DNA of 64,000 nt, taken from positions 1 through 64,000 of the forward strand of contig NZ_JABASR010000004.1 of the NCBI RefSeq assembly GCF_016107525.1. The letters run 5' to 3'. The translations under genes were made by a program, and so were the position numbers. This DNA is from Psychrobacter aquimaris (GTDB lineage: Bacteria > Pseudomonadota > Gammaproteobacteria > Pseudomonadales > Moraxellaceae). Of this stretch, positions 1 to 64,000 are shown in pieces; within the stretch, counting starts at the first letter, position 1; the number at the start of each line of letters is the position of its first letter. A model generated the notes under the pieces. That model worked only from the letters and a program-made list of their open reading frames with translations, was not told the DNA's origin and did not search any database.

Positions 1-1005
1 TTCATTGTCGTATTCTCTCAGAATGTTGAGTCTCCGACAATCCCGGGGCGGTTCAAAAAAGCCAAAATACCTGTCTCAAAAAACACACTCTTTGAGCTGG
101 GATCTATCAGTAAGACGTTTGCAGCTACCTTAGCCAGCTACTCTGTATTGAATGGCTCGCTCGCATTAGAAGATACAGCTGATAAATATATTCCCTACCT
201 AAAAAACAGTACCATTGGCAATACCAAACTTATCAATCTTGCGACCTATTCGGCGGGTGGTCTACCGCTCCAAGTACCTGATGACGTCACAAACAATAAG
301 GAGCTGCTGCGCTATTATAAATCTTGGCAGCCCCTCTTCCCTGTCAACTCAAAGCGTCTATATTCTAATGCCAGTATAGGATTGTTTGGTTATATATCGG
401 CATTGAGCATGGATGCTGATTACACACAGCTGATGGAACGTAAAGTACTGCCGTTACTCGACATGCCAAATACCTTTATCAATGTACCTAATGACAAAAT
501 GGCCGATTATGCGTTTGGCTACAATGCTGCGGGTGAGGCCATCAGAGTCAATCCAGGTATATTAGACGCCGAAGCCTATGGTATTAAATCCACCATTTCA
601 GATGTGACGCATTTCATGGCTTCAAATATGGGTCTTGTGCCATTGGATACAGATATCCAGCAAGCGTTAGACAACAATAGAAAGGGCTACTATCAGGCGA
701 GCACTTTTACACAAGGATTAGGATGGGAGATGTACCCTTACCCCACCACGCTTACCGCTTTGCTCGAAGGCAATTCTATGGAGGTGGTTCTAAAGCCTCA
801 AACCATTACAACAGACAAGCATCCAACAGCAGTTTTAAACAACGTATGGGTCAATAAGACAGGTGCTACCAATGGGTTTGGCGGTTATATCGCTTATATT
901 CCTGCCCAAAAATCAGGTGTCGTTATTCTGGCAAATAAAAACTATCCAAATGCAGATAGAGTCAAGGCAGCGTATGAGATTTTAGAAAGTGCGATGACCC
1001 ATTAA
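1..1005 (+). CDS. ampC: Class C beta-lactamase (AmpC type), 5' end outside window
   Basis: The reading frame is open from base 1, so the start lies upstream. The protein hydrolyses the beta-lactam ring in the periplasm through an acyl-serine intermediate. All three class C motifs are present: S-I-S-K with the nucleophile Ser at 103-105 and Lys at 112-114, Y-S-N at 361-369, and K-T-G at 856-864. Spacing and C-terminal length fit the family, so the visible part looks intact and active. What is missing is the signal peptide and roughly the first 30 mature residues. A hairpin with a T-rich tail follows the stop. Whether an ampR regulator lies upstream cannot be seen. A DD-peptidase or esterase of the same fold is possible but less likely given the GSISK/YSN/KTG set. 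Confidence 0.9.
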   Translation, partial: FIVVFSQNVESPTIPGRFKKAKIPVSKNTLFELGSISKTFAATLASYSVLNGSLALEDTADKYIPYLKNSTIGNTKLINLATYSAGGLPLQVPDDVTNNKELLRYYKSWQPLFPVNSKRLYSNASIGLFGYISALSMDADYTQLMERKVLPLLDMPNTFINVPNDKMADYAFGYNAAGEAIRVNPGILDAEAYGIKSTISDVTHFMASNMGLVPLDTDIQQALDNNRKGYYQASTFTQGLGWEMYPYPTTLTALLEGNSMEVVLKPQTITTDKHPTAVLNNVWVNKTGATNGFGGYIAYIPAQKSGVVILANKNYPNADRVKAAYEILESAMTH

Positions 1006-1058
1006 TGAAATATGAATCACGCGCAACGTTATGCACAGTAGCTTTTATGAATGATAAT

Positions 1059-1088
1059 GAACCCACTAGATGCTGGGTTCTTTGTGTT
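1059..1088 (+). terminator. Probable intrinsic terminator of ampC
   Basis: A 7-bp perfect stem (GAACCCA / TGGGTTC, arms 1059-1065 and 1074-1080) is followed directly by TTTGTGTTT. It lies 54 bases after the ampC stop and just before the convergent lipoprotein stop. Confidence 0.6.
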
Positions 1089-1094
1089 TAACCT

Positions 1095-1961
1095 TTAAGA
1101 GCACCCTTCAACCAGATAGATCGCTTCTGGTATACCAATATCAATGCTTTTCACCACACCTGTTAAAAGGATTTTATTGTCTGTTGTCCACTCAGTTGCT
1201 TGAATCCTATAGTCATTCAGCTTTTGACCACCCTTGATATGGTATTCAATTTGTATGGGTAATTTGTCTTGTTTATCATTAAGCTCAATATTTTCGTCTT
1301 TTAACCACTCTCCTTGTGCATTTTCTTTGATAATTTTGAAATTAACGTTAGCAATCAGGCTGTAGTAGTCACCAGCGACCGCATATTTATCGACCTCATA
1401 AGTAAGCTCGTCATGATGTGCTTTCATAACATCTGCGACTGCATCGCCAACCTTAATGTCTTTATAGAAAGGTATGTTTGGATCCCGAATAGTGATCAGG
1501 GCAACCTTGTTATCTATAATTTGATACAGCACAGAGGCACGTTTACCATATTCTTGATCCATATAGCTCAGTGCTGGGTTATTGACGTAGTAGCATTGTT
1601 TGTTATCACTCTCTGCTCTAGTCATTCCTAAGTCATTTAGCAGCTCAGGCGTAACAACTTGTCCAAAGCTTAACTTCTGATAGCCTAATGGGCTGACCAT
1701 TTTTTCATCGGCTATATTTTCTACTGTGATAGCCTGAATTTTATCCGTAGTGATAGAGTCTGTAGGCACTGGATTTATAGACGTCTCATCATTCCTGTCC
1801 ATACCTTTATCGGTATCAGCCGTTTGGGCAGTGGCATTATTGTTTGAAGATAGAGACTGTGAGCCACATCCTGTCATCAGTTGCATAGTAACGATCGATA
1901 AAGTAGCAAGCAGCGCTGTTTTAATTGTTGGTATGAGTAACTTTTGAGTAAAAAATGACAT
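1095..1961 (-). CDS. Putative lipoprotein of unknown function
   Basis: I do not recognise this 288-residue protein. It begins with a charged N-terminus, a hydrophobic stretch (about residues 12-30) and a lipobox LMTGC with Cys32, so it is probably a lipoprotein. Residues 33-75 are rich in Ser, Asn, Thr and Asp and look like a flexible linker. The rest is a soluble, mixed alpha/beta-looking domain with a Cys near residue 120 and another close to the C-terminus. The ATG is supported by AGGAG eight bases upstream. It converges on ampC; nothing ties the two functionally. Its promoter must lie in the 2.0-kb gap, close to the decayed repeat. Confidence 0.75.
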   Translation of the reverse strand: MSFFTQKLLIPTIKTALLATLSIVTMQLMTGCGSQSLSSNNNATAQTADTDKGMDRNDETSINPVPTDSITTDKIQAITVENIADEKMVSPLGYQKLSFGQVVTPELLNDLGMTRAESDNKQCYYVNNPALSYMDQEYGKRASVLYQIIDNKVALITIRDPNIPFYKDIKVGDAVADVMKAHHDELTYEVDKYAVAGDYYSLIANVNFKIIKENAQGEWLKDENIELNDKQDKLPIQIEYHIKGGQKLNDYRIQATEWTTDNKILLTGVVKSIDIGIPEAIYLVEGCS

Positions 1962-2033
1962 GACTGAACTCCTGAATCTGGATTATTTATATTAATACCT
2001 GTTCTATCAGACAGTCAGTTTCTATATTGTTAT

Positions 2034-2135
2034 AAAGGAGAAATAGCGCTAATGACATCGAAATATTAACCAACAGTTTGGAAGAATTTAGCTATCTTTA
2101 TCCCATATAGACGAATATCGATTGACCTATAATGT
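2034..2135 (+). repeat. Decayed internal fragment of the TA-flanked inverted-repeat element
   Basis: In the gap 1962-2364, which has no gene, this stretch aligns by eye with the inner and right part of the full element at 41094-41267. Shared blocks are TAGCGC, ATCGA-ATATTAA, GTTTGG-A-AATTTAGC-AT, CCCAT-TAGA and ATCGATTGA in the same order. About 11 bases are missing in the middle, and neither terminal GGGCGTGTCCTCA is recognisable, so it looks like an old, immobile relic. The rest of the gap shows no further structure I can name. Confidence 0.6.
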
Positions 2136-2364
2136 AAATATTGGCGGCAAGGTGGGTGCCACTATGAGCTGAGCATCAGGTATTGGAGCTGATGCTATGA
2201 TTGGTAGGTCCGACCCTATACTCGTAAAAAACCCAAGATAAAAAATAAAGAGTGCAAAATAGAGTCTGACATAAAGCATTACTTCAAAGCTCTGAGTATA
2301 TCCAGTATCATATCGACACTAAAAACTCTCTACGTTGCTTTTTGCTAAACAAAAGGAAGATACA

Positions 2365-2715
2365 GTGCCGCAGGCTCAAACTACTATCACAGAAACACCT
2401 AACCTCACAAAAGAACAAAACACTGTATTGAAAACTCTTACGGTCATGGGTTACTTAGAAGGTACTTCCTTCTTATTATTACTTTGCATCGCCATGCCGC
2501 TAAAATACATGATGGGTATTCCAGAAGCGGTCGCCTATATAGGGATGGCACACGGCGGCTTGTTCATCGCATATATTTTAATGCTGTTGGCAGCCACCAC
2601 CAAAATCAAAATGCCGCTTTGGGCAATGCCAGCAGGGGTACTCGGATCCTTTTTGCCCCTTGGTCCGTTTATATTCGATCATGTACTAAAAAAAAGCTTG
2701 AATAAAAAAGATTGA
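2365..2715 (+). CDS. DUF3817 family integral membrane protein
   Basis: A 116-residue inner membrane protein with about three hydrophobic segments (roughly residues 30-47, 56-78 and 84-105 of this start). The pattern TLTVMGYLEGTSFLLLL, then IGMAHGGLFIAYI and a C-terminal P-L-G-P-F-I-F-D stretch, is typical of the DUF3817 (YdzA-like) family, whose function is unknown. I chose the GTG at 2365 because AAGGAAG lies 6-7 bases before it; an upstream in-frame TTG at 2335 has no ribosome site. It is a single-gene unit between two gaps and ends near a bidirectional hairpin. Family assignment is from memory of the pattern. Confidence 0.8.
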   Translation: MPQAQTTITETPNLTKEQNTVLKTLTVMGYLEGTSFLLLLCIAMPLKYMMGIPEAVAYIGMAHGGLFIAYILMLLAATTKIKMPLWAMPAGVLGSFLPLGPFIFDHVLKKSLNKKD

Positions 2716-2807
2716 AACTCCTTCAAAATACAGCCAAACAACTCACCAAATATGACGAACGTCGGTGATTTTAAGGTATAGATCTGTTTACGCGCTTGAC
2801 GGTATGT

Positions 2808-2849
2808 ATTAATGACTGATTATGGTTATTTATCAGTCATTAATTTTCC
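2808..2849. terminator. Bidirectional terminator between convergent genes
   Basis: A perfect 13-bp stem (ATTAATGACTGAT, arms 2808-2820 and 2832-2844) with an 11-base loop, followed on the plus strand by TTTCCC. It lies between the DUF3817 gene (+) and the end of the fhuB-like gene (-). Confidence 0.55.
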
Positions 2850-2857
2850 CATAAAAA

Positions 2858-5026
2858 CTATCCACTCACAGCAACTGGCACTTTACGAATCAGCCATAAA
2901 AAATACGCGCCGCCAATGATAGCCGCAATTGTGCCTGCAGGCAGCTCATAAGGGAAAATAACATAACGTCCAATCCAATCTGCTATGACCATCACCCCTG
3001 CGCCTAACAAAGCAGCTAATGGCAGTTGGCGCTCAAGCCTTACCGCACCAAGTGAGGTCGCCAAATGCGGCACCATCAAGCCAATAAAACTCAATGGCCC
3101 TACGGCAAGCGTACTGGCAGTACTTAGTGCCGCCACCAGTGCCAATAGCGCAATCGTGACTGGCGTCACAGCCACCCCCAGATTACGAGCGACCCCTGTA
3201 CCCAAACCAAGCACTTTTAAGGGTTTGATAAGCAGCAAGCTGAGAGCAAATAAAATGAGGGCAATGCCGATAAGATACCAAACCGTGCTAGGCTGAGCGC
3301 TATAAGTGGTTCCAGATAACCAGCTAAGCATCGCCTCTAAACGAGGGTCGCCAGACAGCTTGACCATATGCATCACCCCATCCATCATCGCGGCAATACC
3401 GATACCGACCAGCAACAGATAGCCAGAACTTACTCTGCGTGCTAGCCAAATAACCAGCAATAATACAGCCATCGCTCCTGATAATCCTGAGATCAACAAC
3501 GTGCCTGAGCCAGCAGATAGTCCCAAGCTTGGTAGCAGTAAAAACCCTAAGATAACCCCAAGCGCCGCGCCCGAGCTCACACCCAGTACCTCTGGACTTG
3601 CCATCGGATTGCGGGTGAGCGTTTGCAATAGCACACCAGCGATAGCCAACATCAGACCCGTTGCAGCAGCGCTTAGGCTGCGAGGGAGCCGATACTGCTG
3701 AGTAATTGCCCAATCAGTACTTAGTCCCCAACCATTGACGTCTTGGACGAAAAGACAGGCCAGTATGATTATCAATACCACGCCAAGACCCCAGCGCCAC
3801 CATGCCACAGGTTCATGTTTACCCGTCAGCATGGGGGTCACGGTTTCTATGCGCTCACGGCGCTGACGCAAAATCAGCCAAATAATCAGTGGTGCGCCGA
3901 GAATACCCGTCATCGCCCCTGCTGGGATTTGCATATTTAGTATGGGTTCAAGTAATAGAGCGACATTGCTAGTCAACCATAAAAGCAGTGCCCCTAAGAC
4001 AAAGGCTGCAAGCAGACGCTTGCTAATAGAAGCGACACCCAGTGCATTGACCAGACTGGCAGCGCCAAGACCGATAAAACCAATCAGACCGACTTCGCTA
4101 ACCACCAAAGCAGTAACAACCGCCACAATAAGCACCACCAAGGCACGTATACCATTAATCGGCACGCCCAAGCGCTTGGCTTGTGAGTCATCCAGACTCA
4201 TCAAGGTTAATGGTTTTAACAATGGTAGACAGACAACCGCCATCACGACCGCAGTTATTGACAGCATCATACTGGTGTGCCAGCTGTTTTGTGCCAAAAA
4301 GCCCGCTGCCCACGACAGCATGCCATTGCTACGCTCAGCGAAAAATAATACCAAGACATTGGCAACGGCAGCGAGCAAAATATTGACCACTAAGCCTGCC
4401 AATATCAAAATCAAAGGGTTAAATCGGCTGGGCGCTGACAGAGCAAATACCAGCCCCATACTGATAATCGCGCCAATAAAGGCCACATAAATACCGCCAT
4501 AAATCGCCAAACTTGGCAAAAACAAGGTCACAATGAGCATAGCTAATTGCGCACCAACGCCGACGCCCAATGTGGTGTCTGACGCTAATGGGTTTTTGAC
4601 CAGCTGCTGTAGCAAAATACTGACAACCCCAAGCAGCCCCCCTGCCAATAGCGCCACTATACTGGTCGCCACTATATGCAGCTGCTTTGCAAGACTGCTA
4701 ATATCCAATTGCGAGCTTGGAATAAACAAGTCACTGATTGGGCGTGTCCACTCCTGAGCGATTAATGCCCACGTGCTCCATACTGACAACACCACAAGGA
4801 TAATCATTACTGCCCAGATGCGCCATGTATCCGCAAATACCGCAGGTTGTTGCCGAGGTGGGTTTGGTGCTGGATTGGGAGGTTTTTGCGCGAGCTTTGA
4901 GTGTGGCTCTGATGATGTTTTTAATGTGGGCGACTGAGAAGCTGCGAGTGAAGTCATAGGTTTAACATAATCAGTAGTATTATTGGCATGAGGGTGACGA
5001 GTCTGTGCGGCAGTGTTGGTAGTCAT
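2858..5026 (-). CDS. fhuB: Iron(III)-hydroxamate-type ABC permease, fused double domain (FhuB-like)
   Basis: A 722-residue inner membrane permease made of two BtuC/FecCD-type halves in tandem, as in FhuB, so one polypeptide supplies the whole channel. Each half has the conserved LLGVVSILLQQLVKNPLASD-type / LLQTLTRNPMASPEVLG segment and the cytoplasmic GLIGFIGL / GPLSFIGLMVPH coupling region. It is longer than E. coli FhuB (about 660) because of a Pro-, Ser- and Thr-rich cytoplasmic N-terminus of about 67 residues before the first membrane segment. Its ATG overlaps the TGA of the binding-protein gene (ATGA), indicating translational coupling. Order ATPase, binding protein, permease equals fhuC-D-B. 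Substrate (ferric hydroxamate) is inferred from architecture; no outer membrane receptor gene is next to it. Confidence 0.88.
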   Translation of the reverse strand: MTTNTAAQTRHPHANNTTDYVKPMTSLAASQSPTLKTSSEPHSKLAQKPPNPAPNPPRQQPAVFADTWRIWAVMIILVVLSVWSTWALIAQEWTRPISDLFIPSSQLDISSLAKQLHIVATSIVALLAGGLLGVVSILLQQLVKNPLASDTTLGVGVGAQLAMLIVTLFLPSLAIYGGIYVAFIGAIISMGLVFALSAPSRFNPLILILAGLVVNILLAAVANVLVLFFAERSNGMLSWAAGFLAQNSWHTSMMLSITAVVMAVVCLPLLKPLTLMSLDDSQAKRLGVPINGIRALVVLIVAVVTALVVSEVGLIGFIGLGAASLVNALGVASISKRLLAAFVLGALLLWLTSNVALLLEPILNMQIPAGAMTGILGAPLIIWLILRQRRERIETVTPMLTGKHEPVAWWRWGLGVVLIIILACLFVQDVNGWGLSTDWAITQQYRLPRSLSAAATGLMLAIAGVLLQTLTRNPMASPEVLGVSSGAALGVILGFLLLPSLGLSAGSGTLLISGLSGAMAVLLLVIWLARRVSSGYLLLVGIGIAAMMDGVMHMVKLSGDPRLEAMLSWLSGTTYSAQPSTVWYLIGIALILFALSLLLIKPLKVLGLGTGVARNLGVAVTPVTIALLALVAALSTASTLAVGPLSFIGLMVPHLATSLGAVRLERQLPLAALLGAGVMVIADWIGRYVIFPYELPAGTIAAIIGGAYFLWLIRKVPVAVSG

Positions 5027-6030
5027 GATGCGGCCCCACCTTTTAATGTCACTGTTGATAAATTATTTGCCAAGCCGACCAGTGAAGACATACCGCCATA
5101 AATCCATATGGGTGGCAGCTCGCCCACACAGCGCTCATCGCCATAGCCTAGACGCTGCCAAACCAAACTGTCTTTAATCTCAGCTCGGGTTATCGGGCTT
5201 AAAGGGTCGATGATTAATAGGCAGGTCTCATTATCCAATTGAGCCAAATCGCCCATTCGAATGGGGACAAACCCCCATTGATTGCCTTTACCTAATACAT
5301 CAAGCTCTTTGCCCATCTGACTTAGCACGGGTTGAAACAAACTATTTTTGACATACATACGCATGTTATTGGCATCAGCAAACTGCACAACGGCAAATTT
5401 CTTCACTTTTGGGTAGCGCTGTTGGAGGCGCTCACTTGCCAGTTTGATATCCTTCTGACTTTTTGCAATATAATTTTCAGCCAAGGCTGGTTCATCAATC
5501 AGTTTGCCCAGTTTGCGAGTTGGCTCAGTATAATCTGACCAAGTTGCGGTATCACCTTTGGCGGCGAACATGACTGACTCAGAGGGTACATCTCCATAGA
5601 GATTGCGTGCATGCTCATAAAAAAAGTTATCGACGACCAAATCGACAGGCAGTTGTGCAACCAGTTCCGCATTAGGCTGATAGCGAATGCCCAAATCAAT
5701 CGTTGATGTTGGCAGTTTAGGCGTGCCTACCCATCTGTCCCAAACCCTGATATCGCCTGTCGCAATCGGTGGGTAGCCCATCGCTGTCAACGTTGCCGCA
5801 TTGCCCCAATCAGGTGAGACAATATTGATGTTAGCGTTATCTGCATTGCCCACTTGAGCATCTTTTTGCACCGCTACTGGTTGGTGACAGGCGGTCAGCA
5901 CGGTGGTCAGTGTTAAGCTTGCTATAAGCGGCAACCACTTATATTTACTGATAGTGGGAGTTATGAAAGGTTTTATAAAAGATTTTATGGCTGTTTGAGA
6001 GAATTGATATTTATAAAGAGCAGGAAACAT
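5023..6030 (-). CDS. fhuD: Siderophore ABC transporter substrate-binding lipoprotein (FhuD-like)
   Basis: A 335-residue periplasmic binding protein of the FhuD/BtuF (cluster A-II) type that would deliver a ferric siderophore to the permease. The unusually long N-terminus (about 30 residues) precedes a hydrophobic segment and a lipobox LTAC with Cys48, so it is probably lipid-anchored, unlike soluble E. coli FhuD. Motifs that fit the family include the segment around VVDNFFYEH and the C-terminal GGMSSLVGLANNLS helix. No other in-frame Met lies before the signal region, so the start at 6030 is kept although the ribosome site is weak. It lies 64 bases after the ATPase gene and overlaps the permease start by four bases. 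Substrate is inferred. Confidence 0.83.
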   Translation of the reverse strand: MFPALYKYQFSQTAIKSFIKPFITPTISKYKWLPLIASLTLTTVLTACHQPVAVQKDAQVGNADNANINIVSPDWGNAATLTAMGYPPIATGDIRVWDRWVGTPKLPTSTIDLGIRYQPNAELVAQLPVDLVVDNFFYEHARNLYGDVPSESVMFAAKGDTATWSDYTEPTRKLGKLIDEPALAENYIAKSQKDIKLASERLQQRYPKVKKFAVVQFADANNMRMYVKNSLFQPVLSQMGKELDVLGKGNQWGFVPIRMGDLAQLDNETCLLIIDPLSPITRAEIKDSLVWQRLGYGDERCVGELPPIWIYGGMSSLVGLANNLSTVTLKGGAAS

Positions 6031-6082
6031 AGCGGCCTATCTTTTAAGCGAATAAGAGAAAATGGAAAATAAAAAAAGATAT

Positions 6083-6097
6083 TGAGGACACGCCCTA
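6083..6097. repeat. Solitary end of the TA-flanked inverted-repeat element
   Basis: TGAGGACACGCCC followed by TA is identical to the right end of the full copies at 18518-18690 and 41094-41267. No matching left end is visible within 100 bases. The final bases CTA form, on the minus strand, the TAG stop codon of the overlapping FhuC-like gene. Confidence 0.65.
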
Positions 6098-6871
6098 AGC
6101 AACAGCAACTGGTTGCCCCGTTATAGGGTGACTAAGCAACTGCATATCGACGTTAAAAATCTTGTGTAATATTGTCGGTTGCATGGTGCTACTAATATCA
6201 CCATCATGGCAAATACGGCCGTTTTTTAGGGCGATGACTCGATCGGCATACTGCGCTGCCAAATTAATATCGTGGATAATAATGACCACACTCAACCCCT
6301 GCTCATCCACCAAACGACGGATAAGTTGGATAACTTCCAGCTGATAGTGCATATCAAGAGCGGCTAATGGCTCATCAAGTAATAAATATCTGGTGTCTTG
6401 TGCCAGACACATAGCAAGCCAAACGCGAGCACGCTCACCACCTGAAAGCGTGGCCGTAGTGCGGTCAGCGAACGCCTCTGTTTGGGTGATACGCATGGCT
6501 TCTGCTACTTTATCTTTATCAATTTGGCTTGGTTTTTGCAGCCACTTTTGATGTGGATAGCGCCCTAGCATCACCAGCTCACGTACTGAAAACCCAGCGG
6601 CTTCTGGTAGTTGCTGTGGCAAATAGGCCATTCGTCGTGCCAGCTCTTTGCTACTGTAATCACTGATATAGCGCTCATCCAAGCTGATGCTACCGCCATT
6701 AGTCATCATCTCGCCTGCCAACGCTTTAATCAAAGTAGATTTTCCTGAACCATTATGTCCAACTAAAGCGACCAATTGGTTGCTACCAATCTCACAGCTT
6801 ACATTGTCTAATAAAGTATTGCCTTGTCGACTGATAGTCAATTGGTTTGCACGTAACATATTGGTACTCAT
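6095..6871 (-). CDS. fhuC: Siderophore ABC transporter ATPase (FhuC-like)
   Basis: A 258-residue cytoplasmic ABC ATPase that powers the FhuB-like permease. Walker A GHNGSGKST is at residues 38-46, the Q-loop at YLPQQLP (84-90), the signature LSGGE at 142-146, and Walker B RYLLLDEP at 161-168, followed by an H-loop in IIHDINLA. Length matches FhuC (265). I chose the ATG at 6871; a longer frame starting at a TTG at 6931 would begin at the edge of a Fur-like box and has no ribosome site. First gene of the fhuC-D-B unit. Its TAG stop is contributed by the end of a mobile-type repeat (6083-6097), so the C-terminus may have been reshaped by insertion. Confidence 0.88.
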   Translation of the reverse strand: MSTNMLRANQLTISRQGNTLLDNVSCEIGSNQLVALVGHNGSGKSTLIKALAGEMMTNGGSISLDERYISDYSSKELARRMAYLPQQLPEAAGFSVRELVMLGRYPHQKWLQKPSQIDKDKVAEAMRITQTEAFADRTTATLSGGERARVWLAMCLAQDTRYLLLDEPLAALDMHYQLEVIQLIRRLVDEQGLSVVIIIHDINLAAQYADRVIALKNGRICHDGDISSTMQPTILHKIFNVDMQLLSHPITGQPVAVA

Positions 6872-6933
6872 TATTAATTTAAATCGTTGTATGTATATTG
6901 GACAGCTAATAAAAACTGATTTTACTCGCAAAC

Positions 6934-6952
6934 GATAATAAAAACAATTATC
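6934..6952. promoter_or_regulatory. Fur-box-like operator between fhuC-like gene and small divergent gene
   Basis: GATAATAAAAACAATTATC matches the 19-base Fur consensus GATAATGATAATCATTATC at 15 of 19 positions and is itself near-palindromic at its ends. It lies 62 bases upstream of the ATPase start and 57 bases upstream of the gene at 7010, so it could repress both directions when iron is plentiful. Binding is inferred from the sequence alone. Confidence 0.65.
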
Positions 6953-7009
6953 ATTAACTTAAAACACCATTCTTTTTATTTCCATTTACTGTTACGCGTG
7001 AGGACATAT

Positions 7010-7264
7010 ATGCCCCATTCTCTTTCACCTGTTACACGTAACCCTCAAATTCAAGCGGACTTCTATACTCAGTTAATCATTTCAGAACTCGCACAAACCA
7101 TTGCCCATACCAACGTCAGACTAACGGCTATCTATGCCGAAGCCATCGCTTTACAAGTACCATTGACCGACACAAAAAAACGTCTGCTCAATCTCTTGAA
7201 CAAACGTTTTTCATCACATTACATTGTGCTAGATGCCTATCAAGTCGTTTTGAATGACAACTAG
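7010..7264 (+). CDS. Small protein of unknown function, divergent from siderophore importer
   Basis: I do not recognise this 84-residue, mostly helical, soluble-looking protein. It has no signal peptide, membrane segment or Cys, and ends with a basic stretch (TKKRLLNLLNKRF) and a short hydrophobic tail. I chose ATG 7010 because GAGGA lies seven bases before it; a GTG four codons upstream overlaps that site. It is transcribed away from the fhuC-like gene and shares the Fur-like box at 6934-6952, which suggests iron-dependent expression. A symmetrical hairpin follows. Function cannot be named; a role in iron homeostasis is only a hypothesis from position. Confidence 0.6.
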   Translation: MPHSLSPVTRNPQIQADFYTQLIISELAQTIAHTNVRLTAIYAEAIALQVPLTDTKKRLLNLLNKRFSSHYIVLDAYQVVLNDN

Positions 7265-7291
7265 GTCATGATTGCAGAGTGATAAATAAAA

Positions 7292-7340
7292 GCTAGGGCT
7301 TGTTGTGTTGTCTTAAAAGACACAAGCCCTAGCATTTTGA
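7292..7340. terminator. Hairpin after the small gene, with arms resembling the repeat ends
   Basis: GCTAGGGCTTG at 7292-7302 pairs with CAAGCCCTAGC at 7323-7333, and the inner part also pairs apart from a five-base bulge; ATTTTG follows. It can end transcription from both sides (the nhaC stop is at 7371). The arms begin TAGGGC-TGT like the mobile repeat ends, so it may be a domesticated relative; that is speculative. Confidence 0.5.
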
Positions 7341-7370
7341 TGCAAATTTTAGATACAAAAATTTTTCGGG

Positions 7371-8759
7371 TTACTGACTCTTAAGTCGACTGATGGTAAT
7401 TCCCGTAAAGCCAAATAATATCGTCAGCAATAGTGATAAATAACAGAAGAACGCATAAGGCAGATAATCAAGTACGGGCACGCCTAATGCTTGGCTGATA
7501 AACACGCCGCACACACTCCAAGGGACCAAAGGATTGATGACCGTACCCGCATCTTCAATGGTACGAGACAAATTCTTAGGATGTAAATTCAAACGCTCAA
7601 ACGTCGGACGAAAGGCTGTACCGGATAATAAGATACTCAAATACTGCTCGCCAATAAGCACGTTAATGCTCAGAGCAGACATGGCAGCGGCAAATATGGC
7701 GCGACCTGATGTGGTTAATGTGTCTTTGATCCCTGATAACAGAGCTGGCAAAATACCCAATGCTGTGAGCAAGCCACCAAGACTGAGTGCCAATATCACA
7801 ATCGCTTGAGTAAAGAACATACTCTGCACACCGCCACGCGATAGCATACCACCGACTTCACCCAGCTCTAACGATGCAGCGGGCGCATAGCCTGCAAATA
7901 GATAGCCGCCTAATTGCCCAAAGCTCGGCGAGCTATGCAAATAAGTAATAATCAATGCCGCCACAATGGTACAGATAATCGTATAGATGGCATTGACACG
8001 GAAAACAGCCAACCCAACCAGCACCACAAACGGCAATACCGCATAACCGTGTACCAAACCACTTTCAATTAACTGACCTTGCAATACGGTTACCTGACTC
8101 AAATCAGATCCTGCGGTCTGCCCAGAGAAAAACCAAAAAATAATGACCGTCAGTATCCACGCCGGTACAGTGGTGTACATCATATTGCGAATATGCTCAA
8201 ACAAATCAATACCTACCACCGATGACGCAATGGTGCAAGTGTCTGATAACGGCGACATTTTATCACCAAAGAACGCCCCTGAAACCACAGCACCAGCCGC
8301 GATCGCAACGTTGGCATCAAAGGCATTACTCATACCAATAAAAGCCACACCCAATGTCGCCGCGGTGGTCAAACTACTGCCCAAGGCAATACCAATAATA
8401 GAGGTCAACACAAAGGCTGAAATGTAATAATACTCTGGCGAAATCAACTGAAAACCAAAATACATCAGCGTTGGAATAGCACCAGACATCATCAAAGCGG
8501 CGACCATCAAACCAATAAAAAAGAATAGATAGATTGCACCGATACCACGCATGACACCCGATGCCATTTGCGCTTGCATATCATCAAAGGTCAAGCCTTT
8601 AAACAGACCAATGCCCAGCAAGACACAGATAGCGAGTATCAATGATAAATGCGGTACCCAGCCAAAACCTATCATGGTAACGCCCATGATAGCGATGACA
8701 ATGGCAGAAATCATAAATGCCAGTTGAGGAGAAATTTGGGTTAATATTTTTGGCGGCAT
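7371..8759 (-). CDS. nhaC: Na+/H+ antiporter, NhaC family
   Basis: A 462-residue inner membrane protein with about 11-12 hydrophobic segments. The segment GAFFGDKMSPLSDTCTIAS in the middle is characteristic of the NhaC family, as is the C-terminal GTVINPLVPWSVCGVFI stretch. It would exchange Na+ (in some members malate/lactate or other pairs) for protons. The ATG at 8759 has AAGGA six bases upstream; the GTG one codon earlier would be too close. It stands alone: a hairpin ends the unit before it and phhB starts its own reading frame 100 bases upstream in the same direction. Ion specificity is inferred from the family only. Confidence 0.87.
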   Translation of the reverse strand: MPPKILTQISPQLAFMISAIVIAIMGVTMIGFGWVPHLSLILAICVLLGIGLFKGLTFDDMQAQMASGVMRGIGAIYLFFFIGLMVAALMMSGAIPTLMYFGFQLISPEYYYISAFVLTSIIGIALGSSLTTAATLGVAFIGMSNAFDANVAIAAGAVVSGAFFGDKMSPLSDTCTIASSVVGIDLFEHIRNMMYTTVPAWILTVIIFWFFSGQTAGSDLSQVTVLQGQLIESGLVHGYAVLPFVVLVGLAVFRVNAIYTIICTIVAALIITYLHSSPSFGQLGGYLFAGYAPAASLELGEVGGMLSRGGVQSMFFTQAIVILALSLGGLLTALGILPALLSGIKDTLTTSGRAIFAAAMSALSINVLIGEQYLSILLSGTAFRPTFERLNLHPKNLSRTIEDAGTVINPLVPWSVCGVFISQALGVPVLDYLPYAFFCYLSLLLTILFGFTGITISRLKSQ

Positions 8760-8867
8760 CACACATCCTTAGGTTGCCAGTAGCGTCTGGCGTTAGATTG
8801 GATTTGAGTTTGACAATTTCAATAAATTGGCAAGTTTAGCAAGCTGATGGAGCAATTCATAACCCCA

Positions 8868-9209
8868 TTACTCATCAAGCAAGCTATCGGTCTTAGCCGC
8901 CATGACAAAGTCGTTGCGATGCAAGCCTTTAATACTGTGCGACCACCACGTTACTGTAACTTTACCCCACTCTACCAATATCCCAGGATGATGACCTTCT
9001 GCTTCAGCGATGTCTGCCAGTTGATTGGCAAATGCCATCGCCTTGACGAAATTTTTAAACTTATATTGACGTTGTAATTGCTTGATGCCATCGACTTCTA
9101 TCAACGACCAATCCGGAATTTGTTGCAATAGTTCTTGTGCTTCATTGTCGCTGACTGTCGGTGCGCCAATACGGCAGGCTTCACAGCTGGCTTGTGATAA
9201 TGTCGTCAT
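8868..9209 (-). CDS. phhB: Pterin-4a-carbinolamine dehydratase
   Basis: A 113-residue enzyme that dehydrates 4a-hydroxytetrahydrobiopterin, recycling the cofactor of phenylalanine hydroxylase. The active-site cluster EGHHPGI (His73, His74) and the second motif [15 protein letters not shown] (His91) are both present. Length fits bacterial PhhB (about 115). ATG 9209 is preceded by AAAAGGAT. It lies 172 bases after phhA on the same strand, the usual phhA-phhB order, but the intergenic gap contains a short mobile-type repeat (9232-9297). The N-terminal Cys9/Cys12 pair is unusual but not known to matter. Confidence 0.92.
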
Positions 9210-9231
9210 TATAATATCCTTTTATGTTAAC

Positions 9232-9297
9232 TATTGGGACACGTGCTCCATTAAATTAATAGTCCTCTAAATGGCCTAAAAATGAGGGCACGCCCTA
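9232..9297. repeat. Short, internally deleted copy of the TA-flanked element between phhA and phhB
   Basis: The right end TGAGGGCACGCCC plus TA is at 9283-9297. Before it TCCTCTAAATGGCCTAAAAATG repeats the left inner part of the element at 18518-18690, and a decayed left end (GGACACGTGCTCC) precedes that. So the left third and the right end are joined, the central 100 bases being absent. Confidence 0.6.
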
Positions 9298-9381
9298 GTT
9301 TTTGTAATAAATATACGTCCATGTTGACGCTGTTTTTGATGGCTACATGATTCAAATGATGCCGTGTTTTTCAACCATACG

Positions 9382-10326
9382 TTAGGAGTTTTTCACCGCA
9401 TAACTAGGCTCAAACAATCCTAGGGACATGGCTTGTTTGACCATTCCCATGATATCGCTATTAACAATATCAAATAATGTATCCAAATCATCAATGACAT
9501 AATAAATCGGCTGGATATGATCGATACGATAAGGAGTACGGAGTACATCAAGCAAATCAAAGGCTCGATGTTCTGGTTGAGACTGCTTTTTTGTTTTATT
9601 TTTAGACTCATGACTGAGTGCATAGACCGTCTCAGACGGTGAGCTTAAGATGCCGCCGCCATAGATTCGGCGACTGCCCTGATTTTGTCCCACCAAACCA
9701 AACTCGATGGTAAACCAATAGAGCCGTGCTAAAAACCATCTTTCTTCTTTAGTGGCATTAAGACCCAGCTTGCCATAAGTCTCATTGAACGTTGCAAAGG
9801 CAGGATGAGTCAGCAACGGGCAATGTCCAACGATTTCATGAAAAATATCAGGCTCTTCGATATAGTCCATATCGTCCAAGCGACGGATAAAGGTTGCCAC
9901 TGGAAAGGATTTATTGGCAAGCAATTTGAAGAACTTACCAAAACTGATTAAAGCAGGGACAGCCGCGGTTTGCCAGCCAGTCGTGGCTTGCAATACTTCA
10001 TCAATATCCTGTAGCTGCGGAATACGAGTAGCGGGCAAATTCAGCTTTTTTAGCCCCTCTATATAGGCTGGGCAGGCGCGGTTGGGGATTTGCTCAGCTT
10101 GACGCTCAAGCAAGGCTTGCCACATACTATTTTCATCATCACTATAGTGAATATGACCATGGCTATCTGGCTGGTGCGACACATAAGGTTGTTTTTTAGG
10201 AATAGAATTCTGCTTTTTATGAGCAGAATCATCGTGGCTAGCTGCATCAGTGCCTAGCGTTTTGCAAGCAACGCTGTTGGCACCGATAGCTTTATTAACA
10301 GAATTCGTATGTGGTAGGCGTTCCAT
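9382..10326 (-). CDS. phhA: Phenylalanine 4-monooxygenase
   Basis: A 314-residue non-haem iron, tetrahydropterin-dependent hydroxylase that turns phenylalanine into tyrosine. The iron ligands are visible: His163 and His168 in PDIFHEIVGHCP and Glu208 in WFTIEFG. It has a 50-60 residue N-terminal extension rich in Ser, His, Lys and Asn compared with the roughly 262-residue Pseudomonas enzyme; there is no obvious ACT domain in it. ATG 10326 has AAAGGAA upstream. phhB follows on the same strand. The upstream gap to hpd is about 190 bases, so phhA probably has its own promoter. Regulation by a sigma-54 PhhR is not supported by any gene here. Confidence 0.92.
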   Translation of the reverse strand: MERLPHTNSVNKAIGANSVACKTLGTDAASHDDSAHKKQNSIPKKQPYVSHQPDSHGHIHYSDDENSMWQALLERQAEQIPNRACPAYIEGLKKLNLPATRIPQLQDIDEVLQATTGWQTAAVPALISFGKFFKLLANKSFPVATFIRRLDDMDYIEEPDIFHEIVGHCPLLTHPAFATFNETYGKLGLNATKEERWFLARLYWFTIEFGLVGQNQGSRRIYGGGILSSPSETVYALSHESKNKTKKQSQPEHRAFDLLDVLRTPYRIDHIQPIYYVIDDLDTLFDIVNSDIMGMVKQAMSLGLFEPSYAVKNS

Positions 10327-10514
10327 GCCTGTATTCCTTTTATTGCCATTAGCACTCTGAATTTTTGCTAGTCGTTTTCAATCATGACTTAACCATAGCT
10401 CAGTCATCGCATTGAACACACGGCATTACAGAGTGCAGTGCTTATTAGGGACAAGACAAACTCCTTTTATCCTGCCCGTTTATTTTATGGATTTTTCCCT
10501 AAATGTAGAGGCGC

Positions 10515-11615
10515 TTACGGTGTCTCAGTCTCTGGCTGACCAACCGTGCCACGACGGACTTGATCACGCTCGATGGATTCAAATAGGGCTTTAAAGTTAC
10601 CTTCGCCAAAACCATCTTCGTAATCACCTTTACGTTGGATAAATTCGAAGAATACAGGGCTACCTAAGATAGTTTCAGAGAAAATCTGTAGCAGCAGACG
10701 CGGTGTGCCGCCTTCAGTCGTGCCATCTAACAAGATACCGCGCATCTGTAGCTCAGAGACATTCTCACCATGATTTGGTAAACGCTCACTCAGCATTTCA
10801 TAGTAAGTCGCGGTTGGGGCAGTCATTAGCGGGATACCAGCTGCTTTTAACTTATCGATACTGGCAAACAAATCATCGCTAGCCAAAGCGATATGCTGAA
10901 TGCCTTCACCGTTGAAATGCATCAAGTACTCTTCGATTTGACCGCCGCCCTGCTTTGACTCTTCGTTTAATGGGATACGGATTTTGCCATCAGGCGCGGT
11001 CATGGCTTTACTGGTCAGACCAGTGTATTCGCCTTTGATGTCAAAGAAGCGGATTTCGCGGAAGTTAAAGATGCGCTCATAAAAGTTTGCCCAATAGGCC
11101 ATACGACCACGGTAAACGTTATGGGTTAAATGGTCGATGACTTTGAAGCCATGCCCGACAGGACGACGGTCTACATCAGCAAAAAATTCGAAATCAACGT
11201 CATAAATAGACTCACCATCTTTATAACGATCAATGAGATAAATCAGTGAGCCACCGATACCCTTGATAGCAGGCAGGCGTAGCTCCATCACACCAGTTGG
11301 TACGTCTACTGGCTGCGCGCCCATTTCGATGGCACGCTCGTAAGCTTTTTTGGAATTCTGTACACGAAAGCCCATGCTACAAGCGCCAGCACCGTGCTCT
11401 TCAACGAAATAGCTGGCTTCGCTTTTTGGTTCACGACTTAGAATAAGATTGATGTCACCTTGACGGTACAGCGCAACATCTTTTGAGCGATGGTTAGCCA
11501 CATGGGCAAAGCCAAGCTGTTTGAACAATGCGTCGACCGCATCCGGTTGAGGTGAGGCGAATTCAACAAAATCAAACCCATTCAGTCTCATTGGGTTGTC
11601 AAATAAATCTGCCAT
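10515..11615 (-). CDS. hpd: 4-hydroxyphenylpyruvate dioxygenase
   Basis: A 366-residue Fe(II) dioxygenase that converts 4-hydroxyphenylpyruvate to homogentisate. It has two VOC-type halves; iron ligands fit His in [13 protein letters not shown], His in [11 protein letters not shown] and Glu in PVFFEFIQR. The conserved C-terminal [18 protein letters not shown] helix is present. I chose ATG 11615 (MADLFDNPM) because AAGGATGA lies eight bases upstream; an in-frame TTG at 11636 would cover that site. It is divergent from a LysR-type regulator, with a 17-base palindrome between them (11671-11687), so direct control by that regulator is likely. Confidence 0.95.
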
Positions 11616-11670
11616 TGTAATCATCCTTAATTTCAATTGGTGGTAAAAATGCGATAAAAAATGTCTTCCA

Positions 11671-11687
11671 TCAATAATTCTTATTGA
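11671..11687. promoter_or_regulatory. Palindromic LysR-type operator candidate
   Basis: TCAATAATTCTTATTGA is a perfect 7-3-7 palindrome in the hpd/lysR intergenic region and contains the T-N11-A arrangement typical of LysR regulators. It lies 56 bases upstream of the hpd start and 74 bases upstream of the regulator start. Confidence 0.5.
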
Positions 11688-11760
11688 CGATGTATTTATA
11701 TTAGATTAGGTTTATTTATAAGACTAATTGTTTTTTATGATTTATTTATCAGGTTTACTT

Positions 11761-12690
11761 ATGAATATCAGCATTCGCCAATTAACCGCTTTCATCCAAG
11801 TCGCTGATAATGGCAGTTTTACCCGTGCCAGCGATCAGATGCATTTGACCCAATCTGCCGTTAGCGGCTTGATTAAAGAACTAGAGTCCAGCCTCGGTAT
11901 TGTGCTGTTCGACCGTACTACCCGCCAGCTGTCTTTGTCAGCAGTAGGACGGCATTTATTGCCGCAAGCACGGCGCATCTTGAATGAGATGCAGCTCTTT
12001 GAAAATGAGGCGAGCAGCTTAACAAGCTTGGCACAAGGTCAAGTACGGCTCGCCGTTTCGCAGTTTGCAGCCTCCTCTATGCCAGCGGTCATCGCCCAGT
12101 TTGCCAAACAACACCCCGAGATTGGCGTGTCGTTATTGGATTGTTCGGCAGAAAACTTACTCAGACATATTCAGGACATTGAAGTAGATTTGGGTGTCGG
12201 CACCGAGCTTGGCTTTATGGAGACTGAGGACGACATCAATGCCGACCTGTTATATCAGCTGCCATTTTGTGTGGTGATGCCCGATAACCATGCGCTGGCA
12301 CAAAAACATGAAATAACGTGGCAGGATTTATTAGACATTCCGCTCATCACGCTGCAAGGCCCTTTCATTGAACAAGTGACAGCCGAGTTGGACGACCAGA
12401 TCGCCAGCCATATCCAACAGGCACGTTACAAAGTCAATTTTATGTCCACCGCGCTTGAGATGACCCGTCAAGGATTCGGCATTACCTTATGTTTGCCCTA
12501 TATGCCCGAAGTCATCGATTGGGTTAGCGCCAATGGCTTACAAATGAGGCCGCTGGCACAACCGGTTAAAATGCGGCAGTTTTTTATCTACCAGCGTTCT
12601 TCGCGTGCATTATCACCTGCTACTATTGCCTTCAAAGGCTTCTTGCAGAGCTATTTTTCCAGTCATTTTAATGACTTACAGCGTACTTAA
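11761..12690 (+). CDS. LysR family transcriptional regulator
   Basis: A 309-residue regulator with an N-terminal winged helix-turn-helix (residues about 3-62; FTRASDQMHLTQSAVSGLIK is the recognition region) and a C-terminal periplasmic-binding-like effector domain. The ATG at 11761 has AGG seven bases upstream and begins at the usual distance from the HTH; earlier in-frame TTG/ATG codons would add an atypical extension. It is divergent from hpd and upstream of tyrB, so it most likely controls the degradation genes, with an aromatic 2-oxoacid or amino acid as possible effector. That target and effector are inferred from position. Confidence 0.85.
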   Translation: MNISIRQLTAFIQVADNGSFTRASDQMHLTQSAVSGLIKELESSLGIVLFDRTTRQLSLSAVGRHLLPQARRILNEMQLFENEASSLTSLAQGQVRLAVSQFAASSMPAVIAQFAKQHPEIGVSLLDCSAENLLRHIQDIEVDLGVGTELGFMETEDDINADLLYQLPFCVVMPDNHALAQKHEITWQDLLDIPLITLQGPFIEQVTAELDDQIASHIQQARYKVNFMSTALEMTRQGFGITLCLPYMPEVIDWVSANGLQMRPLAQPVKMRQFFIYQRSSRALSPATIAFKGFLQSYFSSHFNDLQRT

Positions 12691-12855
12691 ATATTACTTT
12701 CACAGATAGCATCAGCGCTTAAAAAGCCTTGAAACATAATGGTTTCAAGCCACTATTTTATTAATTATGCAAGATAATTGAATCTCATATTGAGTTAACC
12801 GTCAATTTGCTCTATGATTTTTGGCGGCTTGATTTATATTTCATAAGGAAACAAC

Positions 12856-14052
12856 ATGTTTGAACGTATCGACTACTACGCGGGTGATCCAATTTTAGGG
12901 CTGATGGAAAAATATACAGCAGATAATAATCCTAAAAAGGTCAATTTAGGCATTGGTATTTATTATGATGAAAATGGTGTATTGCCCGTACTTGACTGCG
13001 TAAAAACAGCCGAAGAACGTATTGCCGATCCTATTGCTCCGCGTCCATATCTGCCAATGGCAGGCTTGCCAGGACACCGTAAAGGCTGTCAAGAATTACT
13101 ATTTGGTAAAGATGCACAGATTTTAAAAGATGGCCTAGTCGCTACTATTGCTACGATTGGCGGTTCTGGTGCGTTAAAAGTCGGCGCTGAATTCATCCAT
13201 GAATGGTTCCCACAATCTAAATGCTATGTGAGTGATCCAACATGGGGCAACCACATTGCCATTTTTGAAGGCTCTGATATCGAAGTGGGTAAATACCCGT
13301 ACTACGACAAAGCCAACAGCAGCATCAAGTTCGATGAAATGATTGCGTTTTTTGAGACATTGAACAAAAATGATGTGATCTTGCTCCATCCTTGTTGCCA
13401 CAATCCAACGGGGTTAGATTTGACCCGTGAGCAATGGGATACTGTGCTGAACGTCATTCAAGCACGCGAACTGATTCCATTCATGGATATTGCCTACCAA
13501 GGCTTTGGCGAAGATATGGACAGCGATGCTTATGCGATTCGTAAAGCTGTCGATATGGGCTTGCCATTGTTTGTCAGCAATTCATTTTCTAAAAACTTAT
13601 CGCTATATGGTGAGCGTGTCGGCGGTCTATCGGTTGTCTGCCCAACGGTTGATGAGACAGAGCGTGTCTTCGGTCAGCTGAATGCTACCGTACGCCGTAT
13701 CTACTCAAGCCCGCCATCACATGGTGGCCGTGTGGTCGATATCGTCATGAATGACGAAGCGCTGCATGATCAATGGGTTGGCGAAGTTTATGCGATGCGC
13801 GACCGTATCAAAGCCATGCGCTTAAAGCTTAAGTCAGTATTAGAAGCCAAAATCCCGAACCGCAACTTTGACTATATTACCCGTCAAAATGGCATGTTTA
13901 GCTTTACTGGTCTGACGCCTGAGCAAGTCGAACGCTTACAAAGCGATTTTGGCATTTACATGGTTTCCAACTCACGTATGTGTGTGGCTGGACTGAACAC
14001 CAGTAACATCGACTATGTTGCCAATGCCATGGCAGACGTCTTAAAAGACTGA
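12856..14052 (+). CDS. tyrB: Aromatic amino acid aminotransferase
   Basis: A 398-residue class I fold type I PLP aminotransferase. The Schiff-base lysine is Lys246 in SNSFSKNLSLYGERVG; HPCCHNPTG (178-186) and the C-terminal arginine in NSRMCVAGL are conserved. This subgroup interconverts tyrosine/phenylalanine and aspartate with their 2-oxoacids. ATG 12856 has AAGGAA upstream. Placed between the LysR gene and fahA, it would feed 4-hydroxyphenylpyruvate to Hpd. A hairpin with a T-tail follows, so it is probably its own unit. Aspartate aminotransferase activity is an alternative or additional role. Confidence 0.88.
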   Translation: MFERIDYYAGDPILGLMEKYTADNNPKKVNLGIGIYYDENGVLPVLDCVKTAEERIADPIAPRPYLPMAGLPGHRKGCQELLFGKDAQILKDGLVATIATIGGSGALKVGAEFIHEWFPQSKCYVSDPTWGNHIAIFEGSDIEVGKYPYYDKANSSIKFDEMIAFFETLNKNDVILLHPCCHNPTGLDLTREQWDTVLNVIQARELIPFMDIAYQGFGEDMDSDAYAIRKAVDMGLPLFVSNSFSKNLSLYGERVGGLSVVCPTVDETERVFGQLNATVRRIYSSPPSHGGRVVDIVMNDEALHDQWVGEVYAMRDRIKAMRLKLKSVLEAKIPNRNFDYITRQNGMFSFTGLTPEQVERLQSDFGIYMVSNSRMCVAGLNTSNIDYVANAMADVLKD

Positions 14053-14098
14053 GTGAGCACGCATTAAAACGATGCGGTAGTACGTAATAGAGATTCAC

Positions 14099-14131
14099 AA
14101 AAAGGTTGAGCGAGTGCTCAGCCTTTTTTAT
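14099..14131 (+). terminator. Intrinsic terminator of tyrB
   Basis: AAAAAGGTTGAGC and GCTCAGCCTTTTTT form a 13-bp stem with one G-T pair, a four-base loop and a T run. It lies 47 bases after the tyrB stop. Confidence 0.75.
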
Positions 14132-14304
14132 GTCATGCGTTTTTCATATTTACTTTAATAAAGAATATCAACTGCCTTAGTATCACATCTCTTTTAAGAA
14201 AACACTGCACAAAAACCCTTGCAATCTCCACTTTGATAAATTACATTATGCGTAAGTAGTTAATTATAACGTAATTCATTATATGCTTTAGCAAGGAGCA
14301 ACCT

Positions 14305-15594
14305 ATGTCAACGATTGACAATACCCTCACATCCTTTATCAATATCGCCGCTGATTCTGACTTTTCTATTCATAACCTGCCTTATGGTATTTTTAGTGAT
14401 ACCAAAGATGGCAAACGACGTGCTGGTGTGGCTATCGGTGAGTACGTGTTGGATTTGGCTGTGCTCGAAGCAGAAGGTTTACTGAGCTTAGAGGGCGGTC
14501 AATATTTTGATCAACCAACGCTAAACGCCTTTATTGACTCTGGTCGAGACAATTGGACTCAAGCACGCACAACCATCCAAACCCTACTATCTAATGCCAG
14601 CGATACCTTGCGCGACAATCAAGATTTGCAGAAAAAAGCGCTATTTAGTCAATCAGACGTCACCATGCATCTGCCTGTTCACGTACCAGGTTTTACCGAC
14701 TTCTATTCGTCTAAAGAACATGCGACCAACGTCGGCACCATGTTCCGTGATCCAAACAACGCCCTACTACCTAACTGGACTGAAATGCCAGTCGGCTATA
14801 ACGGACGCGCCAGCACCGTCATCGTCAGTGGCACTGATGTGATACGCCCCTCTGGTCAATTAAAGCCAAATGCTGACGCCCGCCCTATTTTCTCAGCCTG
14901 TAAGCGTTTAGATTTTGAACTTGAGACTGCTTTTGTGGTTGGTAAAGGCAATAGCATTGGTCAACCGATTGCAGTAGACAATGCCTTTGAGCATATTTTT
15001 GGCATGGTCTTGCTCAACGACTGGTCAGCCCGTGACATTCAAAAATGGGAATATGTGCCTTTAGGTCCATTCAATGCCAAGACCTTCGCTTCTGAAGTAT
15101 CACCTTGGATCGTCACCATGGATGCATTGGCACCTTTTAAAACGGCATGCCCGATTCAAGAGCCAAAACCATTGGCATATCTAAATGAAAAAGACAGCAA
15201 TAATAGCTATGACATCACTCTGTCAGTTGAGTTATTGCCTGAAAATGCAGAAACAGCTACGGTCATTTGCGAGACCAATTTTAAGTACATGTACTGGTCT
15301 ATGGCGCAGCAACTCACGCACCACACCATCACTGGCTGTAAAGTAGAAGTTGGCGATATGATGGGCTCAGGTACGATTTCAGGGCCAACGCCTGACTCTT
15401 ATGGCTCGATGTTAGAGATTGCTTGGAATGCTACCAAACCATTAACGCTTGAGGGCGGCGCAACACGCAGCTTTATCGAAGATGGCGATACAGTGATCAT
15501 GAAAGGCTATAGCGAAAAAGACGGCGTGCGTGTTGGTTTTGGTGAAGTGCGCGGCAAAGTACTGCCCGCGCTTAACTTTGATTTCGATAAATAG
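14305..15594 (+). CDS. fahA: Fumarylacetoacetase
   Basis: A 429-residue hydrolase that splits fumarylacetoacetate into fumarate and acetoacetate, the last step of tyrosine breakdown. It has the N-terminal FAA domain (residues about 20-120) and the C-terminal catalytic domain with the metal and active-site segments VPGFTDFYSSKEHATNVG, KRLDFELETAFVVGKGN and NDWSARDIQKWEYVPLGPF. Length matches the family (about 420-435). ATG 14305 has AAGGAG eight bases upstream. The VOC gene follows 114 bases later on the same strand. Confidence 0.94.
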   Translation: MSTIDNTLTSFINIAADSDFSIHNLPYGIFSDTKDGKRRAGVAIGEYVLDLAVLEAEGLLSLEGGQYFDQPTLNAFIDSGRDNWTQARTTIQTLLSNASDTLRDNQDLQKKALFSQSDVTMHLPVHVPGFTDFYSSKEHATNVGTMFRDPNNALLPNWTEMPVGYNGRASTVIVSGTDVIRPSGQLKPNADARPIFSACKRLDFELETAFVVGKGNSIGQPIAVDNAFEHIFGMVLLNDWSARDIQKWEYVPLGPFNAKTFASEVSPWIVTMDALAPFKTACPIQEPKPLAYLNEKDSNNSYDITLSVELLPENAETATVICETNFKYMYWSMAQQLTHHTITGCKVEVGDMMGSGTISGPTPDSYGSMLEIAWNATKPLTLEGGATRSFIEDGDTVIMKGYSEKDGVRVGFGEVRGKVLPALNFDFDK

Positions 15595-15708
15595 TCTAGA
15601 AAAAATGTGAGCACAGTTGTTTTGAGCTGCCAAGCAACCATCGACCTATAGTCAATCGGTACTGGCAGCCTATCTACTCACTGCATTCCCTATCAAAAGG
15701 AGTTTGAT

Positions 15709-16284
15709 ATGAACTTTAAAATTGAAAAGATTCATCATGTGGCCTATCGCTGCAAAGACGCCAAAGAAACTGTTGAATGGTATCAAAAACACCTAAACAT
15801 GGATTTCATCCTTGCATTCGCTGAAGACCACGTGCCTTCGACCAAAGCCTTTGACCCTTATATGCATGTTTTTTTAGACGCAGGTAACGGCAACGTATTG
15901 GCGTTTTTTGAAGTACCCAATCAGCCTGAAATGGGTTTTGATCCGAATACCCCAAACTGGGTGCAACACTTAGCTTTGAAAGTAAAAGATCGTGATGAGC
16001 TAATCCTTGCTAAAGAGCATTTGGAACAAGGCGGCATTGATGTCATTGGCGTCACGAATCACGGTATCTTTCACTCTATTTACTTCTTTGATCCCAACGG
16101 CCATCGTCTAGAGCTGACATACGACGACCCGACCTCAGAAGACAAGGTTTCTATGATTACCGAAGTCATTAAGCAAGACATGCTTGATGAATGGTCTCGT
16201 ACCAAACGCGCGCCTGCGCATACTCAGTTTTTACACGCCGAAGAGTTGGCTGAAGCACGAGAAGTCGCACCTGTCGGTGAGTAA
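15709..16284 (+). CDS. VOC-superfamily metalloenzyme, candidate ring-cleavage dioxygenase
   Basis: A 191-residue vicinal-oxygen-chelate protein with two beta-alpha-beta-beta-beta modules. Likely metal ligands are His10 (IHHVAYRC), His87 (WVQHLALKV) and Glu135 (GHRLELTYDD); Glu68 (FFEV) is a fourth possible one as in glyoxalases. Residues 116-135 (TNH, five residues, IYFFDPNGHRLE) fit the extradiol ring-cleavage dioxygenase signature as I remember it. Start ATG has AAAAGGAG upstream. It sits between fahA and maiA in a region that lacks HmgA, so it may cleave homogentisate or act beside that step. A glyoxalase or isomerase role is the alternative. Family sure, reaction unproven. Confidence 0.8.
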   Translation: MNFKIEKIHHVAYRCKDAKETVEWYQKHLNMDFILAFAEDHVPSTKAFDPYMHVFLDAGNGNVLAFFEVPNQPEMGFDPNTPNWVQHLALKVKDRDELILAKEHLEQGGIDVIGVTNHGIFHSIYFFDPNGHRLELTYDDPTSEDKVSMITEVIKQDMLDEWSRTKRAPAHTQFLHAEELAEAREVAPVGE

Positions 16285-16327
16285 TTGCCCTGTTATTTTG
16301 TTTGCTACCTCTTTTTACATGATTAAT

Positions 16328-16390
16328 TAGGCCGTGCCATCATTTTAAGACCACTAAATGTATCAATATACTAATTGATGACACGCCCTA
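16328..16390. repeat. Short TA-flanked inverted-repeat element
   Basis: A 63-bp unit with TA at both ends, left end GGCCGTGCCATCA and right end TGATGACACGCCC, the inverse of each other with two mismatches. The ends match the 173-bp elements; the 33-base centre (with CACTAAATG) does not clearly match them. It lies between the VOC gene and the TRAP binding-protein gene. Confidence 0.6.
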
Positions 16391-16427
16391 GGTAGCGAAC
16401 AATATCCAACCATCATGAAAGGATTCA

Positions 16428-17483
16428 ATGATGAAAATAAAAACCCCTATAGGAATACTCTTAGCAACCTCGATTGCGATGACTGGCTGCTCTAATAACG
16501 AACAAGCAGCAAGCGCCGATGTCAATACAGGCGACGTGACGACTCTGAGATTTTCACACTTTATGACGGCCAATGACAACATAAACACCGAGGCATTGCA
16601 GCCATGGGCAAAAAAAATTGAAGAAGACTCAAAGGGCCGCTTAAAGATTGAAATCTACCCGTCTGCTACTCTCAGCAAACCGGGCGCTACCTATGACGCT
16701 ACCGCGAAAGGCATCGTTGATATCGGTATGCAAGCACAAGGATATACAGCAGGACGGTTTCCTTTAACGCAGATTGTAGAGCTGCCAGGTATTACCAATA
16801 CCGCACAGCAGCAGAGCTGTATACTTCATAAGCTCTATGACGAGGGTGTCATTAAAAATGAGTACGAAGATACTCACCTGCTCGCGCTCATCGGAACAGG
16901 ACAAGGCGCCCTTCATACTGTTGATAAGCCTATTCGCACGCCAGCCGATATGAAAGGCTTACGTATTCGCCAACCTTCTGCGGTTGCTAGCCACATTATC
17001 GAGGCGACTGGTGCCGCACCCGTTGGCATGCCTGCCAGTGATACCTATACCTCGCTTCAGCGCGGTGTCATTGATGGGCTGAGCTTTACTTGGCAACCCA
17101 TTCAAGCCTTTCGTCTTGATGAGCTCATCAATACACATACCAACATACCTTTTTATAACTCTACCTTTGTCATCAGTATGAACAAAGATAAATACGACAA
17201 TTTGCCCGATGATCTCAAAAAAGTAATTGATGATAATTCAGGGGCGGAGATGGCAGCACGTGTCTCCAAAGTATTTGATATCAGTAATGCCAAAGCCATG
17301 GCTGCCGCTAAAGAAAAAGGCGATATCATGATCGATATTCCTGACCCACTCAATGACCCAGACTGGAAAGGTCCATTAATGGAGGGCTCGCAGCACTATC
17401 TAGATGAAGTCAATGCCACTGGTCTAGATGCTAATAATGTATACGAAAAAGCAAAAGTAGCCAGTAGCGCCTGTATGGTTTAA
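16428..17483 (+). CDS. TRAP transporter solute-binding lipoprotein (DctP family)
   Basis: A 351-residue periplasmic binding protein of the DctP/TRAP type. The N-terminus carries a signal with lipobox MTGC (Cys21), so it is probably lipid-anchored. Family features include the KGRLKIEIYPSATLSKP segment, GLRIRQPSA with the ligand-carboxylate arginine, and SLQRGVIDG. Two adjacent ATGs (16428, 16431) follow GAAAGGA; the second has better spacing. No DctQ or DctM membrane gene is nearby, so it is an orphan here. Its position between the VOC gene and an IclR gene suggests an aromatic or keto-acid ligand, which is an inference. Confidence 0.85.
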   Translation: MMKIKTPIGILLATSIAMTGCSNNEQAASADVNTGDVTTLRFSHFMTANDNINTEALQPWAKKIEEDSKGRLKIEIYPSATLSKPGATYDATAKGIVDIGMQAQGYTAGRFPLTQIVELPGITNTAQQQSCILHKLYDEGVIKNEYEDTHLLALIGTGQGALHTVDKPIRTPADMKGLRIRQPSAVASHIIEATGAAPVGMPASDTYTSLQRGVIDGLSFTWQPIQAFRLDELINTHTNIPFYNSTFVISMNKDKYDNLPDDLKKVIDDNSGAEMAARVSKVFDISNAKAMAAAKEKGDIMIDIPDPLNDPDWKGPLMEGSQHYLDEVNATGLDANNVYEKAKVASSACMV

Positions 17484-17566
17484 ATACCTAAAATAATTAC
17501 GTAGTGGTTCTCTACATTAAAAACAGTCAGTTTATATGATCAAAACTTATATGGTAAAAATACTGA

Positions 17567-18430
17567 CTATGCTATTTGATAGCGCTGCGCGATTGCTAGT
17601 ATTTGCTCAACCACGTTGTGTTGCTCACTCATCGGCAATTGCTCTGTCGTTCCAATGATAGTGATGGCGTATTCTAGTGGTAGACCTTTGCCAGCAGTTT
17701 TGTCACTAATAGCAAGCTGCGGTAATATGACAGGAATTGTGATGGCATTAATCCCCATCAGCATATCACCAGTGACCGTCGCATAGCCTTGGGTACGAAT
17801 CTTGGCTTGCAAGTGACTGAAATTCTGCCATTTTTCTGTAATTATTGCTTCATTGTCATTCTGCCATTCAGCTGTGACCAATGGCTGAATGACCTCATCA
17901 GATTGATAGCTGGCAAATAATTGCCCTGTAGCTGATGTCGTCAAAGGCATGCGTGAACCGATGCGAGTGATAATACTAATCGGGCTGTCTGGTTCAACTG
18001 ACTGAATAATAATAGGGCCTTCGCTAAACCATTTGGCAATCTGCACACCGCAATTCAAGGTATCCTTAATTTCATTAGCGATGTGCGTCAGCCGCTCTAA
18101 AATATTGTTTTGACTAAATCCAGAATGCCCAAATGCTGCCAATGTGTTAACCCTATCGCCCAGCCCGTAGCGACCATCATCAAGCTTACGCGCATAGTTT
18201 TTACGAATGAGGCTGACCAAATAGCGGTGACACTTTGCTGGATGCATTTGCATCACTTGCGCAATGTCTTTTAACATCATTGGCTCGTTATGATCGATAA
18301 GAACGTCTAATACCGACAATCCAATCTCCAGTGACTGTACGCCATTCTGGCTTTTATTGGTTGTCGCCGTATTGTCTAAAGGGTTTTCAGCTACTGGCAT
18401 GTTTTGCTCAATGAATAATTTACTTGGCAT
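17567..18430 (-). CDS. IclR family transcriptional regulator
   Basis: A 287-residue regulator with an N-terminal winged HTH (about residues 30-92; LKDIAQVMQMHPAKCHRYLVSL is the HTH core) and a C-terminal IclR effector domain ending near the motif GINAITIPV. Such proteins often control aromatic degradation operons. It is divergent from maiA and convergent with the TRAP gene, so maiA is the nearest likely target. A full-length 173-bp mobile-type repeat now separates the two promoters. The start at 18430 lacks a clear ribosome site; an internal ATG ten codons later is possible. The effector is unknown. Confidence 0.87.
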   Translation of the reverse strand: MPSKLFIEQNMPVAENPLDNTATTNKSQNGVQSLEIGLSVLDVLIDHNEPMMLKDIAQVMQMHPAKCHRYLVSLIRKNYARKLDDGRYGLGDRVNTLAAFGHSGFSQNNILERLTHIANEIKDTLNCGVQIAKWFSEGPIIIQSVEPDSPISIITRIGSRMPLTTSATGQLFASYQSDEVIQPLVTAEWQNDNEAIITEKWQNFSHLQAKIRTQGYATVTGDMLMGINAITIPVILPQLAISDKTAGKGLPLEYAITIIGTTEQLPMSEQHNVVEQILAIAQRYQIA

Positions 18431-18517
18431 GTTAATCTAAACATATTAATGAAAAACTGAAATGAAGATTTAACGTCATAAGAGTTTGTTAATTATATAA
18501 GATACATTTCGTCTTAC

Positions 18518-18690
18518 TAGGGCGTGTCCTCAATTCAATCGATTATCCTCTAAATGGGCTAAAAATGGTTAAGTTTTGCCAAACATCGTCATATAGCTTA
18601 TCAATATCTCGATATTATTTGCGCTACTTTCCTTGTTTGACGGCAATTTATACATTTTTATCACCATTTTTAAAATGAGGACACGCCCTA
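18518..18690. mobile_element. MITE-like TA-flanked inverted-repeat element, full copy 1
   Basis: TA, then GGGCGTGTCCTCA at 18520-18532; TGAGGACACGCCC at 18676-18688, then TA. The 13-base ends are perfect inverted repeats. The centre has no coding capacity. The same sequence occurs in reverse at 41094-41267 with only a few differences. The flanking TA pair fits an element that duplicates TA on insertion, as IS630/Tc1-type and some IS5-group elements do. It sits between iclR and maiA. Confidence 0.8.
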
Positions 18691-18741
18691 ATTATAACTC
18701 CTTATCTCACTCACAACCTACCATAATAAAAGGAATTAACA

Positions 18742-19443
18742 ATGATGACACTTTATGGCTACTTTCGCAGCAGCACTTCTTATCGTACTCGTATCGCGAT
18801 GAATCTAAAAGGCTTAGACTATGACTATATTTCGGTCAATTTAGCACAAGATGAGCAATTAGCAGATGCGTTTAAATCACTCAATCCTCAAGGGTTGGTG
18901 CCTGTCTTACAGGCAGATGATTTATTACTATATCAAAGCCCCGCCATCCTAGAATGGTTAGAAGAAGTCTATCCTGAGAATGCATTATTGCCCAAAGACG
19001 CGGCTGGGCGCATGCAAGTACGTGCCATTAGCGCTATGATTGGTTGTGATATTCATCCGATTAATAATCGCCGTATCTTACAATATCTACGCAATGAGCT
19101 GTCAGTAGACGAAGCAAAAGTCATGACGTGGTGCAACCGTTGGATGAGTGAGGGATTTACGGCGTTAGAGAAAATACTAGCAAAAGACAAAACCCGTGGA
19201 AAATTTTGCTACGGTGATAGCCCTACTTTTGCAGATTGCTATCTGATTCCTCAGGTTTCTTCGGCGCGACGGTTTAAAGTAGATTTAAGTGCTTATCCCA
19301 ATATCGTCGAAATTGACACGCATTGCCGTATGCTCAAGGCCTTTGCCAACGCTGATCCTAGCATGCAGCCCGATGCGCCCAAGCCTCAACAAATAATCAA
19401 ACAGGGTTCTTTCAGTAAGGGTGTTTTGCTATTAAATGACTAG
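18742..19443 (+). CDS. maiA: Maleylacetoacetate isomerase (zeta-class GST)
   Basis: A 233-residue glutathione-dependent isomerase that converts maleylacetoacetate to fumarylacetoacetate. The thioredoxin-like N-terminal half has the zeta-class motif SSTSYRTR (residues 10-17; the usual form is SSCSxR with Cys replaced here by Thr) and NPQGLVPVLQ; the helical C-terminal half contains GCDIHPINNRRIL and the FCYGDSPTFADCYLIPQ motif. ATG 18742 has AAAAGGAA upstream. A mobile repeat ends 51 bases before the start, so its promoter may lie in or next to that repeat. The Thr at the Cys position is seen in some members and need not abolish activity. Confidence 0.92.
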   Translation: MMTLYGYFRSSTSYRTRIAMNLKGLDYDYISVNLAQDEQLADAFKSLNPQGLVPVLQADDLLLYQSPAILEWLEEVYPENALLPKDAAGRMQVRAISAMIGCDIHPINNRRILQYLRNELSVDEAKVMTWCNRWMSEGFTALEKILAKDKTRGKFCYGDSPTFADCYLIPQVSSARRFKVDLSAYPNIVEIDTHCRMLKAFANADPSMQPDAPKPQQIIKQGSFSKGVLLLND

Positions 19444-19754
19444 AAAATTAAATGATTAGCAAATTAAATAACAAAATGCCCTTATAATTTCTGGGCTCAG
19501 ACAGAGCAGTCAAAGCTAATGACTGCCTGAAAATATGCAAAGTATTGATACTCTTAAACCAAATATAGTATTCAATATTTCATTACATCATCACCTCTAG
19601 TTTTCATCTCAATATAATATTTTATATATTCAAATTATTGGTTGTATAGCAGTCAACTGTTGGCTATTCTTGGTATAGGCGTTGTTATATCTCAAATTTA
19701 GAATTGATTTTAGATAAACATACTGTTTTATCCATTAAAATAAGGTTGGAAATT
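19444..19754 (+). other. Intergenic region maiA to oxygenase gene
   Basis: This 311-base gap has no gene. A GCAGTCA/TGACTGC stem (19506-19526) without a T run may be a weak terminator of maiA. The second half is very AT-rich and probably holds the promoter of the next gene. I see no repeat from the TA-flanked family in it. Confidence 0.4.
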
Positions 19755-20936
19755 ATGAGTTATACACCTTTATCAAATAACAAAGACGCTCTACCATCCG
19801 ATACAGCTGAAGATATTTATGATTTAGCCCTATCGGCTAGAGAAGAAACCGAAACCTCTAGAAAAATTGCACCGACAGTGGTTAAAAAACTGTCAGAGTT
19901 GTCGCTATTTAGGATGGGATTACCAAAATCGTTGGGAGGATGGCAAGGCAATCCTGTGGAAACATTAAAAGTTTATGAGACGCTAGCCAGTGCTGAAGCC
20001 TCAGTTGCTTGGATCGTTTGGAACAACCATTTGGCCTGCACATTTGGACGATTTTTAGACGAGCCTGGTATGAAAGAGATATACAGTGACCCCTCTCATG
20101 TCTATGCCAACTCAGCACGCCCTGAAGGGGTGGCTGAGCAAACAGCAGAAGGATATATGGTCTCAGGTCAATGGACATTAGTATCAGGTTGCGAATTGGC
20201 AGACTGGTTTGTGCTACGTTGCTTAGTAATATCAGAAGGCTCACCCACCACCCTTGGGCCAGGTGCAAATTTAAAGCTGTTTTTTATTCCAAAAGAAGAT
20301 GTGGAAGTGATTGATACTTGGCATGTTGGTGGACTAAATGGTACAGGCAGTCACGACATCGTTATTAAAGACGCTTTTGTGCAGGAGCGTTATGCGGTCG
20401 ACTTTTATAGCCCTGTTGCCATCGATAATGCGTATAGTCGCCTACCAATTGGTTGTATTAACGCAGCTGGCTGTGCAGCGATGGCACTGGGTGTCTTAAA
20501 AGCAGCGACAGATGAGTTAATCCAAATTTGCCTTGAGAAAGTCACGCCAAGTAAAAGCCCAGATTTGCGTGATCGTGCAGCGGTACAGGCGACTATCGCT
20601 AAGAGCAAAACACTATTAGCGTCTAGGCGCTCGCAATTACATAATAGTGTCGAGGTATTATGGAACGAAGCCCAGCAACAGAACACCTTCACGGATATAC
20701 AGCTGGCTGATGTGTGGGCAGCAGCCTGTGAGGCAGCGAGAGAAGCCAGAGCCATGGTATCGGAGATTTATGCTGTCGCTGGTACGGTCTCGCTATATAA
20801 AAAACATAGAATAGAAAGAGCGCATCGAGACATTCATGCTATTTTACAACATGGCATCGTGCAGCCACATTGGATGGAGCAAGCCGGTATGACTTATGTC
20901 GGATTGACCCCAAATGCAGCCATGTTCAGAGTATAA
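19755..20936 (+). CDS. Acyl-CoA-dehydrogenase-fold flavoprotein, probable group D monooxygenase
   Basis: A 393-residue protein with the three-domain acyl-CoA dehydrogenase fold: helical N-terminus, beta middle domain with SGQWTLVSGCELADWFVLR, and helical C-terminus with YAVAGTVSLYKKHRIERAHRDIHA. This arrangement, and the lack of the usual catalytic Glu segment of dehydrogenases, fits DszC/HpaB-like flavin monooxygenases, which need a partner reductase. None is adjacent. ATG 19755 follows AAGGTTGG; an upstream TTG start is rejected. Being next to maiA, its substrate may be aromatic, but that is only a guess. A terminator follows. Confidence 0.75.
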   Translation: MSYTPLSNNKDALPSDTAEDIYDLALSAREETETSRKIAPTVVKKLSELSLFRMGLPKSLGGWQGNPVETLKVYETLASAEASVAWIVWNNHLACTFGRFLDEPGMKEIYSDPSHVYANSARPEGVAEQTAEGYMVSGQWTLVSGCELADWFVLRCLVISEGSPTTLGPGANLKLFFIPKEDVEVIDTWHVGGLNGTGSHDIVIKDAFVQERYAVDFYSPVAIDNAYSRLPIGCINAAGCAAMALGVLKAATDELIQICLEKVTPSKSPDLRDRAAVQATIAKSKTLLASRRSQLHNSVEVLWNEAQQQNTFTDIQLADVWAAACEAAREARAMVSEIYAVAGTVSLYKKHRIERAHRDIHAILQHGIVQPHWMEQAGMTYVGLTPNAAMFRV

Positions 20937-20959
20937 AACTGCTTTTATGATAATAAATA

Positions 20960-20985
20960 AGCTCTCATAGAATGAGGGCTTTTTA
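20960..20985 (+). terminator. Intrinsic terminator after the flavoprotein gene
   Basis: AGCTCTCAT (20960-20968) pairs with ATGAGGGCT (20972-20980) through a three-base loop, followed by TTTT. It lies 24 bases after the stop. Confidence 0.75.
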
Positions 20986-21075
20986 TCGCTTGGCTATTGA
21001 GCTAGAGAAAAAAATCATTGTCAAAAATCATATAGTGACCACCAAATCATCACGCTGAAAATGTCTTCATTTTCA

Positions 21076-21120
21076 AGTCATAAAAAAGCAAGACATCTAA
21101 TGCCTTGCTTTTTTATGACT
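21076..21120 (-). terminator. Terminator of the trimeric autotransporter gene
   Basis: AGTCATAAAAAAGCAAG and its exact inverse CTTGCTTTTTTATGACT form a 17-bp stem with an 11-base loop. Read on the minus strand the stem contains a T run at its end. It lies 48 bases past the adhesin stop and could work in both directions. Confidence 0.7.
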
Positions 21121-21168
21121 AACTTTGTAATTAACGAATCACTTTACTTGATATTAGACTTGGTTTTT

Positions 21169-24100
21169 TTAGTCAAAATGGAAGCCTGCACCAATCGAGC
21201 CACCTGCATTACCTTGGGTATCAGCGGTGCCATTTACCTTAATGACCCAACGACCATCATTAGATAACTTCGAGAAGCCAATAGCGACCGCACTTTCCCC
21301 ATTGTACGTTCCTATACCGCCACCGATTAAGGATTTACCGGCGATATAAGCTTGCGGTAATGAAGACATTGCCATGGCGGCTGAGATACCAGCATTTGCA
21401 TCGTCTTCGACTTCACCAATTTTATAACCCAATTGGTTCATATTGTCATCCAGTCTTTTATCAAGTGCACTTAATTGACCGAAATTGACAGCATCTCTGG
21501 GTGCCATACCGTCAGCCACATCAGTGATCTTGTTGCCAGCGGCGTTGATACCGCTTGCAGTCATACTAGGACCACCGACGATGCTAACGCCATTATTATT
21601 GACTGTCGTATTGCCAGTCTTGACGCTATCTATACTAATGTTACCGTTTAGATCAAACTTAATACTACTGCCTGCTGCTGTGGTGGTGATGTTATTGCCA
21701 CCTGTGAAGTTAAGGACACTGCCATCGCCTACTGGTTTATTGATGGTAGCACCGCTATCAGCACCAAAATTGAGACCTGCATCTATTTTATCCTTGTTCA
21801 CTTTGATATTGGTGGTGTTGGTGTCGATGTTTGTCTTATTCGTGGCAATGTTTGTGGTATTGGTTTGAATATTGGTGGTGTTGGTTTGGATGTTTTCATT
21901 GATAACGATTTCTCCTTGCTTAATAGAAGCAATCGCACCATCGATACTATTTTGACCGGTACCACCAATATTACTATTGGTAAAGGTGCCATCTACAGGA
22001 TTGTAGACTGTCTCACCGCCAATGATACTACTGATGCCACTGCCTTGTGCATAGAGCTGACCACCGTTGATGGCATCTTTGCTACCTACAGAGACAGCGC
22101 CATTCGCAACGTTTGTAATCTTAGTGTCAGCAGCATTGATACCCGCTTTGGTGACACTAGGTCCGCCTGCAATAGTCAGACCATTACTATTAATAATGGT
22201 GTCACCCGCTGTTATGCTGTCCACATTCAGATCTGGGTTTAAGTCAAAGCTAATGTCATGAGCACCGGCTGATGGCGCAGCAGCACGTAGCCCAGGGCTA
22301 ACATTATTGTCTGCTGATCTAGACACTCTAATATTGCCATCGCTGCTGTTAAAATCAACGGCACTTCCTGGATTCACTAAAGTAGCCGTGTCACCTTGAG
22401 CTGTTATTCCCCAACCTTCATTCGAACCAGAAGTCGCTGCTGTTAATTGCCCTAAGTTTACTGCATCAGTATCCAGTATACCTGCGCCAACATTAGAGAT
22501 AACGTTACCACCATTATTGAGACCACGGTTGCTAAGTATGACTGTTCTACCAGAACCACTGTCCATAAAAGTAAAGCCATTACTATTCATAATGCTATTA
22601 CCAATCTGCATGCTACCCTCATTGCCTAAGTTCAACTGGTTATTCAGTTTCACCTGAACACCTGTTGCCGAGGCCATCGTCGTAATATTGCTATCACCAG
22701 TAACGTTGATGGTATCACCTAAGGCAAACTGCTGGTCGTTGACACTATTGCCATCACCGATTTTGATGCCTTTGGCCACTATACTATTGGTTGCTGACAA
22801 TTGATCGAAGTTTACTGCATCCTTACCAGTGGTAGCTTCTGCAACGTTAGTAATTTTATTACCGCCGTTGTTTAGACCATTGGCTGAGATGCTGACACCG
22901 CTACCAAAATTTGCACTGTTAAGACCAGTTAAATCTTTCGCAAGTTTCACGGTCAATGTGCTGGTACCGTCAGCAACGACGCCAACGTTGTTCCCATTTG
23001 ACAAGTCGCCTACCACTGTCGCACCACCTTTGACCGTTAGCTTATCACCAAGCTTACGATTGACGGTAGTACCCATGTCACCATTGAAGTCGAGACCTTT
23101 ATCTATCGTCGTGGTTGTGGCTCTTAGTTGACCAAAGTTTACTGCATCATTGTCTAGTGACCCATCAGCGACATTGGTAATTTGATTGCCACCATTATCC
23201 AAGCCACCATTACTGAGTCTGACCGTTTGATTGGCACCACCCGTGAATGTGACACCATCATTGTTGACGACTGTAGTTCCTGTGGTCAAGCTGGTTGAGA
23301 CTAAGTCGGCAGCAGTAGCAACTTTAATACTGCCACTGTCAGCGGTTAAGACAATATTATCTCCGTTAATAAAGTTGGCTGTATTATTGTCTTTATCCAG
23401 AGTTTTGACTTCTGCACCATTGATTTGTGTCACTACCGTTTGCATCGCACTATCTGCTTTGACCAAGCTTGCCTTGCTACCTTCGCTTAGATCAACTTGA
23501 TAGTCGGTGATATTGGTATCAATGTTTTTATCACCCGCTTTGACCGTGACAGCGCTCGACCCTGCCGAAGCAGTTGAACCATTAGCATTGATAGTATAGA
23601 CATCCTGTCCAGTATCGCTATCAGTTGAAAAATCAACACTGGTAACATTTGTACCTTTGAGCACTTTGGTTCTCGCTCCTGCAGCTGCCATCCGTACATC
23701 ACCGATGTTTGCTGCATTGGTTACTGTATTACCACCGCTTTTTACTCCCATGATCTGGGTGTCGTTGGCATTGATACCAGTAGTAGAGATACTAACACCA
23801 CCAAAATCTGCACTAGTGAGGCCAGTTAAAGTTGGAGACAGACCGAGGGCAATGCCATCAGCACTACTAAGCGCTGTGGTGGTTAAATTACTATCCGTAT
23901 CAAACTTAATTTCTTCACCCAAGGCGAAGGTTTTTTTGAGGGTACCGCCGCTGCTTGCGTCGTTTACATTAAAATTGATGCCTTTAGCGATATTATCAGC
24001 GTTGGTACCAATATTGGTCGTATTGGTTGAAATATTGCTAGTATTGCTGGTTACTTGTTGATTGGTCTGGAACAACTGACCGCCATTGATAGCGTCTTTA

Positions 24101-26040
24101 CTATTTAGGCTGACTGCACCATCATCCACATTAATAACCTTCTTATTACCTGCATTGACTCCGCTCTTCGTGATGCTTGGACCATTTAAAATGGTCAGAC
24201 CATTACTGGTTAGCGTGGCATTGGTAGGATTAAGTATGCTTCCACCCGTTACCGTGACACCTGTACCACTAACCGTAGTTACGCCAGTAAGCACTCCGCC
24301 AGTGACAACGCCTAGACCATTGACCGTCGTGCCATTTAGCAAGTTACCGGTGCTAACGCTGCCTGTTGTACCTAGGTTTAAATTGTCATTGAGCTCAACT
24401 TCGATTTTGCCATTATTTACTCGGGTATCGATGTTGCTGTTGGAGCCAACTACCTCAACGGCTTGTCCCAATGGTTTTTGTACCGTATTACCATCAGCGG
24501 CTTTTAACCCAAACCCTTTGTTAATGGTAGTGGTATTACTTCCTACCGCTTCATTGGTCGCGTACAACTGACTACCATTCACCGCGTCTGTACTGGCCGC
24601 AGTGACAGCTCCACCAGCGACATTTTTGATCTGGCGCTCAGATCCTACTACGCCCACGGATACTTGCGCACCCTCTCGTAGCATACCCTTATCATCGATG
24701 ACATTACCGGCGATATCATATACCACGCCACCAACGGTCATCGTCTTTTCTGAGCTAGCATTTGTTGCTGTTGTTGAGCCTGCACCGAGAGAGACTGAAC
24801 CATCTTTACTCGCTGATGCGCCAACACCAAACGCTGACGAAGCAGTTCCCGATGTGTTGGAATGAATACCAACGGCTGTAGATAGATCCCCCTTAGACAA
24901 CGACTTTGCCCCAATGGCTATCGAGGCAGCACCTCCAGCTTCGGTATTGACATCATATTGATTGGTTTCTACCAGATCTTTACCTACATAGGATTTGAAT
25001 GCCTCGTTAACTGTGCCTCCATTTAATGGCGACAGCGGACTACCATCGATATTAGTTTTCGATGCAAAATTTAGGTCATCACCGCCTATTGCGATAGAGG
25101 ATGCCCCTCTAGACACTACATTAGCGCCGATAGCAATAGATTGCTCACCACTTGCCATCGTCTGTTGCCCAAATTCTGAGCTACCAATCGCAATGGTTTG
25201 GCTGCCCGTTGCTTTTGCATTTCCGCCCATCGCCATGGCGTTATAACCTGTCGCCCCGTCGTTATTAGCATTACCGATAGCGGTTGAGTCCACGCTGTAA
25301 TACTTGGTTTTATTGTCCTTGACTACATTTGCCAATCTATATAACTGCGAACCATTCACCGCATCTTTACTCATTGCCGTTACATCGCCGTTATCTACAT
25401 TGATTATTTTATTATTACCATTATTAAGACCGTTACTACTAAGTGTAATGTTATTGGCTGCATTGATCGCCACGATCTTAACCCCAGAGTTATCGATCAA
25501 AGTATCACCCGTTTTAAGGCTGCCATTAGCACCAAGATCGATGCTTTCAGCTAATTGGACGGTTAAAGTATCACCTATACCGAATACCCCGATATTACCA
25601 GTCGTTAGCGGTCCAGTTGCACCCCCTAAAATATTAAGTGTCTCGCCATTACTGCGTGTGATAGTTGTCGCATTATCACCTTCGAAGTTGAGTGTTATTG
25701 AACCTTCAGGATTATCGTGATCAGAATTATTGTTGTGACTATTGTTACCCGAAGTATGGGTATGAACCCCTTGACTACCGTGGTTGTGACTATAGTCACC
25801 ATCATGGTGATTCTCTGTGCCTATAGCATTCGCCTGTATGCCGAAACCAGCAGCCAGCAGCCCTATTGCTATCGTGGATAAGCGGAAAAATTGGGTAGAA
25901 GAAAGGTTAGGAGTAGTATTGATGGTCGCGTTTGCGCTCACGCTAGATTTGGAAGATTTGCCGCGCCCCTTTGCATACTCGCCAACTGCGGTAAAACAAT
26001 TCAGGGCTTCATTCCATATTACTTTATAGATGCGATTCAT
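21169..26040 (-). CDS. Trimeric autotransporter adhesin (YadA-like)
   Basis: A 1623-residue surface fibre. Residues 1-32 form an extended signal peptide region (MNRIYKVIWNEALNCFTAVG) and a hydrophobic signal follows to about 72. Residues 78-108 contain eight His among Asn, Ser, Gly and Asp. YadA-type head repeats (AIG / SIAIG / TAIG units) span about 250-425, with neck motifs such as DAVNGSQLY near 227-233 and 486-492. A long stalk of repeated neck, beta-prism and coiled-coil modules (including NTTNIQTNTTNIATNKTN) leads to the membrane anchor at 1556-1623 ending in Phe-His-Phe-Asp. AAGGGAG precedes the ATG. Its function is attachment or autoagglutination; the ligand is unknown. Confidence 0.93.
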   Translation of the reverse strand: MNRIYKVIWNEALNCFTAVGEYAKGRGKSSKSSVSANATINTTPNLSSTQFFRLSTIAIGLLAAGFGIQANAIGTENHHDGDYSHNHGSQGVHTHTSGNNSHNNNSDHDNPEGSITLNFEGDNATTITRSNGETLNILGGATGPLTTGNIGVFGIGDTLTVQLAESIDLGANGSLKTGDTLIDNSGVKIVAINAANNITLSSNGLNNGNNKIINVDNGDVTAMSKDAVNGSQLYRLANVVKDNKTKYYSVDSTAIGNANNDGATGYNAMAMGGNAKATGSQTIAIGSSEFGQQTMASGEQSIAIGANVVSRGASSIAIGGDDLNFASKTNIDGSPLSPLNGGTVNEAFKSYVGKDLVETNQYDVNTEAGGAASIAIGAKSLSKGDLSTAVGIHSNTSGTASSAFGVGASASKDGSVSLGAGSTTATNASSEKTMTVGGVVYDIAGNVIDDKGMLREGAQVSVGVVGSERQIKNVAGGAVTAASTDAVNGSQLYATNEAVGSNTTTINKGFGLKAADGNTVQKPLGQAVEVVGSNSNIDTRVNNGKIEVELNDNLNLGTTGSVSTGNLLNGTTVNGLGVVTGGVLTGVTTVSGTGVTVTGGSILNPTNATLTSNGLTILNGPSITKSGVNAGNKKVINVDDGAVSLNSKDAINGGQLFQTNQQVTSNTSNISTNTTNIGTNADNIAKGINFNVNDASSGGTLKKTFALGEEIKFDTDSNLTTTALSSADGIALGLSPTLTGLTSADFGGVSISTTGINANDTQIMGVKSGGNTVTNAANIGDVRMAAAGARTKVLKGTNVTSVDFSTDSDTGQDVYTINANGSTASAGSSAVTVKAGDKNIDTNITDYQVDLSEGSKASLVKADSAMQTVVTQINGAEVKTLDKDNNTANFINGDNIVLTADSGSIKVATAADLVSTSLTTGTTVVNNDGVTFTGGANQTVRLSNGGLDNGGNQITNVADGSLDNDAVNFGQLRATTTTIDKGLDFNGDMGTTVNRKLGDKLTVKGGATVVGDLSNGNNVGVVADGTSTLTVKLAKDLTGLNSANFGSGVSISANGLNNGGNKITNVAEATTGKDAVNFDQLSATNSIVAKGIKIGDGNSVNDQQFALGDTINVTGDSNITTMASATGVQVKLNNQLNLGNEGSMQIGNSIMNSNGFTFMDSGSGRTVILSNRGLNNGGNVISNVGAGILDTDAVNLGQLTAATSGSNEGWGITAQGDTATLVNPGSAVDFNSSDGNIRVSRSADNNVSPGLRAAAPSAGAHDISFDLNPDLNVDSITAGDTIINSNGLTIAGGPSVTKAGINAADTKITNVANGAVSVGSKDAINGGQLYAQGSGISSIIGGETVYNPVDGTFTNSNIGGTGQNSIDGAIASIKQGEIVINENIQTNTTNIQTNTTNIATNKTNIDTNTTNIKVNKDKIDAGLNFGADSGATINKPVGDGSVLNFTGGNNITTTAAGSSIKFDLNGNISIDSVKTGNTTVNNNGVSIVGGPSMTASGINAAGNKITDVADGMAPRDAVNFGQLSALDKRLDDNMNQLGYKIGEVEDDANAGISAAMAMSSLPQAYIAGKSLIGGGIGTYNGESAVAIGFSKLSNDGRWVIKVNGTADTQGNAGGSIGAGFHFD

Positions 26041-26220
26041 AATGTGTACTCCCTTACAGACTGGTCAGATTTAAAAATCAGAGATAATATCCATCTTGCA
26101 GAGAGTTGATATCACAAAATAAAACTCGTTATAGGCTCACAATAATCAAATGTTCTTTTATATATCGTTCATCTTGTTAACCAAGAAATAACATTTTTTA
26201 TCTTGAAAAGCCTTAATCGC

Positions 26221-26258
26221 TCTCTCTATATATTAGTATTACCGAATATATAGAGAGA
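26221..26258. repeat. 14-bp inverted repeat upstream of the adhesin
   Basis: TCTCTCTATATATT (26221-26234) and AATATATAGAGAGA (26245-26258) are exact inverses around a ten-base spacer. It sits in the 421-base AT-rich gap (26041-26461) between the adhesin start and the histidine kinase stop. It may be an operator or the end of the kinase transcript; there is no T run. No gene is seen in the gap. Confidence 0.5.
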
Positions 26259-26461
26259 GACAATGCCGTTCATCTGACATTCAATACCGCTCATACAATT
26301 ATATAACAAAAAATGAATATATTGTCAGCATTCGCTACTTGTTTGTATTAAATATCCTTACTTTTTTTAAATTATCTGTTATGAAAATTAATAAAACATA
26401 CGCTTATATATACATTTTAGAGATATTTTAAGCGTATGTTCACTGTCTAGGCCATCTCTTA

Positions 26462-28123
26462 TCAGCGCTTAGATCCAATGGGCAAAGTGATTTGCACAAC
26501 CAACCCTTGAATACCATCTTGGCGATTGTAGACATGGATCTGACCCTTGTGCGCCATTACCACCGCATGGACGATGGCCAAACCCAAGCCATATCCACCC
26601 GTTTCGCGATGGCGGGCTGAATCAAGTCGTACAAAGGGCTGAAAAATACGCTCTACATCTTTATCTGCGACGCCGCCGCCCTCATCCATTATGCTGATTT
26701 GAATTGCGGTTTTCTTATCCTCCATCTCCACTTCTTTAATCTCAGCAATCACTGTTGAATCAGAGGCAGTATGCATAAAGGCATTGCGAATGACATTTTC
26801 AAGCGCACTATGCAACTGCTCTTGATTACCTAGTACAGTCCAAGGAGTGGTTGAGGCAGGATCTGTCACGAGTGTATGACTCGGTTGCCATTGCCAGCGC
26901 ACGTTTTTATGTTGAAACTCAAAGCAAACGTCTTGTCCAATTTCACTGATAATGTCAGAGATATCAACTGTTTCGTTTTCTATATTATCGATCGTATATT
27001 GCTGCATTTGTAGAGATTGAATATGGATTATTTGCTCAATCAACTCATTCATCCGCGCCGACTCTTTATCGATACGGTCAAGATAACGACTGGCATTCGG
27101 CGCAAAGTCTCGAGTCAGCTCAGTCGCAACATCAAGACGCGCCAATGGTGATCGTAGCTCGTGCGAGATATCACTTAACATCTGTTTACGTGCCAGCTCA
27201 CTCTCAGCCAGACGTGTTGAGAGTTTGGCCACATCTTTAGCAAGCAAACCCAATTCATCATCTCCCATGTTTGATAAATTTGGATGGGCTTGATAATCGC
27301 CACCAATCATACGATGTACGGTGTTTTGCACACGGCGAATACGCTGGGTCAATGTGCGACTCAGCCAAATACAAACCAAGACGCTAAAAATAATAATCAA
27401 CAGTAAACGTATGGGAAAATTGCCACGTTGCAGCGCCACGACGTCTGAAAACCGTAGATGCGGACGCAACTGTATGATCACAGCCTGCTCATCTGGTAAG
27501 ACGACCGTCATGTCCGCCAGTTCAGGACGACTATCAGGATCAGCTACCTGCCCGCGATTCGGGGTCATCGGTGACAGGATATAATTTAAAAGCGACGGCT
27601 CATTATCCGATATTCTATCCTCATGACTACCAGACATTTGATTATCAGGCTTTTCATTATTAGGATTAGGCATTGACTGCATTGGTGGCATTGGTAAATG
27701 CCCCATTACCTGTCGATCGCCCTCTATAGGGTCTTGCCTACGCTCATCTCTATCACGATAACGCGGAAATATAATCGCACCTTGCTCATCATAGACTCTG
27801 ATCTGACTCATAAGCCGCCGATCTTGACGATACATCTCCCTGACAGTGGTTAAATCACCCACTTGTAGCGCCTCAATCATCTCTTGGCGCTTAACCAACA
27901 AACTATCAATTTGCACATCCATACGAGCGGTTAGTGCTTTTTCGACCAGCCAGCGCTCCACCATGATAGATAAGATAGAGGTGATGAGGATCGTTAATAA
28001 TAGACTTAGAAACAACCGCCAAAATATCGTGATTCGCACTTTAAATTTAGGTGCTTGCTCAAGCGCTTTATTAGGTTCTCTCTTAGGGGCTTTTTTAGCA
28101 GTATTCATCGATGAGTCCGTCAT
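26462..28123 (-). CDS. cpxA: Sensor histidine kinase, CpxA-like
   Basis: A 553-residue inner membrane sensor kinase. Membrane segments are at about 33-57 and 237-256, enclosing a periplasmic domain of about 180 residues with a Pro/Met/Asn/Asp-rich section (130-200). HAMP follows (257-310), then the H-box LSDISHELRSPLARL with His321, an N-box (ENVIRNAFMHTA), and G-boxes DEGGGV and GGYGLGLAIV. The H-box closely resembles CpxA. Its ATG overlaps the regulator's TAA by one base. It is longer than E. coli CpxA (457), mainly in the periplasmic part. Role: envelope stress sensing by phosphorelay to the partner; the signal is inferred. Confidence 0.85.
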   Translation of the reverse strand: MTDSSMNTAKKAPKREPNKALEQAPKFKVRITIFWRLFLSLLLTILITSILSIMVERWLVEKALTARMDVQIDSLLVKRQEMIEALQVGDLTTVREMYRQDRRLMSQIRVYDEQGAIIFPRYRDRDERRQDPIEGDRQVMGHLPMPPMQSMPNPNNEKPDNQMSGSHEDRISDNEPSLLNYILSPMTPNRGQVADPDSRPELADMTVVLPDEQAVIIQLRPHLRFSDVVALQRGNFPIRLLLIIIFSVLVCIWLSRTLTQRIRRVQNTVHRMIGGDYQAHPNLSNMGDDELGLLAKDVAKLSTRLAESELARKQMLSDISHELRSPLARLDVATELTRDFAPNASRYLDRIDKESARMNELIEQIIHIQSLQMQQYTIDNIENETVDISDIISEIGQDVCFEFQHKNVRWQWQPSHTLVTDPASTTPWTVLGNQEQLHSALENVIRNAFMHTASDSTVIAEIKEVEMEDKKTAIQISIMDEGGGVADKDVERIFQPFVRLDSARHRETGGYGLGLAIVHAVVMAHKGQIHVYNRQDGIQGLVVQITLPIGSKR

Positions 28124-28827
28124 TACAACACCAGCTGATAGCCTTTACCACGAACCGCCTTGATAGGCTCATCGTGGAAAGGTTGGAGTTTTTTGCGCAA
28201 TCGTGAGACATGCACATCAAGGCTACGATCGAACGGCTGTAATTCACGCTGCAATACATGCTCTGACAGCCATGCTTTGCTCACCACCTCACCTTTTTGT
28301 TTTAATAGCGCAACCAATAAATCAAATTCTGTGCCAGTGACTTGTAGCTCTATGCCATCTATCTGACAAAGCCGTTGGTTTTGATCCAGATGCAAACGAC
28401 TGTCTGGTAGCGGCGTATGCTCTGATGCCGCCGCATTGGTACGCTTGATGACTGCATTGATACGTGCCAGCAGCTCTCGAGGATTGCAAGGTTTGGTAAT
28501 ATAATCATCAGCACCCAGCTCCAGCCCAATGATACGGTCAATCTCCTCCCCTTTTGCCGTCAGCATGATGACAGGGATATCACTGATATTGGGCAATTGA
28601 CGCAAGACACTCAATCCATCTGTTTTTGGCATCATAATATCTAACACCAGCAAATCATAAGCAGAAGCAGAAGCACCATTAAGCATATTATTACTTGCGG
28701 TTTTTAGTTTCTGTATGACAGCTTCACCATCGTGAACGCAGTCGCATGTCACGCCATGATTATGCAAATATTCTTGTAACAACTGGGTCAATTCTTCGTC
28801 ATCATCGCCTAGTAATATGTGTGGCAT
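28123..28827 (-). CDS. cpxR: OmpR-family response regulator, CpxR-like
   Basis: A 234-residue regulator. The receiver domain has acidic DDDEE (8-12), phosphoacceptor Asp63 in LLVLDIMMPKTDG and Lys in VIMLTAKGEE; the C-terminal winged helix has HVSRLRKKLQPF and RGKGYQLVL. Asp63 is about ten positions later than in CpxR because of a Ser/Asn/Ala-rich insert (about 43-57) before it. AAGGAGA precedes the ATG. It is coupled to the kinase gene (TAATG) and divergent from a Spy/CpxP-like gene, which is the classic cpx arrangement and the likely target. Confidence 0.87.
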   Translation of the reverse strand: MPHILLGDDDEELTQLLQEYLHNHGVTCDCVHDGEAVIQKLKTASNNMLNGASASAYDLLVLDIMMPKTDGLSVLRQLPNISDIPVIMLTAKGEEIDRIIGLELGADDYITKPCNPRELLARINAVIKRTNAAASEHTPLPDSRLHLDQNQRLCQIDGIELQVTGTEFDLLVALLKQKGEVVSKAWLSEHVLQRELQPFDRSLDVHVSRLRKKLQPFHDEPIKAVRGKGYQLVL

Positions 28828-29093
28828 ATTTTCTCCTTGAGCGTTAGATCGCTTTATTAGCCATATTATCAGTCAATTGCTTATCGATTCGCTATAAACG
28901 TTACCTTTCTTAATACTTCATAAATGTTCGTAACCTTTAACTGTCGTAATATAGCGTCTATCAGCGACAAATACTGATGATAAGCAATGATGGATAGTGG
29001 CTATCCGGGACACTCACCATTCATAGGCTGATCAGATAAAAACTGACTTTTTCGCAACCAATAGCGTATGCACTATAAATTAAGGTAATGATG

Positions 29094-29615
29094 ATGAAAA
29101 AATTATTAATGGGCTCAGTATTAGCAATGTCTAGCATTTTCACCGTAACGGCTTGTACCAGTGTTAATGCGACCACTGATACCACACCAACGACCAGCAA
29201 AATGCAGCATAAAGATGGCATGAAAAAAGGCGGCATGAGAGGTCCAATGTCACAGCTAGATCTAACGGCGACGCAACAAGCGCAAATCAAGGCCATCATG
29301 CAAGCACAACACGGTGACCGTAAAGCTGACCGTACAAAAAACAAAGCAGAACGGGCGCAAATGCATCAACAAATGCAAGCATTGACCAATGCCAGTACTC
29401 TAAACACAGCTGCAGTCAATCGCTTAGCTGATCAGCAAGCAGCTAAAACCAAGCAGCGCTTCGTGGAGCGCGTACAAACTCAACACGCTATTTCTCAAGT
29501 ATTGACCGCTGAGCAACGTGCAAAACTTGCCAAATTACAAGCCGAAAAAATGGCGAAAGGTCATAAAGGCTCAGAGCACGGTAAAATGCATGGCAAACAA
29601 CGCCAAGGCATGTAG
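29094..29615 (+). CDS. Spy/CpxP-like periplasmic stress protein with lipobox
   Basis: A 173-residue helical protein with the two LTxxQ motifs of the Spy/CpxP family: LTATQ at 57-61 and LTAEQ at 137-141. The N-terminal signal ends in TVTAC (Cys21), so it seems to be lipid-anchored, unlike soluble E. coli CpxP and Spy. The mature part is rich in Lys, Gln, Met and His, and the C-terminus is His/Lys/Gly-rich, which might bind metal. Of three consecutive ATGs (29088, 29091, 29094) the last has the best spacing from AAGG. Divergence from cpxRA suggests it is a Cpx target and feedback inhibitor or chaperone. Family from motif; function inferred. Confidence 0.8.
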   Translation: MKKLLMGSVLAMSSIFTVTACTSVNATTDTTPTTSKMQHKDGMKKGGMRGPMSQLDLTATQQAQIKAIMQAQHGDRKADRTKNKAERAQMHQQMQALTNASTLNTAAVNRLADQQAAKTKQRFVERVQTQHAISQVLTAEQRAKLAKLQAEKMAKGHKGSEHGKMHGKQRQGM

Positions 29616-29696
29616 TAAGTTAAAGCATATAAGCTTTTATCAATACAGAGACTTGTATTAATATTTAATGTCTTATAAGAGTTAATATGACAATAT

Positions 29697-29730
29697 AAAA
29701 AAGCGCATCGTATAAACGGTGCGCTTTTTA
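29697..29730 (+). terminator. Intrinsic terminator of the Spy/CpxP-like gene
   Basis: AAAAAGCGCATCG pairs with CGGTGCGCTTTTT (one G-T pair) around a seven-base loop, ending in a T run. It lies about 80 bases after the stop and also close to the end of the convergent lipoprotein gene, so it may act on both. Confidence 0.75.
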
Positions 29731-29792
29731 GTTTTCAATTTCAATAAAGACTAACTAAACTTACCTACGATTAATCAGCCTTAAGTCAGCCT

Positions 29793-31418
29793 TTATTCAA
29801 TCACCCCAAACTTCTCTTTAGTCATTGGTATGACACTAAACATCATTTTGCCCATCGCCGTACCATTGCCATCGCGATAATACTGCATCAACTCGCTACC
29901 ATACTCTCGCATATCAATACTATTACTGGCATTAGGCACTTGCACATCACTTGGTAAATTAGGAAATGCCATGTCTTTAGCGCTTATAGCGGAATACTGC
30001 TGCAGAACATCTATGACCATGTTCTTATTAGAGGCGGTTTTGCTCGGAATCTCACTACGCAGATGCTGCCATTTGAGCTGACCACGCTTATCAAATCCAT
30101 ATAACTCTTGCGTCTCTGCATTCGCTAGCATTGCATCTTCTTTTATCTCTGCTATCGTTTCCTCTGTTGTCTCACTGCCACCATTCATGTCACTCTTTAT
30201 CATTACCAACATTTGCTGTACTAACGCTTTACTGGTAAATTTATCAGCATTTGTGTTGCCTACCTCGTAAGGCTCGCTTTCTTTGACCAGTTCTGGATAT
30301 CTCTGACTAATCCGCTCGTAAACGATGCGCATATAATCTTGATAAAACTGCTCATAACTCTCAGCACTTTGTACACGGCGAATGACTTGGTTACTTGCTA
30401 GCATTGCTGGTAGCTGATGCGCGGGTAACTTGGGAGAGAGCGAGGCTAGCGCATTAGGGGCGACATAATCAAACTGGCTAATAGGTGCGGCATCAAATGT
30501 GGCATCTAGTGCCGCAAAGTGGCTTTTTATCAATTCACTACCAAAGCCTTTGGGTAAGGTGCCATCATCAATGGCTAACTTTAACCACTTGTTGCGCCAC
30601 TTTGTGCCGAGCTTATCGTCTAATAGCTCTGAATTAAACATCGCAAAATTATCTGCCCACAGATAAATATTACCGTTTTTAAAATCCAGATAAATAGGCT
30701 GATTGATACTGCTTTGATGATTACGCGCTTGATACTGCGCGCTCGCTAGCATGGTCGCCTTGCCAGCCATTGGCTGATAAATGCCTTGTGCATTGATAGA
30801 CAACGGCTTTAGCATATAAGCATCTAACAGCTGTGCTTTTTTGACATCTTGCACTGTCGCTCGGTCATCGTAATTGTCAAATAACTGTTGGTAAGACGCT
30901 GGTACGATGATATCACTATCATAGTTGCTCTCTACCCACGCCTCATACGCATCTGTACACTCAAGGTAGCGGTCTTTCAGCGCTGTTCGCTGAGCATCAT
31001 AATCTATCGCCAAAATGTCTTTACTTTGCGCTTCTGCTTGGGCAATTAAGGCAGCATATGCTTGATCATGTGTGTCTTCGCAGTATTCATCGATATAGCC
31101 TGAGGCGACTGGCGCTTTGGCACCTATTTTAGTATTTATATTGCTAAATTTCTGCTCGTTACTAATCTCAAGATTGCTATGGTAACTAAAAGACTGGCGG
31201 CGCTGCTTTTGTAACGCCGTCACCAATGCTGCCTTTGCTGCCGCTGGCGTTTGCTTGGCAGTCATCGCGTTAGATTGGTCAAGACTGGTAGATTGGCAAC
31301 CCGTTAACAATAGTGCCCCTGTGACTAATGCACCAGTAAATAGGCGATTGCCATTAAGAACTGACGCAAGGCTCGCTGACGAAAGACGACTTGCAATGAT
31401 TTTATGTACTTTTTTCAT
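29793..31418 (-). CDS. Large putative lipoprotein, second of an adjacent pair
   Basis: I do not recognise this 541-residue protein. A signal sequence ends in a lipobox LLTGC with Cys41. The mature part starts with an A/Q/K-rich helix (AKAALVTALQKQRRQS), then a domain with YLDFKNGNIYLWADN and a long helical region (QFYQDYMRIVYERISQRYPE). TAAGGAT precedes ATG 31418. It starts 55 bases after another large lipoprotein gene on the same strand, and both contain a Gln/Ala-rich early helix and a phrase of the type IxLxFxNxxI, so they may be distant paralogues. Envelope location is likely; function is unknown. Confidence 0.7.
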   Translation of the reverse strand: MKKVHKIIASRLSSASLASVLNGNRLFTGALVTGALLLTGCQSTSLDQSNAMTAKQTPAAAKAALVTALQKQRRQSFSYHSNLEISNEQKFSNINTKIGAKAPVASGYIDEYCEDTHDQAYAALIAQAEAQSKDILAIDYDAQRTALKDRYLECTDAYEAWVESNYDSDIIVPASYQQLFDNYDDRATVQDVKKAQLLDAYMLKPLSINAQGIYQPMAGKATMLASAQYQARNHQSSINQPIYLDFKNGNIYLWADNFAMFNSELLDDKLGTKWRNKWLKLAIDDGTLPKGFGSELIKSHFAALDATFDAAPISQFDYVAPNALASLSPKLPAHQLPAMLASNQVIRRVQSAESYEQFYQDYMRIVYERISQRYPELVKESEPYEVGNTNADKFTSKALVQQMLVMIKSDMNGGSETTEETIAEIKEDAMLANAETQELYGFDKRGQLKWQHLRSEIPSKTASNKNMVIDVLQQYSAISAKDMAFPNLPSDVQVPNASNSIDMREYGSELMQYYRDGNGTAMGKMMFSVIPMTKEKFGVIE

Positions 31419-31473
31419 TTTTTATCCTTAATAGATGTGAGCTGAAATGGGACAAGATAATGCTATTTAGTCT

Positions 31474-33471
31474 CTATTTTTCATTATCATTAGCATTAGC
31501 ATCGCCAAAACGGCTCTCATCAACAGCGTCTTTGCTATGACTACTCTCATATTCGTCACTGCTGTAATCATTCTCTAAACTGCCATCCTGATAGTCGTAA
31601 CGCGCATAACGTGCCGCTTGCAGTCTGTCTTTTTGTTGGCGTTGCTCTGCCATCCACGCGTTACCATCGATAGCAGCTTTAGCATTTGTACCAAAAGACT
31701 CGGTCAATAAAGGCGTTAGCGCATGGTTATTAAAGCTGCTTTTATCATAACGTACTTGATTTAGCATAGTCGTGGTAGAGCCCATCAAGTCGCCGCCAAT
31801 ATTTACCCGCTGCTGCTTGGCAAGCAGGCGATCTGAGCTGTCTAAATAATAGTAATTTATCTGATTGAAAGAGATCGGACCGATGGCCTCGATAAGCTGC
31901 AATAGCGCGCCCACATCTGCACTTTGGTAGCCTTTGTTGTATAGCTGCACTTTCGCAAGCGCGGTTTTTAGCATCGCGCCATCAGGATATTTCTGTGGAT
32001 TGGCATCGACATAATCCTGTAGCGACTTTGTCATGTATTTTAGGGTTTTACCGATCATCTCACCGCTTTGCTGGCTGCCAAAATATACTTTTACCGCACG
32101 ACTCGCCCCGACTTCTTTGGCAAAGGCATCATGACGAATATCTACCGCGCTAAAGTGCTCAGGCGCAAGCTCTGCCATGCTGCTCTGTATGGCAGAAATA
32201 GCGGCATCATAAAGCACTGCTGGCGGTAGCTGCACGGCAATACTCTCTGGCAACCCAAAACTGACGGTATGTGAGGTCATTTGGTTAGGTAAAGGGGTGT
32301 TTTCAGGATTAATAAGCGCCACGATAGGCATGATTGCCGATGGGTCTACCGTGATGCTGCTGTTATTAAAATCAAACGCTAACGGTATCTGTACGGATGA
32401 GCTAATCGTCGGCGTCACATAATCATAGCTGTAGACGCTCTGTAGTTGTCGTTGTTTGGGTTTGTACTGACTGACACTATTAAACGTTAAATTTTGATAT
32501 TGATAAGCATTTGACGCCGCTATCTGTTCAGGCGTGCGATGCAGCATACTCAGCATTTGACCAATGACGCCCGTAGATGATGCTGGTTGGCTTTCTTGTG
32601 CTACAGCCTCTGATTGTGGTTTGGCCATTTGCATGGCTTCATAGTTTTTTAACAGAGTTTTGGGCTTTAGGTTGGAGACCCCTGAGAGAATGCCGCCATT
32701 CCTATCGTTGTAATTGCTATCATCATAATTCTCTGTGTCATAACCATATTCATCGTAATTATCAGCAGTATAGCCCTCTTGTTCATAATCACTCTCAGCC
32801 GCAGAGCCATATGCACTGTCTTCAACAATAACCGCCTCGTCTACAGCTATCGCATCACCAGCTTCAGCTAGCTCGGAATCGTCATCACTGTCGTCATTAG
32901 CATTCGATCCGCTTTCGCTGTAAGCACTATCTAAATAATCACTATCTGAATAGTCGCTGTCTAAATCTTCAGGCTCATAAGCATAAGCTTCTATAATCGT
33001 TCTAAGTAAGCTACTAGAGCCTGCATCGATGCTATCTGGATCAATAAAAGGTACGGTTTGATAATTAGCTTGTGCGACCGCCACATGCTCTGTCGCAAGG
33101 TGCTGACGAATAGCCGCCAGTAAATGTGATTTGGCTTGATTGCCCGTATTAGGATATTTTTCTTGGTCAAATAATTGCTGATAACGTTCAGATTTGGCAG
33201 TGAGGCTGGCATTAAATGCACGACCTTGGGCTTGGCTTTGTACACTATCGGCGGTACTAAAATCCATCATGCTTTTTGATACAGCGGGCGATGATACAGC
33301 GGGGCTTGATTGACAGCCCAAAAGCGCCAGAGACGTACTACTAGCCAACAAGATGATAGCAGTCAATTTACCTGTCTGATATACATGATCGTTATTATTG
33401 ATAGACGAATTATGACTCGTCATTTCAGAATAGCGCTGTCGATGATGGTTATTAGTATGGTTTGATGACAT
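31474..33471 (-). CDS. Large putative lipoprotein with long acidic insert, first of an adjacent pair
   Basis: I do not recognise this 665-residue protein. A hydrophobic segment (about 35-51) ends in the lipobox LLGC with Cys53, after an unusually long, Asn/Ser/His-rich N-terminus. Residues 165-258 form a strongly acidic Asp/Glu/Tyr/Ser/Asn tract with repeated D-S-D-Y and N-Y-D-type units (32698-32979 on the DNA). The later part contains helices and IPLAFDFNNSSITV, similar in form to a strand region in the next gene. GAGA stands upstream of ATG 33471. Its promoter lies in the gap 33472-33821 shared with ggt. Function unknown; the acidic tract suggests cation or partner binding. Confidence 0.7.
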   Translation of the reverse strand: MSSNHTNNHHRQRYSEMTSHNSSINNNDHVYQTGKLTAIILLASSTSLALLGCQSSPAVSSPAVSKSMMDFSTADSVQSQAQGRAFNASLTAKSERYQQLFDQEKYPNTGNQAKSHLLAAIRQHLATEHVAVAQANYQTVPFIDPDSIDAGSSSLLRTIIEAYAYEPEDLDSDYSDSDYLDSAYSESGSNANDDSDDDSELAEAGDAIAVDEAVIVEDSAYGSAAESDYEQEGYTADNYDEYGYDTENYDDSNYNDRNGGILSGVSNLKPKTLLKNYEAMQMAKPQSEAVAQESQPASSTGVIGQMLSMLHRTPEQIAASNAYQYQNLTFNSVSQYKPKQRQLQSVYSYDYVTPTISSSVQIPLAFDFNNSSITVDPSAIMPIVALINPENTPLPNQMTSHTVSFGLPESIAVQLPPAVLYDAAISAIQSSMAELAPEHFSAVDIRHDAFAKEVGASRAVKVYFGSQQSGEMIGKTLKYMTKSLQDYVDANPQKYPDGAMLKTALAKVQLYNKGYQSADVGALLQLIEAIGPISFNQINYYYLDSSDRLLAKQQRVNIGGDLMGSTTTMLNQVRYDKSSFNNHALTPLLTESFGTNAKAAIDGNAWMAEQRQQKDRLQAARYARYDYQDGSLENDYSSDEYESSHSKDAVDESRFGDANANDNEK

Positions 33472-33757
33472 AGTAATCTCTTTGTATAAATAGCCAGTCT
33501 ATAATTAGTGTACATTAGTAGCGTTATTTATATCACAAGACGTTACAATTTAGTAATGTTAGCGCATGTTTTTTTGAAGGAAATCTTCACTGATAAATAA
33601 AGACTTGTTTGCAGTAGCAACTCTGCTATAGGTAAATATCTGTATAAAGGCATCAACGAGACTGCTAGGCTGTATCAAACCTCATATCATAAAAGGGAAT
33701 AAACAACTTTCTACCACTGGTTATTTTCGTTACTATTCGGGAGTATTTATCACTTTA

Positions 33758-33786
33758 CAATGCTTATAAACTCCAATGCTTATAAA
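33758..33786 (+). repeat. 13-bp direct repeat in the ggt promoter region
   Basis: CAATGCTTATAAA occurs at 33758-33770 and again at 33774-33786, a period of 16. It lies 36 bases before the ggt start in the 350-base gap 33472-33821, which has no gene. Each copy contains TATAAA-like sequence, so it could be a duplicated promoter element or binding site. I see nothing else in the gap. Confidence 0.5.
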
Positions 33787-33821
33787 TTTACCCTTTCCAC
33801 TCATGTAAAAAGGACTTTACG

Positions 33822-35783
33822 ATGCTAAAACCCGCTTCCCAATTGCATAACGACATCGCTCATTATCATCGGCCTCATGATAAAACCATCTTAACAACAA
33901 CGCTAAAATCAACCATGCTAATGATTAGCAGCACATTACTGCTGTCTATATCTGCTCATGCTGTTGAACCGACAATCGATAAATCACCTACCATCAACCA
34001 AACGTCAATTAACACCAGCGCCATCAATCTCGCAATTATGGCTGATAATCCTACTGTGTTGTCTGAAACCAAACGCATTACACGAGCCAAAACCAATACC
34101 CTCAAAACCACACCAACCACTGCCAATAGTGATCAAGCCATCTACTCTGAAGATGCGATTCATCATCCGGTTTGGGCAAAGAACGGCATGGTCGCCACCC
34201 AAGAGGCCCTCGCCTCTGATATTGGGCTCAAGATTTTAAAAGACGGTGGTAATGCAGTTGATGCTGGCGTCGCTGTTGGTTTTGCCTTAGCAGTGACCTT
34301 ACCGCGTGCTGGGAATATTGGTGGTGGTGGTTTTATGATGATTTATGATGCCAAGCAAGGCAAAACAGTGGCCCTCGATTATCGTGAAAAAGCGCCGAGT
34401 AGCGCCTCGCGTGATATGTATCTCGATGAGAATGGCAATGCGGTCAGCGACTTGTCTCGTTATCATGGTTTAGCAGTCGGCGTACCAGGAACAGTCGCAG
34501 GATTACTTAAAGCATTAGAAGATCATGGGACCATGAGTCGCGGACAAGTGATGGCACCTGCGATTGCACTGGCTGAGAACGGTATAGAAGTGACTGCAGG
34601 TCTGTCTGAGTCACTAGAAGCGTTAAGCGATCGTTTACAAAAATGGCCAAGTACCAAAAAGATATTCTTCAAACCTGACGGCAGCGCCTATCAACCCGGT
34701 GAGCGTTTAAAACAACCAGAGCTTGCGCGCTCGCTCAAACTAATCGCCGCGCAAGGCACCGATGGCTTTTATAAAGGGGTAACCGCTAGTAAGTTGGTCA
34801 AGGCTGTCAATGAAGCGGGCGGTAGCATGAGCTTACAGGATTTAGCCAATTATGAAGCCATCGCGCGCGAGCCAGTCAAAGGCGACTACCGTGGCTATGA
34901 GATTGTCTCTATGCCGCCGCCGTCTTCTGGTGGTATTCATATCGTCCAGATTTTGAATATTTTAGAAGGTTATCCACTCAAAGACTACGGTCAAAACAGC
35001 GCACAAACCATTCATTTAATGGCAGAAGCGATGCAACTGGCTTATGCAGATCGAGCTGAGTACCTAGGTGATTCGGATTTTATTGACGTACCTGCCAGCG
35101 GCTTAACGTCACAAGCTTATGCAGATAAACTGCGCACGTTAATTGATCCGAATAAGGCCACGCCAGCAGCTACTATCAAAGCCAACAACCCGCTCCCTTA
35201 TGAAAGCGACCAAACCACGCATTTCTCTATCATTGATAAAGACGGCAATGCCATAGCCAACACCTATACGTTGAACTTCTCTTATGGCACTGGTCTCGTG
35301 GCTGACGGCACAGGGATCTTGTTAAATAACGAAATGGATGATTTTTCTGCTAAGCCTGGTGTGCCTAACGGTTACGGATTATTAGGCGGTGAAGCAAATG
35401 CCGTTGAAGCCAATAAACGCCCGCTATCCTCTATGAGTCCGACGCTGGTCTTTAAAGACAGCAAACCTTATATCGTTACTGGCAGTCCCGGTGGTAGCCG
35501 TATCATCACTACCGTCACCCAAATCATCTCGAACGTCATCGATCATGATATGAATATCGCTGAGGCAACACATGCTCCGCGTATTCACGATCAATGGCTA
35601 CCTGATGAGATTCGAGTTGAGAAAGCACTGAATATTGATACGGTTAAAAAGCTTGAGTCAATGGGTCATACAGTCAGTCCAAAATCAGCGATGGGCTCTA
35701 CACAATCAATTATGCTGACACCAAATGGCGTTTACGGCTCGTCTGATCCGCGTATCGTTGATGCGGCGGTGGTTGGGTATTGA
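33822..35783 (+). CDS. ggt: Gamma-glutamyltranspeptidase
   Basis: A 653-residue periplasmic Ntn hydrolase that transfers or hydrolyses the gamma-glutamyl group of glutathione. It would be cleaved autocatalytically before Thr465 (QTTHFSI), giving a large and a small subunit. Conserved parts include GNAVDAGVAVGFALAV, GNIGGGGFMMIYD with the glutamate-binding region DYREKAP, and the small-subunit PLSSMSPTLV and TGSPGGSRI. The N-terminus has a signal sequence (about 29-45) preceded by a long leader and followed by about 60 Thr/Asn/Ser-rich residues before the enzyme proper. AAAAAGGACT precedes ATG 33822. A stable bidirectional hairpin follows. Confidence 0.95.
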   Translation: MLKPASQLHNDIAHYHRPHDKTILTTTLKSTMLMISSTLLLSISAHAVEPTIDKSPTINQTSINTSAINLAIMADNPTVLSETKRITRAKTNTLKTTPTTANSDQAIYSEDAIHHPVWAKNGMVATQEALASDIGLKILKDGGNAVDAGVAVGFALAVTLPRAGNIGGGGFMMIYDAKQGKTVALDYREKAPSSASRDMYLDENGNAVSDLSRYHGLAVGVPGTVAGLLKALEDHGTMSRGQVMAPAIALAENGIEVTAGLSESLEALSDRLQKWPSTKKIFFKPDGSAYQPGERLKQPELARSLKLIAAQGTDGFYKGVTASKLVKAVNEAGGSMSLQDLANYEAIAREPVKGDYRGYEIVSMPPPSSGGIHIVQILNILEGYPLKDYGQNSAQTIHLMAEAMQLAYADRAEYLGDSDFIDVPASGLTSQAYADKLRTLIDPNKATPAATIKANNPLPYESDQTTHFSIIDKDGNAIANTYTLNFSYGTGLVADGTGILLNNEMDDFSAKPGVPNGYGLLGGEANAVEANKRPLSSMSPTLVFKDSKPYIVTGSPGGSRIITTVTQIISNVIDHDMNIAEATHAPRIHDQWLPDEIRVEKALNIDTVKKLESMGHTVSPKSAMGSTQSIMLTPNGVYGSSDPRIVDAAVVGY

Positions 35784-35809
35784 GTGACGAGTATTTTTGC
35801 TAAATCACT

Positions 35810-35856
35810 ATAACAAGCATTCTCTACATCATAATGATATAGAGAATGCTTGTTAT
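35810..35856. terminator. Bidirectional terminator between ggt and the Mrr-type gene
   Basis: ATAACAAGCATTCTCTA (35810-35826) and TAGAGAATGCTTGTTAT (35840-35856) are exact inverses, a 17-bp stem with a 13-base loop. It lies 27 bases past ggt and 33 bases past the convergent nuclease gene. The T run is short. Confidence 0.6.
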
Positions 35857-35888
35857 ATCATCCTTATAATAAAAACCATTTCACCCAA

Positions 35889-37019
35889 TCAATACAACTT
35901 GATCTTATCAAAGAAGTCATTGTCTAGTAATAATTTTGGTCTGGCATTGACCTCTTTTAGACCCACCTTATGTTGCATCATAAGCTCTATGAGATTCATT
36001 TGATCAATGAGTATCAGACTGTGCGAATCCGTTGCATTGGCATATTCTTGCGCAGGCTTGGTAAAGCTCGTCGTGGTAATAAACAAGCCATGGTGATTGG
36101 TTTTTTGTGGTGGATAAGCACCGATAAAGTTTCTCAAGTCGCCATTAGATATATTATTACCAGTACTATATAATTTGGCTTGAATATAATAGTTATGCAC
36201 CTCGCCATCGGGGAAATCCTGAATAATCAGCCCATCAATGCCATTGTCATTCGAGCGTCCAGTATGACGCGAGGTTAAATTACTTTCAGGACTTTCAATC
36301 TCTAAAGAGCGTTCAATCAGTTTTAGACAAAACCATTCAAACTGTAAAGGTGACAAGCTTTCAAGCTGTGCCATAATCATATCAGGCGTTACTTTGACAA
36401 AATCATTACCAACAGTAGCATCTGCATAATTATTCATAAATATAGAGGTTCGACGCTGAGTTTCCTCTATCAAATGATTAATAAGTGCATCACCATTTTT
36501 ACCATAAGCCGCAAGATTGACTTTTTGTAGATCAGCAAATGCTTTATTATCAAAACGGGTCAAATTAGCAATATAATCACTATTTGGAATGCCATCGTTA
36601 ATATATTGAGTAAAATTGTTTCCTGCTAACCAAAAATAGACTTTGCCAAACGGGTCTAAACGTATGATATTTTTGGGTGTTACTTTTTCATCAAAAGTAA
36701 TAAAGTTAGCAAAATTCTGATTTAAATTGGGTACTAAGCTGAACTTGTCTTCCTTGACCAGCCCCATCGCGGATAAGCACAATAAAATTAAATCGACGAT
36801 GTCATCATAGCAAGGTGAGCCATTATGACACTCATGGCGTATATCATAATTACTCATGTAATTGATTTCTTTATGATCATTGACAATTTGTGCTAACTTT
36901 TCAAACTCTCTATAAAATACCGTGCGACCAACGGTATTACGCGTACTTAAGTTTTTTATGGTTTGTATACCCGCATTTAACATGTCGCCAAATGCAGGCA
37001 GCTTCGTAATGTTACTCAT
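35889..37019 (-). CDS. Mrr-type restriction endonuclease-like protein
   Basis: A 376-residue protein whose last third is an Mrr-catalytic PD-(D/E)xK-like domain: NGIDG with Asp262 and YIQAK with Gln280 and Lys282, then GLFITTTSFTKPAQEYA, the usual Mrr tail. The first 200 residues are of a different, unassigned kind, longer than in E. coli Mrr (304 residues total), and may bind DNA. It would cut modified foreign DNA as a type IV enzyme. No methylase or partner lies beside it and the ribosome site is weak. The AT-rich gene stands alone between ggt and dnaE, typical of accessory defence genes. Specificity cannot be read from sequence. Confidence 0.8.
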   Translation of the reverse strand: MSNITKLPAFGDMLNAGIQTIKNLSTRNTVGRTVFYREFEKLAQIVNDHKEINYMSNYDIRHECHNGSPCYDDIVDLILLCLSAMGLVKEDKFSLVPNLNQNFANFITFDEKVTPKNIIRLDPFGKVYFWLAGNNFTQYINDGIPNSDYIANLTRFDNKAFADLQKVNLAAYGKNGDALINHLIEETQRRTSIFMNNYADATVGNDFVKVTPDMIMAQLESLSPLQFEWFCLKLIERSLEIESPESNLTSRHTGRSNDNGIDGLIIQDFPDGEVHNYYIQAKLYSTGNNISNGDLRNFIGAYPPQKTNHHGLFITTTSFTKPAQEYANATDSHSLILIDQMNLIELMMQHKVGLKEVNARPKLLLDNDFFDKIKLY

Positions 37020-37370
37020 AATATTATCGTCTTTGTTTGATTACATGAACATTATTGCGTAAAAGAAGGCGTCAAATAGGCTTTGTTTCGCAATAATTTA
37101 AGGACAAAAGTTTATGCTACCAACTATTGAGATAAAACACAGCAAAATTTCACCTTTATGAATAAGAAAAAAATCCTCTCACTAAGATTAAAGCCTTTGA
37201 ATCAGTGGCTGTCTGCGGCAAATAATGCTATTATTGACGACCCCATTTAAAACGTATCAACATAGCTATCGAGGTCTTATTTACCTCTGAATATCAATGT
37301 AAATGACTGATAAACATCCTTTATTTTATCGATAGCTTGTTACTTTTGATCGTACTAGTAAGAGTCTTCT
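37020..37370. other. Intergenic region between Mrr-type gene and dnaE
   Basis: The 351 bases between the two divergent genes are AT-rich and hold no gene. Promoters for both must lie here, but I see no confident -35/-10 pair, repeat or RNA structure. Confidence 0.4.
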
Positions 37371-40300
37371 ATGGCATTTGTACACCTTGGTATCCACAGC
37401 GAATATTCAATCACTGATTCTATCGTGCGTATCAAGCCGCTAGTGAAAGCCGCGTCGGCTGATCAGCAGCGCGCGCTGGCATTGACCGATTTGTCCAACT
37501 TGTATGCCACGGTGAAGTTCTATCGTGCCTGCCTAGGTGCTGGTATCAAGCCCATTATCGGCAGCGAAGTCATCATGGAAAATGAAGACACACGGCTCAC
37601 CCTACTTGCGATGAACAACGAGGGCTATCAAAACATTACTCGTATCGTATCGCTCGGGTTTACCGAAGGGCGCGCCGACGATGCCAATCATGGCGTACCG
37701 GTCGTCAAGCGTAGTCATATTTTAGCGCATGCGGCTGGCGTGATTGTCTTGTTTACTGAAAAGTCAGATGTTGGTCAGGCACTGGTCGGCTCCATGCCAG
37801 AAAAAGCCGATGAGCTGCTGACAGAATGGCAAGCGCAATTTGATGATCGCTTATATTTTGCTATCAAGCGTACCAATCGCTCAGGTGAAGACGCCTTTAT
37901 TAAAGCTGCGATTCACTCAGGTGCCAAACATAATATTCCTATCATTGCGCATAATGACGTGCGCTTCTTAGAGCAGGATGATTTTGATGCTCATGAAGCC
38001 CGCGTTTGTATCGCAGGCTCGTATGTACTTGCCGATCCAAATCGTCCGCAGACCTATTCAGATGAGCAATATCTAAAAACCCAAGCGCAAATGGTGCAAT
38101 TATTTGCTGATATTCCGCAGGTGATTGACAATACTTTACGCTTAGCAACACGCTGTAATGTGACCTTGACGCTTGGTATCAATGTATTGCCTGACTTTCC
38201 TGTGCCTGAAGGTGAGACGATTGAATCGTTTTTCCGCGCAGAGTCAATACGAGGTCTTAACAATCGATTAGACAAACTATTTCCGGTTGAGGAACGCAGC
38301 GATAACTGGAGCGACTTTCGCCAAAAATATGATGAGCGCTTAGAATACGAGCTGGAAGTTATTTTATCCATGGGCTTCCCCGGTTACTTCTTAATCGTAA
38401 TGGACTTTATCCGCTGGGCAAAAGCCAATGGCGTACCCGTCGGACCGGGTCGTGGTTCTGGTGCAGGATCCTTAGTCGCCTATGCGCTCAATATTACCGA
38501 CCTTGATCCTATTCATTACGATCTATTATTTGAGCGCTTCTTAAACCCAGAGCGGGTATCCATGCCCGATTTCGATATTGACTTTTGTATTGAAGGTCGT
38601 GACCGCGTCATTGATTATGTCGCGCAAACTTATGGGCGTGAAGCGGTCTCGCAAATTATTACCTTTGGTACTATGGCGGCAAAAGCGGTGGTACGAGATG
38701 TGGCGCGCGTACAGAGTAAATCTTACTTTCTTGCCAGCAAATTGTCTAAATTGATTCCAAAAACCCCTGGTATTACGCTCAGTCAAGCACTCGAGCAAGA
38801 GCCGCAGCTTAAGGATTTAATATCCAATCCCGATAACATGGATTATGAAGATGCCATTGAAATTTGGGAAATGGCGATTAAGCTTGAAGGTGTCTGCCGT
38901 AACGTCGGTAAACATGCGGGTGGTGTATTAATTGCCCCGCATAAAATCACCGATTTTAGTGCCATCTATTGTGATGACGAAGGTCACCGTGTCAGCCAGT
39001 TTGATAAAGATGATGTCGAAGCAGTTGGTCTGGTGAAGTTTGACTTTTTGGGTCTACGTAACTTAACGGTCATCAATGCTGCGGTTGAAAACATCAACCT
39101 GCGCCGTGCCAAAGAAGGCAAAGATGCGTTGGTGTTAGAAGACCTACCGTTAGATGATAAAAAAGCCTACAAGCTCTTGCAAGATGCCAAGACCACTGCC
39201 GTCTTTCAGCTAGAAAGTATGGGTATGAAAAAATATCTAGCAAAACTACAACCGACCAACATCGAAGATGTGATCGCCATGTGTGCGCTTTATCGCCCAG
39301 GCCCACTGGACGCTGGCATGGTAGAGATGTATATCGACCGTAAGCATGGTCGTGAGGAAGTCATTTATGATCATCCTAACCTTGAGCCGATTTTAGAAAA
39401 TACCAATGGCGTTATTGTCTATCAAGAACAGGTCATGCAAATCTCGCAGGTGATGGCAGGCTATAGCTTGGGCGGTGCAGATATGCTACGCCGAGCCATG
39501 GGTAAAAAGAAGCCTGAAGAGATGGCTAAGCAGCGCGATATTTTCGTCACAGGTGCTACTGCACAAGGTATTGATGAAGCGACGTCAGGCGGCGTGTTTG
39601 ACTTGATGGAAAAATTCGCGGGTTACGGTTTTAACCGCTCGCATTCTGCAGCATATGGCGTGCTCGCTTATCAGACCGCTTATCTCAAACAGTACTACCC
39701 TGCTGAATTTATGGCAGCGGTATTGACGTCTGATATGAACAACACTGATAACGTGGTGTTCTTTATCAATGATTGCCGTGAAAATTTTGAGTTAACTGTG
39801 GTCAATCCATCCGTGAACCGCAGTGAGTGGCATTTTGTCGCTGATACGCCGACCAACATCATTTATGGCTTGGGTGCGATTAAAGGGGTTGGCGAAGGGG
39901 CGGTTGAATCTATCGTTGATGCGCGCCGCCGTGAAGGCCCGTTTAAAGATTTATACGACTTTTGTCGCCGTGTAGATATTAAAAAGGTTAATAAGCGCAC
40001 GCTTGAAGGACTGATAAACGCTGGATGTTTCGACGATTTTGCTGCTACTTTGCGACCTGACTTGCCAGCGGACACCGCGTACGAGATTCGCGGTGCACTC
40101 ATGAGTCAATTACCAAGCGCCGTACAAGCCGCTGAACAAGACCGCCAAAACCGTGAAATCGGTATGATGGACTTGTTTGGTGAAATGGATGGTGTCGTCG
40201 CCGCGCCGCCATTGGTCATGACGCCAGAGTTGATTTGGGGCGACAAACACCGCCTGAAAGCGGAAAAGAACACGTTGGGATTGTACTTGACGGGTCATCC

Positions 40301-41096
40301 AATCAATGAATACTTGGATGAGTTAAAACGCTACACCTCTGGTTCACGTCTCAACAAGCTAGCCGATACTGGCTATAATGGTAGCTGTTATTTTGCCGGA
40401 TTGATTATTGATATTGCCAACTTTGGTAATCGCAATGTCATTATCTTAGATGATGGTACATCAAGACTAGAAGTCAGTTGCTATGCTGAGCGTTTCAATC
40501 GTGTCAAAGAACAGTTGAAAATTGATGAAGTCGTCATCATCAAAGGCAGCATCCGTGAGCGTGATGGGCGTTTATTTGCCCGTCTCGATAGTGCCATGAG
40601 CATGATTGATGCGCGCCTAAGATGGATGAAAAAAATCAGTATCAAAATTCATGGCAGCGATATCAATCTGCTGACGCGTATGCAACCTTTACTCAAGTCT
40701 GCACAAGCCAGTATTATTCCAGCACCAAAACTGTCGTATGACAACGAGCAAGACGAGCAAAGTGGCAACTTTAATGGCAATAATGGCTACGATGCTGCGC
40801 TGGGCGGAAGTCTGTATGATGAAAATGGCAATGATTTATTGGCGCTAGAAAATGACATGAATCAAGATGCCTTTCAGCAAAATAGTGCTAGTCAAAGCTA
40901 TGCTAACAATGCTCTAAGCAATACCGATGCTTCTATCAATGATAATTGCCTGCCACTAGGACTGAGCATTTATGAGGAATTTGGCATCGCTAACGTAGGG
41001 CTATCTGAGCATTGGCGCATCTACCCTAACGATGACAACTTACAGCAATTAAAAAATATGGTTAGTGAAGACAATTTGCATTTCCATTATAGCTAG
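37371..41096 (+). CDS. dnaE: DNA polymerase III subunit alpha
   Basis: The 1241-residue replicative polymerase. It has the N-terminal PHP domain (FVHLGIHSEYSITDS), the polymerase palm with GPGRGSGAGSLVAYAL and catalytic aspartates in MPDFDIDF, the fingers with YQEQVMQIS, the tandem HhH and an OB domain. It is longer than E. coli DnaE (1160), chiefly because of an Asn/Asp/Gln/Ser-rich tract at about 1123-1192 (40737-40946) before the conserved-looking C-terminal tail (LSIYEEFGIANVGL). The TAG stop (41094-41096) overlaps the end of a mobile-type repeat, so the last residues may be affected by insertion. Start ATG 37371 agrees with family N-termini. Confidence 0.96.
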   Translation: MAFVHLGIHSEYSITDSIVRIKPLVKAASADQQRALALTDLSNLYATVKFYRACLGAGIKPIIGSEVIMENEDTRLTLLAMNNEGYQNITRIVSLGFTEGRADDANHGVPVVKRSHILAHAAGVIVLFTEKSDVGQALVGSMPEKADELLTEWQAQFDDRLYFAIKRTNRSGEDAFIKAAIHSGAKHNIPIIAHNDVRFLEQDDFDAHEARVCIAGSYVLADPNRPQTYSDEQYLKTQAQMVQLFADIPQVIDNTLRLATRCNVTLTLGINVLPDFPVPEGETIESFFRAESIRGLNNRLDKLFPVEERSDNWSDFRQKYDERLEYELEVILSMGFPGYFLIVMDFIRWAKANGVPVGPGRGSGAGSLVAYALNITDLDPIHYDLLFERFLNPERVSMPDFDIDFCIEGRDRVIDYVAQTYGREAVSQIITFGTMAAKAVVRDVARVQSKSYFLASKLSKLIPKTPGITLSQALEQEPQLKDLISNPDNMDYEDAIEIWEMAIKLEGVCRNVGKHAGGVLIAPHKITDFSAIYCDDEGHRVSQFDKDDVEAVGLVKFDFLGLRNLTVINAAVENINLRRAKEGKDALVLEDLPLDDKKAYKLLQDAKTTAVFQLESMGMKKYLAKLQPTNIEDVIAMCALYRPGPLDAGMVEMYIDRKHGREEVIYDHPNLEPILENTNGVIVYQEQVMQISQVMAGYSLGGADMLRRAMGKKKPEEMAKQRDIFVTGATAQGIDEATSGGVFDLMEKFAGYGFNRSHSAAYGVLAYQTAYLKQYYPAEFMAAVLTSDMNNTDNVVFFINDCRENFELTVVNPSVNRSEWHFVADTPTNIIYGLGAIKGVGEGAVESIVDARRREGPFKDLYDFCRRVDIKKVNKRTLEGLINAGCFDDFAATLRPDLPADTAYEIRGALMSQLPSAVQAAEQDRQNREIGMMDLFGEMDGVVAAPPLVMTPELIWGDKHRLKAEKNTLGLYLTGHPINEYLDELKRYTSGSRLNKLADTGYNGSCYFAGLIIDIANFGNRNVIILDDGTSRLEVSCYAERFNRVKEQLKIDEVVIIKGSIRERDGRLFARLDSAMSMIDARLRWMKKISIKIHGSDINLLTRMQPLLKSAQASIIPAPKLSYDNEQDEQSGNFNGNNGYDAALGGSLYDENGNDLLALENDMNQDAFQQNSASQSYANNALSNTDASINDNCLPLGLSIYEEFGIANVGLSEHWRIYPNDDNLQQLKNMVSEDNLHFHYS

Positions 41097-41267
41097 GGCA
41101 TGTCCTCATTTTAAAAATGGTGATAAAAATGAGATAAATTGCCGTCAAACAAGGAAAGTAGCGCAAATAATATCGAGATATTAATAAGCTATTTGACGAT
41201 GTTTGGCAAAATTTAGCCATTTTTAGCCCATTTAGAAAGTAATCGATTGAATTGAGGACACGCCCTA
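41094..41267. mobile_element. MITE-like TA-flanked inverted-repeat element, full copy 2
   Basis: TA, GGGCATGTCCTCA (41096-41108), then TGAGGACACGCCC (41253-41265) and TA; 174 bases in all. Read in reverse it matches the copy at 18518-18690 almost throughout, for example the shared core AATATCGAGATATTA and CAAACAAGGAAAGTAGCGCAAA regions. One end has a G-to-A change. Its left TA and first G are the dnaE stop codon. Confidence 0.8.
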
Positions 41268-41340
41268 GTACTTGAATGAATATTGAAGTATTTATTACAA
41301 ACCCTTTACTGTTTTAACTTTTAAAATTGGACATAAAACC

Positions 41341-41718
41341 ATGGATGAAACCCCAAATAAAAATATGGCTCACCAAGCTGAAGAAATCATTAATCATGAG
41401 CAATTTGAAGACATGCGTGATTTGTTAGAAGAAGACTTTGCTGATTTAATACGAGTGTATATCACTGACAGTCAGCAGCGAGTGAGTGCGCTGCGAGTCG
41501 CTCAGCAAGAAGACGACAACACCAATGGTTTTGAGCTTGCTCATGCGCTAAAAGGTGCCAGCGCCAACTTAGGCACGACCCAATTGATGGGCCTGAGCAG
41601 CCAGTTACAAGAGCGCTGCCGCGAGCGTCTTATCAGTGAGCAAGCGGCACTGATTGAAGATATCGCCGTCGCATTGCAACGCGCTGAACAAGAAATCAAT
41701 CTAAGATTGGGGTTGTAA
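41341..41718 (+). CDS. Hpt domain protein (histidine phosphotransfer)
   Basis: A 125-residue four-helix Hpt domain protein. The phosphorylated histidine is His68 in ELAHALKGASANLG, the standard Hpt motif. It would pass phosphate between a hybrid kinase and a response regulator; neither partner is nearby. Its TAA stop overlaps the trmJ ATG by one base (TAATG), so the two are translated as one unit. A full mobile-type repeat lies upstream, so its promoter is near or inside that repeat. Partner identity is open. Confidence 0.8.
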   Translation: MDETPNKNMAHQAEEIINHEQFEDMRDLLEEDFADLIRVYITDSQQRVSALRVAQQEDDNTNGFELAHALKGASANLGTTQLMGLSSQLQERCRERLISEQAALIEDIAVALQRAEQEINLRLGL

Positions 41719-42611
41719 TGAGTAACGATTCTGCCCCTATATTAGCAGCGTCCACTGTCAATAATACGGTGAGCGACTATTTATCTTGTGTGCAAATTGT
41801 CATGGTTAACACCACGTTGCCTGCCAATATTGGCTCAGCAGCACGTGCGATGCATACCATGGGTTTGTCTCGTTTGACGGTTGTTGATCCTAAGCTACCA
41901 ATTGATGAAACCAGTGTATCTCATGCAGCAGGTGGCAGTGAGCTGCTATCGTCAGCCTTGATTGCACCTACCTTAGAATCTGCCATTGCGGACTGCCAGT
42001 TGGTATTTGCTGCCAGCAGTCGCAGTCGTCATTTGCCCCGCCCTGTCGTGACACCTACGCAAGCTGCCCAGATTATGTTTGATTTTATCGATAAACAGTC
42101 GGCATTGAGCACAGACGATAGCAACGCTGATACCCGATCGGCGGCTACTTTTAGTAAACCAAATATCGCTATCTTGTTTGGACGTGAAGATCGCGGATTG
42201 ACCAATGAGGAATTGGCTTATGCAGATTATCATATCCAAATTGATGCCAACCCTGCTTATCCTGTATTAAATGTCGCTTCAGCCGTGCAAGTAATCGCCA
42301 GCTTTATCTTTGCTTACGCCCAAACGCATACTCAGACAGCGGATAGTTTAGATACTGCTTTGAGCACTACTGTTCAGCCAACGCTCGATGTATATTTACG
42401 TCAGCAATGGGATGAACCCGCCATTACCCAACAGCAATTGCAACAGCTGACGCATCGCACGACTGAGCTGATGGTTCAACGTGGTTTAGCCGATAGCGAA
42501 AACTTGAAGTCATTACCATCGCGGCTGTCACGACTGGGCTCACGCCTACAGCTTGATCAAAAAGAATATCAACTACTAAGTGCTTTGATTGCCAAACTTG
42601 CAAAAGACTAA
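41718..42611 (+). CDS. trmJ: tRNA (cytidine/uridine-2'-O-)-methyltransferase, TrmJ-like
   Basis: A 297-residue SPOUT-class methyltransferase that modifies position 32 in some tRNAs. The knot region shows NTTLPANIGSAARAMHTMGLSRL, GREDRGLTNEEL and YPVLNVASAVQVIASFI, all typical of TrmJ. It has an extra 20-odd residue Ser/Thr/Asp-rich stretch (about 131-150) before the second motif and is somewhat longer than E. coli TrmJ (246). Translationally coupled to the Hpt gene. A generic SpoU rRNA methylase is the alternative. Confidence 0.85.
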   Translation: MSNDSAPILAASTVNNTVSDYLSCVQIVMVNTTLPANIGSAARAMHTMGLSRLTVVDPKLPIDETSVSHAAGGSELLSSALIAPTLESAIADCQLVFAASSRSRHLPRPVVTPTQAAQIMFDFIDKQSALSTDDSNADTRSAATFSKPNIAILFGREDRGLTNEELAYADYHIQIDANPAYPVLNVASAVQVIASFIFAYAQTHTQTADSLDTALSTTVQPTLDVYLRQQWDEPAITQQQLQQLTHRTTELMVQRGLADSENLKSLPSRLSRLGSRLQLDQKEYQLLSALIAKLAKD

Positions 42612-42720
42612 AGCTTTTAATATGCAAGGTTTCAGGCATTGAGTTTCTATTGCATTAGCAGCATTTGCAAATGCTATGATTTTGAAAATGATATGACTCA
42701 ATAATGAAAAGGAATTGACT

Positions 42721-43164
42721 ATGAATTGGAATGTTTATTTGTCCGGAGAAATACATACCGACTGGCGACAGAAAATTATGCAAGGCGCAAAAGAACATGG
42801 TCTTGCTATTAATTTTACATCAGCAGTGACTGAACATGAGGCCAGCGACGCGGCTGGTGATGTGTTAGGTAAAGAGGATAATGGGTTCTGGCGCGATCAT
42901 AAGTCATCAAAAGTTAATGCGATTCGCACCAAAAACATGATTCAAAAATGCGACATTGCTATCATTCGTTTTGGTGATAAATATAAGCAGTGGAACGCCG
43001 CATTCGATGCCGGCTACTGCGCTGCATTAGGCAAGCCGTACATCACCCTGCATGCTGAGGATATTATCCATCCACTAAAAGAAGTCGATGCTGCGGCAAT
43101 GGCATGGGCGCAAACGCCAGAGCAAGTTGTTGAGCTGCTAAAATATATTGTCAGTGATAGCTAA
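42721..43164 (+). CDS. ytoQ: YtoQ family protein
   Basis: A 147-residue soluble protein that resembles YtoQ throughout: NVYLSGEIHTDWRQKI at the start, then a DHKSSKVNAIRTKNMI segment, ADIAIIRFGDKYKQWNAAFDAGY-like middle and a helix AMAWAQTPEQVVELL at the end. The function of the family is not known to me; it resembles nucleoside-deoxyribosyltransferase-like folds. ATG 42721 has AAAAGGA upstream; a TTG two codons earlier is rejected. It is a single gene between trmJ and cysE; a 14-base palindrome GCATTTGCAAATGC (42661-42674) lies in its upstream gap. Confidence 0.8.
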   Translation: MNWNVYLSGEIHTDWRQKIMQGAKEHGLAINFTSAVTEHEASDAAGDVLGKEDNGFWRDHKSSKVNAIRTKNMIQKCDIAIIRFGDKYKQWNAAFDAGYCAALGKPYITLHAEDIIHPLKEVDAAAMAWAQTPEQVVELLKYIVSDS

Positions 43165-43312
43165 ATCATAAATAATTGCCTGTAGATACATTGCCAATGA
43201 CTGGCATTTTATCGATCAGCCGTCTGTTTTATTTATCGCTCATCGCTATATTTTGTGCTACAAAGCTGCTATAACTGAATTGATTGTAATCAAAAATACG
43301 ATAGGACAATTT

Positions 43313-44194
43313 ATGTCATTGCCAACTGCCTTATTCAAATCACTTTCACGTATCAAAAAAGACCTAAAAGAAGATATCGATGCGGTATTCAATCGTGATC
43401 CAGCAGCACGTAATAGTCTGGAAGTCATCCTGACTTATCCTGGCATCCATGCGCTTGTTTTACATCGCGGTGCCCACTACCTTTGGAATCATGAACAAAA
43501 ACTGGCTGCGCGCGTTATCTCGTATGGTTCACGCATCGTCACAGGCATTGAGATTCACCCTGCTGCCAAAATCGGTCGTCGGTTTTTTATTGATCATGGC
43601 ATGGGAATTGTTATTGGTGAAACGGCAGAGATTGGTAATGATGTTACCCTATATCATGGTGTGACGCTTGGCGGTGTCTCTTGGAATAATGGCAAACGCC
43701 ATCCTACGTTAGAAGATGGCGTAACTGTTGGTGCTGGCGCAAAAGTATTGGGACCATTTACCGTTGGTAAAAATGCCAAAATTGGCTCAAATGCCGTTGT
43801 GGTAAAACCCGTACCAGCAGGCGCTACAATGGTCGGCAATGCTGCTCGTATGATCTCCGATCATCACGATGAAAAAGGCAATCCTATTACCACCAAAGTC
43901 CAAGATGCTAAGCCAAAAGAAAAAGCAGAAACCAAAAAACCAACCACCGCACGCGAAACTGCTTTTCAAGCTTATGGTATCGACCCATCCTCGCAAGATC
44001 CTGTTGCCGAAGCTTTTGCTAAAATGCTAGAGCATATCCAACAATCAGAGAATCGCCTCGACCAGCTACAAACAGCGATGTGCAAGATTGATCCTGACTT
44101 TTGCAAAAAGGAGTATGACAAACTGTGCTTAGAAGATATCGATGTGATTGGTCGTGCTGATATGGACGTGATTGATGATAAGAAAAATAGCTAA
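43313..44194 (+). CDS. cysE: Serine O-acetyltransferase
   Basis: A 293-residue enzyme of the EpsC/CysE type that acetylates serine for cysteine synthesis. The hexapeptide-repeat region runs from about [20 protein letters not shown] through [11 protein letters not shown] to [19 protein letters not shown]. The last 100 residues (after about 185) are a Lys/Ala/Thr-rich extension with NHG-like content not usual in short CysE proteins. I chose ATG 43313 since ATAGGACA precedes it; the upstream TTG start lacks a ribosome site. Cysteine feedback could act at the C-terminus as in relatives, though this tail differs. Confidence 0.92.
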
Positions 44195-44229
44195 GACAGT
44201 TTTTAAAAAGAAACAATAAAGTCAAAGCG

Positions 44230-44573
44230 GGTTTAGATAAAGTCTGCTATGTCTGCATACATGGTAGATTGATCTGCTTTATCTTCTATCAAATTTTTGA
44301 CTGATGCCAAGACGCTTTAAAGATACCCGTTTTACTGGAGTTCAAGCGACGAGCTCTTCCATAGTTATAATCATCAGAATATCTTTTTACGTCTTCAATC
44401 AATGCGTCATCAGGTGTTTTAATCGGTGCTTTATTTGTCTTAGCGACTAAACTCTGTTGCCAGCTGTAAATGATGCTGGCACTAAGTCCATAAAATAAAG
44501 AAGCCTCTCGAATGGTCATGCCATCAGCGATGCTAGAAAGTACCTGTTTGCGATAGTCTATTGAATAAGTCAT
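44230..44573 (-). pseudogene. Remnant of an IS630-type transposase gene
   Basis: The open part (44289-44573, 94 residues) begins MTYSIDYRKQVL with an HTH (MTIREASLFYGLSASIIYSW) and continues RYSDDYNYGRARRLNSSKTGIFKA, the N-terminal half of IS630-type transposases. Then the frame breaks: the next frame reads LKRLGISQK, the expected continuation. An intact gene would contain TTTAAAGC twice in tandem at this point, so loss of one eight-base copy explains the shift. No catalytic DDE half is present, so it is dead. No TA-flanked terminal repeat is seen beside it. The gap to folK (44574-44785) is AT-rich and empty. Confidence 0.75.
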
Positions 44574-44785
44574 TGTTTATTTCATTAAATCTGATTGTTA
44601 TAAGTATTGCATCGGTTTTATTTGGATTAAACTATATACTAATAATTGTTTATATAATCGCATAGTTTTTATTAAATTTTTGTTTTGGATACTGAGAGAT
44701 TGAACCGAAGAAAATTATAAATATCGATGGTTTCAGGTGAAAAAACATAATAGAGAGTAAGAGTATGCGCTAGTTAATAGTAAAA

Positions 44786-45325
44786 TTATATTTTGGTTGA
44801 AATCAATTCCTCTACCCCTACTTCCTCATGCGCCTTAAATGGATAACGATCCGCCATTATTAGCCATTCAGAAATTATCTGTTTAGATGACATCTTATTG
44901 CTTAGGCTATTTTTATTAAGAGCAGTTCTGATTAATAGAATATCAATATCCATCGTGACTTTTTTTATTGGCGTCTGAGCTTCTGTTAGACGCTGCCGAT
45001 GGCATTCACCCTCAAGATCTTTAAAAATCTGCTGTAACTGTTGCAAACTAATGGGTACGGTAAGTAAAAGATAAACACATTGGTTAGTATAGTCGGGCTT
45101 TGGTTGCGCTTCGGTCGAGGTAAAGTCAGGATTTTCAAACGCAGTAGATAACTGTATTTCCCCTAGCGCCGCTAGATCTTCTCTGACACGCGACAGATAA
45201 TGCTCAGCTTGGTAATTGCTGCCCAAAGCCAATAGTGCTGCCGTCACAGACTGCGTTTGCAACTGTTCAGGCATACACTTTTTTAGCGTTTCTAAATTCA
45301 AATCTATTGACGTTTTATGCATCAT
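44786..45325 (-). CDS. folK: 2-amino-4-hydroxy-6-hydroxymethyldihydropteridine diphosphokinase
   Basis: A 179-residue kinase of the folate pathway. It keeps the family pattern ALLALGSN (near residue 30), the central LxxLEGECHRQR and the KKVTMDIDILLI motif with two metal-binding Asp. The sequence is more divergent than usual HPPK in its middle. It is the second gene after folB, and I choose the ATG at 45325 which lies inside the folB end (GATGATGCATAA); starts at 45409 or 45340 would overlap folB much more. Weak ribosome site, so translation is probably coupled. Function is likely but divergence lowers certainty. Confidence 0.75.
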   Translation of the reverse strand: MMHKTSIDLNLETLKKCMPEQLQTQSVTAALLALGSNYQAEHYLSRVREDLAALGEIQLSTAFENPDFTSTEAQPKPDYTNQCVYLLLTVPISLQQLQQIFKDLEGECHRQRLTEAQTPIKKVTMDIDILLIRTALNKNSLSNKMSSKQIISEWLIMADRYPFKAHEEVGVEELISTKI

Positions 45326-45740
45326 CGGCTTGGCTATCATCAGCTTCTTTAGTAATTTCCTTATCTGTTGATGCTGACGCATAACGCGTGATTTGAACCC
45401 CAACCGCATCGGCTTGCTTTATAGCAGTGGGCTTAGCAACGCTTAAAGTAACTTTATGACAGCTATATTTTGCGAGCAACTTATCAGCGATTTGCCCCGC
45501 TAAATGCTCTAGCAACTGCGCTTTAATGGCTTTGCACCATTCACTCACATCATCGCAAACTGCTTTATAGTTCAGCGCATCATTGACATCATCTGAGATA
45601 GCAGCACGGCTGATATCTGTTTCAAGTGCTATATCGATCAGGAGCGGCTGCGTAATGGCGCGCTCCCACTCATAGACACCGATGACTGCTTCTACTTTTA
45701 AGCCTTTTACAAATACCACATCAGATTCGGTATGAAACAT
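45315..45740 (-). CDS. folB: Dihydroneopterin aldolase
   Basis: A 141-residue enzyme of the folate pathway. Motifs: VEAVIGVYEWERAITQP at the start with active-site Glu, NYKAVCDDVSEW, LAGQIADKLLAKY and VAKPTAIKQADAVGVQI with the conserved Lys. I chose ATG 45740 because AAGGATGAG lies just upstream; a frame extended to 45821 overlaps rarD and has no ribosome site. The last 20 residues are acidic and carry the folK start. It overlaps the next gene by about ten bases, so folB and folK form one unit. Confidence 0.88.
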   Translation of the reverse strand: MFHTESDVVFVKGLKVEAVIGVYEWERAITQPLLIDIALETDISRAAISDDVNDALNYKAVCDDVSEWCKAIKAQLLEHLAGQIADKLLAKYSCHKVTLSVAKPTAIKQADAVGVQITRYASASTDKEITKEADDSQADDA

Positions 45741-45792
45741 GCTCTCATCCTTGTTTGCTAAATTTTTAATTAGAGTTTTGAACTCAGGTTTT

Positions 45793-46755
45793 TTAACTGG
45801 TTTGCTGCAACGCCTCTTCACGCAAACGCGCCGCTTTTAGCGCTTTACTAGGGCGATGACGCCATAAGTCAATGCTGAATAATAACAGACCAAGCCAAAT
45901 CAAACCAAAGACAGCCAAACGGTGCAAATCAAATGGCTCGTTATAATAGAACACCGCTAAGAAGAAAATAAAGGTCGGCGTCAGATAATTCATAAAGCTT
46001 AAAATACTATAAGCAACGAGCTTAGTAGATTTATTAAACAATAACAGCGGTATCAAGGTAATCGGGCCTGCGATCATCAGTAGCCAAATGTTTGGACTAA
46101 ACCAAAAACTCAATTGACTGCTGACCACATCCGCTTGCCAGAACCACCATAAGCAAATCGGCACCAACATCGTTGTTTCGACAAACATGGCATCGACAGC
46201 CGTCAAAGGCGTCTGCCGTTGAATGGTGCCATAAGTACTAAAACTAAAGGCTAAAATCAGTGATATCCATGGCAAGCTACCAATCATGACTACTTGAATG
46301 ACCACGGATAATAAGGCAAAACCGATGGCAACCCATTGCAGCGTACGTAAGCGCTCTTTGAATAAAATCATCGATAGGGCAACGCCCACCAATGGTCCAA
46401 TAAAATACCCCAAACTGGCTTCAAGGATACGGTCGTGATTGACCGCCCATACATAAGTGAGCCAGTTGGTGGCAATAATCAAACCCGATATAAATGAGAA
46501 CGCTATCCATCTTGGATTTTTCTTTAAGATATCGATCCACTGCCAGCGCTTGGTGACTACCAATACGATAAGCAAGCAGGCAAACGTCCAGATAATACGG
46601 TGACCGATAATCTCGGTCGCATCGTAGGCGGCCAATTGTTTAAAATATAACGGAAACCCACCCCAGATAAAAAAGGCAATGAGTGCGGTGATGATGCCTC
46701 GTCTGGTCGTTTTAATGGGCGTGACTGGTTTTTTGATGACGTTCTGGGTGGTCAT
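45793..46755 (-). CDS. rarD: RarD-type EamA family transporter
   Basis: A 320-residue inner membrane protein with ten hydrophobic segments in two EamA halves. The RarD subgroup is indicated by GFPLYFKQLAAYDATEIIGHRIIW near the start, NWLTYVWAVNHDRILEASLGYFIGPLV and TYGTIQRQTPLTAVDA. RarD is linked to chloramphenicol sensitivity in some bacteria, but the true substrate is unknown. ATG 46755 is chosen over a TTG four codons earlier. It ends just before folB (52-base gap on the minus strand), so it may be cotranscribed with folB-folK. A terminator ends the operon upstream. Confidence 0.88.
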   Translation of the reverse strand: MTTQNVIKKPVTPIKTTRRGIITALIAFFIWGGFPLYFKQLAAYDATEIIGHRIIWTFACLLIVLVVTKRWQWIDILKKNPRWIAFSFISGLIIATNWLTYVWAVNHDRILEASLGYFIGPLVGVALSMILFKERLRTLQWVAIGFALLSVVIQVVMIGSLPWISLILAFSFSTYGTIQRQTPLTAVDAMFVETTMLVPICLWWFWQADVVSSQLSFWFSPNIWLLMIAGPITLIPLLLFNKSTKLVAYSILSFMNYLTPTFIFFLAVFYYNEPFDLHRLAVFGLIWLGLLLFSIDLWRHRPSKALKAARLREEALQQTS

Positions 46756-46857
46756 AGTACAGTACAACTTTTTAGAGCAAAGCGCACTCTTGGCCCATAT
46801 TAATTTTTATATCAATTCAATGGCAAAAGCGCAGGGTTACTACAGATAGGATACAAG

Positions 46858-46903
46858 TTAAAAAGCAATGTGCGAATGTCCATATCGACATCAACACATT
46901 GCT
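46858..46903 (-). terminator. Intrinsic terminator of the pheA-hisC-tyrA/aroA operon
   Basis: On the minus strand AGCAATGTG and CACATTGCT form a nine-base stem, extended by an inner ATGTC/GACAT stem with a three-base internal loop, and TTTTT follows. It lies 111 bases after the tyrA-aroA stop. Confidence 0.65.
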
Positions 46904-47013
46904 AACGATAACCACTATTTTGAGATAAATTTATCTAAAGGTTAGTAAACAATTACATTAACCTTAAATATGAGTCTCATGATTCATGTATTTAGAAACG
47001 AAACAATAAAGCA

Positions 47014-49353
47014 TTAAGCGCTGGCATCATCAACTTGAATTAACATACCAATTTGATTGGCAAGCTCAGCAAATCCTGGGAAACTGGTATTGACGGTTTC
47101 AACGCCTTCAATAGTAATTTGCTTGGATGCACGTAAGCTGGCAACTGCAAAACTCATGGCAATACGATGATCATGGTGCGAGGTAATATGACCGCCACCA
47201 AAGACAGGTTGGCTATTATTTATGTCGCCGTTCTCAGTAGCAGCGCCTTTGCCTTCAATAATCAGACCATCATCAGTGACAGTACAATCGATGCCAAGTG
47301 TATGTAAGCCTTCTGCCATGACCGCAATACGATCAGACTCTTTTACACGCAGCTCTTTGGCACCGGTCAACACCGTGCGACCTTGTGCACAGCTGGCAGC
47401 AATGAACAATACTGGAAATTCGTCAATCGCTAATGGCACTAGATGCTCTGGGATTTCAATACCGACTAAGTTTGAGCTACGAATAGTGATATCTGCGACT
47501 GGTTCGCCGCCCACATGCGTCTCATTAGTCAAGCTGATATCCACTTGCATCAGCTTTAAGATATCAATGATGCCAGTACGTGTCGGATTAATACCCACTT
47601 GTGTGAGGGTCAACTCGCTGCCTTGACTAATGGCCGCTGCCACCATAAAAAATGCCGCAGAGGAGATATCAGCAGGGACAGCGATGTCACCGCCTTTGAG
47701 CGTACCGCCCCCTTCCACACTGATGCGGTTGCCATCGACCGTTACTGGATAACCAAAAGCTGAGAGCATACGCTCAGTATGGTCACGACTGACTTCTGGT
47801 TGGGTAACGGTCGTGGTGCCTTCTGCCCAAAGTCCAGCCAGCAATAAGCAAGACTTAATCTGCGCAGAAGCCACAGGCATCTCATAATCGATACCCTGTA
47901 GCGGCTTACCGACAGTCGCTCGACCAGTGATACTAAGTGGCGCAGTACCACTATGACCAGTACTTTGAATGACTGCACCCATCTCGCGTAAAGGTGCGGC
48001 CACACGCTCCATTGGGCGTTTATTTAGGCTGGTATCACCAGTTAATACACTATCAAATGACTGTGCAGCTAAAATACCTGACAACAGACGCATACTGGTG
48101 CCCGAGTTACCCATATACAAAGGTGTCTTGCTCGGTTTTAGACCGTTCATACCAACGCCATGGATGGTCAATTTGCCATTGTCTGGCCCTTCGATAGTGA
48201 CGCCCATATCACGGAACGCTTGCAAGGTCGCAAGCGCATCCTCCCCTTCCAAAAACCCAGTGACATTGGTCACGCCTGTCGCAAGGCTGCCCAGCATAAT
48301 GCTGCGATGCGAAATAGACTTGTCACCAGGAATGGTAATAGTGCCTGAGACAGTATTGCTAGGCGTAATATTATAAGAAGCTGACATGGCAGAAGTATCC
48401 GTATAAGGGGTGCTGGCTAACATATGGCCAAAATGTCGCCGTGCGGCTTGCGCGCGGCCCAAAAGTCCCATCAGGGCGGTTGAATCTTTATCAATAATAA
48501 GCTGACGCATGGTTTGCAGATAGACACCATACTCATCAAGGGCGCTCACAATGGCGCTTTGGTTGGCAAAAAATATATCATGCCACATTTTAGGGTCGCT
48601 GGCAGCGATGCGGCTAAAGTCACGAAAGCCACCCGCAGCATAACGAAACATATCTAAATTGTCATCATGGCTTGCAAGCTGCTCAACCAAATTAAAGGCA
48701 AGCAGATGTGGCAAATGACTGGTATGCGCCAATATACGATCGTGATGATCAGCAGCCATTGACATGACATTTGCGCCCACCGCTTCCCATAATAGTCGCA
48801 GCTTTGTAATGGCTACATTACTTGTAGTAGGTAGCTCGCAGATAATGACACTATGATTAACAAACAATGTCACGCGTCTGGCATGATACCCCGAATTTTC
48901 AGCGCCAGCAATCGGATGTGCAGGTACCAGTCCTATAGGCAACGCTCCAAATACCTCTTTGGCAGCGTCAATGATATTGACCTTGGTGCTACAGACGTCA
49001 GTCAGGATGCAATCAGTGGCAAGTTGTCCGTTATCCATCGCTGCTTTGATATCGACAAATACGGCTTGCACCGCTTGTACTGGTACGGCGATAACAATCA
49101 AATCACTACCGAAAACTACTTCACTTAAGACAGCACTACCAGCGTCTAATAAGCCGTGCTGAATGGCTTCATCGATACTTGGCGTATGTCTATCAACCGC
49201 CACCAACCGCTCACTCAAACCATTGTCTTTAATGGCTTGGGCAAGGCTAGCACCGATCAGCCCTAGACCGATAACACAAACTTGCTTAAATAACGGCGGC
49301 TGACTATTGATAGACTGCATATTATTGCTTATATTGTTTTGCTGGCGACTCAC
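47014..49353 (-). CDS. tyrA-aroA: Fused prephenate dehydrogenase / EPSP synthase (TyrA-AroA)
   Basis: A 779-residue fusion. The first 300 residues are a prephenate or arogenate dehydrogenase with an NAD motif VIGLGLIGASLAQA, VPAHPIAGAENSGY and the HDRILAHTSHLPHLLAF segment. From about 335 follows a complete EPSP synthase: TIPGDKSISHRS, GNSGTSMRLLSGI, RPMERV and KESDRI. The fusion is characteristic of Moraxellaceae and Pseudomonas-type genomes and gives two aromatic pathway steps in one chain. GTG 49353 is preceded by GAGAAAA; ATG 49320 is an alternative. It is the third gene after pheA and hisC. Confidence 0.95.
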   Translation of the reverse strand: MSRQQNNISNNMQSINSQPPLFKQVCVIGLGLIGASLAQAIKDNGLSERLVAVDRHTPSIDEAIQHGLLDAGSAVLSEVVFGSDLIVIAVPVQAVQAVFVDIKAAMDNGQLATDCILTDVCSTKVNIIDAAKEVFGALPIGLVPAHPIAGAENSGYHARRVTLFVNHSVIICELPTTSNVAITKLRLLWEAVGANVMSMAADHHDRILAHTSHLPHLLAFNLVEQLASHDDNLDMFRYAAGGFRDFSRIAASDPKMWHDIFFANQSAIVSALDEYGVYLQTMRQLIIDKDSTALMGLLGRAQAARRHFGHMLASTPYTDTSAMSASYNITPSNTVSGTITIPGDKSISHRSIMLGSLATGVTNVTGFLEGEDALATLQAFRDMGVTIEGPDNGKLTIHGVGMNGLKPSKTPLYMGNSGTSMRLLSGILAAQSFDSVLTGDTSLNKRPMERVAAPLREMGAVIQSTGHSGTAPLSITGRATVGKPLQGIDYEMPVASAQIKSCLLLAGLWAEGTTTVTQPEVSRDHTERMLSAFGYPVTVDGNRISVEGGGTLKGGDIAVPADISSAAFFMVAAAISQGSELTLTQVGINPTRTGIIDILKLMQVDISLTNETHVGGEPVADITIRSSNLVGIEIPEHLVPLAIDEFPVLFIAASCAQGRTVLTGAKELRVKESDRIAVMAEGLHTLGIDCTVTDDGLIIEGKGAATENGDINNSQPVFGGGHITSHHDHRIAMSFAVASLRASKQITIEGVETVNTSFPGFAELANQIGMLIQVDDASA

Positions 49354-49467
49354 GGCTTTTCTCGTTAAACAAACTAGCGTCAGAATGAATAAAGCACGCT
49401 GATGCCAGTGTCATAAAAATGATTAATAAATTATTTACTTATCTAAAACGACCTAACATACTTTTTA

Positions 49468-50610
49468 TCAATCATCAGTCAAGATTGAGCGCAGCGTATC
49501 AATCAGGCGCATATTGTCTTCTGCTACCCCTACTGTGATACGCAGCCAATTAGGTAAGCCATAGCCCTCTAATGGACGGACGATAACACCCTGCTCTAGC
49601 AATGCTTGATGAATAGAAGCAGCGGTAATGTCTTCCATCTCAACGGCTATTTCTACCATAATAAAGTTGGCATGTGACTTGATAAACCCCAAGCCTAATG
49701 CGTCAAACTGCTTTTCTAACCAGCGCATTTGCTCATCATTCATCAGACGAGTTTTTTCGATAAAATCTGAATCATTAAGCGCAGCAGCAGCAGCAGCTAA
49801 AGCCACTCTACTCACGTTAAATGGCTGACGAATACGATTCAGTAAGTCCGCGACAGCCACTGAACTAAGCGCATAACCGACACGTAAACCCGCCAGTCCA
49901 TAAGCTTTGGAAAAAGTGCGCACGATGACGACATTATCAAATTCATCTAACAACGCCCGATTATTACTCTCAGGGCTATATTCGATATACGCTTCATCTA
50001 ATACCACCAATACCGAGCTTGGTATGTGAGCCATAAATGCTCGTAACTCTTGAGGTTCAAGCTGCGTGCCAGTTGGATTATTAGGATTGGCGATAAAGAC
50101 TATTTTAGTATTAGGATTGTCTTGAACCGCTTGACTCATCGCTTTTAGATCATGACCAAAGCGATTGGCAGGCACTTCTATACCTGTCGCCCCTTGTATT
50201 TTAGCCAGCATCGGATAAACGATAAAGGCGTACTGACTGTAAACGATAGCATCGTCAGCACTAGCAAAACTACGCGCTAAAATATCAAGCAAATCGTCAG
50301 AACCATTACCCAAAGTAATCTGTTCGACATTGACATCATTAAAGTCAGCCAGCGCTTGTTTTAGATAGTAGCCGTTGCCATCAGGATAACGTGCCAACTG
50401 ACCCAATTGCTCAGTAATCGCTAGCGTGACATGCGGTGAGCAGCCTCTTGGGTTTTCATTACTGGCAAGTTTTACCACATCTGAGACGCCATACTCACGC
50501 GTCAACTCTTCAATCGGCTTGCCCGTTTGATAAGGCACCAGCTCTAAAATACTATCGTAGGCGGGTACAAGCGGTAATAAACTTGACTCTATCGAATGAG
50601 ATGACGGCAT
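49468..50610 (-). CDS. hisC: Histidinol-phosphate / aromatic aminotransferase (HisC2)
   Basis: A 380-residue class II-like PLP aminotransferase. The PLP lysine lies in VRTFSKAYGLAGLRVGY; NPNNPTG and the ASNENPRG start motif are conserved. It starts with ATG 50610 with TAAGGAT upstream. Placed between pheA and tyrA-aroA it probably acts mainly in phenylalanine/tyrosine synthesis as an aromatic aminotransferase, or doubles in histidine synthesis; the two cannot be separated from sequence alone. The 152-base gap after pheA shows a small TTCAC/GTGAA hairpin. Confidence 0.9.
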   Translation of the reverse strand: MPSSHSIESSLLPLVPAYDSILELVPYQTGKPIEELTREYGVSDVVKLASNENPRGCSPHVTLAITEQLGQLARYPDGNGYYLKQALADFNDVNVEQITLGNGSDDLLDILARSFASADDAIVYSQYAFIVYPMLAKIQGATGIEVPANRFGHDLKAMSQAVQDNPNTKIVFIANPNNPTGTQLEPQELRAFMAHIPSSVLVVLDEAYIEYSPESNNRALLDEFDNVVIVRTFSKAYGLAGLRVGYALSSVAVADLLNRIRQPFNVSRVALAAAAAALNDSDFIEKTRLMNDEQMRWLEKQFDALGLGFIKSHANFIMVEIAVEMEDITAASIHQALLEQGVIVRPLEGYGLPNWLRITVGVAEDNMRLIDTLRSILTDD

Positions 50611-50762
50611 GATTTATCCTTAGATATGATTTTGGCAAGTAATTTGACCCAGTTGGCGTTATATCGTTGGTTCAATCTCAAAGCGAGTCAAGGCGACCAA
50701 TTCAGATGGTTACGTAACACTTCACGCGAGGTGAACGCCATGACTCTTTTATAGTAGAGGGA

Positions 50763-51944
50763 CTATAGCACTGCTTTTGGATAAGAACCTAGAACACGCA
50801 CATCTTTTACCAACGGACGGATATCAGCGATAGCAGCGCTGACGTTTGGCTCGTCAATATGACCATTCATGTCAATGAAAAACACATAAGCCCACTTATT
50901 CGGACGTTCAGGACGGGTTTCGATACTGGTCATTGACACGCCATGATAAGACAAAGGCTTCAAAATTTCGATCAATGCGCCCGCTTTGTCATGTGCCGAT
51001 ACGACGATAGACGTTTTATCCTGACCTGATGGCGCAATCGCTTCGTGACCGATGATAAGGAATCGCGTGGTATTGCTCGGGTTGTCTTCGATATTTGAGT
51101 ATAGCTTATGCAAGCCATATTCTGCAGCAGCCACATCACCTGCAATTGCTGCTGAATGCCATTCATTTTTCAAACGGCGGGCAGCTTCACCGTTGCTCGA
51201 TACCGCCACGCGCTCGACATTAGGATAATTGACATCGAGCCAATGACGACACTGCGCCAATGACTGCTGATGCGAGTAAATACGGCTTAAACCATCGAGT
51301 TTGGTATGCTCAGCGACCAAGAAATTCTGATGAATCGGCAGTTCAACTTCTCCGATTATCTTTAAGGTAGAAGACAGAAAGCCATCTAACGTATGGTTAA
51401 CCACACCCTCAGACGAATTTTCGACTGGCACCACACCATACATCGCTGTACCCGCTTCAACTTCACGGAATACATCAGTGATGGTGGTCATTGGCACGGT
51501 ATCAGCGGCTTTACCGAAATGCTTGAGCGCAGCAGCATGAGTAAAAGTGCCTACTGGACCCAAGAAAGCAATACGCTGCGGTGCTTCTAAGTCGAGGCAG
51601 ACCGACATAATTTCACGGAACAATCGCGCCATTTTGTCATCAGCGATCGGGCCTGTGTTACGTTCCATCACCGCTTTTAGTACTTGCGCTTCACGCTCAG
51701 GACGATAAAAAATAGGATTGCTATTGTCGGCAGTCGGGTTATTGACAATATGCTGTTTCTTTACTGCGGCCACTTGCTGAGCCAACTTGGCACGGTTATT
51801 AATCAGTGTCTGGATTTCGCAGTCTACTGTATCAATACTTTGGCGAATATCGTCCAAAAATGCTTTTTCAGTTGCAGTATCGTTAGCCCCTGCGATGGCT
51901 TGATTTAGATTATCCATGTTTTGCTCTGATGACTGCTCACTCAT
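50763..51944 (-). CDS. pheA: Chorismate mutase / prephenate dehydratase (P-protein)
   Basis: A 393-residue bifunctional enzyme. Chorismate mutase covers about residues 27-115 (DDIRQSIDTVDCEIQTLINN), prephenate dehydratase about 123-310 (IAFLGPVGTFTHAAAL, PVENSSEGVVNHTLD and the NTTRFLIIG motif), and an ACT domain the rest (SIETRPERPNKWAYVFFID), where phenylalanine would bind for feedback. AAAAAGGATGGG precedes ATG 51944. First gene of the operon; the 529-base gap upstream holds its promoter. Confidence 0.95.
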   Translation of the reverse strand: MSEQSSEQNMDNLNQAIAGANDTATEKAFLDDIRQSIDTVDCEIQTLINNRAKLAQQVAAVKKQHIVNNPTADNSNPIFYRPEREAQVLKAVMERNTGPIADDKMARLFREIMSVCLDLEAPQRIAFLGPVGTFTHAAALKHFGKAADTVPMTTITDVFREVEAGTAMYGVVPVENSSEGVVNHTLDGFLSSTLKIIGEVELPIHQNFLVAEHTKLDGLSRIYSHQQSLAQCRHWLDVNYPNVERVAVSSNGEAARRLKNEWHSAAIAGDVAAAEYGLHKLYSNIEDNPSNTTRFLIIGHEAIAPSGQDKTSIVVSAHDKAGALIEILKPLSYHGVSMTSIETRPERPNKWAYVFFIDMNGHIDEPNVSAAIADIRPLVKDVRVLGSYPKAVL

Positions 51945-52473
51945 TACCGCCCATCCTTTTTCTAAAATTATTACTGAGTTTTGTTACTATTAGATACTGC
52001 TGTTTTTAACTTTGAATGCTTTAAGTATTTCTCATTATTGACAACCATTCATCTCATTATTGAATCAGCACTCAATGAAGGTCAAGGGTATCAAGCATAC
52101 TAGCGATGATATTCAACAGAAATCACACTAAATAGCAAACAGTCTATCAAAAACACCCTGCACTGCGAGTGCTATCGTCTACTGTTGTCGCATGTTAGTC
52201 ATACACCAGCATGCAAATGTAGCAGCCAGACTGCTGACCCGCTCTACTATAACAAAAACTATCGACAGTGCCCATGTGTAAATGCGCGTAAATATGCGTA
52301 AATTCGTCAATATTAGCAAAGAGAGGCAATATGGCAGCGATGTACGGTAAAACTATGGAGGAACATCAACTCAAAACTATGTTACAGTCTAAAACTGACA
52401 GCAAATAGCACTATAAAAAATAAAATTACCACGTAACTGAACACAACCTATTTTTGATAAAAAGGGATATCTG
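51945..52473. other. Intergenic region pheA to tal, with one tiny ORF
   Basis: This 529-base gap between divergent genes has no clear gene. A 25-codon frame at 52331-52408 (+) has AGAGAGG just before its ATG and ends 65 bases before tal. It is not recognisable and could be a leader or chance. No riboswitch-like or attenuator structure with a run of Phe/Tyr codons was seen for pheA. Confidence 0.35.
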
Positions 52474-53415
52474 ATGAGCGCATTACAACAGCTTCGTACC
52501 ATGACCACCATTGTCGCTGATACTGGCGACCTTGCCGCCATTGCGCGCCTAAAACCTATCGATGCGACCACCAATCCAAGCCTCATTACCAAAGCACTCA
52601 TCCATCCTGACAACCAAGGCATGCTGTCAGAAACCATGAGTCGCCATAATGGTGATATAGATGCAGTGATTGACGCGCTGACTATTCAGGTTGGCTGTGA
52701 TATTTTAGAGCTTATCCAAGGCCGCGTCTCTACCGAAGTGGATGCTCGTTTGTCTTATGACACTCAAGCAACAATTGATAAAGCCTTAGCATTTATGGAA
52801 GCTTACCAAAAAGCAGGGGTTAACTCAGAGCGGGTATTGATTAAAATGGCTGCGACATGGCAAGGTATTGAGGCAGCGCGCTATCTTGAGACCCAAAATA
52901 TTCACTGCAATTTAACTTTGTTATTTGGACAGCATCAAGCGATTGCCTGTGCGGATGCTGGCGTGACATTGATATCACCTTTCGTGGGCCGTATTTTAGA
53001 CTGGCAAAAACGCCAACAAAATCGTCAAAATGTGCCCGCTTCTGATGATATGGGCGTGCAGTCTGTGAAGCGTATTTATCAATACTACAAGCAGCATAAC
53101 TATGATACGCAAGTGATGGGTGCAAGTTTCCGCTCGACTGAACAGATATTGGCGCTAGCAGGGTGTGATCTATTGACCATCGCACCTGACCTTATCGACG
53201 CGCTAGCAGCGATGGATACCGAGGTTACACGACAACTGTCACCTAGCATGTCATTAGATGTGGCAGATATGAAACGAGTGAGTCTAACGCAAGAGGAATA
53301 TAGTATCGCCTATCAGCAAGACACGGTTACACAAGACTTATTACCAAAAGGTATCGATGGCTTTATTGGTGCTCGTGATGAGCTTGCTCAGATGTTAGCA
53401 GCGATGCGTAATTGA
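52474..53415 (+). CDS. tal: Transaldolase
   Basis: A 313-residue enzyme of the pentose phosphate pathway, exchanging a dihydroxyacetone unit between sugar phosphates. Early motif IDATTNPSLITKA and the Schiff-base Lys124 in VLIKMAATWQGI are clear, as is the GRILDWQKR-type segment and the C-terminal SFRSTEQILALAGCDLLTI. Length fits TalB (317). AAAGGGAT precedes ATG 52474. It lies alone between pheA and a small secreted-protein gene. Confidence 0.95.
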   Translation: MSALQQLRTMTTIVADTGDLAAIARLKPIDATTNPSLITKALIHPDNQGMLSETMSRHNGDIDAVIDALTIQVGCDILELIQGRVSTEVDARLSYDTQATIDKALAFMEAYQKAGVNSERVLIKMAATWQGIEAARYLETQNIHCNLTLLFGQHQAIACADAGVTLISPFVGRILDWQKRQQNRQNVPASDDMGVQSVKRIYQYYKQHNYDTQVMGASFRSTEQILALAGCDLLTIAPDLIDALAAMDTEVTRQLSPSMSLDVADMKRVSLTQEEYSIAYQQDTVTQDLLPKGIDGFIGARDELAQMLAAMRN

Positions 53416-53557
53416 TATAAGCATCGATCGATATCAATGATGGTAAATGTGATCGGTACTTTACAAACTTCAGTAGTAGGTCATAAAAGAAATTTGCCTG
53501 CTAATAGTAAGTTGGCTATCATGGCTCACTTTTAACAACAAGAAGTAAGGCTTGATT

Positions 53558-54019
53558 ATGAAACGGCTATCAGTGTTATTAGCGGGCGGTGCTCTAGCGG
53601 TCAGCGCACAGGCAGTGAACTGGTCAAAAATATCAGAGAGTCATACTGGATCAATTTTTAGCTTAGACTTAGACTCTATCGAAAGCTCCGACATCAATAT
53701 CATAGACGAAAAAAGTGTCGACAACATCACCGTATCTATTCGTAGAACGTACCCTGCACAAAAAGACGAAACGAAAGCAGATAAGGAAGGCAAAGAAAAC
53801 GAGATTCATCATAGCGATCAGCAACTGCTCATCTCTTGTAAAGACGCCAGTTACTATAGGCGAGCTTACGTTAATTATGGTGCTGATAATAAAGTCTTAA
53901 AATCTTGGCAATCAGAGAAACCCATATTAACCACAAAAGACTTTAAGGTAACCAAGCCGAAAACGATTAGTCGCATGCTAGTAGAACAGGCATGTAAAAG
54001 TTACCAGCAAGACAAGTAA
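53558..54019 (+). CDS. Small secreted protein, weakly like surface adhesin E family
   Basis: A 153-residue protein with a signal peptide (MKRLSVLLAGGALAVSAQA, cleavage after about 19) and a small beta-rich domain with two Cys (in LISCKDASYY and VEQACKSYQ) that could form a disulphide. Patterns such as WSKISESHTGSIFSLDLDSI and IRRTYP resemble the surface adhesin E family seen in pathogens, but the match is weak and from memory. ATG 53558 follows AAGTAAGGC. A strong terminator follows, so it is a single-gene unit. No function can be given with confidence. Confidence 0.6.
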   Translation: MKRLSVLLAGGALAVSAQAVNWSKISESHTGSIFSLDLDSIESSDINIIDEKSVDNITVSIRRTYPAQKDETKADKEGKENEIHHSDQQLLISCKDASYYRRAYVNYGADNKVLKSWQSEKPILTTKDFKVTKPKTISRMLVEQACKSYQQDK

Positions 54020-54055
54020 TATAAACTAAGGCGAACGTACAAAATACATGCAATC

Positions 54056-54091
54056 AAAAAAGCGCGCTAAACTCATTCAGCGCGCTTTTTT
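54056..54091 (+). terminator. Intrinsic terminator after the small secreted protein
   Basis: AGCGCGCT at 54061-54068 pairs with AGCGCGCT at 54079-54086 across a ten-base loop, flanked by an A run before and a T run after. It may also act on the convergent apt gene. Confidence 0.8.
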
Positions 54092-54135
54092 ATTTTATTG
54101 CTTCATTTAACACTATTCACTAAGCGTTGCCAGTT

Positions 54136-54705
54136 TTAAGCCTTTAAAACCGTATAGACAGGCACTGGGAATTCGCCATGCAAATCAACCAAATCTAGTA
54201 GGACTAACGCCCCCACCACGGTATGATCTGCCGATTTACACAGCTCATAAGCGGTGGTTAATGTGCCACCAGTGGCCAAAATATCATCGACCAATAGCAC
54301 GCGCTCTGGTGGCAGATTGTTTTGCATCTCAAGCGTGTCTTTACCGTACTCTAAAGCATATGCTTTATTGGCAACTGGTGGTGGCAATTTACCGGGTTTA
54401 CGTAGCAAAATCATCCCTTTACCCAATCGACCTGCCAGTAAACTTGCAAAGACAAAACCGCGCGCCTCGACTGCGCCCAAGCAATCTACCTCGTCTATCA
54501 CGCCTTCGGGCAGTGCAGCGAGCAATGCATCAATCACCTCATTTATATGACTGCGCAGTAACGGGGTAATATCATAAAAATCAATGCCGACTTTTGGGAA
54601 GTCTGGTACTGTGCGAATCACTTGCCAAAAAGGATGATCCGTATTGAGTTTATGAGACGACTCATTTTCGGCATTTTCAGATGTAGCGGCAGCACTAATG
54701 CTCAT
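54136..54705 (-). CDS. apt: Adenine phosphoribosyltransferase
   Basis: A 189-residue enzyme that makes AMP from adenine and PRPP. The PRPP loop RVLLVDDILATGGTL is intact, and GAVEARGFVFASLLAGRLG and MILLRKPGKLPP fit the family. TAAGGGTTACC precedes ATG 54705. About ten extra residues stand before the typical start. It is convergent with the secreted-protein gene and divergent from rubA. Confidence 0.95.
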   Translation of the reverse strand: MSISAAATSENAENESSHKLNTDHPFWQVIRTVPDFPKVGIDFYDITPLLRSHINEVIDALLAALPEGVIDEVDCLGAVEARGFVFASLLAGRLGKGMILLRKPGKLPPPVANKAYALEYGKDTLEMQNNLPPERVLLVDDILATGGTLTTAYELCKSADHTVVGALVLLDLVDLHGEFPVPVYTVLKA

Positions 54706-55060
54706 GGTAACCCTTAGCGTATATGACTTAAACGATGTAATTTAGATAATAAGATATCAATGATAAATGATGGCTAATACTGTGAATTTAGCGGCGCTTA
54801 TTATAACATAATTGATAGGAATGTCGCGGTTGGGCACGTAAGAGTACAGCTACTTAGTGAAAGACAGAAGACATAGACCCCTTGATAAAAACCAATCAAT
54901 CTCAATATACAAGTGTAAACTTAACGACGAAAATCACGGTTATATGCTAAACTACGTGCGCTTTTACAGTCTCCTCTAACGGCTGTGATTGCAAATATGA
55001 ACGTCAAAAACACCCTGTAACACGGATTATAAACACTGATAATGCTCGATAGGACTATTT
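54706..55060. other. Intergenic region apt to rubredoxin
   Basis: The 355 bases between the divergent genes hold no gene I can support. The sequence is AT-rich with no recognisable RNA or repeat. Promoters for apt and rubA should lie here. Confidence 0.4.
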
Positions 55061-55225
55061 ATGAAACGTTATGAATGTATCGTCTGCGGCTGGATATATG
55101 ATGAAGCGCTCGGCTGTCCCGAAGAAGGGATTGCACCAGGCACTAAATGGGATGACATCCCTGATGATTGGACGTGCCCAGAGTGCGGTGTGGGCAAGCT
55201 TGATTTTGAGATGCTTGAGCTGTAA
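55061..55225 (+). CDS. rubA: Rubredoxin
   Basis: A 54-residue electron carrier with the two Cys pairs C-I-V-C-G (6-10) and C-P-E-C-G (39-43) that bind one iron, and the typical [20 protein letters not shown] core. It would deliver electrons, classically to an alkane hydroxylase, but also to other oxygenases. AGGAC precedes the ATG by five bases. An alpha/beta-hydrolase gene follows after 27 bases on the same strand, so the two may be cotranscribed. Confidence 0.95.
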
Positions 55226-55252
55226 TAGACGACCCTCTAATTAGGACACTTC

Positions 55253-56281
55253 ATGACAACATCGAATGACATCAAACCATCGGCAACCCTACAAGAAAAC
55301 TTAGGTGGCTATCCTACTCCTGAGTGGCAAAAGTTTGGCGCGCACCAATGGCGAGACTCTGACCTTAGCAAGCATCTGTATCAATCGATGATTGATATAG
55401 GTGATGGCATTGAGCTGTGTGTTGAGGCAGGTGGTAATCCTAATAATCCACCACTGCTCATGATTATGGGGCTTGGCTCACAGATGATATTTTGGCCAGA
55501 TAATTTTATCAAGCGCCTTATTGATGCCGGTTTTTTTGTCATTCGTTTTGATAATCGTGATATTGGTCTGTCTTCTAAAGTACAGATTGATGGACTACCA
55601 CGTATTAGCCAGTTAAAAATGATGATGCGTTTGCAAACGGGGTTGTCTAATAAAGGTACGCAAGTTGCTTATAATTTAACAGATATGGCAGAAGATACCG
55701 CTCGTTTGATTAAGGCGTTGCAGTTGGGCAAAACCCATCTGATTGGGGCTTCTATGGGCGGCATGATTGCACAAATCGTAGCGGCACGTTATCCAAGTCT
55801 AGTGCAGCGTATGGCGTTGATGTTTACCACGACCAACCGTGCATTTTTAAAACCTCCAAAACCCAAGCAGCTATATACCCTGATTAACCGTCCTGAAAGT
55901 CATTCTGAGCGCGATATCGTGCGTCATAGTGTGTGGTTTATGAAGACAGTCGGTACACCAGGGCATGTCAACGTACGTATGGTGCGTGAAATTGCCAAAC
56001 TGCGTTATCAGCGCAACTTTCATCCGCTCGGGACGGTACAACAGCTCAATGCTATCTTGGCGTCAGGCTCTATCAGCCGGTTTAGCAAGCAAGTCAAAGC
56101 ACCGACTATTGTACTGCATGGTAGCGCAGATGGACTACTCCCCGCCTCACAAGGTCGGGTAGTTGCCAAGACCATTCCGAATGCCAAGTTTCATTTAATC
56201 GAAGGCATGGCGCATGATATTCCTGAGTACTATCAACCTTATATGGTCGATTTAATCAGCAATCATTTATTAGAAAAATAG
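55253..56281 (+). CDS. Alpha/beta hydrolase
   Basis: A 342-residue serine hydrolase of the alpha/beta fold. The nucleophile elbow GASMGG has Ser167; the acid is probably Asp in LHGSADGLLP and the histidine is in EGMAHDIPEYY. The oxyanion region LLMIMGLGSQMIFW precedes it. A lid-like helical section (about 195-265) lies between strands. AGGACACTTC precedes ATG 55253. It follows rubA closely and ends with a strong terminator. Substrate is unknown; an ester or lactone hydrolase is likely. Confidence 0.85.
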   Translation: MTTSNDIKPSATLQENLGGYPTPEWQKFGAHQWRDSDLSKHLYQSMIDIGDGIELCVEAGGNPNNPPLLMIMGLGSQMIFWPDNFIKRLIDAGFFVIRFDNRDIGLSSKVQIDGLPRISQLKMMMRLQTGLSNKGTQVAYNLTDMAEDTARLIKALQLGKTHLIGASMGGMIAQIVAARYPSLVQRMALMFTTTNRAFLKPPKPKQLYTLINRPESHSERDIVRHSVWFMKTVGTPGHVNVRMVREIAKLRYQRNFHPLGTVQQLNAILASGSISRFSKQVKAPTIVLHGSADGLLPASQGRVVAKTIPNAKFHLIEGMAHDIPEYYQPYMVDLISNHLLEK

Positions 56282-56308
56282 CTATTTACTCATAATAAAA
56301 TCCGTAAT

Positions 56309-56358
56309 AAAAAGAGCGTAAATCCTACTATTGATTCATAGGGTTTACGCTCTTTTTT
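56309..56358. terminator. Intrinsic terminator after the hydrolase gene
   Basis: AAAAAGAGCGTAAA pairs with TTTACGCTCTTTTTT, extended by a CCT/AGG pair set inward, with a loop of about 14 bases. It also faces the end of the convergent WG-repeat gene. Confidence 0.75.
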
Positions 56359-56370
56359 ATGCTGGCTATT

Positions 56371-56421
56371 TTATGTAGGTCTTTAGATTATGTAGGTCTT
56401 TAGATTATGTAGGTCTTTAGG
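56371..56421. repeat. Three tandem copies of a 17-bp repeat
   Basis: TTATGTAGGTCTTTAGA occurs at 56371-56387, 56388-56404 and 56405-56421 (last base G in the third). It sits between the hydrolase terminator and the stop of the WG-repeat gene, just outside coding sequence. Confidence 0.8.
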
Positions 56422-56435
56422 TTTGAACACGCAGC

Positions 56436-57437
56436 TTAATCACAACCCACCCCTGTGCCTTCCTTATCGATACACATTTTATTGCCATTTTTTAGATTGC
56501 CAATCCACGCTTTACCACCAGTAAAGGTAAAGGCGGGTTTGCCTTGGTAAAAATCATCAGCTGACACACCGCTATTGGCAAAGCGAAAAGGAATCACCAA
56601 CTCGCCACCAAGATTAACAAAGCCCCAGTTTTCATCGATGCGCACGCCAGCCAAGCCTTCGGCAAAGGGACGCACCTCGTCAAAAGAATAGGTAATCATG
56701 GTCACATTATTGTCATCGATAAATCCCCATTTGCCATCTTGCTGACGCGGTTGCAGCATCGTAAAGCGATTGGGAGGTGCTTGGTTGAATGAGGATGCGT
56801 CGCCATTGGTGCTAGCAGGTGCTCGTTGCGTCGTGGATTGCTCGTTGTCTCTACTGTTTGGGTCACTGGTCGTTTTGCCGTTTTCATCAATCCAACTGAT
56901 CGCTTGGTTTTTACGTACACGGGCGACACCATCCTGGTAATCATCAATGTCACTAATCGCGGATGAAAACGACACAATGGTTTTATTACTAGTATTAATG
57001 ACCCCATATTTACCATCTTGTTTTACTACGATACGCCCGTTAGAGACGGGACGCGCCCAACCCTGTCCTTCTTTGAGTACATCGTACATCGCAGGCACCA
57101 CTTCACGACCCTGCATATTAAGATAACCGACATGACCATTGCGCAGTACAGGAAGTAAACCAGCCGATATCTTACTGGCATCGACTTTTTGATAACGTGA
57201 TAAATCAACGACGCTTTTGCCTTTACTATTAATCAGAGCAACTGGCGCGCCAAAATCCTTTGTCGCCAAAAAATAGCCGCTATTTGCCGTACAAGCCACG
57301 TTTTTATAATAACTTTTTGGAATGTTGCAACTGGCCGCTTGCGCACTTGGCACCATAAATAGCGTACTAGCTAAAAGGAATATAGCAAAACCAGATGTCG
57401 ATAGTCGTTGTTGTAGGGATAATGAACGTCGTAACAT
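56436..57437 (-). CDS. WG-repeat-containing secreted protein
   Basis: A 333-residue exported protein with a signal sequence (cleavage near AQA-ASC) and several WG-type repeats, seen as YGVINTS, ISWIDENG, KWGFIDDNN and NWGFVNLGG. Such repeats form beta-rich domains of unknown role. A Ser/Thr/Asn/Asp-rich linker (about 190-220) splits two repeat blocks, and the first blocks have diverged from the consensus. Two Cys close to the N-terminus and two near the C-terminus may form disulphides. Its stop is 15 bases from a tandem repeat. Function unknown. Confidence 0.8.
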   Translation of the reverse strand: MLRRSLSLQQRLSTSGFAIFLLASTLFMVPSAQAASCNIPKSYYKNVACTANSGYFLATKDFGAPVALINSKGKSVVDLSRYQKVDASKISAGLLPVLRNGHVGYLNMQGREVVPAMYDVLKEGQGWARPVSNGRIVVKQDGKYGVINTSNKTIVSFSSAISDIDDYQDGVARVRKNQAISWIDENGKTTSDPNSRDNEQSTTQRAPASTNGDASSFNQAPPNRFTMLQPRQQDGKWGFIDDNNVTMITYSFDEVRPFAEGLAGVRIDENWGFVNLGGELVIPFRFANSGVSADDFYQGKPAFTFTGGKAWIGNLKNGNKMCIDKEGTGVGCD

Positions 57438-57841
57438 AGATGAACCTAGGCTAATGATATTGAAGTACTTGATGTAAAGACTAATAAGAAACCGTCCTGT
57501 TTTATTATGCTACTACAGTGATTATAAACCACTAGATTAACAAATAGTGATATCCACGCCAATATCGTTCCTGTAAGAATGTCTCCACCATATATTCGTA
57601 TTGTTATAGAGGTTCTCTTATGTGAGCGAAGCTCAAGGGCGTCATTGACTTTATCCCTAATTTATAAAGCGATAAAACCTGATACAGCAATAATAAATCA
57701 AACAATAAGCATAAATGATGGTTTGACCATTTCATTTTAGCGTCAAAACCTAGACAATACGGCTTGGATTAGCGTAAGCATTCATTAGCGTCATCGTTGA
57801 TACAGTAAGATAAAAAAATAATACGGATATAAGGACATTAT
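57438..57841. other. Intergenic region WG-repeat gene to EamA gene
   Basis: The 404-base gap between divergent genes contains no gene, repeat of the TA-flanked family or RNA that I can identify. It is AT-rich and should hold both promoters. Confidence 0.4.
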
Positions 57842-58774
57842 ATGGCGATTGCTTCTTCACGCTCTGCCTCTACTGGGTTGGTCATTGGTTGTATTATCTT
57901 TGGTTTGGGTAGTTTAATTGTCGCTCACGTTGATATTGGCGGTTGGGCAATGGCATTTTGGCGCTTGGCCATTTCAGGTGTCGTATTCGCTGTATTGGCC
58001 AAAATCATGGGACAGCGTCTACCGCGCTCAAGGCGCGCTATTTTTTATGGCTTGTTATCAGGTGTCTTTTTAGGCTTAGATCTGGCGCTCTGGCACGAGA
58101 GTATTTATGCTGTCGGTCCTGGCATCTCGACTTTACTGAACAGCCTACAGATTTTCTTTTTAGCCGCCATTGGGTTTTTATATTTTAATGAACGCCAATC
58201 TATATTGCAGCTCATCAGTTTATTTTTAGCCATGCTTGGCGTGGCCATGATAGGCAGTCCTGAGTTTGCGCATAACAGCGCCGCCACTTGGGGGTTTGTC
58301 ACTGGTATTGTCTCAGGGGCCATGCTGGCGGCGTCGATGACTTTTATCCGTAAGACGCATGATACTGAACCCACACCAATATTTATGCTGATGCAGCTGA
58401 TTAGTATCGGTGGTGTATTGGCGATGATTGTTCCCATGTTTGTGTTTGATATGGGTCATATTTTGCCAAACACTTGGGCTGAGATTGGCTGGGTGCTCAT
58501 CTACGGCACAGTGATGCAGTGTTTGGCGTGGGGGTTAATCGCTTATTCCATTCCTAAGCTGTCTTTGGCGTTAACTGGATTATTATTATTATCAGAACCC
58601 ATTGCCGCCTTGGTCATTGATTATAGCTGGCTGGACAAACCGATTAATACTTTACAGTGGAGCGGTGCCCTGCTGACCATGTTTGCAATCTATTTGGGCT
58701 CACTGAAACCCAAGCCGCGCGCCCTACGACGTTATCGGTTTTTCTCAAAATTTTATAAGCGAGACTACAAGTAG
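57842..58774 (+). CDS. EamA (DMT) family transporter
   Basis: A 310-residue inner membrane protein with ten hydrophobic segments in two EamA halves. Segments such as GGWAMAFWRLAISGVVFAVLA and AVGPGISTLLNSLQIFFLAAIGFLYF and the second-half LALTGLLLLSEPIAALVID are typical of drug/metabolite exporters. Basic residues close the C-terminus. AAGGACATT precedes ATG 57842. Substrate unknown; it stands alone before a strong bidirectional terminator. Confidence 0.85.
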   Translation: MAIASSRSASTGLVIGCIIFGLGSLIVAHVDIGGWAMAFWRLAISGVVFAVLAKIMGQRLPRSRRAIFYGLLSGVFLGLDLALWHESIYAVGPGISTLLNSLQIFFLAAIGFLYFNERQSILQLISLFLAMLGVAMIGSPEFAHNSAATWGFVTGIVSGAMLAASMTFIRKTHDTEPTPIFMLMQLISIGGVLAMIVPMFVFDMGHILPNTWAEIGWVLIYGTVMQCLAWGLIAYSIPKLSLALTGLLLLSEPIAALVIDYSWLDKPINTLQWSGALLTMFAIYLGSLKPKPRALRRYRFFSKFYKRDYK

Positions 58775-58799
58775 TTTTTATTGTGTACTTGTTGCCACT

Positions 58800-58845
58800 C
58801 CATAAAAAGCGCCCATGCTATGGGTAGCATGGGCGCTTTTTATGG
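58800..58845. terminator. Bidirectional intrinsic terminator
   Basis: CCATAAAAAGCGCCCATGCT and its exact inverse flank the six-base loop ATGGGT, a 20-bp perfect stem with A and T runs. It sits between the convergent EamA and uracil permease genes. Confidence 0.9.
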
Positions 58846-58907
58846 AGTGAATATGCTGTTACCAGCATTATCTGATAGGTTTAAAATTCAAGCATCATAA
58901 AAGCTAA

Positions 58908-60341
58908 TTATTTAGCCAATGATTGATGAGCAGCCTTCGCTTCAGATCCTTGGTTAAATAACGCATTTAATACAATCGCTGCCAGAGTAGCAGTACCGAT
59001 ACCGCCCAAATCAAAGCCGCCTAAGTGCAAACTAAAGTTACCGGTACCCATAATAACGGTCACAGCCGCGATAATTAGGTTACTGTTTTTGCTAAAGTCG
59101 ATACGACTGTCTATCCAAATTTTGACGCCTGCAATAGCAATCAAACCAAACACCACAATGGAAGCACCGCCCAATAAAGCTGCTGGTATCGTCTGAATGA
59201 TGGCACCAAACTTTGGTGATAGCCCTAACAAAATAGCCACCACACCTGCCACGACAAATATCGTTGTGCTATATACTTTAGTCACCGCCATCACACCGAT
59301 GTTTTCAGCATAAGTCGTCACACCAGTACCGCCAAACCCTGCTGAAAAAGTGGTTGCTAAACCATCAGCAAAAAATGCTCGACCCATATAAGGGGTCACA
59401 CGAGCTTTGGTCATACCTTCGACGGCCTTAAAATGCCCTAAGTTTTCGGCCACCAAAATAAAGGCCACAGGTGCAATCAGAATAATAGCACTCATCTCAA
59501 AGCGAGGCGTATGAATGCTCGGCAAGCCAAGCCATGAAGCAGCTGCCACACCACTAAAGTCGATCGCCGAACCAAAACCCATGACATTGGTCATTATAAA
59601 ATAGGCAAAGTAGGATAATATTAAACCAACCAGTAATAACAGACGACGCAGCATACCACGTGTAAAGACAGCCACACCACTGATGAGTAATACGGTCAAC
59701 GTAGCCATCCAAGCATCGAACTGATTTGCAGAAACCCCTTGAATGGTCACTGGCGCTAAGTTGAGACCGATAATCATCACGATAGCACCAGTAACGATAG
59801 GCGGCATCAAACGCTCAATCCAGCCAGTACCCGTTTTCATCACCAGCAGCCCGATTAACGCATAAATGATACCGCAAGCCATAATGCCGCCCAAAGCGAC
59901 ATTCAAATTATCATTGAACCCTGCGCCTGCGTAAGCCGTCACAGCGATAACGGGACCAATAAAAGCAAAACTTGAGCCCAAATAGCTCGGCATGCGTCCA
60001 CCAGTGATCATAAAGAACATCACCGTACAGATACCTGACATCAAAATGGCTAAGTTGGGATCAAAGCCCATTAACAGCGGCGCAAGCACAGTCGAACCAA
60101 ACATAGCAAAAGTATGCTGTACACCTAGCAGCACACTTTTTGACGGAGGCAGATATTCATTGATACCGACTGGATCACGATCTAAATCACCTTGATAAGG
60201 ACGCCATGTCGGAAACCAGCGTCCATTTTCAAAGTCTGGATTGTACGGCGGACTGATCGCCGCAGACTCTAATACATGTTCAGCAGATGGTGCTTGAGCG
60301 CTGTTTTCTAAAGGCGAGGAATGGTCTTTTTGAGATGGCAT
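58908..60341 (-). CDS. NCS2 family nucleobase permease (UraA/RutG-like)
   Basis: A 477-residue inner membrane permease with about 14 hydrophobic segments. NCS2 marks include VQHTFAMFGSTVLAPLLMG, SYLGSSFAFIGPVIA, LVAENLGHFKAVE with the conserved Glu, and GGTGVTTYAENIGVMAVTKV. The subgroup is nearest to uracil permeases, but RutG or another pyrimidine/purine carrier is possible. It has an acidic/Pro-rich cytoplasmic N-terminus of about 65 residues with RWFPTWRPYQGDLDRDPVG. ATAGGACAAG precedes ATG 60341. The adjacent gap contains no riboswitch that I recognise. Confidence 0.88.
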   Translation of the reverse strand: MPSQKDHSSPLENSAQAPSAEHVLESAAISPPYNPDFENGRWFPTWRPYQGDLDRDPVGINEYLPPSKSVLLGVQHTFAMFGSTVLAPLLMGFDPNLAILMSGICTVMFFMITGGRMPSYLGSSFAFIGPVIAVTAYAGAGFNDNLNVALGGIMACGIIYALIGLLVMKTGTGWIERLMPPIVTGAIVMIIGLNLAPVTIQGVSANQFDAWMATLTVLLISGVAVFTRGMLRRLLLLVGLILSYFAYFIMTNVMGFGSAIDFSGVAAASWLGLPSIHTPRFEMSAIILIAPVAFILVAENLGHFKAVEGMTKARVTPYMGRAFFADGLATTFSAGFGGTGVTTYAENIGVMAVTKVYSTTIFVVAGVVAILLGLSPKFGAIIQTIPAALLGGASIVVFGLIAIAGVKIWIDSRIDFSKNSNLIIAAVTVIMGTGNFSLHLGGFDLGGIGTATLAAIVLNALFNQGSEAKAAHQSLAK

Positions 60342-60883
60342 ACGCGCTTGTCCTATATAAACTGGGCTAAAATAATAGACGACAGTAAATGAAAAATAAA
60401 AATTGCGTTAAATTAGGGCATCAACTGGCAAGAATATGTGGCTAGAAATTACGATAACGAGTAAAATCCGCATCTTTTCATTTTAAAATATGTCGCCCTG
60501 ATTTATTCATTTATGTTGCAATATGGCAAACCAAAAGTATTATTTGGTATGATGACCATGTTTTGGTAGATGTATGTGGTCGGATATGTTTTACTAAAAA
60601 ATGGTTATGGTCGCTTATGACTCAGCGTACTCTGCAGCGACAATCAACTTACAGGATGTTACATAGCCATTAGCTCCGAGCATGATAGCGGAGTTTCAAA
60701 ATAAATAAAAGTTATTATTCAATCACCATTTTTCCTCTTTTGCGTCAATACTTCCATGGGCGGTGCTTCCTCTACACCTTTTATCGGTGCTATGAGCGAA
60801 GGCTGTCTGTTACATTCTCAATGAAAGTGCCTAAAGCAGTCTATACAACATGTTAGTGCACTTAAAAAATTTGGTAAGTTATT
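60342..60883. other. Intergenic region nucleobase permease to sdaA
   Basis: This 542-base gap holds no gene with clear support. A small CTCCG/CGGAG hairpin is at 60674-60693. A 21-codon frame near 60604 has no ribosome site. I do not see a glycine or purine riboswitch. Confidence 0.4.
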
Positions 60884-62317
60884 ATGATTAGTGTTTTTGA
60901 TTTATTTAAAATCGGTATTGGCCCATCAAGCTCACACACGGTAGGACCCATGGTCGCCGCCAATCTTTTTTTGGGGTCATTAGCCAAGCAAACAGAGCTG
61001 ACTGCTATTACAGGCGTTGAAATTGAGCTTTATGGCTCTTTGGCAGCGACAGGCAAAGGGCATGCAACCGATACTGCTATATTGTTAGGGCTACTTGGGC
61101 ATGCTCCCAGCACGATCGATACCCGTTTGACCAGTCAATATTTGTCACCAATTTTTTCAGAAAAACAGCTCAATATAGCAGGCAAACATGTTATTGCCTT
61201 TGATACAGAGCGCGATATTCATTGGTATGACGAAACCGTTTTGCCCTACCACCCTAATGCCTTGACTATCCGTGCATTATTGACCGATGGCAGCCATTAC
61301 CAACAAACCTATTATTCGGTAGGTGGCGGCTTTGTTATCAATGAAGCAGATGCCACCAATCCGGATGAAGATAACGCCACACCGACCATCGACGCTATTC
61401 CGTATCCCTTTAATAGTGCCGCAGAATTGCTAGAGCAGTGTCGTCAACACCACTTAAGCGTTAGTGAATTGGTACTGGCGAATGAATGTCATTACCGCAA
61501 TCAATCAGAAGTCTTTGCTTATTTAGACTCTATTTGGGAATCAATGCAAGACTGCGTGACGCGAGGCTGTCAAAACAGTGGCATATTGCCTGGGGGCTTG
61601 GATGTAAAACGCCGTGCACAAGCATTACATCTACAACTGTGCGCCGAGAAAAACCAGCCTATTACCAAAAATGATAAACTCGCCGCCATGGATTGGATTG
61701 ACTTATACGCCTTAGCGGTTAATGAAGAAAATGCCAATGGTGGAAATGTCGTCACTGCACCCACCAACGGTGCAGCAGGTATTATTCCTGCGGTGATGCA
61801 TTATTATCGCGACTTTTTGGCAGGCTATAGCCAAGATGGCGCACGCAAGTTCTTGTTAAATGCGACTGCTATTGGCAGTTTAATCAAACAAAATGCCTCC
61901 ATCTCTGGCGCTGAAGTTGGTTGCCAAGGTGAAGTTGGTTCTGCTTGCGCTATGGCCGCTTCTGCATTGGCAGAAATCTTAGGCGGCGATCCTGCCAAGT
62001 GCCTCAATGCCGCCGAAATTGGTATCGAACATAACTTAGGTCTGACATGCGATCCTGTTGGCGGCCTAGTGCAAGTGCCTTGTATTGAGCGTAATGCCAT
62101 GGGTGCTGTCAAAGCCGTCAATGCCGCGCGACTTGCTTGCCGTGGTAACGGACAACACTTCGTCTCTTTAGATAAAGTGATTGAAACCATGAAAGTAACT
62201 GGTGCTGATATGCTAGATAAATACAAAGAAACCTCACGAGGCGGTCTTGCTGTTTATGCAGACAATCGTATCCCTACTGCCACTCATGGCGTCAGTGTAA
62301 AATACAGTCAGTGCTAA
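60884..62317 (+). CDS. sdaA: L-serine ammonia-lyase, iron-sulfur type
   Basis: A 477-residue enzyme that turns serine into pyruvate and ammonia using a [4Fe-4S] cluster. It opens [26 protein letters not shown], the usual domain start; the later cysteines [23 protein letters not shown] and VQVPCIERN supply cluster ligands. It is one chain as in E. coli SdaA, not split. TGGTAAG stands before ATG 60884. A hairpin terminator follows. No regulator is adjacent. Confidence 0.95.
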
Positions 62318-62376
62318 TATAACCATTGTTTAATATAGCCTGTTCTGACATCACGCTCCCAAGTATTTGCTAACAT

Positions 62377-62414
62377 AAAAAAAGACCTCTAATAAAGAAT
62401 TAGCGGTCTTTTTT
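62377..62414 (+). terminator. Intrinsic terminator of sdaA
   Basis: AAAAAAGACC and GGTCTTTTTT pair, extended by CTAAT/ATTAG inside, with a loop of about five bases. It lies 60 bases after the sdaA stop. Confidence 0.85.
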
Positions 62415-62459
62415 GTTTTGGCTAAATATAATTAATAATTGGATATGCTCAATGATTCA

Positions 62460-62858
62460 TTATTCAGCTACTTTTGAAACCACTTCGTTCAGAATCCAAA
62501 CTGGCTTAGCCATGTTACTAACTTTATCCACCACTACTTCTTGGCGAACATCTAGAACATAACGATAGTTTGGCTCATAAGTGAAGCCTTGAATATTACC
62601 ATTTAAAGGTGTGTAGTTTTTCTGATAAGTCTGGCGATACTGTAGACATTCTGATTCAACCTTAGTGCCATCGGCTGTGGAAAGCTCACAGACGGCTTTA
62701 AGTGGTGCTACTTCTATTTTAAAACTTGGGATGTTAACCACTTTAACATTCATAGGTTTCCCATCGACAACCATCGTACGTTCGTTATCCATACCCATGG
62801 TAGAACAACCTGAAAGGGCAAATGCTGTCATTACTGCTGCAAGTACTAATTTTTTCAT
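62460..62858 (-). CDS. DUF4377-like lipoprotein
   Basis: A 132-residue lipoprotein with a signal ending in LSGC (Cys18). The domain resembles DUF4377: a Cys-Leu-Gln-Tyr-Arg motif, then IQGFTYEPNYRYVLDVRQEV and the ending ILNEVVSKV. Such domains often occur in heat-shock HslJ-like or META-domain proteins, but their role is unknown. Three Cys besides the lipid Cys may include a disulphide. ATG 62858 follows GAGGA by seven bases; a TTG two codons earlier is rejected. The 414-base gap 62859-63272 is AT-rich and holds only the argJ terminator. Confidence 0.8.
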   Translation of the reverse strand: MKKLVLAAVMTAFALSGCSTMGMDNERTMVVDGKPMNVKVVNIPSFKIEVAPLKAVCELSTADGTKVESECLQYRQTYQKNYTPLNGNIQGFTYEPNYRYVLDVRQEVVVDKVSNMAKPVWILNEVVSKVAE

Positions 62859-63199
62859 TGTCAAATCCTCAGTTGATTGTTATGAATACATTATTAATGG
62901 TTTAAAATTATTGTTTTGGACATTTTATGATGGTAAATATGTTTAAAAAAATTTCAGTGATTGTTGTGACATTACTGTCAATATTGAGTTAAGCAAAACT
63001 ATTCACTTTATTTAACTTTACCCGATAAATCTATTAAGTCTCAATAATGTCGTCTATTCTTCGTTTACTGAGGTCAGTATAGGGCGCAACTCGTCTTCTG
63101 CTCTATAACTGCTTTGTAAAGTAACGTCAGCTTTTGCAACTGATGTTAATAGAACGTATTAGATAACAAGGTGAATTGATACCTCCTTAATGTGTGCAC

Positions 63200-63233
63200 T
63201 AAAAAAGCCAGAGCAATACATGCTCTGGCTTAA
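63200..63233 (-). terminator. Intrinsic terminator of argJ
   Basis: On the minus strand AAGCCAGAGCA and TGCTCTGGCTT form an 11-bp stem with a five-base loop followed by a T run. It is 40 bases after the argJ stop. Confidence 0.85.
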
Positions 63234-63272
63234 GTATAAATAGACAAAAAAAATGATTGGTTTTAAGCGCCT

Positions 63273-64000
63273 CTAACTACGATAATCCGCATTAATCTTG
63301 ACGTAGTCATAGGATAAATCACAAGTATAAACCGTATCACTGGCATCCCCGCGAGCAAGATCGATATGAATGGTAATCTCAGCGCGACTCATGACGGTCT
63401 TACCTGCCGCTTCCGTATAACTGGGTGCGACACCACCATTCTGGCAAATCATAACTTCATCTAGATAGACATCTACTTGCTCAGTATCCAAATCTTCGAT
63501 ACCAGCATAACCCACTGCTGCTAAGATACGACCCCAATTAGCATCGCTAGCGAAGAACGCTGTTTTGACCAATGGTGAATGCGCAACCGCATATGCCACA
63601 TCGCAGCACTCTTGCGTCGTCTTGCCACCAGTTACTTTGACAGTCATAAACTTGGTAGCACCTTCGCCATCACGCACAATTAATTGCGCCAGACGAACAA
63701 ACACCTCGGTCAAAGCCGCAAATATAGCCTGATAATGCGGATGCTCTTGGCTGTCAATGATATCTGAGCTGGCAGCACCCGTGGCTATCAACACACAGCA
63801 ATCATTGGTTGAAGTGTCGCCATCAACAGTGATGCGGTTAAAAGATTGTTCGTTGATGGCACTTAGCATCTCCTGTAATAGGTCAGCGGCAATATTGGCA
63901 TCAGTCGCCACATAGCCCAGCATGGTGGCCATATTAGGGCGTATCATGCCTGAGCCTTTTGACATACCCGTAATATGATAGCTGACACCCGCCACGTCGA
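63273..64000 (-). CDS. argJ: Bifunctional ornithine/glutamate N-acetyltransferase, C-terminal part
   Basis: Only the last 240-odd residues lie in the window; the frame is open to the edge. ArgJ makes N-acetylglutamate and releases ornithine in arginine synthesis. The self-cleavage site [12 protein letters not shown] with the catalytic Thr is visible near residue 22 of the visible part, after KGSGMIRPN. Downstream, [30 protein letters not shown] and [18 protein letters not shown] are typical. The gene ends at a hairpin with a T run. A simple acetyltransferase with only one activity cannot be ruled out. Confidence 0.93.

Follow-up and report, generated by a model that had tools for sequence, protein, structure and literature searches.

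A single-domain VOC protein proposed as the homogentisate 1,2-dioxygenase of Psychrobacter aquimaris

We propose that a 191-residue VOC protein of Psychrobacter aquimaris is a single-domain type I extradiol dioxygenase that functions as a homogentisate 1,2-dioxygenase, and that it is not homologous to HmgA, the cupin usually responsible for this step. We put the probability of this reading at roughly nine in ten. It is based on the gene itself, the absence of HmgA, the conservation of the protein, its fold and its genomic associations. An earlier note on this DNA had suggested the VOC protein as an alternative enzyme for homogentisate cleavage. The suggestion is now supported by the lack of HmgA in the genome and by a PDB entry, 9u42, that is 76% identical and titled as such an enzyme; the activity of the Psychrobacter protein itself is inferred.

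The gene and its surroundings

The window (the whole stretch of DNA that was analysed, 64 kb) contains a cluster of genes for phenylalanine and tyrosine breakdown, listed in Table 1. PhhA, TyrB, Hpd, MaiA and FahA had already been recognised in the region from the sequence, and curated models identify each of them with a score above its cut-off. A further open reading frame on the minus strand is taken to be phhB-like. The VOC frame has an ATG start with a ribosome-binding-site-like sequence just upstream, and it is not spurious, since homologues with 87–94% identity are found beside fahA in Psychrobacter genomes.

Table 1 Features of the cluster, with positions in the window
Feature	Position	Strand	Basis
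phhB-like pterin carbinolamine dehydratase (presumed)	8868..9209	-	ORF; assigned from position and sequence features
phhA, phenylalanine 4-monooxygenase	9382..10326	-	TIGR01267, 324.8 bits, above cut-off
hpd, 4-hydroxyphenylpyruvate dioxygenase (makes homogentisate)	10515..11636	-	TIGR01263, 389.6 bits against a cut-off of 277
LysR-family regulator, between hpd and tyrB	11728..12690	+	PF00126 and PF03466
tyrB, aromatic amino acid aminotransferase	12856..14052	+	PRK09257 subfamily, 559 bits, above cut-off
fahA, fumarylacetoacetase	14305..15594	+	TIGR01266, 591.6 bits against a cut-off of 375.3; 114 bases upstream of the VOC gene, same strand
AAAAGGAG, ribosome-binding-site-like, ending 6 nt before the VOC ATG	15695..15702	+	Direct sequence reading
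VOC-type homogentisate 1,2-dioxygenase (proposed), 191 aa	15709..16284	+	Pfam, PDB sequence and fold matches, the best being 9u42
His10 codon, proposed metal ligand, module 1	15736..15738	+	Invariant in 49/49 homologues
His87 codon, proposed metal ligand, module 2	15967..15969	+	Invariant in 49/49 homologues
Extradiol signature, residues 116–135, with His118, Tyr125 and putative metal ligand Glu135	16054..16113	+	Pattern search
TRAP-type solute-binding protein (DctP), after the VOC gene	16428..17483	+	PF03480
IclR-family regulator of the cluster (proposed)	17567..18430	-	PF09339 and PF01614
maiA, maleylacetoacetate isomerase	18742..19443	+	TIGR01262, 281.4 bits against a cut-off of 171

The genes are arranged in the order phhB, phhA and hpd (all on the minus strand), the LysR gene, tyrB, fahA, the VOC gene, the TRAP gene, the IclR gene (minus strand) and maiA. 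The VOC gene had been described as lying between fahA and maiA. It is indeed next to fahA, but the TRAP gene and the IclR regulator intervene before maiA. Both intervening genes have counterparts elsewhere: several Acinetobacter and Psychrobacter loci have an IclR homologue close to the VOC gene, and in other loci, from Psychrobacter and Marinomonas, the VOC gene is likewise followed by dctP. TRAP membrane partners for DctP were not identified in the scanned parts of the window, and a scan of the DNA for promoters and terminators gave scores no better than those of shuffled sequence.

The window has some other features of interest. Ends of the sequence AGGGCGTGTCCTCAAT occur as inverted pairs with a spacing of about 172 bases, forming a small MITE-like element. 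There are pairs at 18518–18690 and 41095–41266, one of them just before maiA, and single ends at 6081, 9281 and 16374, giving seven ends in the window compared with 0.03 expected. On the other side of maiA, 19704–20936 (plus strand) encodes a protein that resembles group D flavin monooxygenases, with HsaA and p-hydroxyphenylacetate 3-hydroxylase as relatives at scores below the cut-offs; it may feed another phenol into the tyrosine pathway. Two adjacent large open reading frames on the minus strand (29793–31418 and 31474–33471, 541 and 665 residues) have no Pfam match at E 0.001, and a third, at 21169–26040 (minus strand, 1623 residues), reads like a trimeric autotransporter adhesin, judging from its repeats and terminal region.

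Family, fold and proposed mechanism

The VOC protein matches PF00903 (E 1.5e-15, above cut-off). No NCBIfam or Pfam model names its function, and the NCBIfam models for glyoxalase I, catechol 2,3-dioxygenase and fosfomycin enzymes all score far under their cut-offs. An identity as glyoxalase I was rejected at 20.2 bits for TIGR00068, against a cut-off of 120, as was an identity as a Fos enzyme, the curated FosA, FosB and FosX models scoring no higher than 31.8 bits where the cut-offs are 171–280. The protein has no Pfam or NCBIfam match to the HmgA cupin models PF04209, PF20510 and TIGR01015.

The earlier note picked out His10, His87 and Glu135 as possible 2-His-1-Glu ligands. These three residues, together with His53, His118 and Tyr125, are the same in each of the 49 homologues that were aligned, even in distant ones with 32–37% identity. 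Residues 116–135 (TNHGIFHSIYFFDPNGHRLE) were also said to fit the extradiol signature, which we take to be [GNTIV]-x-H-x(5,7)-[LIVMF]-Y-x(2)-[DENTA]-P-x-[GP]-x(2,3)-E, and they do match it. Of 96 homologues, 94 contain this pattern, compared with none of 5140 other open reading frames from the same loci (1.05 million residues), so that the match is not due to chance. The presence of Glu68 is likewise confirmed: the residue is Glu in 47 of the 49 homologues and Asp in two, and the two-domain homologue 1zsw has a Glu aligned with it as well. As in type I (VOC) extradiol enzymes, there is a putative 2-His-1-Glu set on a VOC fold, with a second-shell His and with a Tyr before the Glu.

AlphaFold2, supplied with the family alignment, generated a model with a pLDDT of 89.9, in which the order of strands and helices is that of two VOC modules. 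A comparison by structure prediction with known VOC dioxygenases, as had been proposed, was made by running Foldseek against the PDB. The first match is 9u42 (E 2e-29, TM 0.83/0.93, 76% identity over 169 alignment columns), and the next characterised one is L-DOPA dioxygenase (6on1/6on3); glyoxalase I and FosB/FosX are also among the neighbours. A sequence search of the PDB again has 9u42 as best match (E 8.5e-96 over residues 1–181), where it is shown as 'Glyoxalase'. This entry, released on 2025-07-23, is titled 'Crystal Structure of Homogentisate 1,2-Dioxygenase from Acinetobacter in Complex with Zn ion'. It weighs against the assignment that the function comes from a deposited title, for which a literature search found no paper, that the molecule name is 'Glyoxalase' and that the crystal contains zinc.

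The resemblance to 9u42 extends over the fold, all of the signature residues and the gene neighbourhood in Acinetobacter, and the A. baumannii orthologue is grouped with fahA, maiA and hpd as in the window. There are differences: 9u42 is an Acinetobacter protein, the Psychrobacter protein is about 10 residues longer at the C-terminus, and in Acinetobacter the VOC gene and maiA are direct neighbours, whereas dctP and iclR separate them in the window. L-DOPA dioxygenase is also a single-domain VOC extradiol enzyme, but the identity is 19% and its substrate is a catechol (an ortho-diol). The second match in the PDB sequence search is 1zsw, and MhqO (3oaj) is among the matches of a family-profile search. 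Proteins of this type (E 5.8e-20 with the family profile), of which we take PcpA and LinE to be relatives as two-domain VOC ring-cleaving dioxygenases, differ in having two domains, about 335 residues and other substrates. In the MhqO, PcpA and LinE group, cleavage of para-diols (hydroquinones) beside the hydroxyl is established. Homogentisate is a substituted hydroquinone, and the proposed chemistry therefore has a precedent. HmgA (TIGR01015/PF04209/PF20510) has the same reaction and pathway position as those proposed here for the VOC protein, but is unrelated in fold and sequence, with approximately 430 residues rather than 191.

On this basis the following mechanism can be suggested. His10, His87 and Glu135 would coordinate the metal, which would be Fe(II). 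Homogentisate, the hydroquinone produced by Hpd, would bind this metal through the ring hydroxyl that neighbours the acetate side chain, and O2 would bind beside the substrate, with the second-shell residues His118, His53 and Tyr125 steering proton transfer. The ring would then open between the carbon that carries this hydroxyl and the one that carries the acetate, yielding 4-maleylacetoacetate, from which MaiA and FahA would produce fumarate and acetoacetate.

HmgA, genome distribution and Acinetobacter genetics

The earlier note reported no HmgA in the window and left room for an hmgA gene elsewhere. The former is correct, and the latter is not borne out: neither PF04209 nor PF20510 has a match in the window or in the whole genome, and in the control set Caulobacter was picked up by the same searches. 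With a draft assembly of 41 contigs, a cupin HmgA might have been lost in the gaps, but the genome (3.43 Mb) is 99.99% complete, and none of 99 Moraxellaceae genomes has HmgA, which gaps cannot explain. A hidden HmgA can therefore be rejected in practice, its probability being negligible. Gentisate dioxygenase was considered as a stand-in and rejected, TIGR02272 having no match in the genome.

Canonical fumarylacetoacetase is present in 20 of the 99 Moraxellaceae genomes, and all 20 have the VOC gene. Seven further Moraxellaceae genomes, from one genus, carry a VOC gene with 60–64% identity without a canonical fumarylacetoacetase. Each of the seven encodes, beside the VOC gene, a shorter protein of 315–344 residues with weak similarity to FahA (the one that was scanned, in locus L130, contains PF01557 and PF18288), and in four of these genomes maiA or hpd lies in the stretch examined.

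Among 321 gammaproteobacterial genomes, 15 have a canonical fumarylacetoacetase: nine have only HmgA, six have only the VOC gene (counted as present above 40% identity; four at 60% or more and two at 41–43%), and no genome has both or lacks both (Fisher p = 2e-4, without correction for relatedness). Hpd is found in 48 of these genomes, of which 25 have HmgA, nine the VOC gene, none both, four a distant HmgA-like cupin and ten neither. All nine that carry the VOC gene lack HmgA (p = 5e-4, again uncorrected for relatedness). The VOC gene is also adjacent to hpd and to fahA or maiA in loci without HmgA from beta- and gammaproteobacteria and Holophagae. Replacement of HmgA by the VOC protein is supported by this exclusion and by the co-occurrence in Moraxellaceae, and further by a fusion with Hpd and an A. 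baumannii mutant, both described below.

The four distant cupins resemble HmgA_C (G005:C17, G036:C102, G052:C66 and G286:C293; E 1e-4 to 1e-9, frames of 384–507 residues). They are encoded no more than about 2 kb from hpd, in genomes with neither a normal HmgA nor the VOC gene, and are perhaps a further variant of the homogentisate step.

In a metagenome-assembled genome of Rhodoferax sp. (MAG STA_46, L083:8858–10540, plus strand), Hpd and the VOC protein are joined in a single frame of 561 residues. Residues 1–356 are 71% identical to Hpd, and after a short linker residues 382–560 are 66% identical to the VOC protein. The third-position GC is high throughout the frame, and HmgA has no match in this genome. 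The fusion is known from one MAG, in which an assembly error is possible. It joins the maker of homogentisate to its user, as is predicted if the VOC protein is the dioxygenase, and is possibly a two-step enzyme. A long frame around the VOC gene of another locus (L006, 369 residues) was rejected as a fusion, Hpd there being a separate open reading frame that ends at 1483.

Published work on A. baumannii can be reread in this light. In strain AB4353 no hmgA was found, and a gene with a type I ring-cleaving-dioxygenase domain between hmgC and hmgR was guessed to be a distant, inactive HmgA (PMC7646211, 2020). In DETAB-R21 (CP088895) a gene called hmgA is interrupted by Tn2006, with the target-site duplication CATTTTTTT, and pyomelanin is produced; overexpression of 'hmgA' from a plasmid abolishes the pigment (PMC9431530, 2022). 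Among the pathway genes, CATTTTTTT occurs once only, in the VOC gene, in all five Acinetobacter loci that were compared (L024, L025, L030, L138 and L139, three of them A. baumannii), which for a 9-mer is weak evidence taken alone, as about two chance matches are expected per 20 kb. The site is at codons 26–28 in the A. baumannii frame. Because the authors also place the interrupted gene in the homogentisate pathway, the site points to the VOC gene as the gene that was hit. If so, the orthologue would be needed in vivo against accumulation of homogentisate.

The name hmgA seems to have been used differently elsewhere. The reference given for it in PMC11945678 (NC_016603.1:3098928–3099560) is 633 bp long and directly follows a 1308-bp 'hmgB'. 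In A. baumannii VB958, maiA and fahA have just these lengths, and this 'hmgA' is therefore probably maiA. Three records labelled as A. baumannii plasmids (NZ_CP064203.1, NZ_CP077849.1 and NZ_CP104448.1), at 3.7–4.1 Mb, look like chromosomes.

Other possible roles and wider significance

HmgA is found in 20 of 50 VOC-bearing genomes tested, mostly alphaproteobacteria, and is missing from the other 30. Many alphaproteobacteria have HmgA in one operon with a VOC orthologue of 63–72% identity, and in Ruegeria and Phaeobacter the order is HmgA-FahA-hydroxylase-VOC-MaiA. Substitution for HmgA is thus not the sole reason for keeping the VOC gene. A homologue of the PRK08132-type FAD hydroxylase is present in 29 of 39 HmgA-positive loci, usually just upstream of the VOC gene, whereas the HmgA-negative loci more often have Hpd as the partner (20/37). 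Examples with HmgA and VOC in one cluster, and this aromatic hydroxylase before VOC, are the loci L042, L054, L085 and L092. In a tree of 80 VOC sequences, members from HmgA-positive and HmgA-negative genomes are interleaved, with 10 label changes and many weak branches, and there seems therefore to have been repeated gain or loss of HmgA beside a conserved VOC gene. The alphaproteobacterial VOC protein could serve a second entry route, in which the hydroxylase supplies homogentisate or a related para-diol.

The frequency of the hydroxylase would also fit a family that primarily cleaves some other para-diol made by a flavin hydroxylase, the role in homogentisate breakdown being recruited or secondary. 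We consider this unlikely. The catalytic residues are no different between VOC proteins from HmgA-positive and HmgA-negative genomes, the clusters are shared with FahA and MaiA, which are specific to products derived from homogentisate, and the hydroxylase could itself yield homogentisate from 2- or 3-hydroxyphenylacetate. The coexistence with HmgA in alphaproteobacteria can also be read in terms of a glyoxalase-like, glutathione-dependent isomerase or lyase that works beside the pathway while another enzyme cleaves homogentisate, for example as an additional maleylacetoacetate isomerase or as a detoxifier of reactive homogentisate products. The nearly invariant Glu68 would complete the four-ligand set of glyoxalase I, and glyoxalase I and FosB/FosX are fold neighbours. 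However, the protein falls far short of the glyoxalase I model, a Glu aligns with Glu68 in the two-domain 1zsw as well, and the cluster already encodes MaiA. An isomerase acting after ring cleavage is not readily reconciled with a homogentisate pigment when the gene is hit, nor does such a role readily explain the mutual exclusion with HmgA, and the title of 9u42 also speaks against it. We regard it as very improbable, and retain the assignment as homogentisate 1,2-dioxygenase.

The 2025 title of 9u42 has already put this type of enzyme on record, and the Psychrobacter protein is a well-supported further member. What is added here is the wide distribution, the mutual exclusion with HmgA, the fusion to Hpd and the hydroxylase context. 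A tentative reading of all of these together, to which we would give slightly less than an even chance, is a widespread ring-cleaving VOC family of Proteobacteria and Acidobacteriota MAGs, which is the sole homogentisate dioxygenase in most of the sampled VOC-bearing beta- and gammaproteobacteria. Its fusion to Hpd could channel homogentisate, and in HmgA-bearing alphaproteobacteria it would form a second, separately fed module, supplied with homogentisate or a related para-diol by the PRK08132-type flavin hydroxylase.

VOC orthologues in plasmid records are annotated 'VOC family protein', and the word 'homogentisate' does not occur in the GapMind paper (PMC9007349). Because the annotation at this step says only 'VOC family protein', the pathway looks incomplete in such genomes. 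For Psychrobacter, Acinetobacter and many further bacteria, the proposed enzyme would supply this missing step of tyrosine and phenylalanine breakdown, and it would provide a clear case of one reaction carried out by two unrelated proteins, the VOC enzyme and HmgA.
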